Position numbers and translations under genes: made by a program
Shown: positions 1 through 64,000 of the stretch, one piece after another
How the letters are laid out: the number at the start of each line of letters is the position of its first letter
Numbering within the stretch: the stretch's first letter is position 1
Notes under the pieces: generated by a model
What the model was told of the DNA's origin: nothing
The model's database searches: none
The model's input: the letters and a program-made list of their open reading frames with translations, nothing else
Source of the DNA: Gordonia sp. X0973
Lineage (GTDB): Bacteria > Actinomycetota > Actinomycetes > Mycobacteriales > Mycobacteriaceae
Reading direction: 5' to 3'
NCBI RefSeq assembly: GCF_013348785.1
Contig: NZ_CP054691.1
Location: 1,798,001 to 1,862,000 of the forward strand
DNA length: 64,000 bases

Positions 1-1091
1 GGCGCGGTGGGCGAAACCCTCGGCGAAGCGGTGTTCTGCACCGCCATGACCGGCTACCAGGAAGCGCTCACCGACCCGAGCTACCACCGGCAGATCCTTG
101 TCGCCACGGCGCCGCAGATCGGCAACACCGGGTGGAACGACGAGGACGGCGAGAGCCGTCTCACCGCCGGTGACGGCGCCGATCCGGGCAAGATCTGGGT
201 GGCCGGCTACGCGGTGCGCAACCCCACCCGGCGCGTCTCCAACTGGCGCGCCAACAGCAGCCTGGAGGATCAGCTGCGGGCGCAGGAGGTCGTCGGGATC
301 GCGGGCATCGACACGCGGGCGGTCACCCGGGTGCTGCGCGATCACGGTTCCATGCGAGCCGGGGTGTTCTCCGGCGCGGCCCTCGCCGACGACGACGAAT
401 TGCTCGCTCGGGTGCTCGACCAGCCGGAGATGGCGGGGGCGAACCTGTCCGCCGAGGTCAGCACACCGAAGCCGTATGTCGTCCCGGCCGACGGCGAGAC
501 CCGCTTCCGCGTGGCCGCGCTGGACCTGGGCATCAAGGCCAACACGCCGCGGATGTTCGCCGAGCGCGGCATCGAGGTGCACGTGCTGCCCGTCGCCAGC
601 GGACTCGACGCCATCGCCGACCTGAAGCCCGACGGCGTCTTCCTCTCCAACGGCCCCGGCGACCCCGCGACCGCGGATGCGGCCGTCGCGCTGACCCGCT
701 CGGTCATCGAAGCCGGATACCCGTTGTTCGGGATCTGCTTCGGCAACCAAATCCTCGGCCGTGCGCTGGGCCGCAGCACGTACAAGATGCGGTTCGGCCA
801 CCGCGGCATCAACATCCCCGTCCTCGACGTTGCCACCGGCCGTGCATCGATCACCTCGCAGAACCACGGGTTCGCGCTCGAGGGTGAGGCCGGTGAGGAG
901 TTCGACACCGACTTCGGCCGCGGCCGCGTCAGCCACGTCTGCGCCAACGACGGCACCGTCGAAGGCGTCGAACTGGTCGACGGGCGCGCCTTCTCAGTCC
1001 AGTACCACCCGGAGGCCGCGGCCGGTCCGCATGACGCGGCCTACCTCTTCGACAAGTTCGCCACCGCGATGACGGAAGGGAAGCGCTCCTA

Positions 1092-1092
<1 letters not shown>
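1..1092 (+). CDS. carA: carbamoyl-phosphate synthase small (glutaminase) subunit, 5' end outside window
   Basis: Hydrolyses glutamine and passes ammonia to CarB for carbamoyl phosphate, the first step of pyrimidine and arginine synthesis. The reading frame is open from base 1 and the first visible residues ([12 protein letters not shown]) belong to the middle of the N-terminal domain, so the true start lies upstream. The class I glutamine amidotransferase domain is complete: nucleophile Cys codon at 736-738 in GICFGNQ, and the His/Glu pair in YHPE at about 1003-1014. The stop codon shares one base with the carB ATG (TAATG), so the two subunits are translationally coupled. Identification is secure; only the 5' end is missing. 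Confidence 0.97.
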
Positions 1093-4456
<3,364 letters not shown>

Positions 4457-4460
<4 letters not shown>

Positions 4461-5284
4461 CCGACGGGTTCGGCGCGCGCTACCGGGCCGCCGTCGCGGC
4501 CCGGGGGCGACTGTGCGCGGGTATCGACCCGCATCCCGAACTGCTGGAGCGATGGGGGCTGCCGGTCGACGCCTCGGGTCTGGGCCGCTTCGGCGACATC
4601 TGCGTCGCGGCGCTGGGCCCCACCGCCGCGGTGATCAAGCCGCAGGTGGCGTTCTTCGAGGCCTTCGGCGCGGCCGGGTTCGCCGTCCTCGAGCGGGTCA
4701 TCCGCGGCTGCCGCGATGCCGGCGCCTTGGTGCTCGCCGACGCGAAGCGGGGGGATATCGGGTCGACGATGACGGCCTATTCCCGTGCCTGGCTGTCCGA
4801 CGACTCGCCGCTGTGCTCCGACGCGGTCACCGCGTCGCCCTATCTGGGCTTCGGTTCGTTGAAGCCGGCGATAGACGAGGCACGGGCGTCGTCGCGAGCG
4901 GTGATCGTGCTCGCCCGCACGTCGAACCCGGACGGGGCGCCGGTCCAACTGGCCGTCGGCGCGGCGGGTCGCGTCGGCCAGCAGATCGTCGACGAGGCGG
5001 CTGCCGTCAACGCTGACGGGAAGGCTACGGCCGGGGTCGTCGTCGGTGCCACCCGCGCCCACGGACTGGACCTGGGCGCGCTGAACGGCGTGATCCTCGC
5101 CCCCGGCGTCGGCGCCCAGGGCGCCACCGCGGGCGAGTTGCCCACGCTGTTCGCCGGCGCCGATCAGCGCTGGCTGTTGCCGGCCAGTTCCCGTGGCGTG
5201 TTGCGGGCCGGGCCGGATGTCGACACACTGCGCGCCGCATGCGAGTCGGCGCGCGACGAAATCGAAGCGGCACTGAAGCCGTGA
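4457..5284 (+). CDS. pyrF: orotidine 5'-phosphate decarboxylase, type 2
   Basis: Decarboxylates OMP to UMP, the last step of de novo pyrimidine synthesis. The 275-residue protein carries the catalytic [12 protein letters not shown] motif at about residues 93-104 and the [11 protein letters not shown] start typical of the longer type 2 enzyme of mycobacteria and relatives. The ATG sits in an ATGA overlap with the carB stop, so coupling to carB is expected. A separate short ribonucleotide-type deaminase gene follows after 15 bases. Confidence 0.96.
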
Positions 5285-5299
5285 ACTGAGGATGCGCCG

Positions 5300-5776
5300 A
5301 TGATCGACGAAACCGATCTGCACCACCTGCGCCGCTGCATCGACCTGGCCGAGGAGGCACTCGAGGCCGGCGACGAACCGTTCGGCTCGATCCTGGTGGC
5401 CGGCGACGGGAGCGTGATCGCCGAGGACCGCAACCGGATCGTCGAGAAGGCCGACCCGACCTATCACCCGGAATTGACCCTCGCCCAGCTCGCCGCGCGC
5501 GAAATGGCCCCCGCGGAGCGGGCGGCCGCCACGCTCTACACCTCCGGCGAGCACTGCCCGATGTGTTCGGCCGCGCACGCGTGGGTCGGACTCGGCCGCA
5601 TCGTCTTCGCCAGCTCGACGGCCCAACTGAGCGGTTGGCTGGCCGAGATGTCGGCCGCGCCCGCACCCGTCGCCCCGCTGCCGATCACGACCGTCGCGCC
5701 GGGCATACCGGTCGACGGCCCGGTGCCGGAATTGGCGGCGCGAATCCGGGAGTTGCACGCGCGATCGCGGCGCTGA
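5300..5776 (+). CDS. nucleoside/cytidine-deaminase-fold protein with an HPE zinc motif
   Basis: A 158-residue member of the CMP/dCMP deaminase zinc-binding superfamily. The zinc site is visible as His56-Pro-Glu58 and Cys86-x-x-Cys89 (HCPMC). The usual HAE is HPE here, as in a subgroup of tRNA-adenosine/guanine-deaminase-like proteins, so the substrate cannot be named. It begins 15 bases after pyrF with only a weak GAGG upstream, and is probably carried on the pyrimidine operon transcript. A salvage role in pyrimidine or purine metabolism is plausible from context but is inference. Confidence 0.8.
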   Translation: MIDETDLHHLRRCIDLAEEALEAGDEPFGSILVAGDGSVIAEDRNRIVEKADPTYHPELTLAQLAAREMAPAERAAATLYTSGEHCPMCSAAHAWVGLGRIVFASSTAQLSGWLAEMSAAPAPVAPLPITTVAPGIPVDGPVPELAARIRELHARSRR

Positions 5777-6186
5777 GGCCGCGCGCCGCACGGGCCGTAC
5801 CAGGCGAGCGGCGCTCCACCCGACCCGGACAAACCGACCAAACGAGCGGTGCGACTGTTCGACACGCCGGTGACCTGCGTGAACGCAAAGATCTGCGACC
5901 TGGGTGCGGAACGCCTCGTCGGCAAGCGCGCGAGCCCGTCGGCTGCACCCGGAATATCGCGTTGACCTGCAGTGATTTCCGTCAACCGGGCACCTCTGCG
6001 CGGTGACGCCATGGGGCCGGCGGCGAGACGCTACCTCATGGCGATCCAGGGACTTTGGAGGGGTACCCCTCGAAATGCCTGTTCAGGTTGGGTACCGTCA
6101 ACCTCGCGCCGCAGGCAACCCAGCGGCCCGCCGGTCATCACCATGGCTGAGCGGCGGAGATGAAAGAACGATCTACGGAGGATCAC
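5777..6186. promoter_or_regulatory. 410-bp intergenic region upstream of mihF with three inverted repeats
   Basis: No convincing gene is seen. The region contains GTTGAC (5961-5966) facing GTCAAC (5981-5986), a perfect 14-bp palindrome GAGGGGTACCCCTC (6058-6071), and AGGTTG (6085-6090) facing CAACCT (6099-6104). The last pair encloses a TACCGT -10-like hexamer at 6093-6098, which would give a leader of about 80 nt. Long, structured upstream regions suit an abundant nucleoid protein gene, but which repeat is an operator cannot be told here. Confidence 0.45.
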
Positions 6187-6496
6187 GTGGCCCTTCCCCA
6201 GTTGACTGATGAGCAGCGCGCGGCAGCGCTGGAAAAGGCTGCGGCCGCCCGCCGGGCCCGCGCCGAGCTCAAGGAGCGCCTCAAGCGCGGTGGCACGGAC
6301 CTCAAGCAGGTCCTCAAGGACGCCGAGAACGACGAGATCCTCGGCAAGATGAAGGTTTCGGCTCTGCTGGAGGCCCTGCCCAAGGTTGGCAAGGTGAAGG
6401 CCGCCGAGATCATGGAGGAGCTCGAGATCGCCCCGACCCGTCGCGTGCGCGGCCTGGGCGACCGTCAGCGCAAGGCACTTCTGGAGAAGTTTGACC

Positions 6497-6504
<8 letters not shown>
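6187..6504 (+). CDS. mihF: actinobacterial integration host factor (mIHF)
   Basis: Nucleoid-associated DNA-binding protein of the actinobacterial IHF family (S13-like H2TH fold), unrelated in sequence to enterobacterial IHF. The start chosen is GTG 6187, giving 105 residues ([11 protein letters not shown]...). It follows GGAGG at 6177-6181 with 5-base spacing and matches the known family N-terminus. An upstream ATG at 6160 would add nine unrelated residues. The basic N-terminal helix and the C-terminal helix-two-turn-helix segment (about 60-85, [13 protein letters not shown]) are intact. The 3' end overlaps the gmk start, a pairing conserved in mycobacteria. Confidence 0.95.
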
Positions 6505-7451
<947 letters not shown>

Positions 7452-7470
7452 CGGCACCGTCGACGGGCTG

Positions 7471-8715
7471 ATGACGTCTCCGGCGCGCAAGCGCATCCTG
7501 GTCGGTGTCGGCGGCGGAATCGCCGCTTACAAGGCCTGTGCGGTCATCCGGCACTTCACCGAGGCGGGCCACGACGTCCACGTCATCCCGACCGACGCGG
7601 CCCTGAACTTCGTCGGGGCTGCGACGTTCGAGGCGCTGTCGGGACACCCCGTGTCGACGACGGTCTTCGATCGCGTCGACGAGGTGGCCCACGTCCGACT
7701 CGGCCAGGAGGCCGACCTCTTCGTCGTCGCCCCCGCCACGGCCGATCTGCTGTCGCGCGCGGCGACCGGCCGCGCCGACGATCTGCTGACCGCCTCGCTG
7801 CTGACCGCCCGGTGCCCGGTGCTGTTCGCGCCGGCCATGCACACGGAGATGTGGGAGCACCCGGCGACCGTCGACAATGTCACGATGCTGCGCCGACGGG
7901 GATCAATCGTGATGCCCCCGGCCACCGGGCGGCTGACCGGCCGCGACAGCGGCGCCGGACGGCTCCCGGAACCGGCGGAGATCGGCATGCTCGGCGACCT
8001 GCTGCTCGACGAGCCGGAGGCGTTGCCGTTCGACCTGGACGGCGTGCACATCCTGATCAGCGCCGGTGGCACCCGTGAGGCCCTCGACCCGGTGCGGTAC
8101 CTCGGCAACCACAGCTCCGGAAAGCAGGGATTCGCCCTGGCGCGCGCCGCCGCCGCCCGCGGCGCCGACGTCGCCGTCGTGGCCGGCTCGACCTCGGGGG
8201 CAGGGGATCCGGCCGGGGTGGAGATCGTGCCGATCGCCAGCGCCGTCGAACTCTCCGACGAGATGACCAAGCGGGCCCGGGAGGCCGACGTCATCATCAT
8301 GGCCGCCGCCGTCGCCGACTTCCGGCCGGTCGTCGTCGCCGACGCGAAGATCAAGAAGGGGGCCACCGGTCCCGCGCCGATCGAGTTGGAGACCAATCCG
8401 GACATCCTCGCCGGTCTGGTGCAGGCCCGCGGCCGTGGCGAGATCGGGGCCGACACCGTCATCGTCGGGTTCGCCGCGGAGACCGGCGACGAGAACGGTG
8501 GGGTATTGGAACACGGGCGAGCGAAATTCGCCCGCAAGGGATGCGACCTCCTCGTCGTCAACCCGGTGGGATCGGGGAAGGCCTTCGGCACCGAGGACAA
8601 CACCGGCTGGTTACTCAGCACCGCCGGGACGGAGACGGCGCTGCCGCTCACGTCGAAGACGTTGCTCGCCAGCCGGATACTCGACGCGCTGTCGCCGCTC
8701 CTGCACCGCGACTGA
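7471..8715 (+). CDS. coaBC: bifunctional phosphopantothenoylcysteine decarboxylase / synthetase
   Basis: Catalyses two steps of coenzyme A synthesis. The N-terminal flavoprotein CoaC domain (about 1-190) has the glycine-rich VGGGIAAYKA start, the APATADLLSRAATG segment and PAMHTEMW, a variant of the PXMNXXMW motif. The C-terminal CoaB domain (about 190-414) begins with ISAGGTREALDPVRY and NHSSGKQG. The position that carries the catalytic Cys in E. coli CoaC reads GRLTGRDSG and has no Cys, as is also my recollection for mycobacterial CoaBC. The gene starts 19 bases after rpoZ and is probably cotranscribed with it. Confidence 0.95.
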   Translation: MTSPARKRILVGVGGGIAAYKACAVIRHFTEAGHDVHVIPTDAALNFVGAATFEALSGHPVSTTVFDRVDEVAHVRLGQEADLFVVAPATADLLSRAATGRADDLLTASLLTARCPVLFAPAMHTEMWEHPATVDNVTMLRRRGSIVMPPATGRLTGRDSGAGRLPEPAEIGMLGDLLLDEPEALPFDLDGVHILISAGGTREALDPVRYLGNHSSGKQGFALARAAAARGADVAVVAGSTSGAGDPAGVEIVPIASAVELSDEMTKRAREADVIIMAAAVADFRPVVVADAKIKKGATGPAPIELETNPDILAGLVQARGRGEIGADTVIVGFAAETGDENGGVLEHGRAKFARKGCDLLVVNPVGSGKAFGTEDNTGWLLSTAGTETALPLTSKTLLASRILDALSPLLHRD

Positions 8716-8827
8716 GCCCGTCGTCGCGACCCGCCGGGCGTCGGCCGTCGTCACCGGTGTGTAGGTTGGACGGTGGTTTTCGAGCCGATCGGTGGGCGAT
8801 CGGCGGCACAGGCTCGGAAGGGACCCG

Positions 8828-10036
<1,209 letters not shown>

Positions 10037-10064
10037 TCCCGACCAGGGCGGTAAGGGCGTCCAC

Positions 10065-12080
10065 GTGAGCGCCTCGTCGCGAGAACCGGCGCCGACGGCC
10101 CCGATCGCCCAGGTTCTCCCCATGCTGGGCCTGGCGCATCTGGACCGGCCGTTCGACTACCTCGTCGACGCAGACCAGGACGCCCAGGCGGTCCCCGGCG
10201 CCCGCCTGCGCGTGCGGTTCTCCGGGCGACTCGTCGACGCCTTCCTCCTGGCCCGCCTGGAGCGCAGCGAGCACGACGGCAAGCTGGGGTGGATCGACCG
10301 GGTGGTCTCCCCGGAACCGGTCCTCACGCCCGAGGTCGCCCAGCTGTGCCGGTCCGTCGCCGATCGCTATGCCGGGACGATGTCGGACGTGGTGCGCCTG
10401 GCGGTGCCGCCCCGCCACGCGCGGACCGAGAAGGAGGAGGCGGCCGCCCCGCCGCCACCCTTCATCGATCCGGACCCGGAGCTGACGCGGTGGGCGGCCT
10501 ATCGGGGCGCACAGGCCTTTGCCGCCGCCGTCGCGGCCGGCCGGGCACCGCGGGCGGCCTGGCAATCGACGCCGGGGGAGGATTGGCCGGCCCGGCTCGC
10601 CGAGTTGATCGGTCACACCGTGGCCGCGGGGCGCGGCGTCATCGCCGTCGTCCCCGACCAGCGCGACCTCGACAGGTTGGAATGGGCATGTGCGCCGCTG
10701 GGGGAACGATGCGTGACGCTCGCCGCCGGATTGGGCCCGACGGCGCGTTACCGGCGCTGGCTCGCCGCGCTGCGGGGCGGTGCCGACGTGGTGTTGGGCA
10801 CGCGCAGCGCCGTGTTCGCGCCGGTGCGCAACCTGGGGCTGATCGTCGTGTGGGACGACGGCGACCCCAGCCTGGACGAGCCGCGCGCGCCCTACCCGCA
10901 TCCGCGCGAGGTCGCCGTGCTGCGCAGCCACCAGCAACAATGCGGGTTGCTGCTGGCCGGCGTCTCCCGCACGGCGGAGGTGCAATCGCTGGTCGCGGCG
11001 GGGTGGGCGCATGACGTCGTCGCCGAGCGCGCCGTCGTCCGCGAGCGCGGTCCCCGGGTGCTCGCCCTCGACGAGGAGAACCGGGTCGTCGGAAACGATC
11101 CGCTGGTCCGCTTGGCCCGGGTACCCGAGTTCGCCTTCCGACTGGCCCGGACCAGTCTCGATGCCGATCGGCCGGTCCTCATCAGCGTCCCGCGCCGGGG
11201 CTACCTGCCGTCGCTGTCCTGCGCCAAGTGCCGGACGCACGCGCGGTGCCGCGCCTGCCACGGTCCGCTGGCGATGGCGCCGGACGGCTCCGTCTCCTGC
11301 CGGTGGTGCGGCCGCGTCGAGACGTCGGTGCGTTGCGCGGTCTGCGGATCGACCGAGATCCGGGCGCGCACGGTCGGCGCCGCGCGCACCGCGGAGGAAC
11401 TCGGGCGCGCCTTTCGCGGTGTCCCGGTCCTGACCAGCGACGGGGCCAAACGCACCGACCGGATTCCGGGTGGGGCCCGCCTCGTCGTGGCGACGCCGGG
11501 GGCCGAGCCGGTCGTCGAACCCGGGCAGGACGACGACGGCGGCTACGGCACGGTCATCGCCGTCGACACCTGGGCCCACCTCGACCGGGAGGACCTGCGC
11601 GCCGAGGAGGATGCGGCACGGCACTGGTTCTCCCTCGGCGCCCTGGCCCGCCCCGCCCGCGACGGCGGGACGCTGGTGATCCTCGCCGACAACGACATCC
11701 CCGTGGTCCAGGCGGTCGTCCGCTGGGACCCCGTTGCCTTCGCCGCCGAACAGCTGGCACAACGCGTCGAACTCGGCTTTCCGCCGGCGGTGACGATGGC
11801 GGCCGTCGACGGCACCGCCGAGGCGGTGCGGCTGTTCGTCGACCTCGTCGAGCTTCCGGCCGACGCCGGCATCCTCGGCCCGGTGCCGCTACCGCCGGGG
11901 GTGCGACCGCCGCCCGGCGACTTCGGGCCGAAGGCGGAGTTCGAGCGGCTGCTGTTCCGCGTCGACCGCAGTCGTGGGCGGGAGCTGGCACGGGCGTTGA
12001 GCCTGGCTCAGGCCCGTCGCGCCACCGGGCGCGACGGCGGACCGCTGCGGGTCCAGGTCGACCCGCCGACCATCGGTTGA
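10065..12080 (+). CDS. priA: primosomal protein N' (PriA-type), helicase motifs lost
   Basis: Replication-restart protein of the PriA family, 671 residues. The N-terminal DNA-binding part and the zinc-binding region (Cys pairs in CAKCRTHARCRAC and CRWCGRVETSVRCAVC, about residues 386-430) are kept. No Walker A GSGKT is present where helicase motif I should be, and the DEEH box is replaced by WDDGD near residue 265, so the protein is unlikely to be an ATP-driven helicase. This loss is a known feature of actinobacterial PriA. The GTG start at 10065 lies 28 bases after metK. Confidence 0.9.
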   Translation: MSASSREPAPTAPIAQVLPMLGLAHLDRPFDYLVDADQDAQAVPGARLRVRFSGRLVDAFLLARLERSEHDGKLGWIDRVVSPEPVLTPEVAQLCRSVADRYAGTMSDVVRLAVPPRHARTEKEEAAAPPPPFIDPDPELTRWAAYRGAQAFAAAVAAGRAPRAAWQSTPGEDWPARLAELIGHTVAAGRGVIAVVPDQRDLDRLEWACAPLGERCVTLAAGLGPTARYRRWLAALRGGADVVLGTRSAVFAPVRNLGLIVVWDDGDPSLDEPRAPYPHPREVAVLRSHQQQCGLLLAGVSRTAEVQSLVAAGWAHDVVAERAVVRERGPRVLALDEENRVVGNDPLVRLARVPEFAFRLARTSLDADRPVLISVPRRGYLPSLSCAKCRTHARCRACHGPLAMAPDGSVSCRWCGRVETSVRCAVCGSTEIRARTVGAARTAEELGRAFRGVPVLTSDGAKRTDRIPGGARLVVATPGAEPVVEPGQDDDGGYGTVIAVDTWAHLDREDLRAEEDAARHWFSLGALARPARDGGTLVILADNDIPVVQAVVRWDPVAFAAEQLAQRVELGFPPAVTMAAVDGTAEAVRLFVDLVELPADAGILGPVPLPPGVRPPPGDFGPKAEFERLLFRVDRSRGRELARALSLAQARRATGRDGGPLRVQVDPPTIG

Positions 12081-12111
12081 GAGGCTCGCGACGGTCGCCG
12101 GAGCCGCCCCC

Positions 12112-12117
12112 TACTAT
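12112..12117 (+). promoter_or_regulatory. -10 element (TACTAT) placing the TSS on the fmt start codon
   Basis: TACTAT matches TANNNT and ends 7 bases before ATG 12125. No Shine-Dalgarno sequence lies between, so fmt is probably made as a leaderless mRNA. Confidence 0.6.
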
Positions 12118-12124
12118 TGATCGA

Positions 12125-13096
12125 ATGCGCGTCATCTTCGCCGGTACGCCCGCGGTCGCGGTGCCCTCCCTGAACGCCCTGCACGATTCGGCCGACCACC
12201 AGGTCGTCGGCGTGATTTCACGGCCGGACGCGGTCTCCGGGCGGGGCCGCAAGGTGAACCGTTCCGACGTGGCGCGCCGGGCCGATGAGCTGGGGATCGA
12301 CGTCATCACGCCGGCCCGCCTCCACCACGGCGGCGAGGCTGACCCCGAGGTGCTCGCCACCCTCAACCGATGGGCCCCGGACTGCGCGGCCGTCGTCGCC
12401 TACGGCGGTCTCATCCCGCCCTCGCTGCTGAATCTGCCGACGCACGGCTGGGTCAACCTCCACTTCTCCTTGCTACCGGCGTGGCGGGGCGCGGCACCGG
12501 TCCAGGCGGCCATCGCCGCGGGGGACGCCGTCACCGGCGCGAGTACCTTCCAACTCGACGCGGGCCTGGACACCGGCCCCGTCTACGGGACGCTGACCAC
12601 CGAGATCGGTGCCGACGAGACCAGCGGCGAATTGCTCGCCCGACTCGCCGACGAGGGCTCCCGGCTGCTCGTCGCGACCTTCGACGGCATCGGGTCGGGT
12701 GAGTTGGCCCCCGTCGCGCAGCCCGATCACGACGTCTCGCGCGCGGCCAAGATCACGGTCGACGACGCACACGTCGTATGGGATCGGCCGGCGCATATCG
12801 TCGCGAGGCTCATCCGGGCGCACACCCCGGACCCGGGCGCGTGGGCGCTCGTCGACGGCGGCGACACCGAGACCCGCCTGCGCGTCGGACCGCTGCGACG
12901 GGGGGTCGGCGACGCGCCCGGTGCACCCTCGGCACTGGACCCCGGCGAGGTCGCCGTGACCAAGAAGGCCGTCTACGTCGGCACCGCCGACGAGGTCGTC
13001 GCGTTGACGTGGGTGATACCGCCGGGCAAGAAGCAGATGCCGGCGGCCGATTGGGCGCGCGGCGCGCGCCTGGCCCCCGGGGCGGTGCTGCGATGA
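12125..13096 (+). CDS. fmt: methionyl-tRNA formyltransferase
   Basis: Formylates initiator Met-tRNA with 10-formyl-THF. ATG 12125 gives 323 residues starting MRVIFAGTPAVAVPSL, the family N-terminus. The reading frame stays open upstream into priA, but those residues are unrelated. The formyl-donor site is visible as LHFSLLPAWRGAAPVQ at about residues 115-130. No ribosome binding site precedes the ATG; a TACTAT -10 element 7 bases upstream suggests leaderless initiation. The end overlaps rsmB by 4 bases (ATGA). Confidence 0.96.
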   Translation: MRVIFAGTPAVAVPSLNALHDSADHQVVGVISRPDAVSGRGRKVNRSDVARRADELGIDVITPARLHHGGEADPEVLATLNRWAPDCAAVVAYGGLIPPSLLNLPTHGWVNLHFSLLPAWRGAAPVQAAIAAGDAVTGASTFQLDAGLDTGPVYGTLTTEIGADETSGELLARLADEGSRLLVATFDGIGSGELAPVAQPDHDVSRAAKITVDDAHVVWDRPAHIVARLIRAHTPDPGAWALVDGGDTETRLRVGPLRRGVGDAPGAPSALDPGEVAVTKKAVYVGTADEVVALTWVIPPGKKQMPAADWARGARLAPGAVLR

Positions 13097-14490
13097 GCGG
13101 CGAACGTCCCGCCGGGGGAAAATACCGCGACAAGTCCGTCGACCCGGTCCGGACGGTCGCCCGCGACGTGCTGCGGGCGGTGCGCGATCGCGGCGCCTAC
13201 GCGAACCTGTTGCTCCCCGCCTTGCTGCGGGAACGGAGGATCAGCGGGCGCGACGCGGCCCTGGCCACCGAGTTGACCTACGGCACCGCGCGGGCGCAGG
13301 GCACCCTCGACGCGATCATCGCCGAAGCCGCCGGGCGCCCGGTCGCCGAGATCGACGGCAAACTTCTCGACGTGCTGCGCCTCGGTGCGTATCAACTGCT
13401 GCGCACCAGGATCGGCTCGCACGCGGCCGTCTCCACGTCGGTCGACCTGGTCCGATCCGAGGACGGGCAGGGGCCGGCCGGTTTCGTCAACGCCGTGCTG
13501 CGCAAGGTCTCCCAGCGCGACGAGGACCTGTGGGCCGACGAGCTGGCGCCGTTCATCGGTGCCGATCCGGTGGGGCACCTGGCGTTCCGGTACGCGCATC
13601 CGCGGTGGATCGCCGAAGTCTTCGCCGACGCACTGGGCGGATCGGTCGGCTCGCTGCAGGCCGCACTGGCCGCCGACGATTCCCGCCCGCCGGTCCACCT
13701 GGTGGCGCGCCCCGGCCAGATCACCGCCGAGGAATTGGCGCTGGTGTCCGGCGGCGAGACCGGGCGGCTCTCGCCGTATTGCGTCTACCTGCCCGGCGGC
13801 GATCCCGGGGAGCTCGACGTGGTCCGCGAGGGGTTGGCCGGCGTCCAAGACGAGGGCAGCCAGTTGGTCGCGCTGGCGCTCACCCGCGCCGAGGTGGAGG
13901 GACCCGACGCCGGGCGTTGGCTGGACCTGTGCGCCGGCCCGGGCGGCAAGGCCGCGTTGATCGGCTCGCTCGCCGAAGTCGAGGGCGCCCATCTCGACGC
14001 CGTCGAGGTCTCCGAACACCGGGCCGAGCTGATCCGCTCGGTGACCGCCGATCTGCCCGTCGACGTGATCGTCGCGGACGGCCGCAGCAGCGGCCTGGAA
14101 CCGGGCTATGACCGCGTGCTCGTCGACGCCCCGTGCAGCGGTCTTGGGTCGCTTCGCCGTCGGCCGGAGTCCCGCTGGCGGCGTCAGCCGTCCGATGTCG
14201 CGGAGCTGGTGGGGCTGCAACGGGAACTGCTCACCGAGGCACTGCGGCTGACCCGGCCAGGCGGGGTGGTCGTCTACTCGACGTGTTCGCCGCACCCGGA
14301 GGAGACGACCGGCGTCGTCGACGCGGTGTGCGCGGCCACCGGTGCCGAACAGATCGATGCGCGGGCATTCGTGCAGACCGAGGGAATGGCCGAGGTGGGC
14401 GACCTCGGGGACGGCCCGCCTGTACAGCTGTGGCCGCATCTGCACGGGACCGACGCGATGTTCCTGGCCGCGCTGCGCCGTCGGGCCTAG
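13093..14490 (+). CDS. rsmB: 16S rRNA (cytosine-C5)-methyltransferase RsmB (Fmu/Sun type)
   Basis: Methylates a cytosine of 16S rRNA (C967 in E. coli numbering). The N-terminal NusB-like RNA-binding domain spans about residues 20-150. The Rossmann methyltransferase domain follows, with SAM motif LDLCAGPGGKAAL near 279 and the two catalytic cysteines in DAPCSGLGSLRRRPE and YSTCSPHPEET. The ATGA overlap with fmt and the 465-residue length match the mycobacterial fmt-fmu pair. Confidence 0.94.
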   Translation: MSGERPAGGKYRDKSVDPVRTVARDVLRAVRDRGAYANLLLPALLRERRISGRDAALATELTYGTARAQGTLDAIIAEAAGRPVAEIDGKLLDVLRLGAYQLLRTRIGSHAAVSTSVDLVRSEDGQGPAGFVNAVLRKVSQRDEDLWADELAPFIGADPVGHLAFRYAHPRWIAEVFADALGGSVGSLQAALAADDSRPPVHLVARPGQITAEELALVSGGETGRLSPYCVYLPGGDPGELDVVREGLAGVQDEGSQLVALALTRAEVEGPDAGRWLDLCAGPGGKAALIGSLAEVEGAHLDAVEVSEHRAELIRSVTADLPVDVIVADGRSSGLEPGYDRVLVDAPCSGLGSLRRRPESRWRRQPSDVAELVGLQRELLTEALRLTRPGGVVVYSTCSPHPEETTGVVDAVCAATGAEQIDARAFVQTEGMAEVGDLGDGPPVQLWPHLHGTDAMFLAALRRRA

Positions 14491-14501
14491 CAAGCGACAC
14501 A

Positions 14502-14507
14502 TACAAT
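14502..14507 (+). promoter_or_regulatory. -10 element (TACAAT) of a leaderless rpe promoter
   Basis: TACAAT ends 7 bases before ATG 14515, placing the expected transcription start on the initiation codon. This decides between ATG 14515 and the upstream GTG 14509, which would fall before the transcript begins. Confidence 0.6.
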
Positions 14508-14514
14508 CGTGGCC

Positions 14515-15210
14515 ATGTGCCGACCCAGTGCCCCGATGATCGCTCCGTCCATCCTCTCGGCGGACTTCGCCAACCTCGCGGCGGAGGCGGCCGCCGTGCG
14601 GGGGTCGGATTGGCTGCACGTCGACGTCATGGACGCCCATTTCGTCCCCAACCTGACCCTGGGCCTGCCCGTCGTCGAAAGTCTCCTCGCGGCGACCGAC
14701 ATTCCGCTGGACTGTCACCTGATGATCGACGATCCGGGCCGGTGGGCGCCGCCTTATGCCGAGGCCGGCGCCTACAACGTCACCTTCCACGCCGAGGCAA
14801 CCGACGATCCGCGCGCAGTGGCCCGCGACATCCGGGCGGCCGGCGGGAAGGCCGGCCTGGCGATCAAGCCGGGTACCGATCTCGATCCCTACCTCGAGAT
14901 CCTGCGCGACGTCGACACCCTGCTCGTCATGAGCGTCGAGCCCGGGTTCGGCGGCCAGAGCTTCATCCCCGAAGTGCTGTCCAAGGTGCGCACCGTGCGC
15001 AACCTCGTCGATTCCGGCGAACTCGACGTCTTGGTCGAGATCGACGGCGGGATCAACGCGGCGACGATCGAACAGGCCGCGGAGGCGGGCGTCGACTGCT
15101 TCGTCGCCGGTTCCGCGGTATACAGCGCGAAGGACCCGGGCCTGGCCGTGGCCGCGCTGCGCGAACAGGCCGCGGCGTATTGGCCGACGGCGACCGTCGG
15201 AGCAGAGTAG
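14515..15210 (+). CDS. rpe: ribulose-phosphate 3-epimerase
   Basis: Interconverts ribulose 5-phosphate and xylulose 5-phosphate in the pentose phosphate pathway. The TIM-barrel metal and phosphate sites are visible: [15 protein letters not shown] (about 37-51), DCHLMIDDP (about 65-73), [16 protein letters not shown] (about 140-155) and [10 protein letters not shown] (about 177-186). ATG 14515 is chosen from the -10 spacing; length is then about 231 residues. ribD follows after 11 bases and supplies the next use of pentose phosphate, so the two probably share a transcript. Confidence 0.94.
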
Positions 15211-15221
15211 GAGGGCGGGCG

Positions 15222-16241
15222 ATGGCCGAGCAGCCCTTCGTCGACGCGATGCGGCGAGCCGTCGCGGAGTCGCGCAACGCCCTCGGGGTCTCGTCGCCGA
15301 ATCCGCCGGTCGGCGCGGTGATCGTCGGCGAGCACGGCGACGTGATCGCGGTCGGCCACACGCAGCCGCCCGGTGCCGCACACGCCGAGGTCGTCGCCCT
15401 GGAAGCGGCGGGGGAGGCGGCGCGGGGGGCCACTGTCGTCGTCACCTTGGAGCCGTGCAACCACACCGGGCGTACCGGGCCGTGCGCGCGGGCACTCGTC
15501 GACGCCGGTGTCGCGCGGGTCGTCTACGCGGTGGCCGACCCCAATCCGAGCGCCGCGGGCGGTGCCGACACCTTGCGCGACGCCGGCGTCGAGGTGGTCT
15601 CCGGCGTGGGTGCGGCCGAGGCGGTCGACGGACCGCTGCGGGCCTGGTTGCACCGCCAGCGCACCGGCAGGCCGCTGGTCGTCGCGAAGATCGCCGCCAC
15701 CCTCGACGGCCGGGTCGCCGCGCCGGACGGCACCAGCCAGTGGATCACCGGGGAGGAGGCGCGGGAGGACGCGCACGCGGTGCGGGCCGGACTCGACGCC
15801 ATCGTCGTCGGAACCGGGACCGCCCTCGCCGACGACCCGTCGCTCACCGCCCGCGATTCCGACGGTGCACCGCGGTCATACCAGCCGACGCGAGTCGTCC
15901 TGGGGGAGCGGGTGCTCCCGGCGACGGCCCGGCTCCACGACGACGCCGCGCCGACGGTGTTCGTGGAGTCCCGCGACCCGGCCGCGGTCTTCACCGCCGT
16001 CCCGGACGCGTTGACGGTCCTGGTCGAGGGCGGCCCGACGGTGCTCGGCGCCTTCTTCGCCGCCGACCTCGTCGACGAGGTACACGCCTACATCGCCCCG
16101 ACCGTGCTCGGTGCCGGGCGCAACGCGGTCGACGACCCGACGGTGACGACCCTGGCCCAGGCCCACCGATTCGCCCTCGTCACGGCCGTCCCACTCGGGG
16201 ACGACGTCCGCCTCACCCTGCGGCGGCGCCCCGAGCGTTGA
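15222..16241 (+). CDS. ribD: bifunctional riboflavin deaminase / reductase
   Basis: Performs the deamination and side-chain reduction steps after GTP cyclohydrolase II. The deaminase domain (about 1-145) has the HAE zinc motif (AAHAEVVAL) and EPCNHTGRTGPC. The reductase domain (about 145-339) begins KIAATLDGRVAAPDG and includes GTGTALADDP. ATG 15222 has AGGAGGG at 15209-15215, overlapping the rpe stop. It lies outside the FMN-riboswitch operon that follows, as in mycobacteria, so it may escape FMN control. Confidence 0.95.
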   Translation: MAEQPFVDAMRRAVAESRNALGVSSPNPPVGAVIVGEHGDVIAVGHTQPPGAAHAEVVALEAAGEAARGATVVVTLEPCNHTGRTGPCARALVDAGVARVVYAVADPNPSAAGGADTLRDAGVEVVSGVGAAEAVDGPLRAWLHRQRTGRPLVVAKIAATLDGRVAAPDGTSQWITGEEAREDAHAVRAGLDAIVVGTGTALADDPSLTARDSDGAPRSYQPTRVVLGERVLPATARLHDDAAPTVFVESRDPAAVFTAVPDALTVLVEGGPTVLGAFFAADLVDEVHAYIAPTVLGAGRNAVDDPTVTTLAQAHRFALVTAVPLGDDVRLTLRRRPER

Positions 16242-16264
16242 CTCGGCGCGCCGACGCTCCGACG

Positions 16265-16504
16265 CTATTTGCGGCGCAGGAAGAGCCCGACGAGCAACCC
16301 GAGGATCGCGGCCACCGAGAGGGCCAGCCACACGTGCGTGTTGAAGCTGAGCCAGCCGAAGGGGAGGAAGTTGATCCGGGTCTCGATCCGGTTCAGCGAG
16401 ATGAACACGATCGCGATGACCGCGACGATGATGGGGAACCAATGCCGCTTGAGCAGGCCCAGGACCGAACCGGAGAAGCTGGAGTTTGTGGCGTCGTTCG
16501 TCAT
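16265..16504 (-). CDS. small LapA-like (DUF1049) inner-membrane protein
   Basis: A 79-residue protein with two hydrophobic segments (about 22-40 and 56-75) and a basic RRK end. The layout, a short N-terminal tail, TM1, an FxxLNxxxxxxFxP-like loop and TM2, resembles LapA-domain proteins. Function is unknown. It is convergent with ribD and divergent from the FMN-riboswitch operon, so it is an insertion between the two rib transcription units. Confidence 0.75.
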   Translation of the reverse strand: MTNDATNSSFSGSVLGLLKRHWFPIIVAVIAIVFISLNRIETRINFLPFGWLSFNTHVWLALSVAAILGLLVGLFLRRK

Positions 16505-16608
16505 GGACGAAGCATGGCACAGTCGTACCGGATTCGCGGGTCAGACGGCGACTTGGAGTCGTGGTGATCGCAGGTCGGCGCGGCTGGCAGCGGATTCGTC
16601 GAGCGTGC

Positions 16609-16614
16609 TAGCGT
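16609..16614 (+). promoter_or_regulatory. -10 element (TAGCGT) of the riboflavin operon
   Basis: A TANNNT hexamer 7 bases upstream of the presumed start near 16621, just ahead of the first base-paired stretch of the FMN aptamer. No clear -35 was identified. Confidence 0.45.
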
Positions 16615-16628
16615 TTCTAACAGAGTTC

Positions 16629-16777
16629 TCGGGGCAGGGTGCAATTCCCTACCGGCGGTGATGACCGAAGAATCGGTCCAGCCCGCGAGCGCCCGCACCG
16701 GTCGGTGACGACCAGCGCGGGGTCAGCAGATCCGGTGTGATTCCGGAGCCGACGGTCACAGTCCGGATGCGAGAGAA
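16629..16777 (+). promoter_or_regulatory. FMN riboswitch (RFN element)
   Basis: Strong match to the conserved RFN blocks in order: GGGGCAGGGTGCAATTCCC, ACCGGCGGTGATGACCGA, AGCCCGCGAGCG, GGTCAGCAGATCCGGTG, TTCCGGAGCCGACGGT, CACAGTCCGGATG and GAGAGAAC. It senses FMN and should reduce expression of ribE-ribBA-ribH. Immediately downstream, 16786-16803 forms a CCGCGGC/GCCGCGG hairpin with a 4-nt loop and no U-run. That favours a translational or Rho-assisted output rather than a classical intrinsic terminator (inference). Confidence 0.95.
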
Positions 16778-16860
16778 CGCCGCCGCGGCATGTGCCGCGG
16801 TCGATGTGCCCTCCCGTCGCCCCCGCGTTCCCGGCCGAGGTGAGTGGAAGAGGAGACGAC

Positions 16861-17483
16861 GTGTTCACCGGAATCGTCGAAGAGTGCGGCACGATCACCG
16901 CGAAGACAGAGTTGACCGATGCCGCGCGGCTGAGCGTCCGCGGCCCGACCGTGACGAGCGACGCGTCCTTCGGCGACTCGATCGCCGTCAACGGCGTCTG
17001 CCTCACGGTGACCGAGCTCGCCGACGACGGCTCCTTCGCCGTCGACGTCATGGCCGAGACGCTCAAGCGCAGTTCGCTTGCCGATCTCGACGTCGGCGCC
17101 ACCGTCAACCTGGAACGCGCGATGCGCGCCGACGGTCGGTTCGGCGGCCATATCGTGCAGGGCCACGTCGACGGGGTCGGCACCATCGTCGCGATCAGCC
17201 CGGCGGAGAACTGGACGGTCATCTGGATCGCCTTTCCCGAGCAGCTGAGCCGCTACGTCGTCGAAAAGGGATCGATCACCGTCGACGGGGTGTCGCTCAC
17301 CGTCGCGGCGGTCGGCGGCGAGCAAGGCCAGCGCTGGTTCGAGGTGTCGCTGATCCCGACGACGCTGGCGCACACCAATCTGGGGCAGGCGCGGGTCGGC
17401 AACCCGGTGAACCTGGAGGCCGACGTGATCGCCAAGTACGTGGAGAGGCTGACGGTCGCCGCCGGCGGAAAAGAGGAGTCGAA

Positions 17484-17487
<4 letters not shown>
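16861..17487 (+). CDS. ribE: riboflavin synthase alpha chain
   Basis: Dismutates two 6,7-dimethyl-8-ribityllumazines into riboflavin. GTG 16861 gives 208 residues beginning with the invariant MFTGIVEE (initial V read as M); AGGAG at 16851-16855 precedes it. The two tandem lumazine-binding halves are visible (about 1-95 and 96-200, with [13 protein letters not shown] opening the second). The gene stands about 85 bases after the FMN riboswitch and ends in a GTGA overlap with ribBA. Called ribC in mycobacterial and Bacillus-style naming. Confidence 0.95.
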
Positions 17488-19773
<2,286 letters not shown>

Positions 19774-19793
19774 GGTGGCCGCGGGAAATCGCT

Positions 19794-19840
19794 CTGCGCC
19801 GAGGTCCACTGTTGCTATAGAGCAGCAGATCTCCGCGTAG
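19794..19840. repeat. 47-bp palindromic repeat, copy A
   Basis: Imperfect palindrome with arms CTGCGCCGAG and CTCCGCGTAG and inner ACTG/CAGCAGA pairing. It aligns without gaps with the copy at 20711-20757 at 37 of 47 positions by hand. The two copies bracket the DUF559 pseudogene. Confidence 0.6.
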
Positions 19841-20573
19841 CGCACTTCGGGCAGCGGACAAACGTCCCGGTCCACCCACGATTCGTCAGCATCGCCGCGA
19901 CCTTCTCCGCGGTGAGGCAAGGTCGTGTGACAACCTGGCCCCACCCGAGGCGCAGCGATTCGAGGCGTGCGTAGACGGCTGCGTCGAGATCGCGTTCGAG
20001 GTCGGCATCTCGGGACCGGGCGTCGTCGTGGCCGACCCGCCCATCCAACTCGACGACCAACCCGATCTCGTCGTACAGCACATCGCGGAAGCCGCGCCGC
20101 CCGACCTCGGTGGGCGCCTGTCGTCTCGCACGGGGGAGTCCATGGGGACGCTCGACGTCGACGAGGTAGCGATGTTCGAGGACCGAGCAGGTCCCTTCGC
20201 GGAGATCTTGCAGCAGTCCGTGGACCAGCTCTCTCCGTCGGAACCGTTGCCGCGATGCCAAGGCATTCTCGAGACGTCCGGGTGTCGTGACCCGCTCGCG
20301 CACGGCGTCGGCGACGACCGCGATCGCCGCCAGCTCGGATTTGGCCTCGGCCGCGACATCGAGGACGGCGTGTTCAATCCGCACGTGTGGTGGCCGCCGG
20401 TGCGGCGCGACTCTACTTGCGAGGTTGGCGTACCGATGGACGACGACACCGCTGCGATTAGGAGCGAAACCTTGAGCCTCGCCGGGCTCATCGCACCGAT
20501 GGGCGCGACATCCCGCAGTCCAGGGCCTGGCGACGTGTGACCACCTCGTCCTGGCTGAACAGCAAATGATCGA
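19815..20573 (-). pseudogene. DUF559 (Vsr-like nuclease fold) gene with an out-of-frame internal deletion
   Basis: The 5' piece (minus strand, about 20573-20488) encodes [19 protein letters not shown], a normal start for the winged-helix N-terminus of actinobacterial DUF559 proteins, and then hits TGA. The remainder (20487-19815, another frame) continues with DEPGE..., GVVVHRY and the C-terminal endonuclease-like domain VVELDGRVGHDDARSRDADLE, ending in a CPKC motif. About 60 codons expected between the two pieces are missing and the join changes frame. No intact product is possible without recoding. Such genes are frequent singletons in actinobacteria and their role is unknown. Confidence 0.7.
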
Positions 20574-20710
20574 GCCCAGTGCCTCCACCGGTTGTGCGCG
20601 ACTCCATCGGCACAGCTTTCCCGCAGCGCCGTCGTTTCAGCCCGGAGACTCGACCTCGCGGCCGCGACCCTGTGTACGACGCGGAACTGTGGACAACACG
20701 CTCCTGCCGA

Positions 20711-20757
20711 CTGTGCCGAGGTCTGCTGTCGTTATGGCGCAGCAGATCTCGGCACAG
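20711..20757. repeat. 47-bp palindromic repeat, copy B (near perfect)
   Basis: Left arm CTGTGCCGAG-G-TCTGCTG, an 11-base loop, then CAGCAGA-T-CTCGGCACAG: 17 of 18 arm positions pair. It lies about 40 bp upstream of the uvrC -10 element and on the far side of the DUF559 remnant from copy A. Confidence 0.7.
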
Positions 20758-20795
20758 CAGGCCTCGTCCGGTAAGGCACTGTCCGACGGGCGGAC

Positions 20796-20801
20796 TAATC
20801 T
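20796..20801 (+). promoter_or_regulatory. -10 element (TAATCT) of a leaderless uvrC promoter
   Basis: TAATCT ends 7 bases before GTG 20809, the homology-supported uvrC start, with no Shine-Dalgarno sequence between them. Confidence 0.65.
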
Positions 20802-20808
20802 GGGACTC

Positions 20809-22761
20809 GTGCCCGATCCGTCCACCTACCGGCCTTCGCCCGGGTCCATCCCCACCGAGCCGGGGGTCTACAAGTTCCGGGATCAACACGGGCGGGTCGT
20901 CTACGTCGGCAAGGCGAAGAACCTGCGGTCGCGGCTGACCTCCTACTTCGCCGACCTCACGACGTTGCACGCGCGCACCTACCAGATGGTGACCACCGCG
21001 GCGTCGGTCGAATGGACCGTCGTCACCACCGAGGTCGAGGCCCTCCAACTCGAGTACAACTGGATCAAAGAGTTCGACCCGCGGTTCAACGTCCGCTACC
21101 GCGACGACAAGACCTATCCGATGCTCGCGGTCACGTTGAACGAGGAGTATCCCCGCCTGTTCGTGTACCGGGGACCGCGCCGCAAGGGGGTGCGCTACTT
21201 CGGCCCGTACTCCCACGCCTGGGCGATTCGGGAAACCCTCGACCTGTTGACCAGGGTGTTTCCCGCGCGCACCTGCTCAGCGGGCGTGTTCAAGCGGCAC
21301 AACCAGATCGGGCGCCCCTGCCTGCTCGGCTATATCGACAAGTGCTCGGCCCCGTGCATCGGGCGGGTCACCGCCGAGGAGCACCGCGAGATCGTCGACG
21401 ACTTCTGCGACTTCCTCGCCGGACGGACCGACCGGATGATCGCCGACGTGGAGCGGCGCATGCGGGTCGCCGCCGACGACCTCGACTTCGAGAAGGCGGC
21501 CCGGCTGCGCGACGACGCGACGGCCCTGCGCCGTGCGATGGAGAAGCAGACGGTCGTCCTCGGCGACGGCACCGACGCGGATGTCGTGGCGATGGTCGGC
21601 GACGAGTTGGAGACCTCCGTGCAGGTCTTCCAGGTCCGCGACGGCCGGGTGCGCGGGCAGCGCGGTTGGGTGGTGGAGCGGCCCGACGACGACACCCTGG
21701 GTGCGCAGGTCGAGCAGTTCCTCACCCAGTTCTACGGCGCCCAGGTCGACCAGGACGCCACCGTGACGATGTCGGCCAGCCGCGAGATGGGGGAGTCGGT
21801 ACCGCGCGAGGTGCTGGTCCCCGAGCTGCCCGACGACGCCGACGAACTCGCGACGTGGCTCTCGGACCTGCGCGGTTCGCGCGTCAACCTGCGCGTACCG
21901 CAGCGCGGCGACAAACGCGACCTGATGGAGACCGTCGAACGCAACGCCTCGGAGGCTCTGGCGCAGCACAAGCTGCGGCGCGCCGGCGACCTGACGTCGC
22001 GGTCGGCCGCGCTCACCGAGATCCAGGAATACCTCGGGATGGACTCGGCGCCGCTGCGGATCGAGTGCATCGACATCTCGCATGTGCAGGGCACCGACGT
22101 CGTGGCGTCGCTGGTGGTCTTCGAGGACGGCCTGCCGCGCAAATCCGACTACCGGCACTATTCGATCAAGGAAGCGGCCGGCGACGGGCGCTCCGACGAC
22201 GTCGCCTCCATCGCCGAGGTGACCCGGCGGCGATTCCTGCGCCACCGCGCCGACGCCGAGCCGAGCGAGGCGATCGACCCGCAGACCGGCAAGCCGCGGC
22301 GCTTCGCCTATCCGCCCAACCTCGTCGTCGTCGACGGCGGCGCACCGCAGACCCATGCCGCGGCCGCGGTGCTCGAGGAGTTGGGGATCACCGACGTGAC
22401 CGTCGTCGGATTGGCGAAGCGGATGGAGGAGATCTGGGCCCCCGGCGACGACGAGCCGATCATCATGCCGCGCACCAGCGAGGGGCTGTTCCTGCTCCAA
22501 CGCGTCCGCGACGAGGCACACCGCTTCGCCATCACCTTCCACCGCAGCAAGCGCAGCAAACGGATGACGACCTCGGCACTCGACGCGGTACCGGGCCTGG
22601 GGCCGACGCGGCGCACCGCACTGGTGACGGCATTCGGCTCGGTGGCCAACCTCCGCGCCGCCAGCGTCGACGAGATCGCCGCTGTCCCCGGAATCGGTCC
22701 AACAACGGCAAAGACGGTTCACGAGGCTCTTGCAGTCGGTAAACAGGAGAACAATGACTGA
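20809..22761 (+). CDS. uvrC: excinuclease ABC subunit C
   Basis: Makes both incisions in nucleotide excision repair. GTG 20809 gives 650 residues starting [19 protein letters not shown], close to the mycobacterial N-terminus; longer in-frame starts back to 20566 would add unrelated sequence. It has the GIY-YIG nuclease domain (about 15-100, [18 protein letters not shown]), a UVR motif (about 215-250, [13 protein letters not shown]), the UvrC RNase H-like domain (about 400-570) and a tandem helix-hairpin-helix at the end (about 590-645). The last 8 bases overlap rapZ. Confidence 0.96.
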
Positions 22762-23638
22762 AATCACCGTGGCGTTCATCGCGGGGATGTCCGGCGCCGG
22801 TCGGTCCGCGGCGGCAGACGTCTTCGAGGACGAGGGTTGGTACGTCGCCGACAACGTCCCCGTCTCGTTGATCGGCAAGCTCGTGGAGTTGGCGCGCACC
22901 GGCGGCGACCAGACGTCCCGGCTGGCCATGGTGGTGCGGGGGACCGACGACCACCTCGGCCCAGAACTCACCGCGCTGCGCGCCGATCTGGAGGCGTCGG
23001 GCGCGACGGTCTGGCAGGTCTTCCTCGACGCCAGCGACGAGGTGCTGGTGCGGCGTTTCGAGCAGGTCCGGCGGCGGCACCCGTTGCAGACCGACGACAC
23101 CCTGATCGAGGCGATCGGTCGGGAACGGGCACTGCTGGCCAGTGTGAAGGAGCAGTCCGACCTGGTCATCGACACGTCGTCGCTGCCGGTGGCCAAGCTG
23201 CGCGAGACGCTGGCGAACGCCGCCGCCGACACCGAGCGCAGTTCGAGCCTGTCCGTGTCGATCCAATCCTTCGGCTTCAAATACGGCCTGCCCATCGACT
23301 CCGACCTGGTGACCGACGTCCGGTTTCTACCCAACCCGCATTGGATCCCCGCCCTGCGCGAGCACAACGGCACCGAGGCGTCGGTCAGCGACTACGTGCT
23401 GGGGCAGGAGGGGGCCGACGAGTTCGCCCGGCTCTACGTCGACATCATCCGCCTGGTGGCCGACGGCTACCTGCGCGAGGGCAAGCGGTACATGAGCGTG
23501 GGGATCGGCTGCACCGGCGGCAAGCATCGCAGCGTCGCGATGGCCGAGGAACTGGGGCGACGGCTCGCCCTGAGCCAGGGAGACGACGGCCCCCGGTTCG
23601 AGATCCGGGTGATGCACCGCGATCTGGGGCGCGAATGA
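22754..23638 (+). CDS. rapZ: RapZ/YvcJ-type nucleotide-binding protein
   Basis: Family of RNase adapter or GTP/ATP-binding proteins, 294 residues. ATG 22754 follows AGGAG at 22745-22749. The N-terminal P-loop reads GMSGAGRS, with Arg where the canonical Lys stands; the same substitution is, from memory, present in the mycobacterial orthologue. The C-terminal domain carries [16 protein letters not shown] and [16 protein letters not shown], the segment linked to RNA binding in E. coli RapZ. An 8-base overlap with uvrC and an ATGA overlap with the next gene make one operon. Confidence 0.9.
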
Positions 23639-24690
23639 CCGCGGCGGCATCGCACCCGGGCATCGTCGCCCTCGGCGGCGGGCACGGGCTGTACGCGACG
23701 CTCACCGCGATGCGCTACCTGTCGCCGGACCTGACCGCCGTGGTCACCGTGGCCGACGACGGCGGCTCCTCCGGGCGGCTGCGCAGCGAGCTCGACGTCA
23801 TCCCGCCCGGTGACCTGCGGATGGCGCTGGCCGCACTGCTCGTCGCCCCCGCGGCGCTGGCCGATCGCGCGGCGGCAGACGCCGCCACCGGCGGGCACCG
23901 CGCCGACGACGCGAAGCTGTGGGGCGATCTGCTCCAGCACCGCTTCGGCGGGCACGGGGCGCTGGCCGGGCACCCGATCGGCAACCTGTTCCTGCTCGGC
24001 CTCATCGAGATGCTCGGCGACCCGGAAGCCGCGCTGACCAAGTTCGGCGAGCTGTTCGACATCACCGGCACCGTGCTGCCGATGTCGACCGAGCCGTTGA
24101 CCATCGAGGCTGACGTGACCGGTCTGGAGTCCGATCCGCGACTGAGCCGGTCGATCCGCGGCCAGGTGGCCGTCGCGACTACTCCGGGCAAGGTCCGCCG
24201 CGTACGGCTCCTGCCCGAGGCGCCCCCGGCCAGCGCACAGGCCTGCGAGGCGATTGCCGCCGCCGATCTCGTCGTGCTGGGCCCGGGGTCGTGGTTCTCC
24301 AGCGTGATCCCGCATGTCCTGGTGCCCGATCAGCTCGACGCGCTGATTTCGACGTCGGCCCGTAGGATGCTGATAGTCAATCTCGCTCCGGAACCGGGGG
24401 AGACGCCCGGATTCTCCGTCGAGCGGCACCTCCACGTGCTGCACGCGCACGCCGACCGGCTGCGCATCGACGACGTGATCGTCGACGAGCACTCGGCTCC
24501 GGCCGGGCGCGAGCGGGACCACCTGGTTCGCGCGGCGGCACTGTTCGGCGCGGAACTACACGTCGGGGACATCGCTGTTCCCGGCAAGCACGTCCACGAT
24601 CCGAGGCGGGTCGCGGACGTGGTGGAGCGATTGATCGAGTCGGATGCACATCCGTCGGGGGCTCGCCCGCCCCGACGGGAATTGGCATAG
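23635..24690 (+). CDS. yvcK: gluconeogenesis factor YvcK/CofD-like protein
   Basis: CofD-fold protein with UDP-sugar binding in its family, needed for growth on gluconeogenic carbon and for cell-wall homeostasis; a phosphorylated regulator called CuvA in mycobacteria. The 351 residues begin with the nucleotide-binding [15 protein letters not shown] and contain [12 protein letters not shown] (about 40-51), HPIGNLFL (about 115) and [14 protein letters not shown] (about 215). It is coupled to rapZ by ATGA. The rapZ-yvcK-whiA trio is one of the most conserved Gram-positive gene clusters. Confidence 0.92.
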
Positions 24691-24730
24691 TGGGCGCGAG
24701 GGAAATGTCGTGAGTGGAGGATCATCAGCA

Positions 24731-25714
24731 GTGGCGATGACAGCCGCCGTCAAGGACGAACTCAGCCGACTCAACGTCACCCAGGTGAGTTGCCGTCGTG
24801 CCGAGGTTTCTGCGCTGCTGCGCTTCGCCGGGGGGCTGCACATCGTCAGCGGCTCGGTCGTCGTCGAGGCCGAGGTCGACACGGGCAATGTCGCCCGCCG
24901 TCTGCGCCGCGAGATCCACGACCTGTACGGCTATCCGTCCGACGTGCACGTGCTGCGCAGCGGCGGCCTCCGCAAGGGTTCCCGCTACATCGTTCGGGTG
25001 GTAAAGGACGGCGAAGCCCTGGCGCGCCGCACCGGCTTGCTCGACCTGCGGGGCCGCCCGGTCCGTGGTCTGCCCGCGATGGTCGTCGGCGGCAGCGTCG
25101 CCGACGCCGAGGCCGCCTGGCGCGGCGCCTTCCTCGCCCACGGCTCGCTCACCGAACCGGGCCGCTCCTCGGCCCTGGAAGTCAGCTGCCCGGGGCCGGA
25201 GGCGGCCCTCGCGCTGGTCGGGGCCGCCCGCCGGCTCGGCGTCGCGGCCAAGGCGCGCGAGGTGCGCGGCGGCGACCGCGTGGTCATCCGCGACGGTGAG
25301 GCCATCGGCGCGCTGCTGACGAGGATGGGCGCGCAGGACACCCGCCTGGAGTGGGAGGAGCGACGCATGCGGCGCGAGGTCCGCGCCACCGCCAACCGCC
25401 TCGCCAACTTCGACGACGCGAACCTGCGCCGCTCCGCCCGGGCCGCGGTCGCCGCGGCCGCCCGCGTCGAGCGGGCGTTGGAGATCCTCGGCGACGAGGT
25501 GCCCGATCACCTGATCACCGCGGGACAGCTGCGCGTCACCCACCGGCAGGCGTCGCTGGAGGAACTCGGAAAACTCGCCGACCCACCGATGACCAAGGAC
25601 GCGGTCGCCGGACGGATCCGCCGCCTGCTCTCGATGGCCGACAAGAAGGCGCGCGCCGACGGCATCCCGGACACCGAGTCCGTCGTCACCTCGGAGCTCC
25701 TCGACGAGGCGTGA
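24731..25714 (+). CDS. whiA: sporulation/cell-division regulator WhiA
   Basis: DNA-binding protein with a degenerate LAGLIDADG homing-endonuclease fold at the N-terminus (about 1-215) and a helix-turn-helix at the C-terminus (about 230-310, [26 protein letters not shown]). GTG 24731 yields [14 protein letters not shown], the family start; GGAGG at 24716-24720 lies 10 bases upstream, slightly far. In this group it is kept despite the absence of sporulation. It is the last gene of the uvrC-rapZ-yvcK-whiA run before a new promoter. Confidence 0.94.
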
Positions 25715-26851
<1,137 letters not shown>

Positions 26852-26885
26852 CCGCTTCCGACTCGACTTCCCAAGGAGTCCTCGC

Positions 26886-28112
26886 ATGGCCGTGCCCTCT
26901 CTCGCCGACCTGTTGGAGACCGGGGTCGCCGGGCGCATCGTTCTGGTGCGCTCGGACCTCAACGTCCCGCTCGACGACAACGGAAACATCACCGATCCGG
27001 GCCGGATCGTGGCGTCGGCGCCGACGATCCGCAAGCTCGCCGAGGCGGGCGCGGGCGTCATCGTCACCGCCCACCTGGGCCGGCCCAAGGGGGAGCCGGA
27101 TCCGAAGCTCTCGTTGGCACCGGTGGCCGCGCGGTTGGGCGAGGAGTTGGGCCGCAACGTGCAGCTCGCCTCCGACGTGGTGGGCACGGATGCGCTCGCC
27201 CGGGCCGAGGGGCTGACCGACGGCGACGTCCTCCTGCTGGAGAACATCCGGTTCGATCCGCGGGAGACCAGCAAGGACGACGCCGAGCGGGAGTCGCTCG
27301 CGAAGGCGCTCGTCGAACTCACCGGCACCGACGGTGCGTTCGTCTCCGACGGCTTCGGCGTCGTGCATCGCAAGCAGGCGTCGGTCTACGACGTCGCGAA
27401 GCTGCTGCCGCACTACGCGGGCGACCTGGTCCACACCGAGGTGCAGGTGCTCTCGCGCCTGACCGAGGACCCGGCGCGGCCGTACGCGGTGGTGCTCGGC
27501 GGCTCGAAGGTGTCCGACAAGCTGGGCGTCATCGAGGCGCTGGCGCCGAAGGTCGACACCCTGGTCATCGGCGGCGGGATGGCATTCACCTTCCTCGCGG
27601 CCCAGGGCTACGGGGTCGGGACGTCGCTGCTGCAAGAGGACCAGATCGACGTCTGCAAGGATCTGCTCGACCGCTTCGCCGACGTCATCCGCCTGCCCGT
27701 CGACGTCGTCGTCGCCGACAAGTTCGCCGCGGATGCGGATTCGAAGACGGTGGCGGCCGACCAGATCCCCGACGGCTGGATGGGGCTCGACATCGGGCCG
27801 GAGTCGGTCAAGCGGTTCGCCGCGGTCCTCTCTGGTGCCAAGACGATCTTCTGGAACGGCCCGTCGGGCGTCTTCGAGTTCGAGAAGTTCGCCGCCGGCA
27901 CCAAGGGGGTCGCGGAGGCGATCGCGGCCACGACGAAGGACGGCGCGTTCACCGTCGTCGGCGGCGGCGACTCGGCTGCCGCGGTCCGCGCACTGGGCAT
28001 CCCGGACAGCGATTTCTCGCATATCTCGACCGGCGGCGGCGCATCGTTGGAGTATCTCGAGGGCAAGGAATTGCCGGGACTGACCGTGTTGGGAGAAGCC
28101 AATGGCGTCTAG
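26886..28112 (+). CDS. pgk: phosphoglycerate kinase
   Basis: Transfers phosphate from 1,3-bisphosphoglycerate to ADP. The 408 residues show the substrate-binding [11 protein letters not shown] near 20, the TAHLGRPKG segment near 60, and the nucleotide-binding [12 protein letters not shown] near 355. AAGGAG precedes ATG 26886. Its last 11 bases overlap tpiA. Confidence 0.98.
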
Positions 28113-28893
28113 CCGCAAGCCGCTCATCGCCGGCAACTGGAAGATGAACATGACGCACCTCGAGGCGATCGCCCTGGTGCAGAACATCGATTTCCGGCTG
28201 CCGAACAAGTACTACGAGAAGGTCGACGTGACGGTGATCCCGCCGTTCACCGACATCCGCAGCGTGCAGACGATCGTCGACGGCGACAAGCTGCTGCTCA
28301 CCTACGGTGCACAGGACCTGTCCGAACACGATTCCGGTGCGTACACCGGTGAGATCAGCGGCGCCTTCCTGGCCAAGCTGGACTGCACCTTCGTCGTCGT
28401 CGGCCACTCCGAGCGCCGTACCTACCACCAGGAGACCGACGAGGTCGTCCTGGCGAAGACCAAGGCCGCGCTGCGCCACGAGTTGACCCCGATCGTCTGC
28501 ATCGGCGAGGGGCTCGAGGTGCGCGAGGCCGGCGACCACATCGCGTTCAACACCGCGCAGCTCAAGGGCTCCCTGGCCGGTCTGAGCGCCGCGGAGATCG
28601 CCAAGACGGTCATCGCCTACGAGCCCGTGTGGGCCATCGGCACCGGCCGCGTCGCCAGCGCCGACGATGCGCAGGAAGTCTGCGCCGCGGTCCGCGCCAC
28701 CGTCGCCGAGCTGGCCGACGACGCGACTGCCGAGAAGATCCGCATCCTCTACGGCGGCTCGGTCAACGCGAAGAACATCGCCGATCTGATCGCGCAGCCC
28801 GACGTCGACGGCGCGCTCGTCGGCGGCGCCTCGCTGAAGGCCGACGAGTTCGCGACCCTCTCCGCCATCGCCGCGGGCGGCCCGCTCCCGTAG
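28102..28893 (+). CDS. tpiA: triosephosphate isomerase
   Basis: Interconverts the triose phosphates. The 263-residue TIM barrel has GNWKMNM near residue 10, the electrophilic His in GHSERR near 100, and the catalytic Glu in [11 protein letters not shown] near 172. It starts inside the end of pgk (11-base overlap) and is followed by a separate promoter for secG. Confidence 0.98.
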
Positions 28894-28911
28894 TCCCGGC
28901 CCCGAGTCGCG

Positions 28912-28917
28912 TACACT
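28912..28917 (+). promoter_or_regulatory. -10 element (TACACT) upstream of secG
   Basis: TANNNT hexamer 53 bp upstream of the secG GTG, expected transcription start about 28925. It suggests that secG need not rely on read-through from tpiA. Confidence 0.4.
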
Positions 28918-28970
28918 CTTCGGTGGCCGTCGCGCCGATTGGACCCAAGTAGAAGCAAGGACCCGCTCCA

Positions 28971-29207
28971 GTGAAACTCGCCCTTCAGATCGGAATCGCC
29001 GTCACCAGCTTGCTGTTGGTGGTGCTGGTCCTGCTGCACCGCGGCAAGGGTGGCGGACTCTCGTCGCTGTTCGGCGGCGGCGTGCAGTCGAGCCTGTCGG
29101 GTTCGAGCGTGGTGGAGCGCAACCTCGACCGCATGACCATCATCGTCGGATTCCTGTGGGTCGTCCTGATCGTCGGCATGGAATTGCAGATCAAGCTTTC
29201 GCACTGA
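28971..29207 (+). CDS. secG: preprotein translocase subunit SecG
   Basis: Small auxiliary subunit of the SecYEG channel. The 78 residues have two membrane segments (about 2-23 and 55-73) separated by the glycine/serine-rich GKGGGLSSLFGGG loop typical of the family. The GTG start at 28971 has AAGGA upstream. The position after gap-pgk-tpiA and before ppc is conserved in mycobacteria. Confidence 0.93.
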   Translation: MKLALQIGIAVTSLLLVVLVLLHRGKGGGLSSLFGGGVQSSLSGSSVVERNLDRMTIIVGFLWVVLIVGMELQIKLSH

Positions 29208-29219
29208 TTGTGATCTGAT

Positions 29220-29240
29220 CGCCCCCGGGTCGCCGGGGCG
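29220..29240 (+). terminator. GC hairpin after secG
   Basis: CGCCCCCGG pairs with CCGGGGCG around a GTCG loop with one bulged C, about 13 bases after the secG stop. No U-run follows, so a factor-independent role is uncertain. Confidence 0.4.
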
Positions 29241-29264
29241 CCACCGGTGGGGAATACTCGACCC

Positions 29265-32114
29265 ATGGGTGATGCAGATCCTGATCCGGCCGTACCCGTT
29301 TCCTCTGCGCAATGGCGCCCGGCGGGCACCATCGTCAGCCACCTCGAGGTGGACAAGACCGATCGCGCATTGACCGAACCCCTCCGCGAGGACATCCGCC
29401 TGCTCGGCGGGATGCTCGGCGACGTCATCCGCGAGCATTCCGGTGCCGCGACGTTCAACCTGGTCGAGGGATCGCGGCAGGCCGCCTTCGACATCCGGGA
29501 GGATGCGCTCGACCGGGATGCCCTCGCCGGCCGCTACACCGACCAGCCGGCCGCCGAACTCCTGCCCGTCGCGCGGGCGTTCTCACTCTTCGCGCTGCTG
29601 GCCAATCTCGCCGAGGACATCCACCGGGAGCGGCGGCGTTCGATCCACCTGCGTGCCGGTGACAAACCGCAGAACAGCAGCCTGGCGGCGACCTATGCGA
29701 AGCTCGCGGCGGCCGGGCTGACCAGCGAACGCGTCTCCGCTGAACTCTCCGACGCGACGGTGGTGCCGGTCATCACCGCCCACCCCACCGAGACCCGGCG
29801 GCGCACGATCTTCGACGCCCAGAACCGGATCACCGAGTTGATGCGCCTGCGCCGCCGCACCGAGCTGACCCCGGCAGAGGAGGAGGCGGCCCTGGCCGCC
29901 ATCCGACGCCAGATCCTCACGATGTGGCAGACCGCGCTGATCCGCCTCGACCGCCTGAGCATCCTCGACGAGATCGCCGCCGGCTTGCGGTATTACGACG
30001 CCACCTTCTTCGACGTCGTGCCGCGGATCAACAACGAGACCCGCGGCGCCCTGTGCGCCGCCTATCCCGACGCCGGGCTGGAGAATGCCCCGCTCATCCG
30101 GATGGGATCATGGATCGGCGGCGACCGCGACGGGAACCCGTTCGTCACCGGTGACGTGGTCGCGACGGCCACCTCGTCGGCCGCCCGGATGGCCTTCGCG
30201 CACCACCTCGCCGAGTGCACCGCGCTCGCACAGGAGCTCAGCATGTCCGAACGGCTGATCACCGTTCCCTCCGGTCTGGCCGATCTCGCCGCAACGGCGG
30301 CGGGGGCTTCGGCCGACGAGCCGTTCCGCGCCGCGCTGCAGGTGATCCGCGAGCGGCTGTCGACGACGGCGTTGGCCCGTCTCGGACCGTCGGCGGCCTC
30401 CCTGCCGCATCTGATCGAGAGCGATCGCGCCCCCTACGACGGCAAGGAGTCGTTGCGCACCGACCTCGACGTCATCGACGCGGCCCTGCGCGCGAACGCC
30501 GACGACGACATCGCCGACGACCGGCTGCTGCGCCTGCGGGAAGGCGTCCGGGTATTCGGGTTCAACCTGTCCGGTCTGGATATGCGGCAGAACTCCGAGA
30601 TGCACGAGACGGTCGTCGCCGAACTGTTGGCCTGGGCGGGTGTGCACGAGGACTATCTCTCACTGGCGGAGGAGGACCGTGTCGCCGTCCTGACGCGGGA
30701 ACTGCGGTCCCGGCGGCCGTTGACCGGGCCGGAGGCCGAGCTCAGCGAACTCGCCGTCAAGGAGTTGACGATCGTCCGGGCCGCGGCGACCGCGATCGAG
30801 ACCTTCGGACCCGAGTCCGTGCCCAACTACGTGATCAGCATGTGTACCTCGGTCAGCGACATGCTCGAGGCGCTGATCCTGCTGAAGGAGGCCGGTCTCT
30901 ACGACGCCGGCGGCGGGGAGGGCGCCCGGAGCGCGCTGCGCGTCGTCCCGTTGTTCGAGACCATCGAGGACCTGCAACAGGGAGCCGCGACGATCCTGGC
31001 GGCGCTGGACGTGCCGCTGTACCGCCAGGTCGTCGAGGGCCAGCAGAACATGCAGGAGGTCATGCTCGGCTACTCCGACTCGAACAAGGACGGCGGATAC
31101 CTGGCGGCGAACTGGGCGTTGTACCGCGGCGAACTCGACCTGGTCGAGGCGGCGAAGCGCGCCGGTGTCCGGCTGCGGCTGTTCCACGGCCGCGGCGGGA
31201 CGGTCGGCCGCGGCGGCGGGCCCAGCTACGAGGCCATCCTCGCCCAACCTCCCGGGGCGGTGCAGGGCTCGCTGCGGATCACCGAGCAGGGCGAGATCAT
31301 CGCGGCGAAGTATGCCGAGCCGGTTTCGGCCCACCGCAACCTCGAGACCATCCTCGCCGCCACCATCGAGTCGTCGCTGCTCGACGTGGAGGGGCTCGGC
31401 GACGACTCCGAGCGCGCCTACTCGATTCTCGACGACCTCGCCGCGCGTGCCCGCACCGCCTACGGCGACCTGGTCCACCGGACCAACGGATTCGTCGAAT
31501 ACTTCACCACGTCGACGCCGCTCTCGGAGATCGGGGAACTCAACATCGGCAGCCGTCCGGCGTCGCGTAAGCAGACCAAGCAGATCTCCGACCTGCGGGC
31601 CATCCCGTGGGTGCTGTCGTGGAGCCAGTCGCGCGTCATGCTGCCCGGCTGGTACGGGACGGGCACCGCCTTCGCCGAGTGGATCGGCGACGACGACGGA
31701 TCGGCCGGGCGGCTCGAGACGCTGCGCGACTACAACCGGCGCTGGCCCTTCTTCGCCAGTGTCATGTCGAATATGGCGCAGGTGCTCGCCAAGTCCGATA
31801 TGGGTGTCGCGCACCGGTACTCCCAGCTGGTGCCCGACGCGGCGCTGCGCGACCGCGTCTTCGGCCGGATCGTCGCCGAGCACGAGTTGACGATCGCCAT
31901 GCACGCCCTGATCACGGACTCCGACGACCTCCTCGCCGACAACCCGGCGCTCAAGCGCTCGGTCTACAACCGCTTCCCCTACCTGGAGCCGCTGAACCTG
32001 CTGCAGGTCGAACTCCTGCGCCGCTACCGCGCCGGAGACGACAGCCGCGAGGTCCGCCGGGGCATCCTGATCACGATGAACGGACTGGCCACCGCGCTGC
32101 GCAACAGTGGCTAG
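29265..32114 (+). CDS. ppc: phosphoenolpyruvate carboxylase
   Basis: Replenishes oxaloacetate from PEP and bicarbonate. ATG 29265 gives 949 residues; an AATACT -10-like hexamer at 29253-29258 lies 6 bases upstream, so a leaderless start is likely and the earlier GTG 29247 less so. Catalytic motifs are intact: [12 protein letters not shown] near 170, [16 protein letters not shown] near 600, [15 protein letters not shown] near 640. The C-terminus ends NSG, a variant of the usual NTG. The gene stands alone. Confidence 0.97.
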
Positions 32115-32148
32115 GTATCCGGATCGGTCTCGGCTTCCGACGGCCGGT

Positions 32149-32154
32149 TAGGCT
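32149..32154 (+). promoter_or_regulatory. -10 element (TAGGCT) of a leaderless SDR promoter
   Basis: TAGGCT ends 6 bases before ATG 32161, with no ribosome binding site in between. Confidence 0.55.
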
Positions 32155-32160
32155 CGCAGT

Positions 32161-32979
32161 ATGTCGTCTACGAGTGGTAACAAGACCGCGCTGGTCACCG
32201 GCGCCTCGTCGGGTATCGGGCTGGAGGTCGCGCGGGAACTGGACCGCCGCGGCTACCGGGTGATCGGCACCAGCCGCAACCCGGACGCCCTCGCCGCCGC
32301 CGACCGGCTGCCCGGCGTCGAATACGTTGCCCTTGACCTGGCCGACCGGGAGTCCATCAGCAAGTGTGCCGAGGCAGTGGGCGACGTCGACATCGTCGTG
32401 CACAACGCGGGGGAGAGCCAGTCCGGGCCGTTGGAGGAGTTGCCCGACGACGCCGTGGACCGTCTGTTCCAGACCAACGTGTTCGGTGCCGTGCAACTGA
32501 CCCAGCGCCTGTTGCCGCATATGCGCGAGCAGCACTACGGCCGCGTCATCACCGTGGGATCGATGTTGGCGAGCTTTCCGCTGGCACACCGGGGTTCCTA
32601 CTGCGCGGCCAAGGCGGCGCTCAAGGGGTTCGCCCTCTCCGCCCGTCAGGAGCTCTCGCCGTTCGGGGTCTGGGTTTCCCATGTGGAACCGGGATCGATC
32701 GCCACCGGGATCGGGACGCGCCGTACCCACTACATCGCCGACGACTCGCCCTATCGCGACGACTACGACACGATGATTGCCAATCTCGACGCGAATGAAC
32801 AGGCCGGAATCTCACCGGCGAAGGTGGCGAAGACGATCGTCGCGGCGATCGAGGCCGACCCGCCGAAGGAGTTCTACGCCGTCGGGTCGAACGCGCCACT
32901 CGTCTTCACCCTGAAACGCCTGGTCCCGCGCCGCGTGGTCACCACGATGGTGGCACGCCGGCACGGGCTCAAGCGCTAG
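32161..32979 (+). CDS. short-chain dehydrogenase/reductase
   Basis: Classical SDR of 272 residues. The cofactor motif TGASSGIG lies at about 13-20, with an Arg after the second strand (TSRNP) suggesting NADP(H). NNAG-type NAGES is near 81, and the catalytic Tyr and Lys are in SYCAAK at about 143-148. The substrate is not deducible. It is monocistronic between ppc and the convergent flotillin gene, and a -10 element 6 bases upstream points to a leaderless message. Confidence 0.85.
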   Translation: MSSTSGNKTALVTGASSGIGLEVARELDRRGYRVIGTSRNPDALAAADRLPGVEYVALDLADRESISKCAEAVGDVDIVVHNAGESQSGPLEELPDDAVDRLFQTNVFGAVQLTQRLLPHMREQHYGRVITVGSMLASFPLAHRGSYCAAKAALKGFALSARQELSPFGVWVSHVEPGSIATGIGTRRTHYIADDSPYRDDYDTMIANLDANEQAGISPAKVAKTIVAAIEADPPKEFYAVGSNAPLVFTLKRLVPRRVVTTMVARRHGLKR

Positions 32980-32984
32980 GTCCG

Positions 32985-34274
32985 CTACTCGCCCGACTTG
33001 TCGTCGTCGGCTTTGCGGACGTCGGCGCCCTGGCTCCCGGTGACCTTGTCGCCCAGATCGGCGAGCAGTCCGGCGATGTCGAGACCGGTGGTACCCCGGA
33101 TGACCTCCAGACCACCGGCCAGCCCCGACCCGGCGCCGCGGGTCAGCGGGTCCACCGAGTCACCGACCAGGGTGATGCTGGCCTCCGAGAGCGGCTCCGC
33201 TGCGGCGCGGACGATCTCCGGCAGCTTGGAGAGCACCAGCTCCAGCTGACCGACCTGGTCGAGCTTGCCGAGCGCCTCGGCACGCATCTCCAGGGCCTGC
33301 GCCTCGGCCTCACCGGTGATCCGGATGCCGGCGGCACGCGCCTCCGCCTCCGCGGTGATCTCGGCTTTCTTCGCCTCGGCCCGCTGCTGCGCGGCGTACA
33401 GCTCGGCCTCGGCCGGGCGGCGGACCTCGGCGTCGAGTTCGGTGTCGCGGAGGATAGCCCGCTGTGCGGCGACCTCGTTGTCCTTCTCCACCTGGACGCG
33501 GCGACGCTCGGCCTCGACGAGCGGGCGCACGGCGTCGGCCTCTGCGGATGCGCGGTCGGTGGCCTGCCGGGCCGTCTCGCGCTGGATGTCGAGCTCGCGC
33601 TGCTGCTCGATGATGGCCTGCTCGTTCTCGATGCGGCTCTGCTCGGCGACGCGGTGTGCGATGGCGCGCGACTGGGCCGCGATGGCCGACTGGTCGGAGC
33701 GCTCCTTGGCGGCCAGGTCGCTGAAGTACTGGCCGTCGGAATCCTGGACGTCGTTGATGGAGAAGCTGTCCAGGACCAGCCCCTGGTTGGCCAGGATCTC
33801 CTTGATCGACTGGGCCACCTGGTCGACGAGCTGCTGGCGGTCGACGAGGATGCTCTTGGCGGTCATGGTGCCGACGATGGACCGCAGCTCACCGGAAAGC
33901 TGCTCGGTGACCAGCGAGTTGATCCGCATGAGGTCGTCGCCGAAACGGGGGCCGGCCTTGAGGATGTCCTCGGGGGTGTCGCCGACCTTGACGACGGCCA
34001 CGCCGCGGACCTTCAGCTCGATGCCGTCGTTGGCGGGCGTCGAGGTGTCCAGGTCGGCCTTCACCGACGACAGCTGCACGCGCGTGGCCTTCTGGACGAC
34101 GGGGAGCACGAACGTACCCGTACCGCGGTAAACCTTGCCCTGGTGGCCCTTGCCGGTACCGGTGACGATGAACGCCTCCTCGGCGCCGGGCACGCGGTAC
34201 CGCGACAACAGCAGGATGACGAAGATGACGATCAGGACGACGGCAATACCGATCGCCGGGATCAGTGTCGACAT
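32985..34274 (-). CDS. flotillin-like SPFH-domain membrane protein
   Basis: A 429-residue protein with one N-terminal membrane anchor (about 5-24), an SPFH/band-7 domain (about 25-190) and a long EA-repeat coiled coil (about 190-330, many AEA/AEAEA steps), the layout of FloT/YqiK. Flotillins organise membrane microdomains and oligomerise through the coiled coil. It is preceded on the same strand by an NfeD-like gene 17 bases upstream, the standard partner, so the pair is surely an operon. Confidence 0.88.
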   Translation of the reverse strand: MSTLIPAIGIAVVLIVIFVILLLSRYRVPGAEEAFIVTGTGKGHQGKVYRGTGTFVLPVVQKATRVQLSSVKADLDTSTPANDGIELKVRGVAVVKVGDTPEDILKAGPRFGDDLMRINSLVTEQLSGELRSIVGTMTAKSILVDRQQLVDQVAQSIKEILANQGLVLDSFSINDVQDSDGQYFSDLAAKERSDQSAIAAQSRAIAHRVAEQSRIENEQAIIEQQRELDIQRETARQATDRASAEADAVRPLVEAERRRVQVEKDNEVAAQRAILRDTELDAEVRRPAEAELYAAQQRAEAKKAEITAEAEARAAGIRITGEAEAQALEMRAEALGKLDQVGQLELVLSKLPEIVRAAAEPLSEASITLVGDSVDPLTRGAGSGLAGGLEVIRGTTGLDIAGLLADLGDKVTGSQGADVRKADDDKSGE

Positions 34275-34291
34275 GGTGGTGGGATTCCTTT

Positions 34292-34825
34292 CTAGGAAAC
34301 ATCCGGTTGGTCGTAGGGGAGGCGTTCGACGTGATACGCCGTGCGGCCCTCCATCTGGTTGGTGATGCGCACGTAGTCGCCCAGGACGTAGCTCTCGTCG
34401 GCGGCGATGGAGATCTGGCGGGTGCCGATCTCGGTCTTGACCTCCCCGGTGCCGAGACGTCCCGGCCCGACGGGTTCGACGACGCGCACGTGCGCGCCGA
34501 TCAGGTCGACGCTGGGCAGTTCGGTTCCCTGCTTCAGCAGGTAGGACAGGAGGAACCCGGCGATCACGGCCAGGACGAGGCCCAGGGCCGCGCCGGCGGC
34601 GAGCGCGGGCAGGGCCGGCACGTCGCGCAGCACCATCAGCCCGCCGGACAGCAGGCCGAACCCGGTCACGAACGGGGTGAGCAGCGACAACAGGCCGACG
34701 CCGGAGTCGCCGACGTCGAATCCCAGGTGCAGATCGGCCGCGATGTCGAGGTCCACGCCGACGAGGGACAACAGTGTCAGGACGAGGCCGACCAAGCCGA
34801 TGATCAGGAGGACGGTCCCCAGCAC
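34292..34825 (-). CDS. NfeD-like membrane protein, flotillin partner
   Basis: The 177 residues carry three or four hydrophobic segments in the first 110 and a small C-terminal OB-like NfeD domain (GTGEVKTEIGTRQISIAADE). NfeD proteins pair with SPFH proteins in bacteria, and this gene sits 17 bases upstream of one. GTG 34825 is used as start, with GAAGGG a few bases before. The job is likely membrane-domain assembly; the exact role is unknown. Confidence 0.8.
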   Translation of the reverse strand: MLGTVLLIIGLVGLVLTLLSLVGVDLDIAADLHLGFDVGDSGVGLLSLLTPFVTGFGLLSGGLMVLRDVPALPALAAGAALGLVLAVIAGFLLSYLLKQGTELPSVDLIGAHVRVVEPVGPGRLGTGEVKTEIGTRQISIAADESYVLGDYVRITNQMEGRTAYHVERLPYDQPDVS

Positions 34826-34864
34826 GTGCTGCCCTTCGGTGGAGTCGATTTGTCTGGTTCCAAC

Positions 34865-37237
<2,373 letters not shown>

Positions 37238-37244
37238 GGAGGTC

Positions 37245-37982
37245 CTATTCGTCGGTGGTGGGGGAGTCGGGGGAATCGAGACGGGCGGCGATCCCGTCGA
37301 GGATGAGGTCGAGGCCGAAGCGGTACGCGTAGTCGGCGTCGCGGGCCGCTCCCTGGGCCTCGCCGGCCGCGGCGCCGACTCGGGAGGCCAGGGGGAAACG
37401 CGCCTCGATGCCGAGCACGGCGAGTTTGGCGCCCTCGCGTTCCCACCATTGCGCGGGGTCTTCCTGCGCACGTTCCCGGCCGGCGGCCACGATTGAGCGG
37501 GCATTGGCGCGCGCATAGTCGTGGATCAGGGTGAGGACCGCGTCCTTCTCGACGTCGGACAGGCCCAAGGACTCGACGACGCCCAGCTCGTGCTCGTACT
37601 TGGCCAGCGTGCCGGGACCGAGGATCTCGCGCTCGGATTCCAATTCGGCCATCCACGGATGTGCGAGGAACAGGGTCAGGTTGTCGTGCGCGATCACCGC
37701 GAGCTGACCGCGCCACGGTTCCGGTAGAGGGTCGTGGGCCATGTCGGCGCGGACGTCGTCGGCCATGAGCGTGACGAGTTGATCCCGACTCTCGACGTAG
37801 GAATACAGCGACATCACCGGGATGCCCAGGTCCGTGGCGACGTCCCGCAGGGAGAACGACGACCCGACCCGGTCGGCGACGGTGATCGCCGTGTCGACGA
37901 TCTGATCCGTGTCGTACTTGGGTGGTCGGCCCCGTCGCGTCGCGGAGACCTCGCGTCGCCACAGGAGATCGATGGTGTCCAC
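37245..37982 (-). CDS. TetR-family repressor with C-terminal TetR_C_1-type domain
   Basis: The 245-residue regulator has an N-terminal helix-turn-helix (about 25-70, FSLRDVATDLGIPVMSLYSYV) followed by a helical ligand-binding domain with the WRxxLxxxAxxxLxLFLxHPW pattern of the tetracycline-repressor C-domain class. GTG 37982 is chosen because AAGGAGGGC (37984-37992) sits just upstream; the frame stays open another 51 bases but without such a site. It heads an operon with the UvrA-like ATPase and faces a glyoxalase-fold gene across a repeat-rich promoter. Confidence 0.88.
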   Translation of the reverse strand: MDTIDLLWRREVSATRRGRPPKYDTDQIVDTAITVADRVGSSFSLRDVATDLGIPVMSLYSYVESRDQLVTLMADDVRADMAHDPLPEPWRGQLAVIAHDNLTLFLAHPWMAELESEREILGPGTLAKYEHELGVVESLGLSDVEKDAVLTLIHDYARANARSIVAAGRERAQEDPAQWWEREGAKLAVLGIEARFPLASRVGAAAGEAQGAARDADYAYRFGLDLILDGIAARLDSPDSPTTDE

Positions 37983-37998
37983 TGCCCTCCTTGATTTT

Positions 37999-38064
37999 CG
38001 TATGATGTACGTGTAGTAATTACCGTACAGCATACGATAAATGGTATCGGTACGCCATACGGAA
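37999..38064. promoter_or_regulatory. divergent promoter with an array of TetR-type half-sites
   Basis: CGTATGATGTACG (37999-38011) and CGTACAGCATACG (38024-38036) form an inverted repeat with 12 of 13 positions matching around a 12-bp spacer containing GTAATTAC. A third, related half-site (GGTACGCCATACG) follows near 38050-38062, and CGATA/TATCG (38035-38049) links them. TACGAT at 38033-38038 could be the -10 of the downstream glyoxalase-fold gene, so bound repressor would block it and probably the tetR promoter too. Confidence 0.7.
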
Positions 38065-38074
38065 AGGGTTTGCT

Positions 38075-38452
38075 ATGCAGATTACCTCGACCGCCATCTC
38101 GCTCAACGTCGACGACCCCGGCGCGTCGGCGGCGTTCTTGGCCGACCACATCGGGCACCGGGTGGCCATGGAGGCCGATGGGTTCGTGTCGTTGGAACAT
38201 CCGGATGGTGGGCCGAACGTCATCTACCTCAAGACCGGCTTGGCGACATTCAAACCAAAGACGCTGGCCGGTAGTGCAGGAGAGGGGTTGTTGCTGGTGT
38301 TCGTGGTCGACGACGTCGACACGAGCTTCGCGACGATGCGCGACGCCGGGGCCGCGGTGGTCACGGAACCGGAGACGGAGCCCTGGGGGGAGCGTTACTG
38401 CCAGTTCCGCGACCCGAACGGCATCGTCGTCCAGCTCGTCCAGTGGGTTTAG
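38075..38452 (+). CDS. VOC-superfamily (glyoxalase/bleomycin-resistance fold) protein
   Basis: A 125-residue protein with two beta-alpha-beta-beta-beta units: ITSTAISLNVDDPGASAAFL at the start and VDDVDTSFATMRDAGAAV in the second half, ending FRDPNGIVVQLVQW. This fold includes dioxygenases, glyoxalases and drug-binding resistance proteins. GGAAAGGG lies 6 bases before ATG 38075. Being divergent from the TetR/UvrA-like operon, it is likely induced together with it, which favours a drug-binding or detoxification role (inference). Confidence 0.85.
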   Translation: MQITSTAISLNVDDPGASAAFLADHIGHRVAMEADGFVSLEHPDGGPNVIYLKTGLATFKPKTLAGSAGEGLLLVFVVDDVDTSFATMRDAGAAVVTEPETEPWGERYCQFRDPNGIVVQLVQWV

Positions 38453-38475
38453 AACGGCCGGTCTCCACATACGAC

Positions 38476-38513
38476 GAACCGCCCGCGCCGATGTGAGGTC
38501 GGGCGGGCGGTTC
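38476..38513. terminator. bidirectional hairpin terminator between convergent genes
   Basis: GAACCGCCCGC and GCGGGCGGTTC form an 11-bp stem around a 16-base loop between the VOC gene and the convergent GlsB-like gene. It can serve both directions. Confidence 0.65.
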
Positions 38514-38527
38514 CTCGCAGTTGCCTA

Positions 38528-38833
38528 CTATTTTCTGCCGGTGACCAGTCCGACGATCCATAGCAGGATCACCGATCCTGCGATGGCGGTGAACAGGGTG
38601 AACCACCAGCCGCCACCAGCGGTGTCGACGAAAAAGCTCAGCAGGAAACCGCCGATGAGGGCGCCGACGATTCCGATGACGATGTTCATCAGAATGCCGG
38701 AGCCGCCGCCCTTGACGATCTTGCCCGCGATCCAGCCCGCGAGCGCGCCGATGATGATGTAGCCGATCCAGCCGACTTGCTGGCTCATGGTCGTTGAACG
38801 CGCGAGAATCTCTGTGGCCTCAAACGTGGTCAC
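38528..38833 (-). CDS. GlsB/YeaQ/YmgE-family small stress membrane protein
   Basis: Glycine-rich protein with three hydrophobic segments (WIGYIIIGALAGWIAGKIV, ILMNIVIGIVGALIGGFLL, TLFTAIAGSVILLWIVGLV), the pattern of the transglycosylase-associated/GlsB family. GTG 38833 (101 residues) is used because GGGAGA lies 5 bases upstream; ATG 38788 (86 residues, MSQQVGWIGY) fits the usual family length better but has no ribosome binding site. Function in the family is loosely linked to stress. Confidence 0.8.
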   Translation of the reverse strand: MTTFEATEILARSTTMSQQVGWIGYIIIGALAGWIAGKIVKGGGSGILMNIVIGIVGALIGGFLLSFFVDTAGGGWWFTLFTAIAGSVILLWIVGLVTGRK

Positions 38834-38999
38834 TACGGTCTCCCTTCACAGTCACTCCCGACGGTCGGGGTATCTTCACCGTGGCACATCGGCGGGGCTT
38901 TGTCTGCACAAAGAATCCCGCGGATCGTCGCCGCCCCTGGAGTGCTGTGTCTTCGCGCAGGTCAGATGGCTATAGCGGGCTTTCTGTGCGGGTGAGAGT

Positions 39000-39005
39000 T
39001 AAGGT
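39000..39005 (+). promoter_or_regulatory. -10 element (TAAGGT) of a leaderless DJ-1-family gene
   Basis: TAAGGT ends 6 bases before ATG 39012, with no Shine-Dalgarno sequence. Confidence 0.55.
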
Positions 39006-39011
39006 CTCAAT

Positions 39012-39698
39012 ATGGCCAAGCGCATCCTCAACGTCGTCACGAACGTCGCTCATTACGACGAGCCGACTCATCCGACCGGGCTGTGGCTTTCCGAACTCAC
39101 CCACGCCTGGCACGTCTTCGACGACGCCGGCTACGAGCAGACGCTGGTGAGCCCGGCCGGGGGAGAGGTACCCCTGGAACCGCGCTCCCTGACCTTCCCC
39201 AACTACGACAAGACCGCGAAGGCGTGGCGGTCGGACCCGGCGAAGATGGCGCTGTTAGAGAAGACGTCGAGCCCCGACGAAGTGGATGCCTCCGATTTCG
39301 ACGCCATCTACTTCACCGGCGGTCACGCCGTGATGTACGACTTCACCGACAGCGGGGGACTGCAGCGCATCACGCGCGAGATATTCGAGAACGGCGGCAT
39401 CGTCTCCTCGGTCTGTCACGGCTACTGCGGACTGCTCAACACGAAGCTCTCCGACGGGTCGTACCTGATCGCCGGGCGGAAGATGACCGGGTTCTCCTGG
39501 CGAGAGGAGAAGCTCGCCAAGGTCGACGAGCTGGTTCCCTACAACGCCGAACAGGTCGCGAAGGATCGGGGAGCGCGATACGAGAAGGCGCTGCTGCCCT
39601 TCGTCTCCTACGTCGTGGTCGACGGGCGACTGGTCACCGGTCAGAATCCCGGATCGGCGAAGGCAACGGCCAAGAAGGTCGTCGCCGGCCTGTCGTGA
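39012..39698 (+). CDS. DJ-1/PfpI-family protein (Hsp31-like glutamine-amidotransferase fold)
   Basis: The 228 residues have the class I amidotransferase-like fold with the nucleophile elbow SSVCHGYCG near residue 137 and a preceding YFTGGHAVMYDF segment, features of the Hsp31/YDR533c-like branch. Members act as glyoxalase III, deglycase-like or chaperone proteins in carbonyl and oxidative stress; which applies here is unknown. The stop overlaps a GTG that opens a remnant antitoxin fragment, showing that a rearrangement ended exactly at this gene. Confidence 0.85.
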   Translation: MAKRILNVVTNVAHYDEPTHPTGLWLSELTHAWHVFDDAGYEQTLVSPAGGEVPLEPRSLTFPNYDKTAKAWRSDPAKMALLEKTSSPDEVDASDFDAIYFTGGHAVMYDFTDSGGLQRITREIFENGGIVSSVCHGYCGLLNTKLSDGSYLIAGRKMTGFSWREEKLAKVDELVPYNAEQVAKDRGARYEKALLPFVSYVVVDGRLVTGQNPGSAKATAKKVVAGLS

Positions 39699-39817
39699 GT
39701 GATGCATTCGCCGACGAGGCCCACCGACAGTCCGGACTTGTGGCCCGGGCCGACGCAGGCACCGACGATCAGGAGTTCATCGAATCGGTTGCGATCTCAT
39801 GGGACGAGGGTGAGTGA
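39695..39817 (+). pseudogene. C-terminal remnant of a MazE-like antitoxin
   Basis: Forty codons from GTG 39695 to TGA 39815-39817 encode ADEAHRQSGLVARADAG...DDQEFIESVAISWDEGE, which resembles the toxin-binding tail of MazE/VapB-like antitoxins. The DNA-binding N-terminal half is absent; the fragment begins at the stop of the DJ-1 gene. Its TGA overlaps the GTG of a MazF fragment (GTGA), the normal antitoxin-toxin junction. Confidence 0.6.
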
Positions 39818-40007
39818 ATTGCGGTGAGGTCTGGACCGTGGCGGTAGGCGTGTACGCGACGAGGCCTCGTCCTGCGGCAACATCATGATCGACAAGCTCA
39901 CCGCGGTTCGGCGATCGAGTGTTCACGAACGTCTGGGGCGGCTCACCGCGCAAGAGGTAGTCGAGATGGAACGAGCCATGATGGCCTTCCTCGGTTTGGC
40001 ACGCTGA
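39814..40007 (+). pseudogene. MazF toxin with an out-of-frame internal deletion
   Basis: GTG 39814 opens VNCGEVWTVAVGVYATRPRP, a typical MazF N-terminus, and stops at 39886-39888 after 24 residues. In another frame, 39879-40007 encodes IMIDKLTAVRR...VHERLGRLTAQEV and EMERAMMAFLGLAR, a typical MazF C-terminus. About 45 middle codons are gone and the frame changes, so no active RNase can be made. With the antitoxin tail upstream this is a dead type II toxin-antitoxin locus. Confidence 0.75.
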
Positions 40008-40141
40008 GGCTCACGCCCAGAAGATGAGCGTTCCCAGAACTAGCCCCCAACGCGCGGAATGAGGTCTAGGGTCAGGCCCGGTGCGCCAAACAGCCACCAC
40101 TCGTCTACCTCGCAGTAAGCGTCCGAGAGGAACAATCCACC

Positions 40142-40777
40142 ATGAGGAAACTCGCGAAGAGCACCACTGCAGTCATCGTCGGCCTGTCCGCCGTCGGGCT
40201 GATCGCTTCCGGCTGTACCAAGGATGACGCCAAAGACGCGGCCAATGCGGCGTCGAATGCCGTGTCGTCGGCCGTGGCCGGCGCCGAGTCCGCAGCGGGT
40301 CAGATGACCGCGACGGCCCCCTCCGAGGTGAAGGTGCCCGGCGAGCGCGGCATGGAGGTCACGCTGAGCGGTCCGCTCGCGGCGAAGTACGCATCGGCCA
40401 CCGAGGCGCAGAAGAAGGACCTCGGCATGCCGCTTACGGGTGACCACAACGGGGAGAAGCGCGAGAGCGGCGTGGTATTCCAGCAGTTCCAGGGCGGTGT
40501 GATCATCGCCAAGAATGATGATCCGGGAACTCCGGCCTACATCGTCTGGGGCAAGATCCGCGACGCATGGAATGTCGACCGCAACGCCGAGGGCGTTCCG
40601 GCGACCGACGGGAAGAACGGTTCGGCCGGCCCGCTGGGCGTCGCGACCAGCGATGAGACCACCAACGGTGACATGAAGGAATCGACCTTCGAGCACGGCA
40701 AGATCACCTACGACACCAAGACGCATAAGGTTGCGGTGACCGTCAACGGCAAGGAAGTGGAGTCGGGCCTCAAGTAG
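40142..40777 (+). CDS. secreted lipoprotein with LGFP-like repeats
   Basis: The 211-residue precursor has a Sec signal and lipobox LIASGC (Cys near residue 25), then an Ala/Ser-rich linker and two stretches resembling LGFP repeats (LGMPLTGDHNG...FQQFQGGVIIAK and LGVATSDETTN...STFEHGKITYD). LGFP repeats occur in cell-envelope proteins of mycolic-acid bacteria and are thought to anchor or interact with the wall. A TAGGGT -10-like hexamer lies near 40062 and AGAGGA precedes the ATG. A strong hairpin follows the stop. Function is unknown. Confidence 0.8.
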   Translation: MRKLAKSTTAVIVGLSAVGLIASGCTKDDAKDAANAASNAVSSAVAGAESAAGQMTATAPSEVKVPGERGMEVTLSGPLAAKYASATEAQKKDLGMPLTGDHNGEKRESGVVFQQFQGGVIIAKNDDPGTPAYIVWGKIRDAWNVDRNAEGVPATDGKNGSAGPLGVATSDETTNGDMKESTFEHGKITYDTKTHKVAVTVNGKEVESGLK

Positions 40778-40794
40778 GCTTCGGATTTCTCCTC

Positions 40795-40829
40795 CACTGG
40801 GCGCCAGCCGATTCGGCTGGCGCCCAGTG
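40795..40829 (+). terminator. perfect 16-bp hairpin after the lipoprotein gene
   Basis: CACTGGGCGCCAGCCG pairs completely with CGGCTGGCGCCCAGTG around an ATT loop, 18 bases after the stop. There is no U-run beyond a short CATTT. Confidence 0.75.
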
Positions 40830-40896
40830 CATTTGGCCGGGTAAGTGTGTGCGTCCTTGCTGGACAATCTTCTTGCCGGCCTGATTGCATGACGTC

Positions 40897-41616
40897 ATGG
40901 CCGATTCCCCAGCAACGCATTCGGATGAGCCGCACGCCCCCGGTACCGGAGCGAAACTGAATTGGTTGCGCGCCGGTGTGCTCGGTGCGAACGACGGCAT
41001 CGTCTCGACCGCCGGCATCGTCGTCGGTGTGGCCGCCGCCACGGTGGAGCGTGCGCCGATCCTCACCGCCGGCATCGCGGGTCTCGCGGCCGGTGCGGTG
41101 TCGATGGCGCTGGGCGAGTACGTATCGGTGAGCACCCAGCGGGACACCGAGAAGGCGCTGCTGGACAAGGAACGTGGCGAGCTGCGGGACATGCCCGAAG
41201 AAGAGTTCAGCGAACTCGTCGCCATCTACGAGGCCAAGGGACTCTCGGGGGAGACCGCCCGCCAGGTCGCCGTCGAACTCACCGAACATGATGCATTCGC
41301 CGCCCATGCCGAGGCCGAGTTGGGGATCGACCCGGAGGAACTCACCAACCCCTGGCAGGCCGCCATCTCGTCCGCGGTGTCGTTCACGGTGGGCGCGCTG
41401 CTGCCGCTGTTGGCGATCGTGCTGCTCCCGGCGAACCTGCGCATACCGCTGACCTTCGTCATCGTCTGCGTGGCGCTCGCGCTGACCGGATGGATCAGCG
41501 CGGTGGTCGGCAAGGCAGACGTGCCGAAAGCGGTCCTGCGGGTAACCGCCGGCGGCGCGATCGCCATGGCCGTCACCTACGGCATCGGTTTGCTCGTGGG
41601 GCACGCCGTCGGTTGA
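40897..41616 (+). CDS. VIT1/CCC1-family iron/manganese transporter
   Basis: The 239-residue membrane protein has the VIT layout: an N-terminal pair of helices with GANDGIVSTAGIVVGVAAA (about 31-49), MALGEYVSVSTQRD (about 74-87, the metal-transfer segment), a charged cytoplasmic stretch (about 90-155, Glu-rich) and three C-terminal helices. ATG 40897 is used; a TTG 12 bases upstream is possible. In plants and yeast the family loads iron or manganese into vacuoles; in bacteria it is thought to export or buffer the metals. Confidence 0.87.
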   Translation: MADSPATHSDEPHAPGTGAKLNWLRAGVLGANDGIVSTAGIVVGVAAATVERAPILTAGIAGLAAGAVSMALGEYVSVSTQRDTEKALLDKERGELRDMPEEEFSELVAIYEAKGLSGETARQVAVELTEHDAFAAHAEAELGIDPEELTNPWQAAISSAVSFTVGALLPLLAIVLLPANLRIPLTFVIVCVALALTGWISAVVGKADVPKAVLRVTAGGAIAMAVTYGIGLLVGHAVG

Positions 41617-41623
41617 CGAGGGG

Positions 41624-41641
41624 CGATCCGATGTCGGATCG
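41624..41641 (+). terminator. short hairpin after the VIT1-family gene
   Basis: CGATCCGA/TCGGATCG, an 8-bp perfect stem just after the stop, with no U-run. Confidence 0.45.
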
Positions 41642-41700
41642 GTGGCCGGGGAGCGGCCTGCCGGTCGATGCCACCGGGTGAGTATCCCAAGCTAGAGTTT

Positions 41701-41728
41701 AGTTGACATAATGTATCTTATCGGCACT
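41701..41728 (-). other. dif-like (XerC/XerD-type) 28-bp sequence
   Basis: Read on the minus strand, the site aligns with E. coli dif at 20 of 28 positions, including the XerD half TTATGTCAACT (dif TTATGTTAAAT) and the CGATAA-like XerC half. On the plus strand the same bases contain TTGACA, so part of the likeness could be a promoter. The surrounding DNA is lower in GC. Confidence 0.4.
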
Positions 41729-41733
41729 ATGGT
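41703..41733 (+). promoter_or_regulatory. promoter for a candidate small RNA
   Basis: TTGACA (41703-41708) and TATGGT (41728-41733), separated by 19 bp, would start RNA near 41740. It overlaps the dif-like sequence. Confidence 0.4.
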
Positions 41734-41739
41734 TGGGCG

Positions 41740-41848
41740 CGCCCACTAGGAGGTCAACCCGGTCCATGGGTTGCCGTCCTGTCCGATCCAGGACTTGTTG
41801 ACAGTATTCCGCGACTGCCTGACAGTCAGCCGACTGTCGCAGTCTTTT
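41740..41848 (+). ncRNA. candidate structured small RNA, about 110 nt
   Basis: Between a plausible promoter and a Rho-independent terminator lie two more hairpins: CAACCC/GGGTTG (41755-41773) and GTCCTG/CAGGAC (41776-41794). The terminator (41813-41848) is GACTGC-CT-GACAGTC, loop AGCC, GACTGTC-GCAGTC, then TTTT. An AGGAGG sequence lies near 41748. No convincing coding frame covers it, and I could not match it to a known actinobacterial sRNA such as 6C or Ms1. Confidence 0.45.
41813..41848 (+). terminator. intrinsic terminator with U-run
   Basis: A 13-bp stem (with a 2-nt bulge), AGCC loop and TTTT tail. It is the only hairpin I noticed in the window with a good U-run. Confidence 0.7.
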
Positions 41849-41862
41849 CGCGATCACTAATG

Positions 41863-41880
41863 GCGTCACGTCCGTGACGC
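41863..41880. repeat. GTCAC/GTGAC palindrome, variant copy
   Basis: GCGTCAC-GTCC-GTGACGC, perfect 7-bp arms; a divergent relative of the two palindromes at 41992 and 42383. Confidence 0.4.
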
Positions 41881-42090
41881 GGCTGTCGGCTTGTTCGCGC
41901 CAGTTGCTGGCGCCGGCCACGGTGGCGCCGGGCTATTCGACGCTCGTTCCGCCGCTTCCCATCACTCCTAGACTCCCTGTCGGCTCGCTCTATTACGTCA
42001 CTGTGACGCAATGAGCGCCTTGGAGCCCCGCACCACCGAACGCCTCGCGCAGCACTGAGCGCCCCGTCAGGCGTCGTCACGGATCGCGCC
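41881..42090. other. non-coding stretch of the lower-GC island
   Basis: Apart from the palindrome at 41992-42012, nothing recognisable was found here. Short open frames on both strands lack start signals and family features. Confidence 0.4.
41992..42012. repeat. extragenic palindrome, copy 2
   Basis: ATTACGTCAC-T-GTGACGCAAT, 9 of 10 arm positions pairing, on the 3' side of the KTSC gene. It shares the core ATTACGTCACTGTG with the copy at 42383-42409. Confidence 0.55.
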
Positions 42091-42300
42091 TCACAGTCGG
42101 GAGTACCTGTACGCGTTGCGAATGTTCTGAGTGAAGTACCGCCCCACGCTGCTCGCTCCTACCAACTCTTGATACGCGGCGGCCGGAACATCGAAGTACT
42201 GATACAAAGATCCGTTTTTGAACTCGACTTCAAGGGTCATGCTTTGCTCGTCGTACCCAACAGAGTTGAGGTTCGTGCTCGAAACAGCGATTCGCTCCAC
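42091..42300 (-). CDS. KTSC-domain small protein
   Basis: A 69-residue protein: RIAVSSTNLNSVGYDEQS, then LEVEFKNGSLYQYFDVP and a final GRYFTQNIRNAYRYSRL. This is the whole KTSC domain pattern (SS-x-x-SVGYD, F-x-x-G-x-x-Y-Y/F, Y-F-x-x-x-I-R-x-x-Y). The domain's role is unknown; it is common on plasmids and phages. GTG 42300 is preceded by a GGAAAGGGAAGGG purine tract. The coding sequence is visibly poorer in GC than its neighbours, which suggests acquisition. Related palindromes flank it. Confidence 0.82.
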   Translation of the reverse strand: MERIAVSSTNLNSVGYDEQSMTLEVEFKNGSLYQYFDVPAAAYQELVGASSVGRYFTQNIRNAYRYSRL

Positions 42301-42382
42301 AGGACCCTTCCCTTTCCTTGGCTATCAGGATAGGTAGGGCAAAGGAAACGCCGAAAGCATCGGGAACCTCAGCAGCCACAAG

Positions 42383-42409
42383 GCCATTACGTCACTGTGG
42401 CGTAATGGC
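42383..42409. repeat. extragenic palindrome, copy 3
   Basis: GCCATTACGTCAC-T-GTGGCGTAATGGC, 12 of 13 arm positions pairing, on the 5' side of the KTSC gene and just past the end of the DyP peroxidase gene. Confidence 0.6.
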
Positions 42410-42418
42410 GATCAGGGC

Positions 42419-43627
42419 TCACTCGAGCAGTCCTTGGCCGAGGAACTGCCCCTGCGCGATTCCGGGCGGGATGGCGAAGACGGCCGAGCCGATCGGAGTC
42501 GTCCAGGTGTTGAGCGCGTCTGCCTGCGCCAACCGTTGCTGTACCGGCAGGAACTGTGCGTCTATGTCGCGCTGATAGGCGACGAAGATCAAGCCAGCAT
42601 CGGTAGTCGTCCCGGGCCCCGGCGGATCGTCGTAGTTGTACGAGCGCCGCAGGAACCGTTCCGACGGGTTGCGGTGATGGGCGCGGGCGATGTGGGCGTT
42701 GGGCGGGATGACCGTGATCCCTTCGGACGTTCGCGTGAAGTCCGGATCGTCGTGCTCATCGGTGCCGGTAAGGGGCGCACCAGTGTCCTGACGCCGTCCC
42801 ATCACCAAGTCGCGCTCGCCGTCGTCGACCTTGTCCCACGTGTCCAACGACATCCGGATGCGCCGGAGCGCCATCGTCGTCCCGCCGACGAACCATGGCA
42901 GCGACGGATCGTCGGCCCAGACTACCGAGTCGAGATCCATACCAGCTTGCGGGTTGACGGTGCCGTCGCGCTGGCCCATGAGGTTGCGCATCGTCGTTCC
43001 CGACGGATGTGTCCCGACAGCGCTGCGGAAGCCTTGCTGGGTCCACCGGACCGTGGCGATGGTCCGCACATTCTTGAGTAGGACGCGAACCGCATGCGCG
43101 AGGCTCACCGGATCGTCGGAGGCGACGTGCAGCAGCAGGTCACCTCCGCTCCAGCGGTCTTCCAACCGGTCGATGGAAAATCCGGGAAGCGGCCGCACCG
43201 ACAATGGCCGTCGACGTGCCCGATCGACCCGGTCGAAAAAGGTCGGGCCAAAGCCGACGGTCACGGTCAGTCGGGCCGGTGAGGCGGCCAAGTCGGGTTC
43301 GGTGTCGGCCAACGCCGCCCGACCCCCGGTCAGTCGTGCCGCGTCGGCCGTCCAGAGCTTGAGCAGGGAACGGGCCTCGTCGGCACCGCTCCCCTGCCGC
43401 AGGTCCAACGCGATGAACCTCGCGTGGGCCTGCGGCTCCGTCTCGATTCCGGCTTGGTGCGGGCCGAAGAACGGCTCGGTGTCGCCACCGGTGATCGCGG
43501 CGGATCGCGCCGTGTCTACCGCGCCGACCACCGCCGCCCCGATGCCGGTCGCGCCGACCACGGCTGCTCCGCCCGCGAGAAGTCGCCGCCGGCTGAGCCT
43601 CAGCCTGGCGGTATTCGGATCCGTCAT
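42419..43627 (-). CDS. Tat-exported DyP-type haem peroxidase
   Basis: The 402-residue precursor has a Tat signal (SRRRLLAGG at about 12-20, then a hydrophobic run). The DyP domain shows GQRDG (218-222, the GXXDG motif with the catalytic Asp) and a likely proximal haem His at 312 in PPNAHIARAHHRNP. It therefore acts outside the cytoplasm, with peroxide and a dye or haem substrate (EfeB/DtpA-like). ATG 43627 is one base after the stop of the PCuAC gene, so translation is coupled. Position after a copper chaperone recalls the Streptomyces DtpA locus. Confidence 0.88.
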   Translation of the reverse strand: MTDPNTARLRLSRRRLLAGGAAVVGATGIGAAVVGAVDTARSAAITGGDTEPFFGPHQAGIETEPQAHARFIALDLRQGSGADEARSLLKLWTADAARLTGGRAALADTEPDLAASPARLTVTVGFGPTFFDRVDRARRRPLSVRPLPGFSIDRLEDRWSGGDLLLHVASDDPVSLAHAVRVLLKNVRTIATVRWTQQGFRSAVGTHPSGTTMRNLMGQRDGTVNPQAGMDLDSVVWADDPSLPWFVGGTTMALRRIRMSLDTWDKVDDGERDLVMGRRQDTGAPLTGTDEHDDPDFTRTSEGITVIPPNAHIARAHHRNPSERFLRRSYNYDDPPGPGTTTDAGLIFVAYQRDIDAQFLPVQQRLAQADALNTWTTPIGSAVFAIPPGIAQGQFLGQGLLE

Positions 43628-43628
43628 C

Positions 43629-44153
43629 TCAGCGGTGGTAGTTCTCGTCGGCCCCCGGGAAATCGCGGACCTGTGCGGTGAACGTGGTTTTCGATCCATC
43701 GGACAGCTTGAGCTGGATCTTCACATCCTTACCGGGTGTTATCGCGTTCACCAGATTGAAGAGCATCAGGTGGTCGCCGCCCGGCTTGAGGGTGACCGAT
43801 CCGTGGGCGGGGATGACCAGACCGTCCTTCTTCTGCTGCATCATCGACTCGCCGGACTGACTCGTGACGACCTCGTGGATCTCCATCCGCATGGCGGCCG
43901 GCGACTCGGCGCTCACGATGTGGGCCGACGAGCCACCGTCATTGGCGATCGTCGCAAACGCCGCCGTCATCCCCGAGGGCGCGGCCTTGACCCACGGATC
44001 GGTGATGTGGAGGTCACTGGCCGGAGCAGTCTTGTCGGAGGAACCGCAGCCGGCCAGCAGCGCCGCGGCGGTGACGCTGGTGATGACGGCGGCGACGAGA
44101 CGACCGGGACGACGGCCGGCTGAAATGGGTTGCGCTACTGAGGTGGTGGACAT
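43629..44153 (-). CDS. PCu(A)C copper chaperone lipoprotein
   Basis: The 174-residue precursor has a lipobox LLAGC (Cys36) and a PCuAC domain (about 48-165). Copper-binding residues fit the H-X10-M-X(~21-23)-H-X-M pattern: His93, Met104, His128 and Met130. Such proteins hold Cu(I) at the outer face of the membrane and deliver it to oxidases. It is followed by the DyP gene with one base between stop and start, and preceded by a haem-b membrane protein gene. Confidence 0.87.
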   Translation of the reverse strand: MSTTSVAQPISAGRRPGRLVAAVITSVTAAALLAGCGSSDKTAPASDLHITDPWVKAAPSGMTAAFATIANDGGSSAHIVSAESPAAMRMEIHEVVTSQSGESMMQQKKDGLVIPAHGSVTLKPGGDHLMLFNLVNAITPGKDVKIQLKLSDGSKTTFTAQVRDFPGADENYHR

Positions 44154-44171
44154 GGTTGATTCTCCTTGTAG

Positions 44172-45080
44172 TCAGTTGTTGCTGTGGGCGATGATGCCGG
44201 CGTTCCCGGTGGTGACGATTGCGACCACCACGACGGCGACTGCGACGACGCACGCCACCGTCGCCCAGCGGATCGGAGCCTGGGCATCGGTCGGCGCGCC
44301 GACCTCGGTCCGAGAGCGGCGCAGTGGACGGGCCACCCGGTAGGCGAGCAGCGCGAGGACCGGCAACTGCGCCAGCCACAGCGTCGGGCGCACCCAACCG
44401 TTCTCCGACACATCCGCGCCGACGAGCAGTGTGTGCCAGAGCGAGAGGATGTAGACGAGCAGCGAGAACCGATGCAGGTATCGCCAGGTCGACGGCCCGA
44501 TCCAGCGGCGCAGATAGTAGGTCGGCCCCAACAGCACGGAGAGGTAGAGGGCGACGATGCCGACGGAATAGCCCCACGGGGCCCACACCTGCTTGCCGGG
44601 TACGAAGACCGAGAGCCATGTGTCCCCCATCGCGTCGTAGACGGTCATCACCGCGTGCACGACCACCAGTGCGAGGACGAGCAACGAGACCTGACGGTGG
44701 AAACGGTCGATTTGCGCCCGCGTCAGCGGGAGCCAACCGATCGGTTTCCCCGAGTCGAGCAGTCCCAGCATGACGCTGATCCAGGACCAGATCAACGCGG
44801 CGACGCCGGTGGCCATGATGATCGGGACCGCCCAGTAGACATCCATGTCGTGCATGGGCATCCAAGGCATCCCCTTCGCCTCGGCGCTGCGTCCCTGGGA
44901 CTGCAGGTGATAGTCCCAGAAGTAGAACGGGAGGACCGTCGCCGATCCCAAGAGTGCGACGAGGGCGGCCGACCCCGCCGTGGTGCGACGTCGACGACGG
45001 TGGGGTGTGGCTGAGGTGGGCGGCGGTGCCGTTGATTCCGCCGACACCACGGAGGTGGGCGGCGCAGTTGATGTGGACAT
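44172..45080 (-). CDS. ferric-reductase-like haem-b transmembrane protein
   Basis: The 302 residues have a Pro/Thr/Ser-rich N-terminal tail and about seven hydrophobic segments. His residues suited to bind haem occur in HRQVSLLVLALVVVHAVM and LHRFSLLVYILSLWHTLL (His pairs spaced by one helix), the pattern of the ferric-reductase-like/YedZ transmembrane domain. No FAD or NADH domain is attached, so it needs a partner. It leads the PCuAC and DyP genes, spaced by 18 bases, and may feed electrons to or across the membrane. Confidence 0.78.
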   Translation of the reverse strand: MSTSTAPPTSVVSAESTAPPPTSATPHRRRRRTTAGSAALVALLGSATVLPFYFWDYHLQSQGRSAEAKGMPWMPMHDMDVYWAVPIIMATGVAALIWSWISVMLGLLDSGKPIGWLPLTRAQIDRFHRQVSLLVLALVVVHAVMTVYDAMGDTWLSVFVPGKQVWAPWGYSVGIVALYLSVLLGPTYYLRRWIGPSTWRYLHRFSLLVYILSLWHTLLVGADVSENGWVRPTLWLAQLPVLALLAYRVARPLRRSRTEVGAPTDAQAPIRWATVACVVAVAVVVVAIVTTGNAGIIAHSNN

Positions 45081-45184
45081 GACGGATTCGCTTTCGGAGG
45101 TGGCGCGCGATGCGCTCGAATACCCGCCGTCCGTTGGTGGACGCGGGTGAGGTGAACGGGGTGTTCGCCGACCGGCGCGTGACG

Positions 45185-45706
45185 CTAGGCCGCGGCGACG
45201 ACGAGCGGCGGACCGCGTCCCGGCGGTCGGCCGGTGAGCAGGAACTCGCGAAGAGCGGTTGTGCCGTGGAAGACCGGCACCCGGCGTGCCCCGGGCTCGG
45301 GGGGAAGGGCGAGTACGCGGTCGACCCACCGGCGCATCGAGGAGACGACCAGGGCCACGAGGCGCTCGGCGGACCACAAGCCCAATCCGACGGCCACGGC
45401 GGTCACGGTGTGCGCCATCACCATCGGCAGTGTCAGTGCCGAGATTTGGCAGTGCGGCGTCATACCGGTGAGCAGCAGGTGCGCGATCAACTGGCCCAGC
45501 CACAGCTGCGCGACGAGGACCGGGAGTCGTCCGGTCCGGTGCGCGGCGAACAAGCCGATCGTCGCACCGAAACATACGAGGAGCACCAGCGACGCGGACG
45601 AGGGCAACTCGCCGCCGCCGGTGCTGTGCGCCGCGACGGCGGCACCGGCACACACCAATCCGACGACTGCTCCGCGCAGGCGCGCCATCGGGCTGGACAA
45701 GTCCAT
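45185..45706 (-). CDS. conserved membrane protein upstream of the PCuAC/DyP genes
   Basis: A 173-residue protein with about four hydrophobic segments (about 10-26, 36-55, 62-82, 90-120) and a basic tail. A HSTGGGELPSS loop and a HCQISALTLPMVMAHTVTA segment with His/Met/Cys could contact metal, but no family was recognised with certainty. It is 104 bases upstream of the haem-b protein gene on the same strand and divergent from the PNPOx-family gene. Confidence 0.65.
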   Translation of the reverse strand: MDLSSPMARLRGAVVGLVCAGAAVAAHSTGGGELPSSASLVLLVCFGATIGLFAAHRTGRLPVLVAQLWLGQLIAHLLLTGMTPHCQISALTLPMVMAHTVTAVAVGLGLWSAERLVALVVSSMRRWVDRVLALPPEPGARRVPVFHGTTALREFLLTGRPPGRGPPLVVAAA

Positions 45707-45808
45707 TGTTAGAGGATAGCCCCGCGGATCGCCGGTGCCCGGGTTCCTCTGGACGGAGGGCAGAAGGACCTACCCCGGGGGCACCTGTTGATTTTAGAGT
45801 GAACGCAC

Positions 45809-45814
45809 TAATAT
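45809..45814 (+). promoter_or_regulatory. -10 element (TAATAT) of a leaderless PNPOx-family gene
   Basis: TAATAT ends 7 bases before GTG 45822; TTGATT lies 15 bases further upstream. Confidence 0.55.
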
Positions 45815-45821
45815 CTAGTGG

Positions 45822-46370
45822 GTGATGCTCGAACCCGTGGTCCGGTCGTATGGCGCCGCGATGCTGCGAGCGGTAGCGATCCGCCGGCACCGAGACGACG
45901 CCGCACGATGCTTGAAATCGGCTCGGTCCATCATGCGGTCGACGACCTACTGCAATCTCGTCACCACCGGGCCGGCAGGTCCGACAGCCCGATTGGTGCA
46001 GCCGTTCCCCGCCGACGACGAACTCGTCGTCCATCTCGGCACCGACCCGACGAGTCGCAAGGCACGGCAGATCAGGGCCGACGACAACGTGCTCCTGGTC
46101 TATCAGCGCGACCGCGACCGGGCCTGTGTCGTCGCCTACTGTCGGGCCCGGATTCAGGAGGACCCGGCAACGGCCCGTCGGTACTTCATGCCGAGCTGGC
46201 GTGCCTTCTGGCCGGACGGCCCCGGTGACGACTTCGTGGTCATCCGGTGCGAGCCGTACGCACTGGAGATCTGGGATGCACGGCGCGGGATCACACCGCC
46301 GCCCTTCGGTCGCCGCTGCGCCCGGCTCGAGTACCGCGACGACGGCGTGTGGGAACTCGACGATGTCTGA
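45822..46370 (+). CDS. pyridoxamine-5'-phosphate-oxidase-like (split-barrel) protein
   Basis: A 182-residue protein with the FMN-binding split-barrel layout: MRSTTYCNLVTTG..., then VHLGTDPTSRKARQIRADDNVLLVYQ. F420- or FMN-binding is possible; the family also includes general-stress and haem-binding proteins. GTG 45822 immediately follows a TANNNT -10 spacing; ATG 45825 is the next codon. The end overlaps the next gene by 8 bases. Confidence 0.8.
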   Translation: MMLEPVVRSYGAAMLRAVAIRRHRDDAARCLKSARSIMRSTTYCNLVTTGPAGPTARLVQPFPADDELVVHLGTDPTSRKARQIRADDNVLLVYQRDRDRACVVAYCRARIQEDPATARRYFMPSWRAFWPDGPGDDFVVIRCEPYALEIWDARRGITPPPFGRRCARLEYRDDGVWELDDV

Positions 46371-46824
46371 AGCCTTCGTCGACAAATTCATCGACTTCTG
46401 GACGGCGCCGTCGCCCGAACGACTCGGTGAGATCCTTCATCCCGACGTGGTGCTCACGCAACCGCTCGCCGCGCCCATGTACGGGTTGCCGGCAGCCGAG
46501 GAAGAGTTCCGCCGCATCTGGAAATGGCTGCCCGACCTACGGGCCGACGTCGACCGCTGGTCCGGCGACGACACCCTCGTGTTCATCGAATTCCGGTTGC
46601 ACGCACACGTGGACCACCGGCGCATCGAATGGCCGAACGTCGACCGGTTCATCCTGCGCGGGGAGAAGGCGATCGCCCGCATGAACTACTTCGATCCGCT
46701 GGCGGTACTGCGCGACCTCCCGCTGCGCCCCGGCCTGTGGCGACGCTGGTGGAGTTCGGGTGCGGCACGACCGTGGCGGTCGGGCCATCGGATGGCCCAC
46801 TACCGGCCCGACGCCGGCTCCTAG
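46363..46824 (+). CDS. NTF2-like (SnoaL-type) protein
   Basis: The 153 residues have the cone-shaped NTF2 pattern: a helical start (VDKFIDFWTAPSPERLGEILHPDVVLTQPL), then alternating strands with VFIEFRLHAHVDHRRIEW and a FYDPLA-like NYFDPLAVL. It binds small ligands or catalyses isomerisation in relatives; no catalytic residue can be named. It overlaps the PNPOx-like gene by 8 bases and shares a CTAG with the convergent irtB stop. Confidence 0.75.
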   Translation: MSEAFVDKFIDFWTAPSPERLGEILHPDVVLTQPLAAPMYGLPAAEEEFRRIWKWLPDLRADVDRWSGDDTLVFIEFRLHAHVDHRRIEWPNVDRFILRGEKAIARMNYFDPLAVLRDLPLRPGLWRRWWSSGAARPWRSGHRMAHYRPDAGS

Positions 46825-48527
46825 ACCTGCCAACCCTCGGATTCGCGCCATCGGGTCCAGAGGTCGGCGAAGACGCCGCCACGGGCCAACAGCTCGTCCA
46901 CCTTGCCCGAGTCGGCGATCCTGCCCTCGTCGAGCACGATCACCTGATCGGCCAGCGACACCAGCGCGGGGCGGTGCGTCACGATGACGACCGTCCGCTC
47001 GCCGCGCACCTGCTCGAGGGCGTCCACGACGGCACGCTCGGTGATCGCGTCGAGCGCCGACGTCGCCTCGTCGACGAGCAGGACGCCGGACGGCTTGGCG
47101 AGCGCGCGTGCGAGGCCCACTCGTTGCCGCTCCCCGCCGGACAGCGAATTGCCGCCCTCACCGACCCGGGAATCCCATCCCGACTCCAACGTCCCGACCA
47201 ATTCCGTCAACTGTGACCGCTCGGCGAGTGCGACGAGCTTCCCGTCGTCGGCAGCCCCGATGTTCTCGCGCAGGGTGCCCGGCCGCAATTGCGTCGACTG
47301 GAACACGACCGACGAGCCCGCGAGGCGCGCACCGGCGGGCACGGCGTCGCCGCCGACCGAAACCCGACCCGACGTCGGCTCCCGCAGCCCGGCGAGCACG
47401 TCGAGCAGTGTCGACTTGCCCGATCCGGATGCGCCGACGACGACGGTGACCCCGCCGGCCGGGAGCACCGCGTCGACGCCCTCCAACGCGGGCGTGCCGT
47501 CCGGATAGGTGAATCCGACATCCTGCAGTCGGAGTTCGGGTGAACCGCCGACGGCGGCCTTCGACGAGTCGCCCTCCCCCGCTGCCGCCCGATCCTCCTC
47601 GACGATCTCGCGGATCTCACGGAAGGTGCGGGTCGCGGATGCGGTCGGCGTCGCCAGCAGCGACAGCGATCCGACGACCTCGACGATCCGCAGCAGCACC
47701 ACGATCATCGTCGCCGCCGAGATGCCGGATAGCTCGCCGTTCAGATAGAGCGCACCGGTGGTGACACCGAAGGCCAAGAGCGTGAGCTGCAGGACGATGC
47801 TGAAGACCAGGTCGCCGGGGATCTGCCAGGCCAGCAGCCGCAAGCCGCGGCTGCGCGACTGCCGCAACACCCCGTCGACGGTCCCGGTGCCCACACCCGA
47901 GCCGCGCAGCGTCGGTTGGGCCCAGGCGAACTCGAACACCTTGTCGTTGAGGCCGCGGATCGCCTCGGAGTACGACGCCTCGGCCCGGCTCACGGCCCGC
48001 GCCGAGGCGGTGAGCGCGAGGAACATCGCCAGTGCGCCGACCAGCGCGACGAGCGCGAGTTTCCACGAGACGAAGAACAGCAGCAGGCCCAGAAGCGGTG
48101 TCAAGACGAGCGCGTGGATCAGCGGCGAGCCGAGCAGCACCATGACCGACACGGACTCGGTACCGCCCAACGCCACCAGGTCGCGCAGACGCGACGCCCG
48201 CTCGGAGTGCAGGCGGCCCGGATCCAGGCGCCGGATGGCGCCCAGACCGGACTTCTCGACCGCGTCGAGGATGTGGAATCCGACGCGCAGTCCGGTGCGG
48301 CTCGCGGCGCTGTCGGCCGCCCACGAGCCGATCAGTTCCAGGATCAGCAACCCCACCCACGGCCACGCCGACTTCACGTCACCGCTGAACAGCGCGTTGA
48401 GGAAGGGGATGAGCGTCATGATCGCCGCGGCCTGCAGCACGGTGGCCAGCACGGTCAGGGCGTAGAACCGCACGCGCAGGGGTCGTGCTTGCGGACCGGT
48501 CACGGCCGCGATATCGGAGAAGATCAT
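46821..48527 (-). CDS. irtB: siderophore ABC importer subunit IrtB-like
   Basis: Half-transporter of 568 residues: six membrane segments in the first 310, then a nucleotide-binding domain with Walker A GASGSGKSTLL, signature LSGGERQRV and Walker B VLLVDEATSALD. In mycobacteria IrtAB form an exporter-fold complex that imports Fe-carboxymycobactin. ATG 48527 overlaps the irtA stop (4 bases). The frame remains open far upstream inside irtA, but the coupled ATG and the homologous start MIFSDIAA decide. It is convergent with the NTF2-like gene. Confidence 0.88.
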   Translation of the reverse strand: MIFSDIAAVTGPQARPLRVRFYALTVLATVLQAAAIMTLIPFLNALFSGDVKSAWPWVGLLILELIGSWAADSAASRTGLRVGFHILDAVEKSGLGAIRRLDPGRLHSERASRLRDLVALGGTESVSVMVLLGSPLIHALVLTPLLGLLLFFVSWKLALVALVGALAMFLALTASARAVSRAEASYSEAIRGLNDKVFEFAWAQPTLRGSGVGTGTVDGVLRQSRSRGLRLLAWQIPGDLVFSIVLQLTLLAFGVTTGALYLNGELSGISAATMIVVLLRIVEVVGSLSLLATPTASATRTFREIREIVEEDRAAAGEGDSSKAAVGGSPELRLQDVGFTYPDGTPALEGVDAVLPAGGVTVVVGASGSGKSTLLDVLAGLREPTSGRVSVGGDAVPAGARLAGSSVVFQSTQLRPGTLRENIGAADDGKLVALAERSQLTELVGTLESGWDSRVGEGGNSLSGGERQRVGLARALAKPSGVLLVDEATSALDAITERAVVDALEQVRGERTVVIVTHRPALVSLADQVIVLDEGRIADSGKVDELLARGGVFADLWTRWRESEGWQV

Positions 48528-51094
48528 GCCAGTGCCTCCATCGCCTGGTTCTGCATGCGCGCGTACAGCCCGTCGTTGGCCAACAGTTCGGTGCGGGTGC
48601 CCTGTTCGGCGATCTTCCCGTCGTCGAGGACGACGATGAGATCGGCCTCGGCGACCGTATGCAGTCGATGGGCGATCACCAAGACCGTGCGGCCCTCCAA
48701 CAGCTTCGAGAGGCCCTGGCGGACCTCCCACTCGGAGTCCGGATCGGCGGCGGCGGTCGCCTCGTCGAGCACGACGAGGCGAGGGTCGCCGAGCAGCGCC
48801 CGGGCGATCGCGATCCGCTGGCGTTGTCCGCCGGACAGGCTGTCGCGGTCGACGACGGTGTCGTAGCCGTCGGGCAGCGCCTCGATCTCGGCGGCGATGA
48901 AGGCGGTCCGCGCCGCGGCGGCGATCTGTTCGCGGGTGGCCTGAGGGTGGCCGAGAGCGATGTTGTCCGCGACGGTGCCGGCGATCAACTGCACGTCCTG
49001 CAGTACGACGGCGATCTGGCCCCGCAACTCGTCCTCGCCGATCGTCTTGAGGTCGACGCCGTCCAGGGTGACACTCCCCTCCGCCGGGTCCCACAACCGT
49101 GCGGCCAGGGCGGCGACTGTCGACTTGCCCGATCCCGACGGCCCGACGATGGCGGTGGTCCCACCGGGGATGGGCGTCAGGTCGAAGTTTTCGACGACGT
49201 TGCGCCCGGGGGTGTAGCCGAAGGTGACGCCGTCGAAGCGCAGACTCGCGGCCTCGGCGCCCCGCGGTGCCGGTTCGGTGCCCGCGGCCAATTCCGGTGT
49301 CGTGAGCAGGAGTTCCAGTGCGGACTTCGCCAGCATCCCCTCGCGCAGGCCGTTGGCCGCGTAGGACACCGCCAGCAGGCGGTCGCCGAAGGAGGTGCCG
49401 AGAACCAGGAACGGCAGGATGGCCGTCGCCGGCATCCAGCCGATTCCGACGAGCGCGGTGCCCGCGGTCGCGATCAGGACGAGCGACGTCAACGGGCGGT
49501 TGAGTTGGATCATCGTCGCCTTGGTGTCGATGGTGATCCGCTGCCATTCCTTGAGGAAGGCGTTCAGCTTCGCCAATTCGCCGGGGAAGTCGACGGTCGC
49601 GCGGTCGCCGAAGACCCGGCTGACCGGCTGGTTGCCGATGTAGTTCTCCGCCTCACCGGGCAGTGTCGCATTCCAGCGCAGCATCTGGTTCAGCCGCGGC
49701 CGGTCCGACAGGCCGAGCCGCACCATGATCACGACGTAGGCGACGATCGGGATGAGCAGCACCAGGGCCAATGTCCAGTTCACCGAGAAGAGGTAGCCGA
49801 GGATCACCAGCGGCGTGACGACCGCGGTCACCAGGTCGACGATCGCGTGCGTGACCAGGTAGTGCAGCGCCGTGATGTCGTCCTGGGCGAGTTTGCGCAC
49901 CTCGGCGTGGCGTCGGCCCTGGAACCAGCCCAGCGGCAGGCCGGTGAACTTCGTCATCACGCGCTGCCGCAGCGCGGCCGAGTAGAACTGGTCGTAGACG
50001 TGCAGCCCGGCCATGAGCAGGGCGGTGAGTGTGGCGCCGGCGACCAGGATGATCGCGCCGACGACACCGATCCGTACCAGCTCGTCTCGCGTCGCGCCCT
50101 CGACGAATCGTCTGGCGACCTCCGCGAACAGCACCAACGGGAGGACCGCCAGCGCCGCCAGGACCAGCGCGATGACGCCGCTGAGGATGAACGCGGGTTT
50201 CGCCGGGCGCAGGATCGATTGTTCCCGGGCCCGCTCCCGCGACGCCTTGAGCGCCTCCGTCTGCGTCTCCCGGACGGGTGCGGCAACGGCGGCCGCGGTC
50301 TCCTCGGTCCCCTCGTCGTCTACGCCGGTCAGGTCGACCTCTGCGGCGTCGACCTGTTTGCCCATCGCGCGGCCGCGGATCCAGTAGGCCTGGGCGTGCA
50401 TCGTCGCCTTGTTGTGGCCGTCCTCCAGCTGCAGTCGCGATCGGACGAGTCGGGTGGCGGTGGTCTCCGCGGCGACGAAGGACTTCCATCCGCGGAAGGA
50501 CTCGGTGCCCAGGGCGTCGACCAGCGCACGCGCGTCGTCGGTGCCGGGCACCCAGGTCACGGTCAGCTTCGGATGGTCTGGAAGGGGCAGGTCGCGATCG
50601 TCGTCATGGGTGTATTCGAGGTACACGCGGACCGGCACGGCGGGGTCGGCCGCCTTGATGATCGTGACGATCCCCGGCCACGAGGCGACGTCGCCGACGA
50701 GCAGGTAGCCGGCGGGTTGGTCGCCGGAGATGTCCCACCCGTCCCCGCCCAGGCGGTGCATGACGAGTTCGTCGCCGACCTGCGCCCGGGCCGCCCAGTG
50801 CGACGCCGGGCCCGCGGGTTCGTGGACGAGGAAGCAGATCGCGAAGGTCCCGGACGCGGGATCGGGGTCGAGGAAGGTGTATCCCCGCTGGTGCAGCTTG
50901 GTTCTGCCGTCCGGGTCCGGGAACCACGCGCGGATCCACGCCGACGGCAGCTCCCCGTCGGCATACAGCAGCGTGTCGCTGTGGAAATCGATCCGGATCA
51001 CCGACGACGTGATGTTCCGGATCGCGGTCGCCGTCGCGGTGTGGTCCTTGGCGCCCATCGCGCGAAGGATCGCGCCCTGCCAGCCCATCCCCAT
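48524..51094 (-). CDS. irtA: siderophore ABC importer IrtA-like with fused siderophore-interacting FAD domain
   Basis: The 856-residue protein fuses an N-terminal siderophore-interacting (ferredoxin-reductase-like) domain (about 10-270; RGYTFLDPDP near 70 for FAD) to an ABC half-transporter (about 285-856; GPSGSGKSTV, LSGGQRQRIAIA, VVLDEATAAAD). The SIP domain reduces the ferric siderophore in the cytoplasm after import by IrtAB. Length and order match the mycobacterial protein. A putative IdeR/DtxR box sits 16 bases upstream of ATG 51094, so iron repression is expected. Confidence 0.9.
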   Translation of the reverse strand: MGMGWQGAILRAMGAKDHTATATAIRNITSSVIRIDFHSDTLLYADGELPSAWIRAWFPDPDGRTKLHQRGYTFLDPDPASGTFAICFLVHEPAGPASHWAARAQVGDELVMHRLGGDGWDISGDQPAGYLLVGDVASWPGIVTIIKAADPAVPVRVYLEYTHDDDRDLPLPDHPKLTVTWVPGTDDARALVDALGTESFRGWKSFVAAETTATRLVRSRLQLEDGHNKATMHAQAYWIRGRAMGKQVDAAEVDLTGVDDEGTEETAAAVAAPVRETQTEALKASRERAREQSILRPAKPAFILSGVIALVLAALAVLPLVLFAEVARRFVEGATRDELVRIGVVGAIILVAGATLTALLMAGLHVYDQFYSAALRQRVMTKFTGLPLGWFQGRRHAEVRKLAQDDITALHYLVTHAIVDLVTAVVTPLVILGYLFSVNWTLALVLLIPIVAYVVIMVRLGLSDRPRLNQMLRWNATLPGEAENYIGNQPVSRVFGDRATVDFPGELAKLNAFLKEWQRITIDTKATMIQLNRPLTSLVLIATAGTALVGIGWMPATAILPFLVLGTSFGDRLLAVSYAANGLREGMLAKSALELLLTTPELAAGTEPAPRGAEAASLRFDGVTFGYTPGRNVVENFDLTPIPGGTTAIVGPSGSGKSTVAALAARLWDPAEGSVTLDGVDLKTIGEDELRGQIAVVLQDVQLIAGTVADNIALGHPQATREQIAAAARTAFIAAEIEALPDGYDTVVDRDSLSGGQRQRIAIARALLGDPRLVVLDEATAAADPDSEWEVRQGLSKLLEGRTVLVIAHRLHTVAEADLIVVLDDGKIAEQGTRTELLANDGLYARMQNQAMEALA

Positions 51095-51109
51095 ATGAAG
51101 CCTCCCAAA

Positions 51110-51128
51110 TTAGATGAGGCTTAGCTTA
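51110..51128. promoter_or_regulatory. IdeR/DtxR-like iron box upstream of irtA
   Basis: TTAGATGAGGCTTAGCTTA matches the consensus TTAGGTTAGGCTAACCTAA at 14 of 19 positions, including the central AGGCT. The site lies between the irtA start and the end of gabD. Confidence 0.65.
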
Positions 51129-51212
51129 GCGACATACCCTCCGGGGGTGCCAGGGCTACAGGTCGCAGATCACAATCGAGACGTCGCGATCGCGGCGGCG
51201 TACGAGGTCTGC

Positions 51213-52688
51213 CTATGCCCGCGACGGAGGCAATGCGATGTATTTCGTGTTGAGGTACTCCTCGATCCCCTCGGTGCCGCCCTCGGAGCCGAACCCGGAG
51301 TGCTTGATCCCGCCGAACGGTGCCGCGGCGTCGGAGATGACCCCGCGGTTGACCCCGACCATCCCGGACTGGATGCGCGCCGCCACGCGCTGCGTGCGCG
51401 CCAGCGACTCGGTGTAGAAATACGACGCCAGGCCGTAGGGGGTGCCGTTCGCGAGTTCGATCGCCTCGTCCTCGGTGTCGAATCCGACGATCGCGGCCAC
51501 CGGGCCGAAGATCTCCGCGTCGCGTATCTTCGCGTGCGCGGGGATGTCGTCGACGACCGTCGGCTGATAGAAGCAGCCGGGACCATCGATCCGCTTGCCG
51601 CCCGTCAACACCCGGGCGCCCGCCGCGACGGCGTCGTCGACGAGGGCCTCGATCGACGACAGCTGGCGCTCGTTGATGATGGCGCCGAGCCCGACGCCCT
51701 CCGCCCAGCCCGGTCCGACGCGGGTCGCGGCGATGCGCTCGGTCAACCGCCGGGTGAACTCGTCGCGCACCGAGTTCTGCACGTAGATCCGGTTGGCGGC
51801 GGTACAGGCCTCCCCGCCGTTGCGCATCTTGGCGGCCATCGCCCCGTCGAGCGCCGAGTCCAGGTCGGCGTCGTCGAAGACGATGAACGGAGCGTTGCCG
51901 CCCAACTCCATCGACGTGCGGAGCAGTTGCTCCGACGACTGCGCGACGAGTGCCTTGCCGACGCCAGTCGAGCCGGTGAACGACACTTTTCGCAACCGCG
52001 GGTCGCCCATGATCGCGGCGACGACCCCCTTGGAGTCCATCGTCGGCAGTACCGACAGCACACCGGCGGGCAGCCCGACGTCGGCGAAGACCTGCGCCAA
52101 CAGCAGCATGGTCAGCGGCGTGTCCTCCGACGGCTTGACGATGATCGTGCACCCGGCGGCCAGTGCCGGCCCGATCTTGCGGGTGCCCATCGCCAGGGGG
52201 AAGTTCCACGGTGTGACCGCCAGGCACATCCCCACCGGCTCCTTGGTAACGAGGATCTCCCCGTTTCCCGCGGGCGCGGTTGCCGTGCGGCCGCCGATCC
52301 GAACGGCCTCCTCGCTGAACCACCGGAGGAATTCGGCGCCGTAGGCGACCTCGCCTCGGCTCTCGGCGAGGATCTTGCCCATCTCCAGTGTCATCACCAG
52401 GGCGAAGTCGTCGGCGCGCGCGGTGACGAGTTCGAAGGCCTTGCGCAGGATCTCCGCCCGCTGCCGGGGCGGTGTGGCCGCCCACTGCGGCGCAACGGCC
52501 GCCGCGGCGTCCATCGCCGCGCGCGCATCGTCGACGGTGGCGTCGGCGACCGTGGCCAGCCGCTTACCGGTGGCCGGGTTGACGACCTCGAATTCACCGG
52601 CGGCAGAACGGGATTCACCGGCAATCCACAGGCCGGTGGGCACGCCTGCGGGCAGCTCGGGGACGGAATCAGCGGACACGACGGTCAC
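51213..52688 (-). CDS. gabD: succinate-semialdehyde dehydrogenase
   Basis: Oxidises succinic semialdehyde to succinate, ending GABA breakdown. The 491-residue ALDH has the catalytic Cys in NGGEACTAANRIYV, the general base Glu in MELGGNAPF and the NAD(P) region SFTGSTGVGKALV. GTG 52688 is 6 bases after the gabT stop on the same strand. The match to GabD is by motif and context, though other semialdehydes cannot be excluded. It is the last gene of the amine/GABA cluster. Confidence 0.9.
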   Translation of the reverse strand: MTVVSADSVPELPAGVPTGLWIAGESRSAAGEFEVVNPATGKRLATVADATVDDARAAMDAAAAVAPQWAATPPRQRAEILRKAFELVTARADDFALVMTLEMGKILAESRGEVAYGAEFLRWFSEEAVRIGGRTATAPAGNGEILVTKEPVGMCLAVTPWNFPLAMGTRKIGPALAAGCTIIVKPSEDTPLTMLLLAQVFADVGLPAGVLSVLPTMDSKGVVAAIMGDPRLRKVSFTGSTGVGKALVAQSSEQLLRTSMELGGNAPFIVFDDADLDSALDGAMAAKMRNGGEACTAANRIYVQNSVRDEFTRRLTERIAATRVGPGWAEGVGLGAIINERQLSSIEALVDDAVAAGARVLTGGKRIDGPGCFYQPTVVDDIPAHAKIRDAEIFGPVAAIVGFDTEDEAIELANGTPYGLASYFYTESLARTQRVAARIQSGMVGVNRGVISDAAAPFGGIKHSGFGSEGGTEGIEEYLNTKYIALPPSRA

Positions 52689-52694
52689 CTCTGT

Positions 52695-54047
52695 TCATCG
52701 GGTCGCCGCGCGAACGGCGTCGGCGAGGACGCCGATCCCCTCGTCCAGGAGGTCGTCGCCGATGACGAGCGGCGGCAGCAAACGGATCACGTTTCCATAT
52801 GTACCGCACGTGAGGACGACGACGCCCTCGGCGAGGGCCGCCGAGGCGATCGCCTTGGTCAGTGCTGGGTCGGGATCGGTGGTGCCGGGTGTGACGATCT
52901 CGACGGCGATCATCGCCCCGCGGCCGCGGATGTCGCCGATGACGCCGACCTCGTCGGCCAGTGCGCGCAGCTTCGCCGTCGCGGCCGCGTTGATGGCCCG
53001 CGCGCGGCCGGCGAGGTCGGCGCGCGCCATCGTCTCGATGGCCGCCAGTGCCGCGGCGCAGGCGACCGGATTGCCCCCGTAGGTCCCGCCGAGGCCGCCG
53101 GCGTGCACCGCGTCGAGCAGTTCGGCCCGCCCGGTGACCGCGGCCAGCGGCATCCCGCCGGCGATCCCCTTGGCCATCGTGATCAGGTCGGGCACGATGC
53201 CCTCGTCGTCGCAGGCGAACCACGAGCCGGTGCGCGCGAACCCGGTCTGCACCTCGTCGGCGATGAACACGACGCCGTGCTCGCGCGCCCAGTCGACGAG
53301 GGTGGGCAGGAAGCCGGGTGCGGGCACGATGAACCCGCCCTCACCCTGGATCGGCTCGATGATCATCGCCGCGAGCTGATCGGCCCCGATCTGCGTCTCC
53401 ATCTGGGCGATCGCCCGCCGCGCGGCGGCCACGCCGTCGTCCCCGAGCGGATCGCGGTACGGATAGGACATCGGCATGCGGTAGACCTCGGGTGCGAAGG
53501 GCCCGAAGCCGGTCTTGTACGGCATCGTCTTGGCGGTCAGCGCCATCGTCAGGTTCGTGCGCCCGTGATAGGCGTTGTCGAAGGCGACGACGGCTTCGCG
53601 GCCGGTGGCCAGTCGGGCCACTTTGATCGCGTTCTCCACCGCCTCGGCGCCCGAGTTGAAGAGCACCGTGCGCTTCTCGTGATCGCCCGGGGTCAACTCG
53701 TTGAGCTTCTCCGCGACCGCGACGTAGCCCTCGTACGGCGTGACCATGAAGCAGGTGTGCGTGAAGTGGGCCGCCTGCTCGGCGACGGCGGCGGCGACCC
53801 CAGGATCGCTGGCCCCGACGGTGGTGACGGCGATGCCGGCACCGAGGTCGATCAGCGAATTCCCGTCGACGTCGACGATCACTCCCCCGTCGGCGTCGAC
53901 CGCGTAGACGGGGACCGACGACCCGACGCCGGCGGCCACGGCGGCCCGGCGCCGGGCGGCGAGTTCCTCCGACCGCGGCCCGGGGATGGCGGTGCGGAGG
54001 ATGCGCCGCTGCGGCACCCGCGACGCGCTGGTGACGGTCGATGTCAT
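52695..54047 (-). CDS. gabT: 4-aminobutyrate aminotransferase
   Basis: Class III PLP transaminase converting GABA and 2-oxoglutarate to succinic semialdehyde and glutamate. The 450 residues show FIADEVQTGFARTG (PLP ring Asp) and the Schiff-base Lys in DLITMAKGIAGGMP. PLP-phosphate binding FNSGAEAVENA lies near 120. It is placed between the permease and gabD with 9-base and 6-base gaps, so it is cotranscribed. Confidence 0.94.
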   Translation of the reverse strand: MTSTVTSASRVPQRRILRTAIPGPRSEELAARRRAAVAAGVGSSVPVYAVDADGGVIVDVDGNSLIDLGAGIAVTTVGASDPGVAAAVAEQAAHFTHTCFMVTPYEGYVAVAEKLNELTPGDHEKRTVLFNSGAEAVENAIKVARLATGREAVVAFDNAYHGRTNLTMALTAKTMPYKTGFGPFAPEVYRMPMSYPYRDPLGDDGVAAARRAIAQMETQIGADQLAAMIIEPIQGEGGFIVPAPGFLPTLVDWAREHGVVFIADEVQTGFARTGSWFACDDEGIVPDLITMAKGIAGGMPLAAVTGRAELLDAVHAGGLGGTYGGNPVACAAALAAIETMARADLAGRARAINAAATAKLRALADEVGVIGDIRGRGAMIAVEIVTPGTTDPDPALTKAIASAALAEGVVVLTCGTYGNVIRLLPPLVIGDDLLDEGIGVLADAVRAATR

Positions 54048-54056
54048 GGGGACCTC

Positions 54057-55598
54057 CTAGGGCTCCGGCAGGGGTGGCGTGTCGCGGCTGAGGGTTTCGC
54101 CGCGGAAGAAGGCGGGGTGCGCCGATCGCCAGATGAGCATCAGGACCGCGCCCAGCAGCAGCAGGCCGAATCCCATGATGAAGACCAGTCCGATCCCGCC
54201 CACTGAGGTGCCGCTGCCGGAATCGGGGTTGAGACTCTCCTTCACCGAGATCACGAACACGGTGGCCAGGATGATCCCGCCGAGCAGCGGGAAGACCAGC
54301 TTGAAGACGATGTTGTGCACCGAGTCGAACAGTTCCCGGCGGAAGAACCAGACGCAGGCGAAGGCGGTGATCCCGTAGTACCAGCAGATCATGATGCCCA
54401 GCGCGGCGATGGTGTCCCACAGGGCGTGCTCGGAGAGCAGCTTCACCGCGACGTAGAAGACGCTGGTGACGATCGCCGAGACGACCGTCGCGAAGGTCGG
54501 GACCATGAACCGAGGATGGACCGTGGCGAGCTTGCGCGGGAACGCCCCGTAGGCGCCCATCGCCAGCATGGTGCGGGCCGCCGGGAGGAATGTGGTCTGC
54601 AGACTCGCGACCGAGGACGCGAAGATCGCCAGGAACAGCATCAACCCGCCGAAGCTGCCGAGCACCGGATTGGCCAGCGGCTTGAACACGTTCTCCGAGT
54701 TCGCCGTCGCCCCCAGGCCGATCCCCTTGTCGCCGACCCCGGCGTACATCATCACCGCGACCGCGACCAGCAGGTAGGTCAGCAGGATCGTGATGACGGC
54801 GAGGAGTCCCGCCCGGCCGGGCGTCTTCTCCGGGTCCTTGGATTCCTCGCCCAGGGTGAGGCAGGTATCCCATCCCCAGAACGCGAAGATCGAGCCGGTC
54901 ACGCCGACGATGAATGCTCCCAGGGCGAGCCCGCTGAACGGGTTGAACCAGCTCAGCGAGAAGGCGACGTGGAACTGCGAGCTCGACGCCCGCACGATGG
55001 CCATGACCGCGAAGACCACGAGGACGACCATCTGGAATCCGACGAGGGCGTACTGCACGACCTGGCTGGTGGTGATGCCCCGACCGGCTATCCAGGCCGC
55101 GACGGCGATGAACGCGAGTGTCGTCGCGATGTTGATCAGCTTGTTCCCGGACAGGTCGGCTATGTGGTCGTTGTGGAAGACCTGCGCGAGGAAGAGGTAG
55201 AAGAAGTCGACGGCGATCGCGGCGAGGTTGGAGAGCACGATAATGGTGGCGAGGACCATCCCCCAGCCGCACATCCACCCGACGTACGGTCCGAAGGCCT
55301 TGGTCGACCAGGTGAACGAGGCACCGCAGTCGGGCGCCCGCGAGTTGAGTTCGCGGTAGGCGTAGGCGGTGAGGAACATCGGGATGAACCCGGCGATGAA
55401 GATGGCGGGCATCTTCAACCCGACGGCCGCGACGATTACGCCGATACTGGCGGTCAGCGTGTACCCGGGGGCCACGCAGGACACGCCGAGGACCGCGCCG
55501 GCGAAGGTGCCGACCTTGCCCGTGGCGAGTCCCTTGTCGAGGAGGTCGGAGCCCTGGTGGGTCGTGACGACGGTCGGGGTGGGGTCGGGAGCGCTCAT
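54057..55598 (-). CDS. APC-family amino acid/GABA/polyamine permease
   Basis: About 12 hydrophobic segments over 513 residues, with the APC helix I motif APGYTLTASIGVI near 46 and AGFIPMFLTAYAYRELN after it. It likely imports GABA or a related amine; the cluster gives the clue, the sequence alone does not. ATG 55598 shares one base with the stress-protein stop (TGATG); GTG 55601 directly before it is the alternative. Confidence 0.88.
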   Translation of the reverse strand: MSAPDPTPTVVTTHQGSDLLDKGLATGKVGTFAGAVLGVSCVAPGYTLTASIGVIVAAVGLKMPAIFIAGFIPMFLTAYAYRELNSRAPDCGASFTWSTKAFGPYVGWMCGWGMVLATIIVLSNLAAIAVDFFYLFLAQVFHNDHIADLSGNKLINIATTLAFIAVAAWIAGRGITTSQVVQYALVGFQMVVLVVFAVMAIVRASSSQFHVAFSLSWFNPFSGLALGAFIVGVTGSIFAFWGWDTCLTLGEESKDPEKTPGRAGLLAVITILLTYLLVAVAVMMYAGVGDKGIGLGATANSENVFKPLANPVLGSFGGLMLFLAIFASSVASLQTTFLPAARTMLAMGAYGAFPRKLATVHPRFMVPTFATVVSAIVTSVFYVAVKLLSEHALWDTIAALGIMICWYYGITAFACVWFFRRELFDSVHNIVFKLVFPLLGGIILATVFVISVKESLNPDSGSGTSVGGIGLVFIMGFGLLLLGAVLMLIWRSAHPAFFRGETLSRDTPPLPEP

Positions 55599-56458
55599 CA
55601 CGCGTCCTCCTTCGGGACGATGACCATCGGGACGTCGAGGACCCGCAGCATCTTCGCCGCGGTGGAGCCGAGGAATAGGCGGCGGCGGGCCGCGAGGCGG
55701 CTCGAACCGACCATGATGAGGTCGCCGTCATGCCAGTCGAGCTTGTTGACCGCGTCTTCGACGGTCGGGCCGGTGACGATCTCCCAGCGCACCTCGGTGC
55801 CCGCGGGCAGCCTGGTCCGCGCGCTCTGGAACGCCTCTTGGGCGTGGTTGGTCGCGGCGGCGATCACCTCCTCGTCGGGGCGCCGCCCCCGCGCGGTGCG
55901 GTCGAGTGCGATCAGCGACACGACCCGCAACCGGGCGCCGGTCGCCTTCGCCGCGCGGATCGCGGTGTCGAACAGCAGGTCCGCCCCCGGCTTCATCCCC
56001 AGCGCGCAGGTGATCTCGCGGACCTTGGCGATCTTGGACCGGCGCGCACCCCGCGGTGACAACACGAGTGGAAGCGGCGACGAGTGCACCAATTCGTTGA
56101 CCGTGGAACCCAGCGTGTGGCCGCCGATCAACCCGCCGCCGGAACCGCCGACGATGATCGCCGACGCGCCGACCTGCTGCGCCTGCGCGATGATCCCCTC
56201 GGCGGCGGAGTCGGAGAAGGAGATGTGCGACGCGACCTCCACGTCGTCGGGGACGAGGTCGCGCGCCTGCGCCAACCATTCGTCGGCCTGTTCGGCCAGC
56301 ACCGCGTCGAAATCGCCCGAGTGCAGCGCGGCCTGCTCATCGGGCGGCAGGATCATCCCGATGTCGAGCGCCGCCGAGAGCGAGTGCGCGAGGCGCACGC
56401 CGATCGCGACGGCGTCGGCACCGCCGTCGGTGGCCAGATAAGCGACATAGAGCCTCAT
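55598..56458 (-). CDS. tandem universal stress protein
   Basis: The 286 residues contain two Usp domains (about 1-140 and 150-286); ATP-binding G-2X-G-9X-G(S/T)-like motifs appear as VGGSGGGLIGGHTLGSTVNEL in the first and VGSSRLAARRRLFLGSTAAKML in the second. ATG 56458 is chosen since GAGAGG lies 8 bases upstream; GTG 56467 is the longer alternative. It is inserted between the amine oxidase and permease genes, with a 12-base gap and a 1-base overlap, so it belongs to the operon. Perhaps it responds to aldehyde or peroxide by-products (inference). Confidence 0.85.
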   Translation of the reverse strand: MRLYVAYLATDGGADAVAIGVRLAHSLSAALDIGMILPPDEQAALHSGDFDAVLAEQADEWLAQARDLVPDDVEVASHISFSDSAAEGIIAQAQQVGASAIIVGGSGGGLIGGHTLGSTVNELVHSSPLPLVLSPRGARRSKIAKVREITCALGMKPGADLLFDTAIRAAKATGARLRVVSLIALDRTARGRRPDEEVIAAATNHAQEAFQSARTRLPAGTEVRWEIVTGPTVEDAVNKLDWHDGDLIMVGSSRLAARRRLFLGSTAAKMLRVLDVPMVIVPKEDA

Positions 56459-56470
56459 CGTCGACACCTC

Positions 56471-58420
56471 TCAGTGCTCGCAGCCGCAACTCGAGCCGCC
56501 GCAGTGCGACGACTTCGACGGTGACGGCTCCACGTCGAGCGACGGGTTGCGCTCGAAGAATCCGAACGGTTTGAGCCAGAAGCTCACGGTGTCCGCTGGC
56601 ATGATCGGCCAGTCCTCGGGCCGCGTGATGTGGTGGATGCCGAAGGTGTACCAGAGCACCACGTCGGTGTTCTCGATGCTGCGGTTGCGCTTGGTCCATT
56701 CCGGCAGCCCCATCCCGGTGCCGCCCTGGTTGACGAATTCGCCCGCCGGCCACCGTTCGTCTCGCGCGTTGGGCGTCACCCACAGGGAGTGCTTGATGAC
56801 CTCCGCGCGGCCGAGCACCGGCGAGTCCTCGTTGAACATCGACGGGAAGGCCCCCGACGGGGAGAGCTTGTAGGCCGGGTGCAGGCCGATCCCCGTCGTC
56901 ACGTTGTCGTTGGCGATCTTCCACGACCGCTGCGTCGCGAAATCAGGGTTCTGTTTGCCCTCGGATTCGGTGCGCAGCGGGGTGTTCTCCTGCCGCAGCG
57001 AGAGGCCGAACGGGTTGTCCGGGCCGATCGGCTCCGGCTTCGTCTCACTGCGATAGACCGTGTTGGCGGTGCCGTCGATGTCGAGGTCGAGCCGCGCGGT
57101 GAGGAAGTGCTGGTGATAGGGCGCGTAGGTCAGGTTGTCGACGATCGTGCCGTGTGCCGGCTGCTCGCCGGGCGCGAAATGGGTGACGACCATGATGCCG
57201 GTCGCGCGGACCTCGCATTCGATGTTGCCGTCCTGGTAGAAGCGCCAATACGTGAGGTACTCGTAGTTGGCGACGGTGACGTGGAAGGAGACGGTGAGTC
57301 GTCGCATGCGGCGGACCTGCGCGTCGCCGTTGCCGTCGACGTGCTTCCAGAGGACGGCGTTGTCCTCCTCGTGGATGCAGATGGCGTTCTTGATCGTGTA
57401 CGGCTTCCCGGCGCTGTCGTGCAGCACAGCGTCGAGGTAGCGGATCTCGCCGAGACAGTCGCAGCCGAGCTCCAGGGAGGTCGTCATGAAGCCGAGGCCC
57501 CATTCGCCGATGTCGAAGGCGGTGCGGCGGAAGTGATCCGGGCAGTGGTCGCGGTAGGGCACCATCATCTCGGCGAACGACAGCCGGTGCGCAATCTTGC
57601 GGACCTTCCCGTTGTCGTTGTAGGTGATCGCGTGCAGCGTCATGCCCTCGCGGTGGTTGAACCCGACGCGCAGCGACCAGTTCTGCCACTGGAGGCGGTT
57701 ACCGGTGAGCGTGAACGACGGTCCCTCCGGCTGTGTGATGTCCAGCGGCTTGAGCGGTTCCCGCGTCGACGCCTTGCGGATCCGTTCCGGGATGTGACTG
57801 GGCAGGTACTCCCCCATGATCTCCGGCGTCGGCACCGTGGCCGTCTCGTCGATCTCGAGGAGCTCCATCGAGTTCAGGTCGAGCAGACAGTGGAATCCCT
57901 TGACCGGGCCGGCATACGGATTGGCACCCTCGGAGGCCCGCACCCAGGTGTCCGACCAGCCGACACGCCGATCCCGGTACTGCTCCGGGATCACGGCCTC
58001 GCCGAAGGTCCAGGTGTCCATGAACACCAGGTCGAGATCGGTGATCCCGCGGGCGGCGAGCGCGGCGATGACGTCGGGATGGTTGCGCAGCATCTCGTCG
58101 GCCTCATGCCACTCGTCGACCGTGACGTTGGGCTGCACCCCGGCGATGTGTGTCCAGTCCCGGACCTCGCCGTCGTCGAGGGACACCAGCGCTTTGTAGG
58201 TCGAGTTGGTGGCCCGCTCGACCACGACGGCCTCGGCGTCGCGCGGGCACGCGGTCCCCTTGGCGTCGAAGGCGTCGAGCTGGTCCTTGGACGGTTCGAC
58301 CATCTCCATCGACGTGTATCGCCACCCCTCGCCGACGCCGTGGCCGGCGGCGAGGATCTCGGTGATGCGGGTGAACTCGTCGGCGGTCAGCGGGTCGAGC
58401 GGATGGAAGGTGTCGGACAT
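56471..58420 (-). CDS. copper-containing primary-amine oxidase
   Basis: Oxidises primary amines to aldehydes with release of ammonia and hydrogen peroxide, using copper and topaquinone. The 649-residue chain has the cofactor Tyr386 in VTVANYEYL, the catalytic Asp303 in AFDIGEWGLG and copper ligands His436 and His438 in YHQHF. No signal peptide is seen, so it acts in the cytoplasm. The C-terminus ends in an unusual Ser/Cys/His-rich tail (HCGGSSCGCEH). In this cluster, with aminobutyraldehyde dehydrogenase next to it, putrescine is the likeliest substrate; tyramine or phenylethylamine remain possible. Confidence 0.92.
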   Translation of the reverse strand: MSDTFHPLDPLTADEFTRITEILAAGHGVGEGWRYTSMEMVEPSKDQLDAFDAKGTACPRDAEAVVVERATNSTYKALVSLDDGEVRDWTHIAGVQPNVTVDEWHEADEMLRNHPDVIAALAARGITDLDLVFMDTWTFGEAVIPEQYRDRRVGWSDTWVRASEGANPYAGPVKGFHCLLDLNSMELLEIDETATVPTPEIMGEYLPSHIPERIRKASTREPLKPLDITQPEGPSFTLTGNRLQWQNWSLRVGFNHREGMTLHAITYNDNGKVRKIAHRLSFAEMMVPYRDHCPDHFRRTAFDIGEWGLGFMTTSLELGCDCLGEIRYLDAVLHDSAGKPYTIKNAICIHEEDNAVLWKHVDGNGDAQVRRMRRLTVSFHVTVANYEYLTYWRFYQDGNIECEVRATGIMVVTHFAPGEQPAHGTIVDNLTYAPYHQHFLTARLDLDIDGTANTVYRSETKPEPIGPDNPFGLSLRQENTPLRTESEGKQNPDFATQRSWKIANDNVTTGIGLHPAYKLSPSGAFPSMFNEDSPVLGRAEVIKHSLWVTPNARDERWPAGEFVNQGGTGMGLPEWTKRNRSIENTDVVLWYTFGIHHITRPEDWPIMPADTVSFWLKPFGFFERNPSLDVEPSPSKSSHCGGSSCGCEH

Positions 58421-58466
58421 GGGCGGTGCTCCTTCTCGTCGGTGGGTGCGGGGCGGTGGAGCAGGG

Positions 58467-59894
58467 TCAGTCGTGGGCGCTCATCACATGCTTGATGCGC
58501 GTGTAGTCCTCCAGGCCGTAGATCGACAGGTCCTTGCCGTATCCGGAGTGTTTGAACCCGCCGTGCGGCATCTCCGCGACCAGCGGGATGTGACAGTTCA
58601 CCCACACGCAGCCGGCGTCGATGCGGGCGGTGGTCCGGGTGACGGTCCCGTGGTCGGTGGTCCACACGCTGGACGCGAGGCCGTAGTCGACGCCGTTGGC
58701 CAGCTCGACGGCCTCGTCCTCGGTGCGGAAGGGCTGGACGGTGATGATCGGCCCGAAGGTTTCCTCCTGGACGATCGGATCGTCCTGCGCGACACCGGTG
58801 ACCACCGTCGGCTCGACGTAGAAGCCGCGGTCGCCGACCCGTTTGCCGCCGGTAGCGATGGTGGCGTGCGCGGGTACCGCGTCGATCTTGGCCATGACCG
58901 CGGTGAAGTGGTTGACGTTGTTCAGCGCGCCGAAGAACGCGTCCTCGTCGTCCGGGGCGCCGGGCCGGAGCTTGCGCGCCTGCGCGACCAGGGCGGTGAC
59001 GAATTCGTCGTGGACCGACTCGTGGACCAGCGCGCGGGTGGCCGCGGTGCAGTCCTGGCCGCCGTTGAAGAAGGCGGCCTGGGCGATGCCCTCGGCGGCC
59101 TTCGCGATGTCGGCGTCGGCGAAGACGACGGCCGGCGCCTTGCCGCCGAGCTCGAGATGCGCCCGCCGCACGTCTCGGGCCGCGGCCTGGGCGACGGCGA
59201 TCCCGGCGCGCACCGATCCGGTGATCGCGACGAGGCCGAGGGCTGGGTTCTCGACGAGGGTGGCGCCGGTCGCGCCATTGCCCAGCACGACGTTGAACAC
59301 CCCGTCGGGCAGAATGCCCCGGGTGATGTCGGCGAGGACCAGCGTGCTCTCCGGCGTCGTGTCGCTGGGTTTGAGGACGATTGTGTTCCCGGCGGCCAAC
59401 GCGGGTGCGATCTTCCAGACGGCCATCATGAACGGGTAGTTCCACGGGGTGACCTGACCGACGACGCCGATCGGTTCGCGGCGCACGTAGCTGGTGAAAC
59501 CCTCCATGTACTCCCCCGCGGCGCGCCCTTCGAGAAGGCGGGCGGCCCCCGCGAAGAACCGGATCTGGTCGGCGCCGACGAGTACCTCTTCGGACTTGAC
59601 CATCGCCGCGAGCTGACCGGTGTTCCGGACCTGCGCGGCCACCAACTCGTCGGCACGCGCCTCGATCGCGTCGGCGAGGTCGAGCAGCATCTTCTGCCGC
59701 TGGCCCGGTGTCGTGCGGCCCCACGTCGTCGCCGCGCGTTGGGCGACGATCACGGCGCCGGCCACCTCGTCGGCCGTCGAATTGGGTGAGACCGCGACGA
59801 CGGATTCGTCGGCCGGGTTGACGACGTCGAAGGTGTCGGCGGAGGCGGAGTCGACGAACTCGCCGTCGATGAAGTTCTTGAGCCTGGTGGTCAC
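58467..59894 (-). CDS. 4-aminobutyraldehyde dehydrogenase
   Basis: ALDH of 475 residues starting VTTRLKNFIDGEFVDS, with catalytic Cys in NGGQDCTAATRALV and Glu in LELGGKAP. The N-terminal FIDGEFV and the TPWNYPFMMAVWKIAPAL region resemble gamma-aminobutyraldehyde/betaine aldehyde dehydrogenases such as PatD. GTG 59894 is used: GAGAGG is 8 bases upstream, and the frame further out has no family match. It is the first gene of the cluster and would turn the amine oxidase product 4-aminobutanal into GABA. Confidence 0.87.
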   Translation of the reverse strand: MTTRLKNFIDGEFVDSASADTFDVVNPADESVVAVSPNSTADEVAGAVIVAQRAATTWGRTTPGQRQKMLLDLADAIEARADELVAAQVRNTGQLAAMVKSEEVLVGADQIRFFAGAARLLEGRAAGEYMEGFTSYVRREPIGVVGQVTPWNYPFMMAVWKIAPALAAGNTIVLKPSDTTPESTLVLADITRGILPDGVFNVVLGNGATGATLVENPALGLVAITGSVRAGIAVAQAAARDVRRAHLELGGKAPAVVFADADIAKAAEGIAQAAFFNGGQDCTAATRALVHESVHDEFVTALVAQARKLRPGAPDDEDAFFGALNNVNHFTAVMAKIDAVPAHATIATGGKRVGDRGFYVEPTVVTGVAQDDPIVQEETFGPIITVQPFRTEDEAVELANGVDYGLASSVWTTDHGTVTRTTARIDAGCVWVNCHIPLVAEMPHGGFKHSGYGKDLSIYGLEDYTRIKHVMSAHD

Positions 59895-60033
59895 GATCAG
59901 AGCCTCTCGTCGGGTGCGGCACAGCGGTGGTGTCGGATGTACTGGCTTGATCTGTACTGTGTTCCACATCACAGGGCGGCGCATCTGCCAATTTGTCTAT
60001 CCAGATGCCGAATTAATGGACAGAATGGCGGGT
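59895..60033. promoter_or_regulatory. divergent regulatory region between the amine operon and pucR-like gene
   Basis: It contains a CRP/GlxR-like palindrome at 59958-59973 and the inverted repeat TTTGTCTAT (59992-60000) / ATGGACAGA (60016-60024), 7 of 9 positions matching. The region must carry both promoters; no unambiguous -10 was found. Confidence 0.5.
59958..59973. promoter_or_regulatory. CRP/GlxR-type binding site
   Basis: TGTGTTCCACATCACA fits TGTGA-N6-TCACA with one mismatch in ten conserved positions, about 64 bp upstream of the aminobutyraldehyde dehydrogenase start. Confidence 0.6.
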
Positions 60034-61608
60034 ATGGCTGTGACTCTGCGCTGGCTCGTGGGCCGTCGGCATCTCGGTCTCACCGTCGTGGCCGGTGCCG
60101 ACCGCCTCGACCGCGAGATCGGCTACGTCATCACCACCGAACTCGCCGACCCCACGCCGTGGCTCGGCGGCGGCGAGATGGTGCTTGTCACCGGGCTCGG
60201 CCTGCCCCAATCCGACGACGATCTCGACGCCTACGTCGCCCGGTTGGTCGACCGCGACGTGGTGGGGATCGGATTCGGTGTGGGGGTCAGCACCGACACC
60301 ATTCCCCGCGGGCTGGTGCGCGCCGCACGCAATCGCGGTCTGCCGCTGATCGCGGTACCCCTGCCGACCCCCTTCCTCGCCGTCGCCAAGGCGGTCTCCC
60401 AGCGCGCCGAGACGCTGCGCGACCGGGCCCAGGAGGCGACCGCGCGCGCACAACCGCGGCTGACCCGGGCCGCTGCCGTCGGCGGTCGATCCGCGTTGCT
60501 CACCGAATTGGCCAAGGCGTGCGACGGGACCGCGATCCTCCTCGACCCACACGGCCGGACCGTCGACAGCCGCCCGGCGCTCCCCGGACCCGACGTCCTG
60601 GGGGCGGTGGGCGAACTCGCCCGCCGGGTCTCGTTCGGCCTCGCGGCCGGAACGACGAGCACGGGTCCGGCGGTGGTGCACACCATCCGGGTCGGCGAGC
60701 GCACCCACGGGTACCTGGCGCTGGTCTCCCCGCACGAACCCCGCCCCACCGACCACGTCCTCATCGGTCACGCCAACTCGCTGCTGGCACTCGACTTCGA
60801 GAAGCCCAGACGGGTCGACGAGAGTGCCACGCGCGTGAACGGCACCGCGTTGGGGTTGGCCCTCGGCGACGCCGCCGATGTCGACGGCATCCACCGCGTG
60901 CTGGCGCCCGCCGCCGATCACAGCGGCCGGATTCGGGTGCTCGTCATCCTGACCGAACCCGAGGGCGCCCCGGCGCTCGCCGGACATGTGGAACAAGCGC
61001 TGCGCAGCGCCTCGCGCCCGCCGTTCGTCACCGTCCGCCCGGATGGATCGGTGGTCGTACTGCTGCGGGCCGACGACGATCCGACGACCACCGCCGTCCT
61101 GCTGGGCGGACTGCCCGTCGGGGTGCGGCGCCGACTGCGCGTCGGCCTGAGCACCCCCGCCGTCCCGGCCGATGTCGCGGCGGCTGCGGCCGTGGCACGG
61201 ACCGCGGCCGAGGCCGCGCGCCCGGGTGCGGCGCCGACCGACGCCGCCAAGCTAGCCGGACACTCGCTGCTCAGCATGCCCGCGACGGCGGACGCCCTGA
61301 CCCAACTGGGCACGGTCTACGTCACCCCCCTCGTGGCACACGACGCGGCGCACGGAACCGATCTGGTGGCCTCGTTGCGGGCCTACCTGGAAGGACACGG
61401 CCAATGGGAGACGGCCGCCGCCATGATCGGCGTCCACCGCCACACCCTGCGCGCCCGGATCGACCGAATCCGCGAGCTACTGGACGTGGACCTGGACTCC
61501 GCTCGGGTGCGCGCCGAACTGCTGTTGGCCGTGCTGGCCCATCGCGGCGGGACTAGCGGCGCAACGAGTCGACGTGCGTCGGGGCCGTCTCCAACCACAC
61601 CGCTTTGA
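60034..61608 (+). CDS. PucR-family transcriptional regulator
   Basis: The N-terminal PucR domain (about 1-125; VTLRWLVGRRHLGLTVVAGA) and the C-terminal helix-turn-helix (about 450-500; GQWETAAAMIGVHRHTLRARIDR, HTH_30 type) define the family; the middle is a GGDEF-like/GAF-like region. PucR proteins usually activate nitrogen-compound catabolism genes. ATG 60034 matches the usual start MAVTLRW; ATG 60016 and 60025 are possible, and no start has a good ribosome binding site. Divergent from the amine/GABA operon, it is its probable activator. Its last 56 bases overlap the convergent ALDH gene. Confidence 0.85.
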   Translation: MAVTLRWLVGRRHLGLTVVAGADRLDREIGYVITTELADPTPWLGGGEMVLVTGLGLPQSDDDLDAYVARLVDRDVVGIGFGVGVSTDTIPRGLVRAARNRGLPLIAVPLPTPFLAVAKAVSQRAETLRDRAQEATARAQPRLTRAAAVGGRSALLTELAKACDGTAILLDPHGRTVDSRPALPGPDVLGAVGELARRVSFGLAAGTTSTGPAVVHTIRVGERTHGYLALVSPHEPRPTDHVLIGHANSLLALDFEKPRRVDESATRVNGTALGLALGDAADVDGIHRVLAPAADHSGRIRVLVILTEPEGAPALAGHVEQALRSASRPPFVTVRPDGSVVVLLRADDDPTTTAVLLGGLPVGVRRRLRVGLSTPAVPADVAAAAAVARTAAEAARPGAAPTDAAKLAGHSLLSMPATADALTQLGTVYVTPLVAHDAAHGTDLVASLRAYLEGHGQWETAAAMIGVHRHTLRARIDRIRELLDVDLDSARVRAELLLAVLAHRGGTSGATSRRASGPSPTTPL

Positions 61609-63016
61609 CCTGGGTGAACTCGAGCACGGCGTCGTAGCCGTTCTCCCGTCCGACACCGCTGTCCTTGTAACCGCCGAAGGGAACCTGCGGGCCCAACCCC
61701 CGATAGTTGTTCACGTACACCGAGCCGGCCTGCAGGCCGGCGGCCATGCGGTGCGCCCGGGAGACGTCGGTGGTCCACACCCCGGAGGCGAGTCCGAAGG
61801 CGGTGTCGTTGGCGATGGCCAGGGCCTGCTCCTCGTCGTCGAACGGGATGACCGCCATGACCGGGCCGAACACCTCCTCGCGCGCCAGCTCGGAGTCGTT
61901 GTCGACGTCGGCGAAGATCGTCGGCAGGAAGAACAGGCCCTCGCGGTCGGCGCGCCTCCCACCCGAGACCAGGCGGGCATCAGACTTGTGCGCGTTGCCG
62001 ACGAGGTACTCGACGCGTTCCATCTGCGCGGCGTTGGCGACCGGTCCGATTTCGGCCTCGGGTTCGTCGGCCGAACCGACGACCATCTCGTCGACGCGCC
62101 TGCGCAACCGCTCGACGACCTCGTCGTAGACGCCGCGTTGGACCAGCACGCGGGAACCGCCGATGCAGCTCTGCCCGGTGAGCGTGAGGATCCCGGCGAG
62201 GACGCCGACGATCGCCGCGTCGAGGTCGGCGTCGTCGAAGACGATGTTGGGCGACTTGCCGCCGAGTTCGAGCGTGACGCCCTTGAGGTGCTGGGCGGCC
62301 AGCGCCCCAACGCGACGGCCGCCGCCGACGCTGCCGGTGAAGGTCACGTGCGCGACACCGGGATGCGCGACGAGCGCCGCGCCGGTGCCGGGTCCGTCAC
62401 CGGTCACCACGTTGACGACGCCGGGCGGGAACCCCGCGTCGTCGCACAGCTTCGCGAACGCGAGCGTGGATGCCGACGACAATTCGCTCGGCTTCACGAC
62501 CACGGTGTTTCCGGCCGCGAGCGCCGGCGCCAACTTCAGTCCGGCCAGGAGCAGCGGAGCATTCCACGCCGTGATCGCCCCGATCACCCCGAGCGGTTCG
62601 CGCAGCGTGTAGGTGAACATCGTCGAGCTCTCGGTCGGGATCGTCTGACCGGTGATCTTGTCGGTGTAGCCGGCGAAGAACCGGTACCACCGCGCGATGT
62701 TGCGGACCTGTCCCACCGCCTGGTGCGGCAGCCGTCCCGAATCGGAGGTGTCCAGAGCGGCCAGCTCTTCGGCGTTCTCGATGATGAGCCGGGCGAGTGA
62801 GAGCAGGCACTCCGAGCGCAGCACGTGCTCGTGGCGCCACACCTGTCCCGCCTCGGCGGCGGCGGCGGCCGCCGCGTCGACGTCGGCCGCGGTGGCATTC
62901 GGGGTCGTGTAGACGGTCTTGCCGGTCACCGGGTTGTGGACGTCGAGCCGTTCCGCGCCCTGCGAGGGGACCCAGTTGCCCCCGATCCACAGGTCGTAGG
63001 CCGTTGGTCGACTCAT
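61553..63016 (-). CDS. NAD(P)-dependent aldehyde dehydrogenase
   Basis: ALDH superfamily, 487 residues, with the catalytic Cys in TLTGQSCIGGSRVLV, the Glu in LELGGKSPNIVF and VTFTGSVGGGRRV for cofactor binding. ATG 63016 starts MSRPTAYDLWIGGNWV; earlier frame has no family match. It is led by a DUF35 protein and a thiolase gene with 17-base gaps, a different unit from the GABA operon. The substrate is unknown; the 3' end runs 56 bases into the convergent PucR gene. Confidence 0.88.
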   Translation of the reverse strand: MSRPTAYDLWIGGNWVPSQGAERLDVHNPVTGKTVYTTPNATAADVDAAAAAAAEAGQVWRHEHVLRSECLLSLARLIIENAEELAALDTSDSGRLPHQAVGQVRNIARWYRFFAGYTDKITGQTIPTESSTMFTYTLREPLGVIGAITAWNAPLLLAGLKLAPALAAGNTVVVKPSELSSASTLAFAKLCDDAGFPPGVVNVVTGDGPGTGAALVAHPGVAHVTFTGSVGGGRRVGALAAQHLKGVTLELGGKSPNIVFDDADLDAAIVGVLAGILTLTGQSCIGGSRVLVQRGVYDEVVERLRRRVDEMVVGSADEPEAEIGPVANAAQMERVEYLVGNAHKSDARLVSGGRRADREGLFFLPTIFADVDNDSELAREEVFGPVMAVIPFDDEEQALAIANDTAFGLASGVWTTDVSRAHRMAAGLQAGSVYVNNYRGLGPQVPFGGYKDSGVGRENGYDAVLEFTQVKAVWLETAPTHVDSLRR

Positions 63017-63033
63017 GGCTGGACCTGCCTCTC

Positions 63034-63450
63034 CTACGTCGATTCCGGTACGAAGACGGGGATCTTCTGCTCGCCGCGCGTCACGATGACGGCCCGCACG
63101 CGCAGGCCGATCGCCACCTCGTCGGCCGGTGCATCGATCTGCGAGAACAGGTAGTAGCCCTCGTCCATGGCGATGAATCCGACCGTGTACGGCGCGATCG
63201 ACTGCCAGGTCGGCGTCGGGCCGCGCATCACCGTCGAATGCGACCAGACCTCGCCGGTTCCGGCGGCCGGCACCCAGTCCAGTTCGCGGGCCGAGCACCG
63301 GGTGCAGAATCCGTGGGCCGGCCAGACGTTGGCGCCGCAGGAACGGCAGCGTTGGAACAGGATCTTTCCCTCGGCCAATCCCGCCCAGTAGGGTTCGGCG
63401 TCCATCAGCGGATAGGGCTGCGGCCAGTCCTGCGTCAGTTCAGTGCTCAT
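63034..63450 (-). CDS. DUF35 zinc-ribbon/OB-fold protein, thiolase partner
   Basis: A 138-residue protein with a zinc ribbon (CRSCGANVWPAHGFCTRC, about 38-55) followed by an OB fold (GTGEVWSHSTVMRG...). DUF35 proteins act with SCP2/thiolase-like enzymes to bind acyl-CoA or the acyl chain, as in steroid side-chain degradation. ATG 63450 is used, homologous start MSTELTQDW. It lies 17 bases after the thiolase-like gene. Confidence 0.85.
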   Translation of the reverse strand: MSTELTQDWPQPYPLMDAEPYWAGLAEGKILFQRCRSCGANVWPAHGFCTRCSARELDWVPAAGTGEVWSHSTVMRGPTPTWQSIAPYTVGFIAMDEGYYLFSQIDAPADEVAIGLRVRAVIVTRGEQKIPVFVPEST

Positions 63451-63467
63451 CGTCGAAAGTCCTTCCA

Positions 63468-64000
63468 CTACGCGGCATTGGTCAGGAGTAGGACGGCGGC
63501 CGCGGCGAGCATCCCGCCGGCGCCCTGCACCAGCGCGACTTCCGGTGCCGTCGCGGGGGCCGCGCCCAGCGCGGTGCCGCGCAGTTGCCGAACGGTCTCG
63601 ACGATGGTGTCCATGTTGCAGGAGATTCCCGGCTGTCCGAAGGAGAGCCAGCCCCCGTTGGTGTCGGTCGGCAGGTCGCCGTCGGCCAACGTGCGCCCCT
63701 CCTTGTAGAGCTCGACGCCGCGGCCCTTCGCGGCGAAACCGAGGTCCTCCAGGATGATCGGTCCCATATGGGCGAAGTTGACCGAAAGTTCCCGGATGTC
63801 GACGTCGGCCGGGGTGAGCCCGGACATGGCGTAGGCCTGCCGGGCCGCCTCGACGGTCGCGGTATAGCTCAGATTGGGTGTCTGCCCCATGTCGGCGAAC
63901 CGCAGATTCGTCATGTTCACCCGGTCGGTGAGGTATTCGTGGGTCGTGGCCGTTCCGTATCCCTGCAGGTAGACGGCGTCCTGACCGGGCTTGACGTTGT
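63468..64000 (-). CDS. thiolase/SCP2-like acyltransferase, 5' end outside window
   Basis: Only the C-terminal part, about 177 residues, is present; the gene's start lies beyond base 64000. YLQGYGTATTHEYL, SVNFAHMGPI and NGGWLSFGQPGISCNMDTIVETVRQL are the C-terminal thiolase/lipid-transfer-protein segments, ending GAGGMLAAAAVLLL. The DUF35 partner follows by 17 bases. The reaction (acyl-CoA cleavage or condensation, or aldol-lyase as in Ltp2) cannot be decided from this half. Confidence 0.85.
   Translation of the reverse strand, partial: NVKPGQDAVYLQGYGTATTHEYLTDRVNMTNLRFADMGQTPNLSYTATVEAARQAYAMSGLTPADVDIRELSVNFAHMGPIILEDLGFAAKGRGVELYKEGRTLADGDLPTDTNGGWLSFGQPGISCNMDTIVETVRQLRGTALGAAPATAPEVALVQGAGGMLAAAAVLLLTNAA

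Follow-up and report, generated by a model that had tools for sequence, protein, structure and literature searches.

A predicted copper/topaquinone amine oxidase (CAO) lying among genes for γ-aminobutyrate (GABA) degradation raises the question of which amine such a locus serves, and how its oxidase relates to the flavin-dependent putrescine oxidase (PuO) of known pathways. We analyzed this question in a window of 64,000 nt, the whole stretch of DNA under study, which corresponds to positions 1798001–1862000 of a 3.75-Mb single contig of a soil bacterium.

Gene organization of the putative operon

Six intact genes occupy 51213–59894 of the window, all on the minus strand. A preliminary description had read them as a six-gene operon, and its six genes on one strand with small gaps were confirmed: none is missing or broken, their order is as claimed, and no gap exceeds 46 bp. 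The junctions from ALDH1 to GabD measure 46, 3, −4, 9 and 6 bp, and a single transcript for the six genes is likely because of these distances. The gene list stood for the six genes, but a divergent PucR-type regulator gene had been missed; 130 bp separate it from ALDH1. The features are as follows.

58467–59894, minus strand: ALDH1, aminobutyraldehyde dehydrogenase-like, operon gene 1 (NF010000, 629.7 bits)
56471–58420, minus strand: CAO, copper/topaquinone amine oxidase (PF01179, 1e-151, 505.9 bits)
55598–56467, minus strand: Usp, tandem universal stress protein (PF00582, two stretches)
54057–55601, minus strand: APC-family permease, candidate amine or GABA importer (PF13520, AA_permease_2, 2.4e-25)
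52695–54047, minus strand: GabT, putative GABA:2-oxoglutarate aminotransferase (NF004714 and TIGR00700, above cut-off)
51213–52688, minus strand: GabD-like aldehyde dehydrogenase, putatively for succinic semialdehyde from its best model (TIGR01780) and context
60025–61608, plus strand: divergent PucR-family regulator with a GGDEF-like domain (PF07905, PF13556, PF17853)

We propose that these genes form a putrescine catabolic operon, probably under the control of the divergent PucR regulator and with the copper oxidase in place of the flavin PuO; we consider this reading probable. The APC permease would import putrescine (or GABA), its specificity being presumed. A cytosolic copper/topaquinone oxidase would convert putrescine and O2 to 4-aminobutanal (1-pyrroline), NH3 and H2O2. 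ALDH1 would then oxidize 4-aminobutanal to GABA, GabT would convert GABA to succinic semialdehyde, and GabD would yield succinate.

Assignment of the encoded enzymes

ALDH1 passed the aminobutyraldehyde dehydrogenase subfamily model NF010000 (629.7 bits against a cut-off of 615) and fell below the equivalog model TIGR03374 (498.5 against 909.3). The solved structures closest to it were 1wnb and 6c43, the latter named γ-aminobutyraldehyde dehydrogenase. GabT scored above the cut-offs of two GABA transaminase models, NF004714 (780.3 bits) and TIGR00700 (602.8 bits), and is the only close copy in its genome, the next match showing 39% identity. The best model for GabD was the succinic semialdehyde dehydrogenase model TIGR01780, at 544.8 bits and thus below the cut-off of 646.35; its putative substrate assignment leans partly on gene context. 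The APC permease had no close relative among solved structures.

CAO passed NF008559 (899 bits against a cut-off of 651), and its Pfam domains are all of the copper amine oxidase type, none of the flavin amine oxidase type. It gave the single match to this family in its genome and is thus the only copper amine oxidase there. When mapped on the phenylethylamine oxidase of Arthrobacter globiformis (AGAO, 1rjo), the TPQ precursor is Tyr386 in N-Y-E, the base is Asp303, and the copper ligands are His436, His438 and His597; the TPQ consensus, the base Asp and the three copper His are common to AGAO (1rjo/1av4) and the window CAO. Tyr386, Asp303, His436 and His438 were kept in 50/50 rows of the clade and His597 in 49/50, the remaining row being truncated. 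The expected family chemistry, amine oxidation with O2 and release of H2O2, is predicted for this enzyme as well. The protein is probably cytosolic, since no signal peptide was recognized by eye.

By score, the nearest solved relatives of CAO were the phenylethylamine oxidases 1rjo (416.8 bits) and 1av4 (414.2 bits), which would fit an enzyme for aromatic monoamines (phenylethylamine, tyramine) like AGAO, placed in this operon by chance. Yeast methylamine oxidase, however, scored nearly as high (405.7 bits). Furthermore, Ala301 of the window CAO aligned to a Tyr of AGAO (1rjo), which we take to be Tyr296 with its gate role; Ala was found at this site in 50/50 clade rows, whereas Tyr was found in 14/20 distant paralogues. 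Together with the repeated linkage of CAO to gab and agu genes, a context that also distinguishes it from AGAO, these observations make an aromatic monoamine substrate the least probable of the readings considered here, and a very improbable one.

Four acidic residues of the clade (Asp157, Asp295, Asp428 and Asp447) were considered as a diamine signature and rejected: they, as well as Ala301, occur in 16/16 sister CAOs whose surroundings lack gab genes, and they could not be placed in the channel. The substrate of CAO cannot be fixed from sequence alone. The Cys/His tail was likewise dropped as a novelty; it is variable, with at least three Cys among the last 20 residues in 12/50 clade rows, and similar short tails occur in distant paralogues and 1rjo.

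Conservation of the predicted operon in related bacteria

Relatives of the locus were examined in two overlapping sets: the best 80 of 186 loci from named organisms that encode a CAO (Gordonia, Tsukamurella, Mycolicibacterium, Mycobacteroides, Rhodococcus, Williamsia, Antrihabitans and others), and the 50 CAO loci of 251 genomes from the window's family, which were drawn evenly and are no census. The comparison of gene order across genomes that the preliminary description had proposed was thus run, and the complete set of six genes was found in 21 of these 80 named loci (best 80 of 186) and in 18 of the 50 family-sample loci. This grouping recurs across loci and exceeds chance. Among the best 80 of 186, ALDH1 was present in 53 (three at only 55–56% identity), Usp and APC in 42 each, GabT in 39, GabD in 35 and AguA or AguB in 28; these counts are lower bounds, as several loci stop at contig edges. 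With B for ALDH1, C for CAO, U for Usp, A for APC, T for GabT, D for GabD and F for PuO, the gene orders were modular: B-C-U-A-T-D (the window type), B-T-C-D-U-A, B-T-C-D and B-C-U-A. In a sister CAO group (L061, L065–L078 and L081; nearly all mycobacterial), no operon genes were found nearby above the thresholds.

Within the fetched stretches of the family sample, 48 loci carry CAO as the only oxidase, three of them with a PuO just beyond the stretch; GabT was seen in 29/48 and GabD in 28/48. Where GabT or GabD was not seen in the fetched stretch, ALDH1 and CAO still stay together. This pairing bears on the idea that the locus is a GABA utilization operon (gabT, gabD, permease and PucR) to which CAO and ALDH1 were added for another amine. 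The genome's only GabT does sit in the operon, but ALDH1 and CAO head it and remain paired as described, and we regard this idea as highly unlikely; the regulator, discussed below, also bears on it.

Probable exchange of copper and flavin oxidases

Two relatives (L142 and L143) encode PucR, ALDH1 (73% identity), Usp (approximately 50%) and APC (74–75%) and lack CAO; a flavin oxidase adjoins these genes instead. The flavin oxidase of L143 is almost identical to the solved Rhodococcus putrescine oxidase 2yg3 and aligned with it over the full length (1006.8 bits). We searched the 251 family genomes for ALDH1 (at least 69% identity), CAO (at least 57%) and PuO (at least 57%), and counted a CAO within 10 kb or a PuO within 12 kb as near ALDH1. 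Of 70 ALDH1 copies, 45 lie near CAO only, 15 near PuO only, five near both and five near neither, so that 65/70 are near one oxidase or the other; two copies with neither (G097 and G186) are at contig ends. ALDH1 was present in 66/85 genomes with CAO or PuO and in 1/166 genomes scored as lacking both.

CAO was detected in 66/251 genomes and PuO in 33, or 35 with two split hits of 60–63% (G149 and G169), each directly adjoined by a Usp match. An ALDH1 of 64% beside a PuO of 57% (G201, L216) was also left out. The preliminary description had called a copper enzyme in a GABA operon less usual and, for actinobacteria, a start with a flavin putrescine oxidase or a transaminase more common; these counts contradict such rarity for the family sample, where the copper version outnumbers the flavin one, and rarity was dropped as a point of interest. 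No ALDH1 was found near 16/66 CAO copies and 13/33 PuO copies. CAO and PuO are not strict alternatives, because their co-occurrence in 14 genomes is above expectation (odds ratio 2.35, Fisher p 0.03), and five loci have both near one ALDH1.

Near-identical layouts with the other oxidase were observed in L157 (R-B-T-C-D-U-A) and L158 (R-B-T-D-U-A-F), and near-identical layouts with and without CAO in L169 (F-R-B-T-C-D-U-A) and L178 (F-R-B-T-D-U-A). The ALDH1 tree (70 rows) required at least four changes between CAO-only and PuO-only loci, or three when both oxidases were scored for three loci whose PuO is 8.8 kb away; its deepest forks are weak, and such counts cannot separate gain from loss. 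The genome of the window contained 10 PF01593 matches, and no PuO match at 1e-60 was found among the 6/31 candidates scored. These results suggest that the copper oxidase occupies the slot held by the flavin putrescine oxidase in sister lineages. Because both oxidases appear to take one and the same place in a putrescine operon, the exchange supports putrescine as the probable physiological substrate of the window's CAO group.

Agmatine genes and the probable supply of putrescine

Agmatine deiminase and carbamoylputrescine amidase together convert agmatine to putrescine. Relatives of one or both of these enzymes (AguA, AguB), whose best models were TIGR03380 and TIGR03381 with scores below both cut-offs, were encoded within 10 kb of ALDH1 in 30/48 CAO-only loci, 2/2 loci with both oxidases, 13/15 PuO-only loci and 2/5 loci with neither. 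As a control, 20 loci of distant CAO paralogues (39–43% identity) were picked by eye; AguA, AguB, GabT, GabD, Usp and PuO were found in 0/20. Another ALDH (36–46%) was present in 13/20 control loci, an APC permease (39%) in 1/20 and a relative of another FAD oxidoreductase (32%) in 1/20. The control CAOs therefore also tend toward ALDH neighbors, but not toward gab or agu genes. Since AguA and AguB together make putrescine, their position near CAO loci points to putrescine as the substrate.

A broader role as a diamine or polyamine scavenger, with CAO acting mainly on cadaverine, diaminopropane, agmatine or spermidine, and with 5-aminovalerate or related products as further substrates of GabT and GabD, has to be weighed here. 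The CAO family accepts many amines, according to PMC3382800, and AguA and AguB were absent within 10 kb from 18/50 CAO loci. The window's own genome gave neither an agmatine deiminase match, in a protein query that had no positive control and was therefore weak, nor an arginase/agmatinase-family match, so that a tie to the agmatine route is not required. On the other hand, genes for the putrescine-making AguA and/or AguB lie within 10 kb in 32/50 CAO loci, CAO is exchanged with a putrescine oxidase, and GabT passes the GABA-specific equivalog TIGR00700. We consider such a scavenger unlikely, although less so than the other two alternatives.

The window's genome also gave no OKR decarboxylase match, and its one Orn/DAP/Arg decarboxylase-family gene is lysA-like and follows an argS-like ORF, as judged from translations read by eye. 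Given these searches for agmatine deiminase, agmatinase-family and decarboxylase genes, the operon of the window would most likely serve putrescine from outside the cell.

Upstream elements and the PucR-type regulator

Two elements were recognized upstream of ALDH1.

59982–59990, minus strand: upstream element 1 (TGGCAGATG), candidate operator, pattern TGGCA[GC]nTG
59958–59973, minus strand: upstream element 2 (TGTGATGTGGAACACA), CRP/GlxR-like, pattern [TA]GTGA...CACA

The ALDH1 frame has a further possible start at 59984, besides GTG 59894, the start given in the preliminary description. The latter is the likelier start, as relatives align from 59894 and the candidate promoter element occupies 59958–59990. 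Element 1 was found in 21/68 ALDH1 upstream regions (shuffles, mean 0.44 and maximum 3; random stretches, mean 0.72 and maximum 5) and element 2 in 26/68 (shuffles and random stretches, mean 0.2 and maximum 2), counts that are not independent, as the patterns were derived from the same 68 sequences and the genomes are related. The main point, above these counts, is the fixed spacing across CAO and PuO promoters: in the 18 regions with both elements, nine of the CAO type and nine of the PuO type, element 2 always starts 17 bp after element 1. One or both elements were absent from 50/68 regions, including most Williamsia-like and Rhodococcoides-like CAO loci. A 7-14-7 inverted repeat at 59981–60008 had no counterpart among the repeats listed in 19 other upstream regions. 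Element 1 may, as a guess, be the PucR operator; element 2 resembles CRP/GlxR sites.

The regulator contains PF07905 (1.4e-26), PF13556 (4.6e-17) and the GGDEF-like PF17853 (9.1e-06, over the cut-off). Its gene was present in 36/48 CAO-only, 2/2 mixed and 15/15 PuO-only loci; the regulator would probably control the operon, and both this role and its inducer are presumed. In Corynebacterium glutamicum, PMC7652997 reports that the PucR-type GabR activates gabTDP, whose promoter contains a GlxR site. The window operon resembles that cluster in GabT, GabD, the permease and the divergent PucR-family regulator; the control of gabTDP by such a regulator speaks both for the proposed putrescine operon and for a GABA utilization operon. 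However, the window operon adds ALDH1, CAO and Usp, and its regulator has a GGDEF-like domain, whereas GabR is described there as having none. According to the legend of Figure 3 in PMC7652997, gab clusters are organized otherwise in Rhodococcus erythropolis and Mycobacterium abscessus.

The universal stress protein

Usp was common to both oxidase types (31/48 CAO-only, 2/2 mixed and 13/15 PuO-only loci). The preliminary description had treated the stress protein as an oddity of a copper operon; its presence in the PuO-only loci speaks against this, and Usp as a sign of the H2O2 from the copper enzyme was dropped for the same reason. The motif G-2X-G-9X-G-[S/T] is in the first half of the protein (residue 107 in the window copy); across copies it was found in the first half in 31/48 and in the second half in 0/48.

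Usp adjoins an APC permease also in L119, L120, L121 and L145, with another FAD oxidoreductase near L119, L121 and L145. The second Usp copy of the window's genome (L112) had no APC match nearby, nor did Usp in L084, L089, L095 and L098, where 1.5 kb on each side was covered; these copies disfavor a fixed Usp-permease pair. TeaD of Halomonas is a Usp that regulates a transporter, and by analogy a functional link between Usp and the permease is plausible. A wider proposal would be that an actinobacterial CAO clade serves putrescine exclusively and was swapped several times with the flavin PuO inside one operon with a shared promoter, two unrelated redox cofactors being interchangeable at one metabolic step, and that Usp, instead of being a general stress protein, senses nucleotides as a partner of the amine permease. 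We offer this combination only tentatively and regard it as somewhat doubtful as a whole.

Relation to known systems

Foster et al. (2013) reportedly described a cluster in which genes for stress, transport and regulation accompany the flavin putrescine oxidase, and Usp was probably noted there. The same order of steps, with PuO and AguA/AguB, is proposed for Arthrobacter Rue61a in PMC3534580. Loci of this flavin pathway in Rhodococcus and Arthrobacter (2yg3; PMC3534580) share ALDH1, Usp, APC and PucR with the window operon, often also GabT, GabD and AguA/AguB, as well as the proposed chemistry and, in nine loci of each type, the upstream elements. In contrast, the first step in the window would depend on a copper/topaquinone enzyme, which belongs to an unrelated family, instead of a flavoprotein. 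The amine-to-succinate route of the preliminary description is supported by context, and putrescine, which it had called an inference, has become the likely substrate from the exchange with PuO, the neighboring agu genes and the shared upstream elements.

For copper enzymes fit for tyramine, cadaverine and putrescine together, the available part of PMC9547800 names only fungal or yeast ones. No description of a CAO in such an operon was found in the open PMC literature, searched by titles and abstract openings, with subscription journals mostly outside. The operon is an oxidase exchange in a known pathway, and the exchange is the new part. It offers a likely physiological substrate for a bacterial CAO group that NCBIfam calls only 'primary-amine oxidase'. 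It would also represent a natural experiment in which a copper/quinone and a flavin enzyme can be compared for the same O2-using step with respect to metal supply, H2O2 load and substrate range, and genomes that carry one enzyme or the other in an almost unchanged gene order would make a direct swap experiment feasible.

Relatives of the amine oxidase in other genomes

Sister copper amine oxidases (CAOs; 67-70%) were located in the fetched loci L061, L065-L078, and L081, where no gab gene lay nearby above the match thresholds. Reading by eye indicated that the gene next to the sister CAO is phosphotransferase-type kinase-like in L067 and L075, and that an esterase-like ORF lies upstream of it in L061 and L075. 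In three genomes of the 251-genome family sample, the CAO appeared as two separate matches (genome:contig:positions, G143:C5:4649951-4651866, G141:C50:283758-285749, and G052:C1:3909049-3910949), a pattern as would be given by a frameshift, a break, or a sequencing error. Relatives of the putrescine oxidase (60-63%) were also found in two pieces (G149:C348 and G169:C1:1906986-1909304); in both genomes, a Usp match directly followed the split match.

Other Usp copies and a second amine-type cluster

A second copy of the operon Usp (53%) was identified in the window's own genome at G000:C1:1295445-1296284, corresponding to 9431-10285 of L112, the 18-kb stretch fetched around it, in which no permease match was detected. 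A second amine-type cluster was observed in L119, L120, L121, and L145, where the genes for an APC permease (42-44%) and a Usp (36-38%) have two close neighbours, one encoding an ALDH (44-45%) and the other a class III aminotransferase (31-32%). An FAD oxidoreductase was present in this cluster in L119, L121, and L145.

Genes flanking the operon and its regulator

The following features were recorded in the window.

Features flanking the operon and the PucR gene
46821-51094, - strand, pair of large ABC-transporter ORFs (ORF reading by eye)
61553-63013, - strand, third ALDH (PF00171 match)

The ABC-transporter ORFs lie downstream of gabD on the same strand, with a gap of 118 bp. By eye, the N-terminal part of the first resembles a siderophore-interacting domain of the kind found in the mycobactin importers IrtA/IrtB. 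The third ALDH is convergent to the PucR gene and is followed by lipid-transfer/thiolase-, acyl-CoA dehydrogenase-, and CaiB-like ORFs (L113, 4554-12150; by eye). Judging from the sequence, this ALDH and the ORFs behind it perhaps constitute another catabolic cluster.
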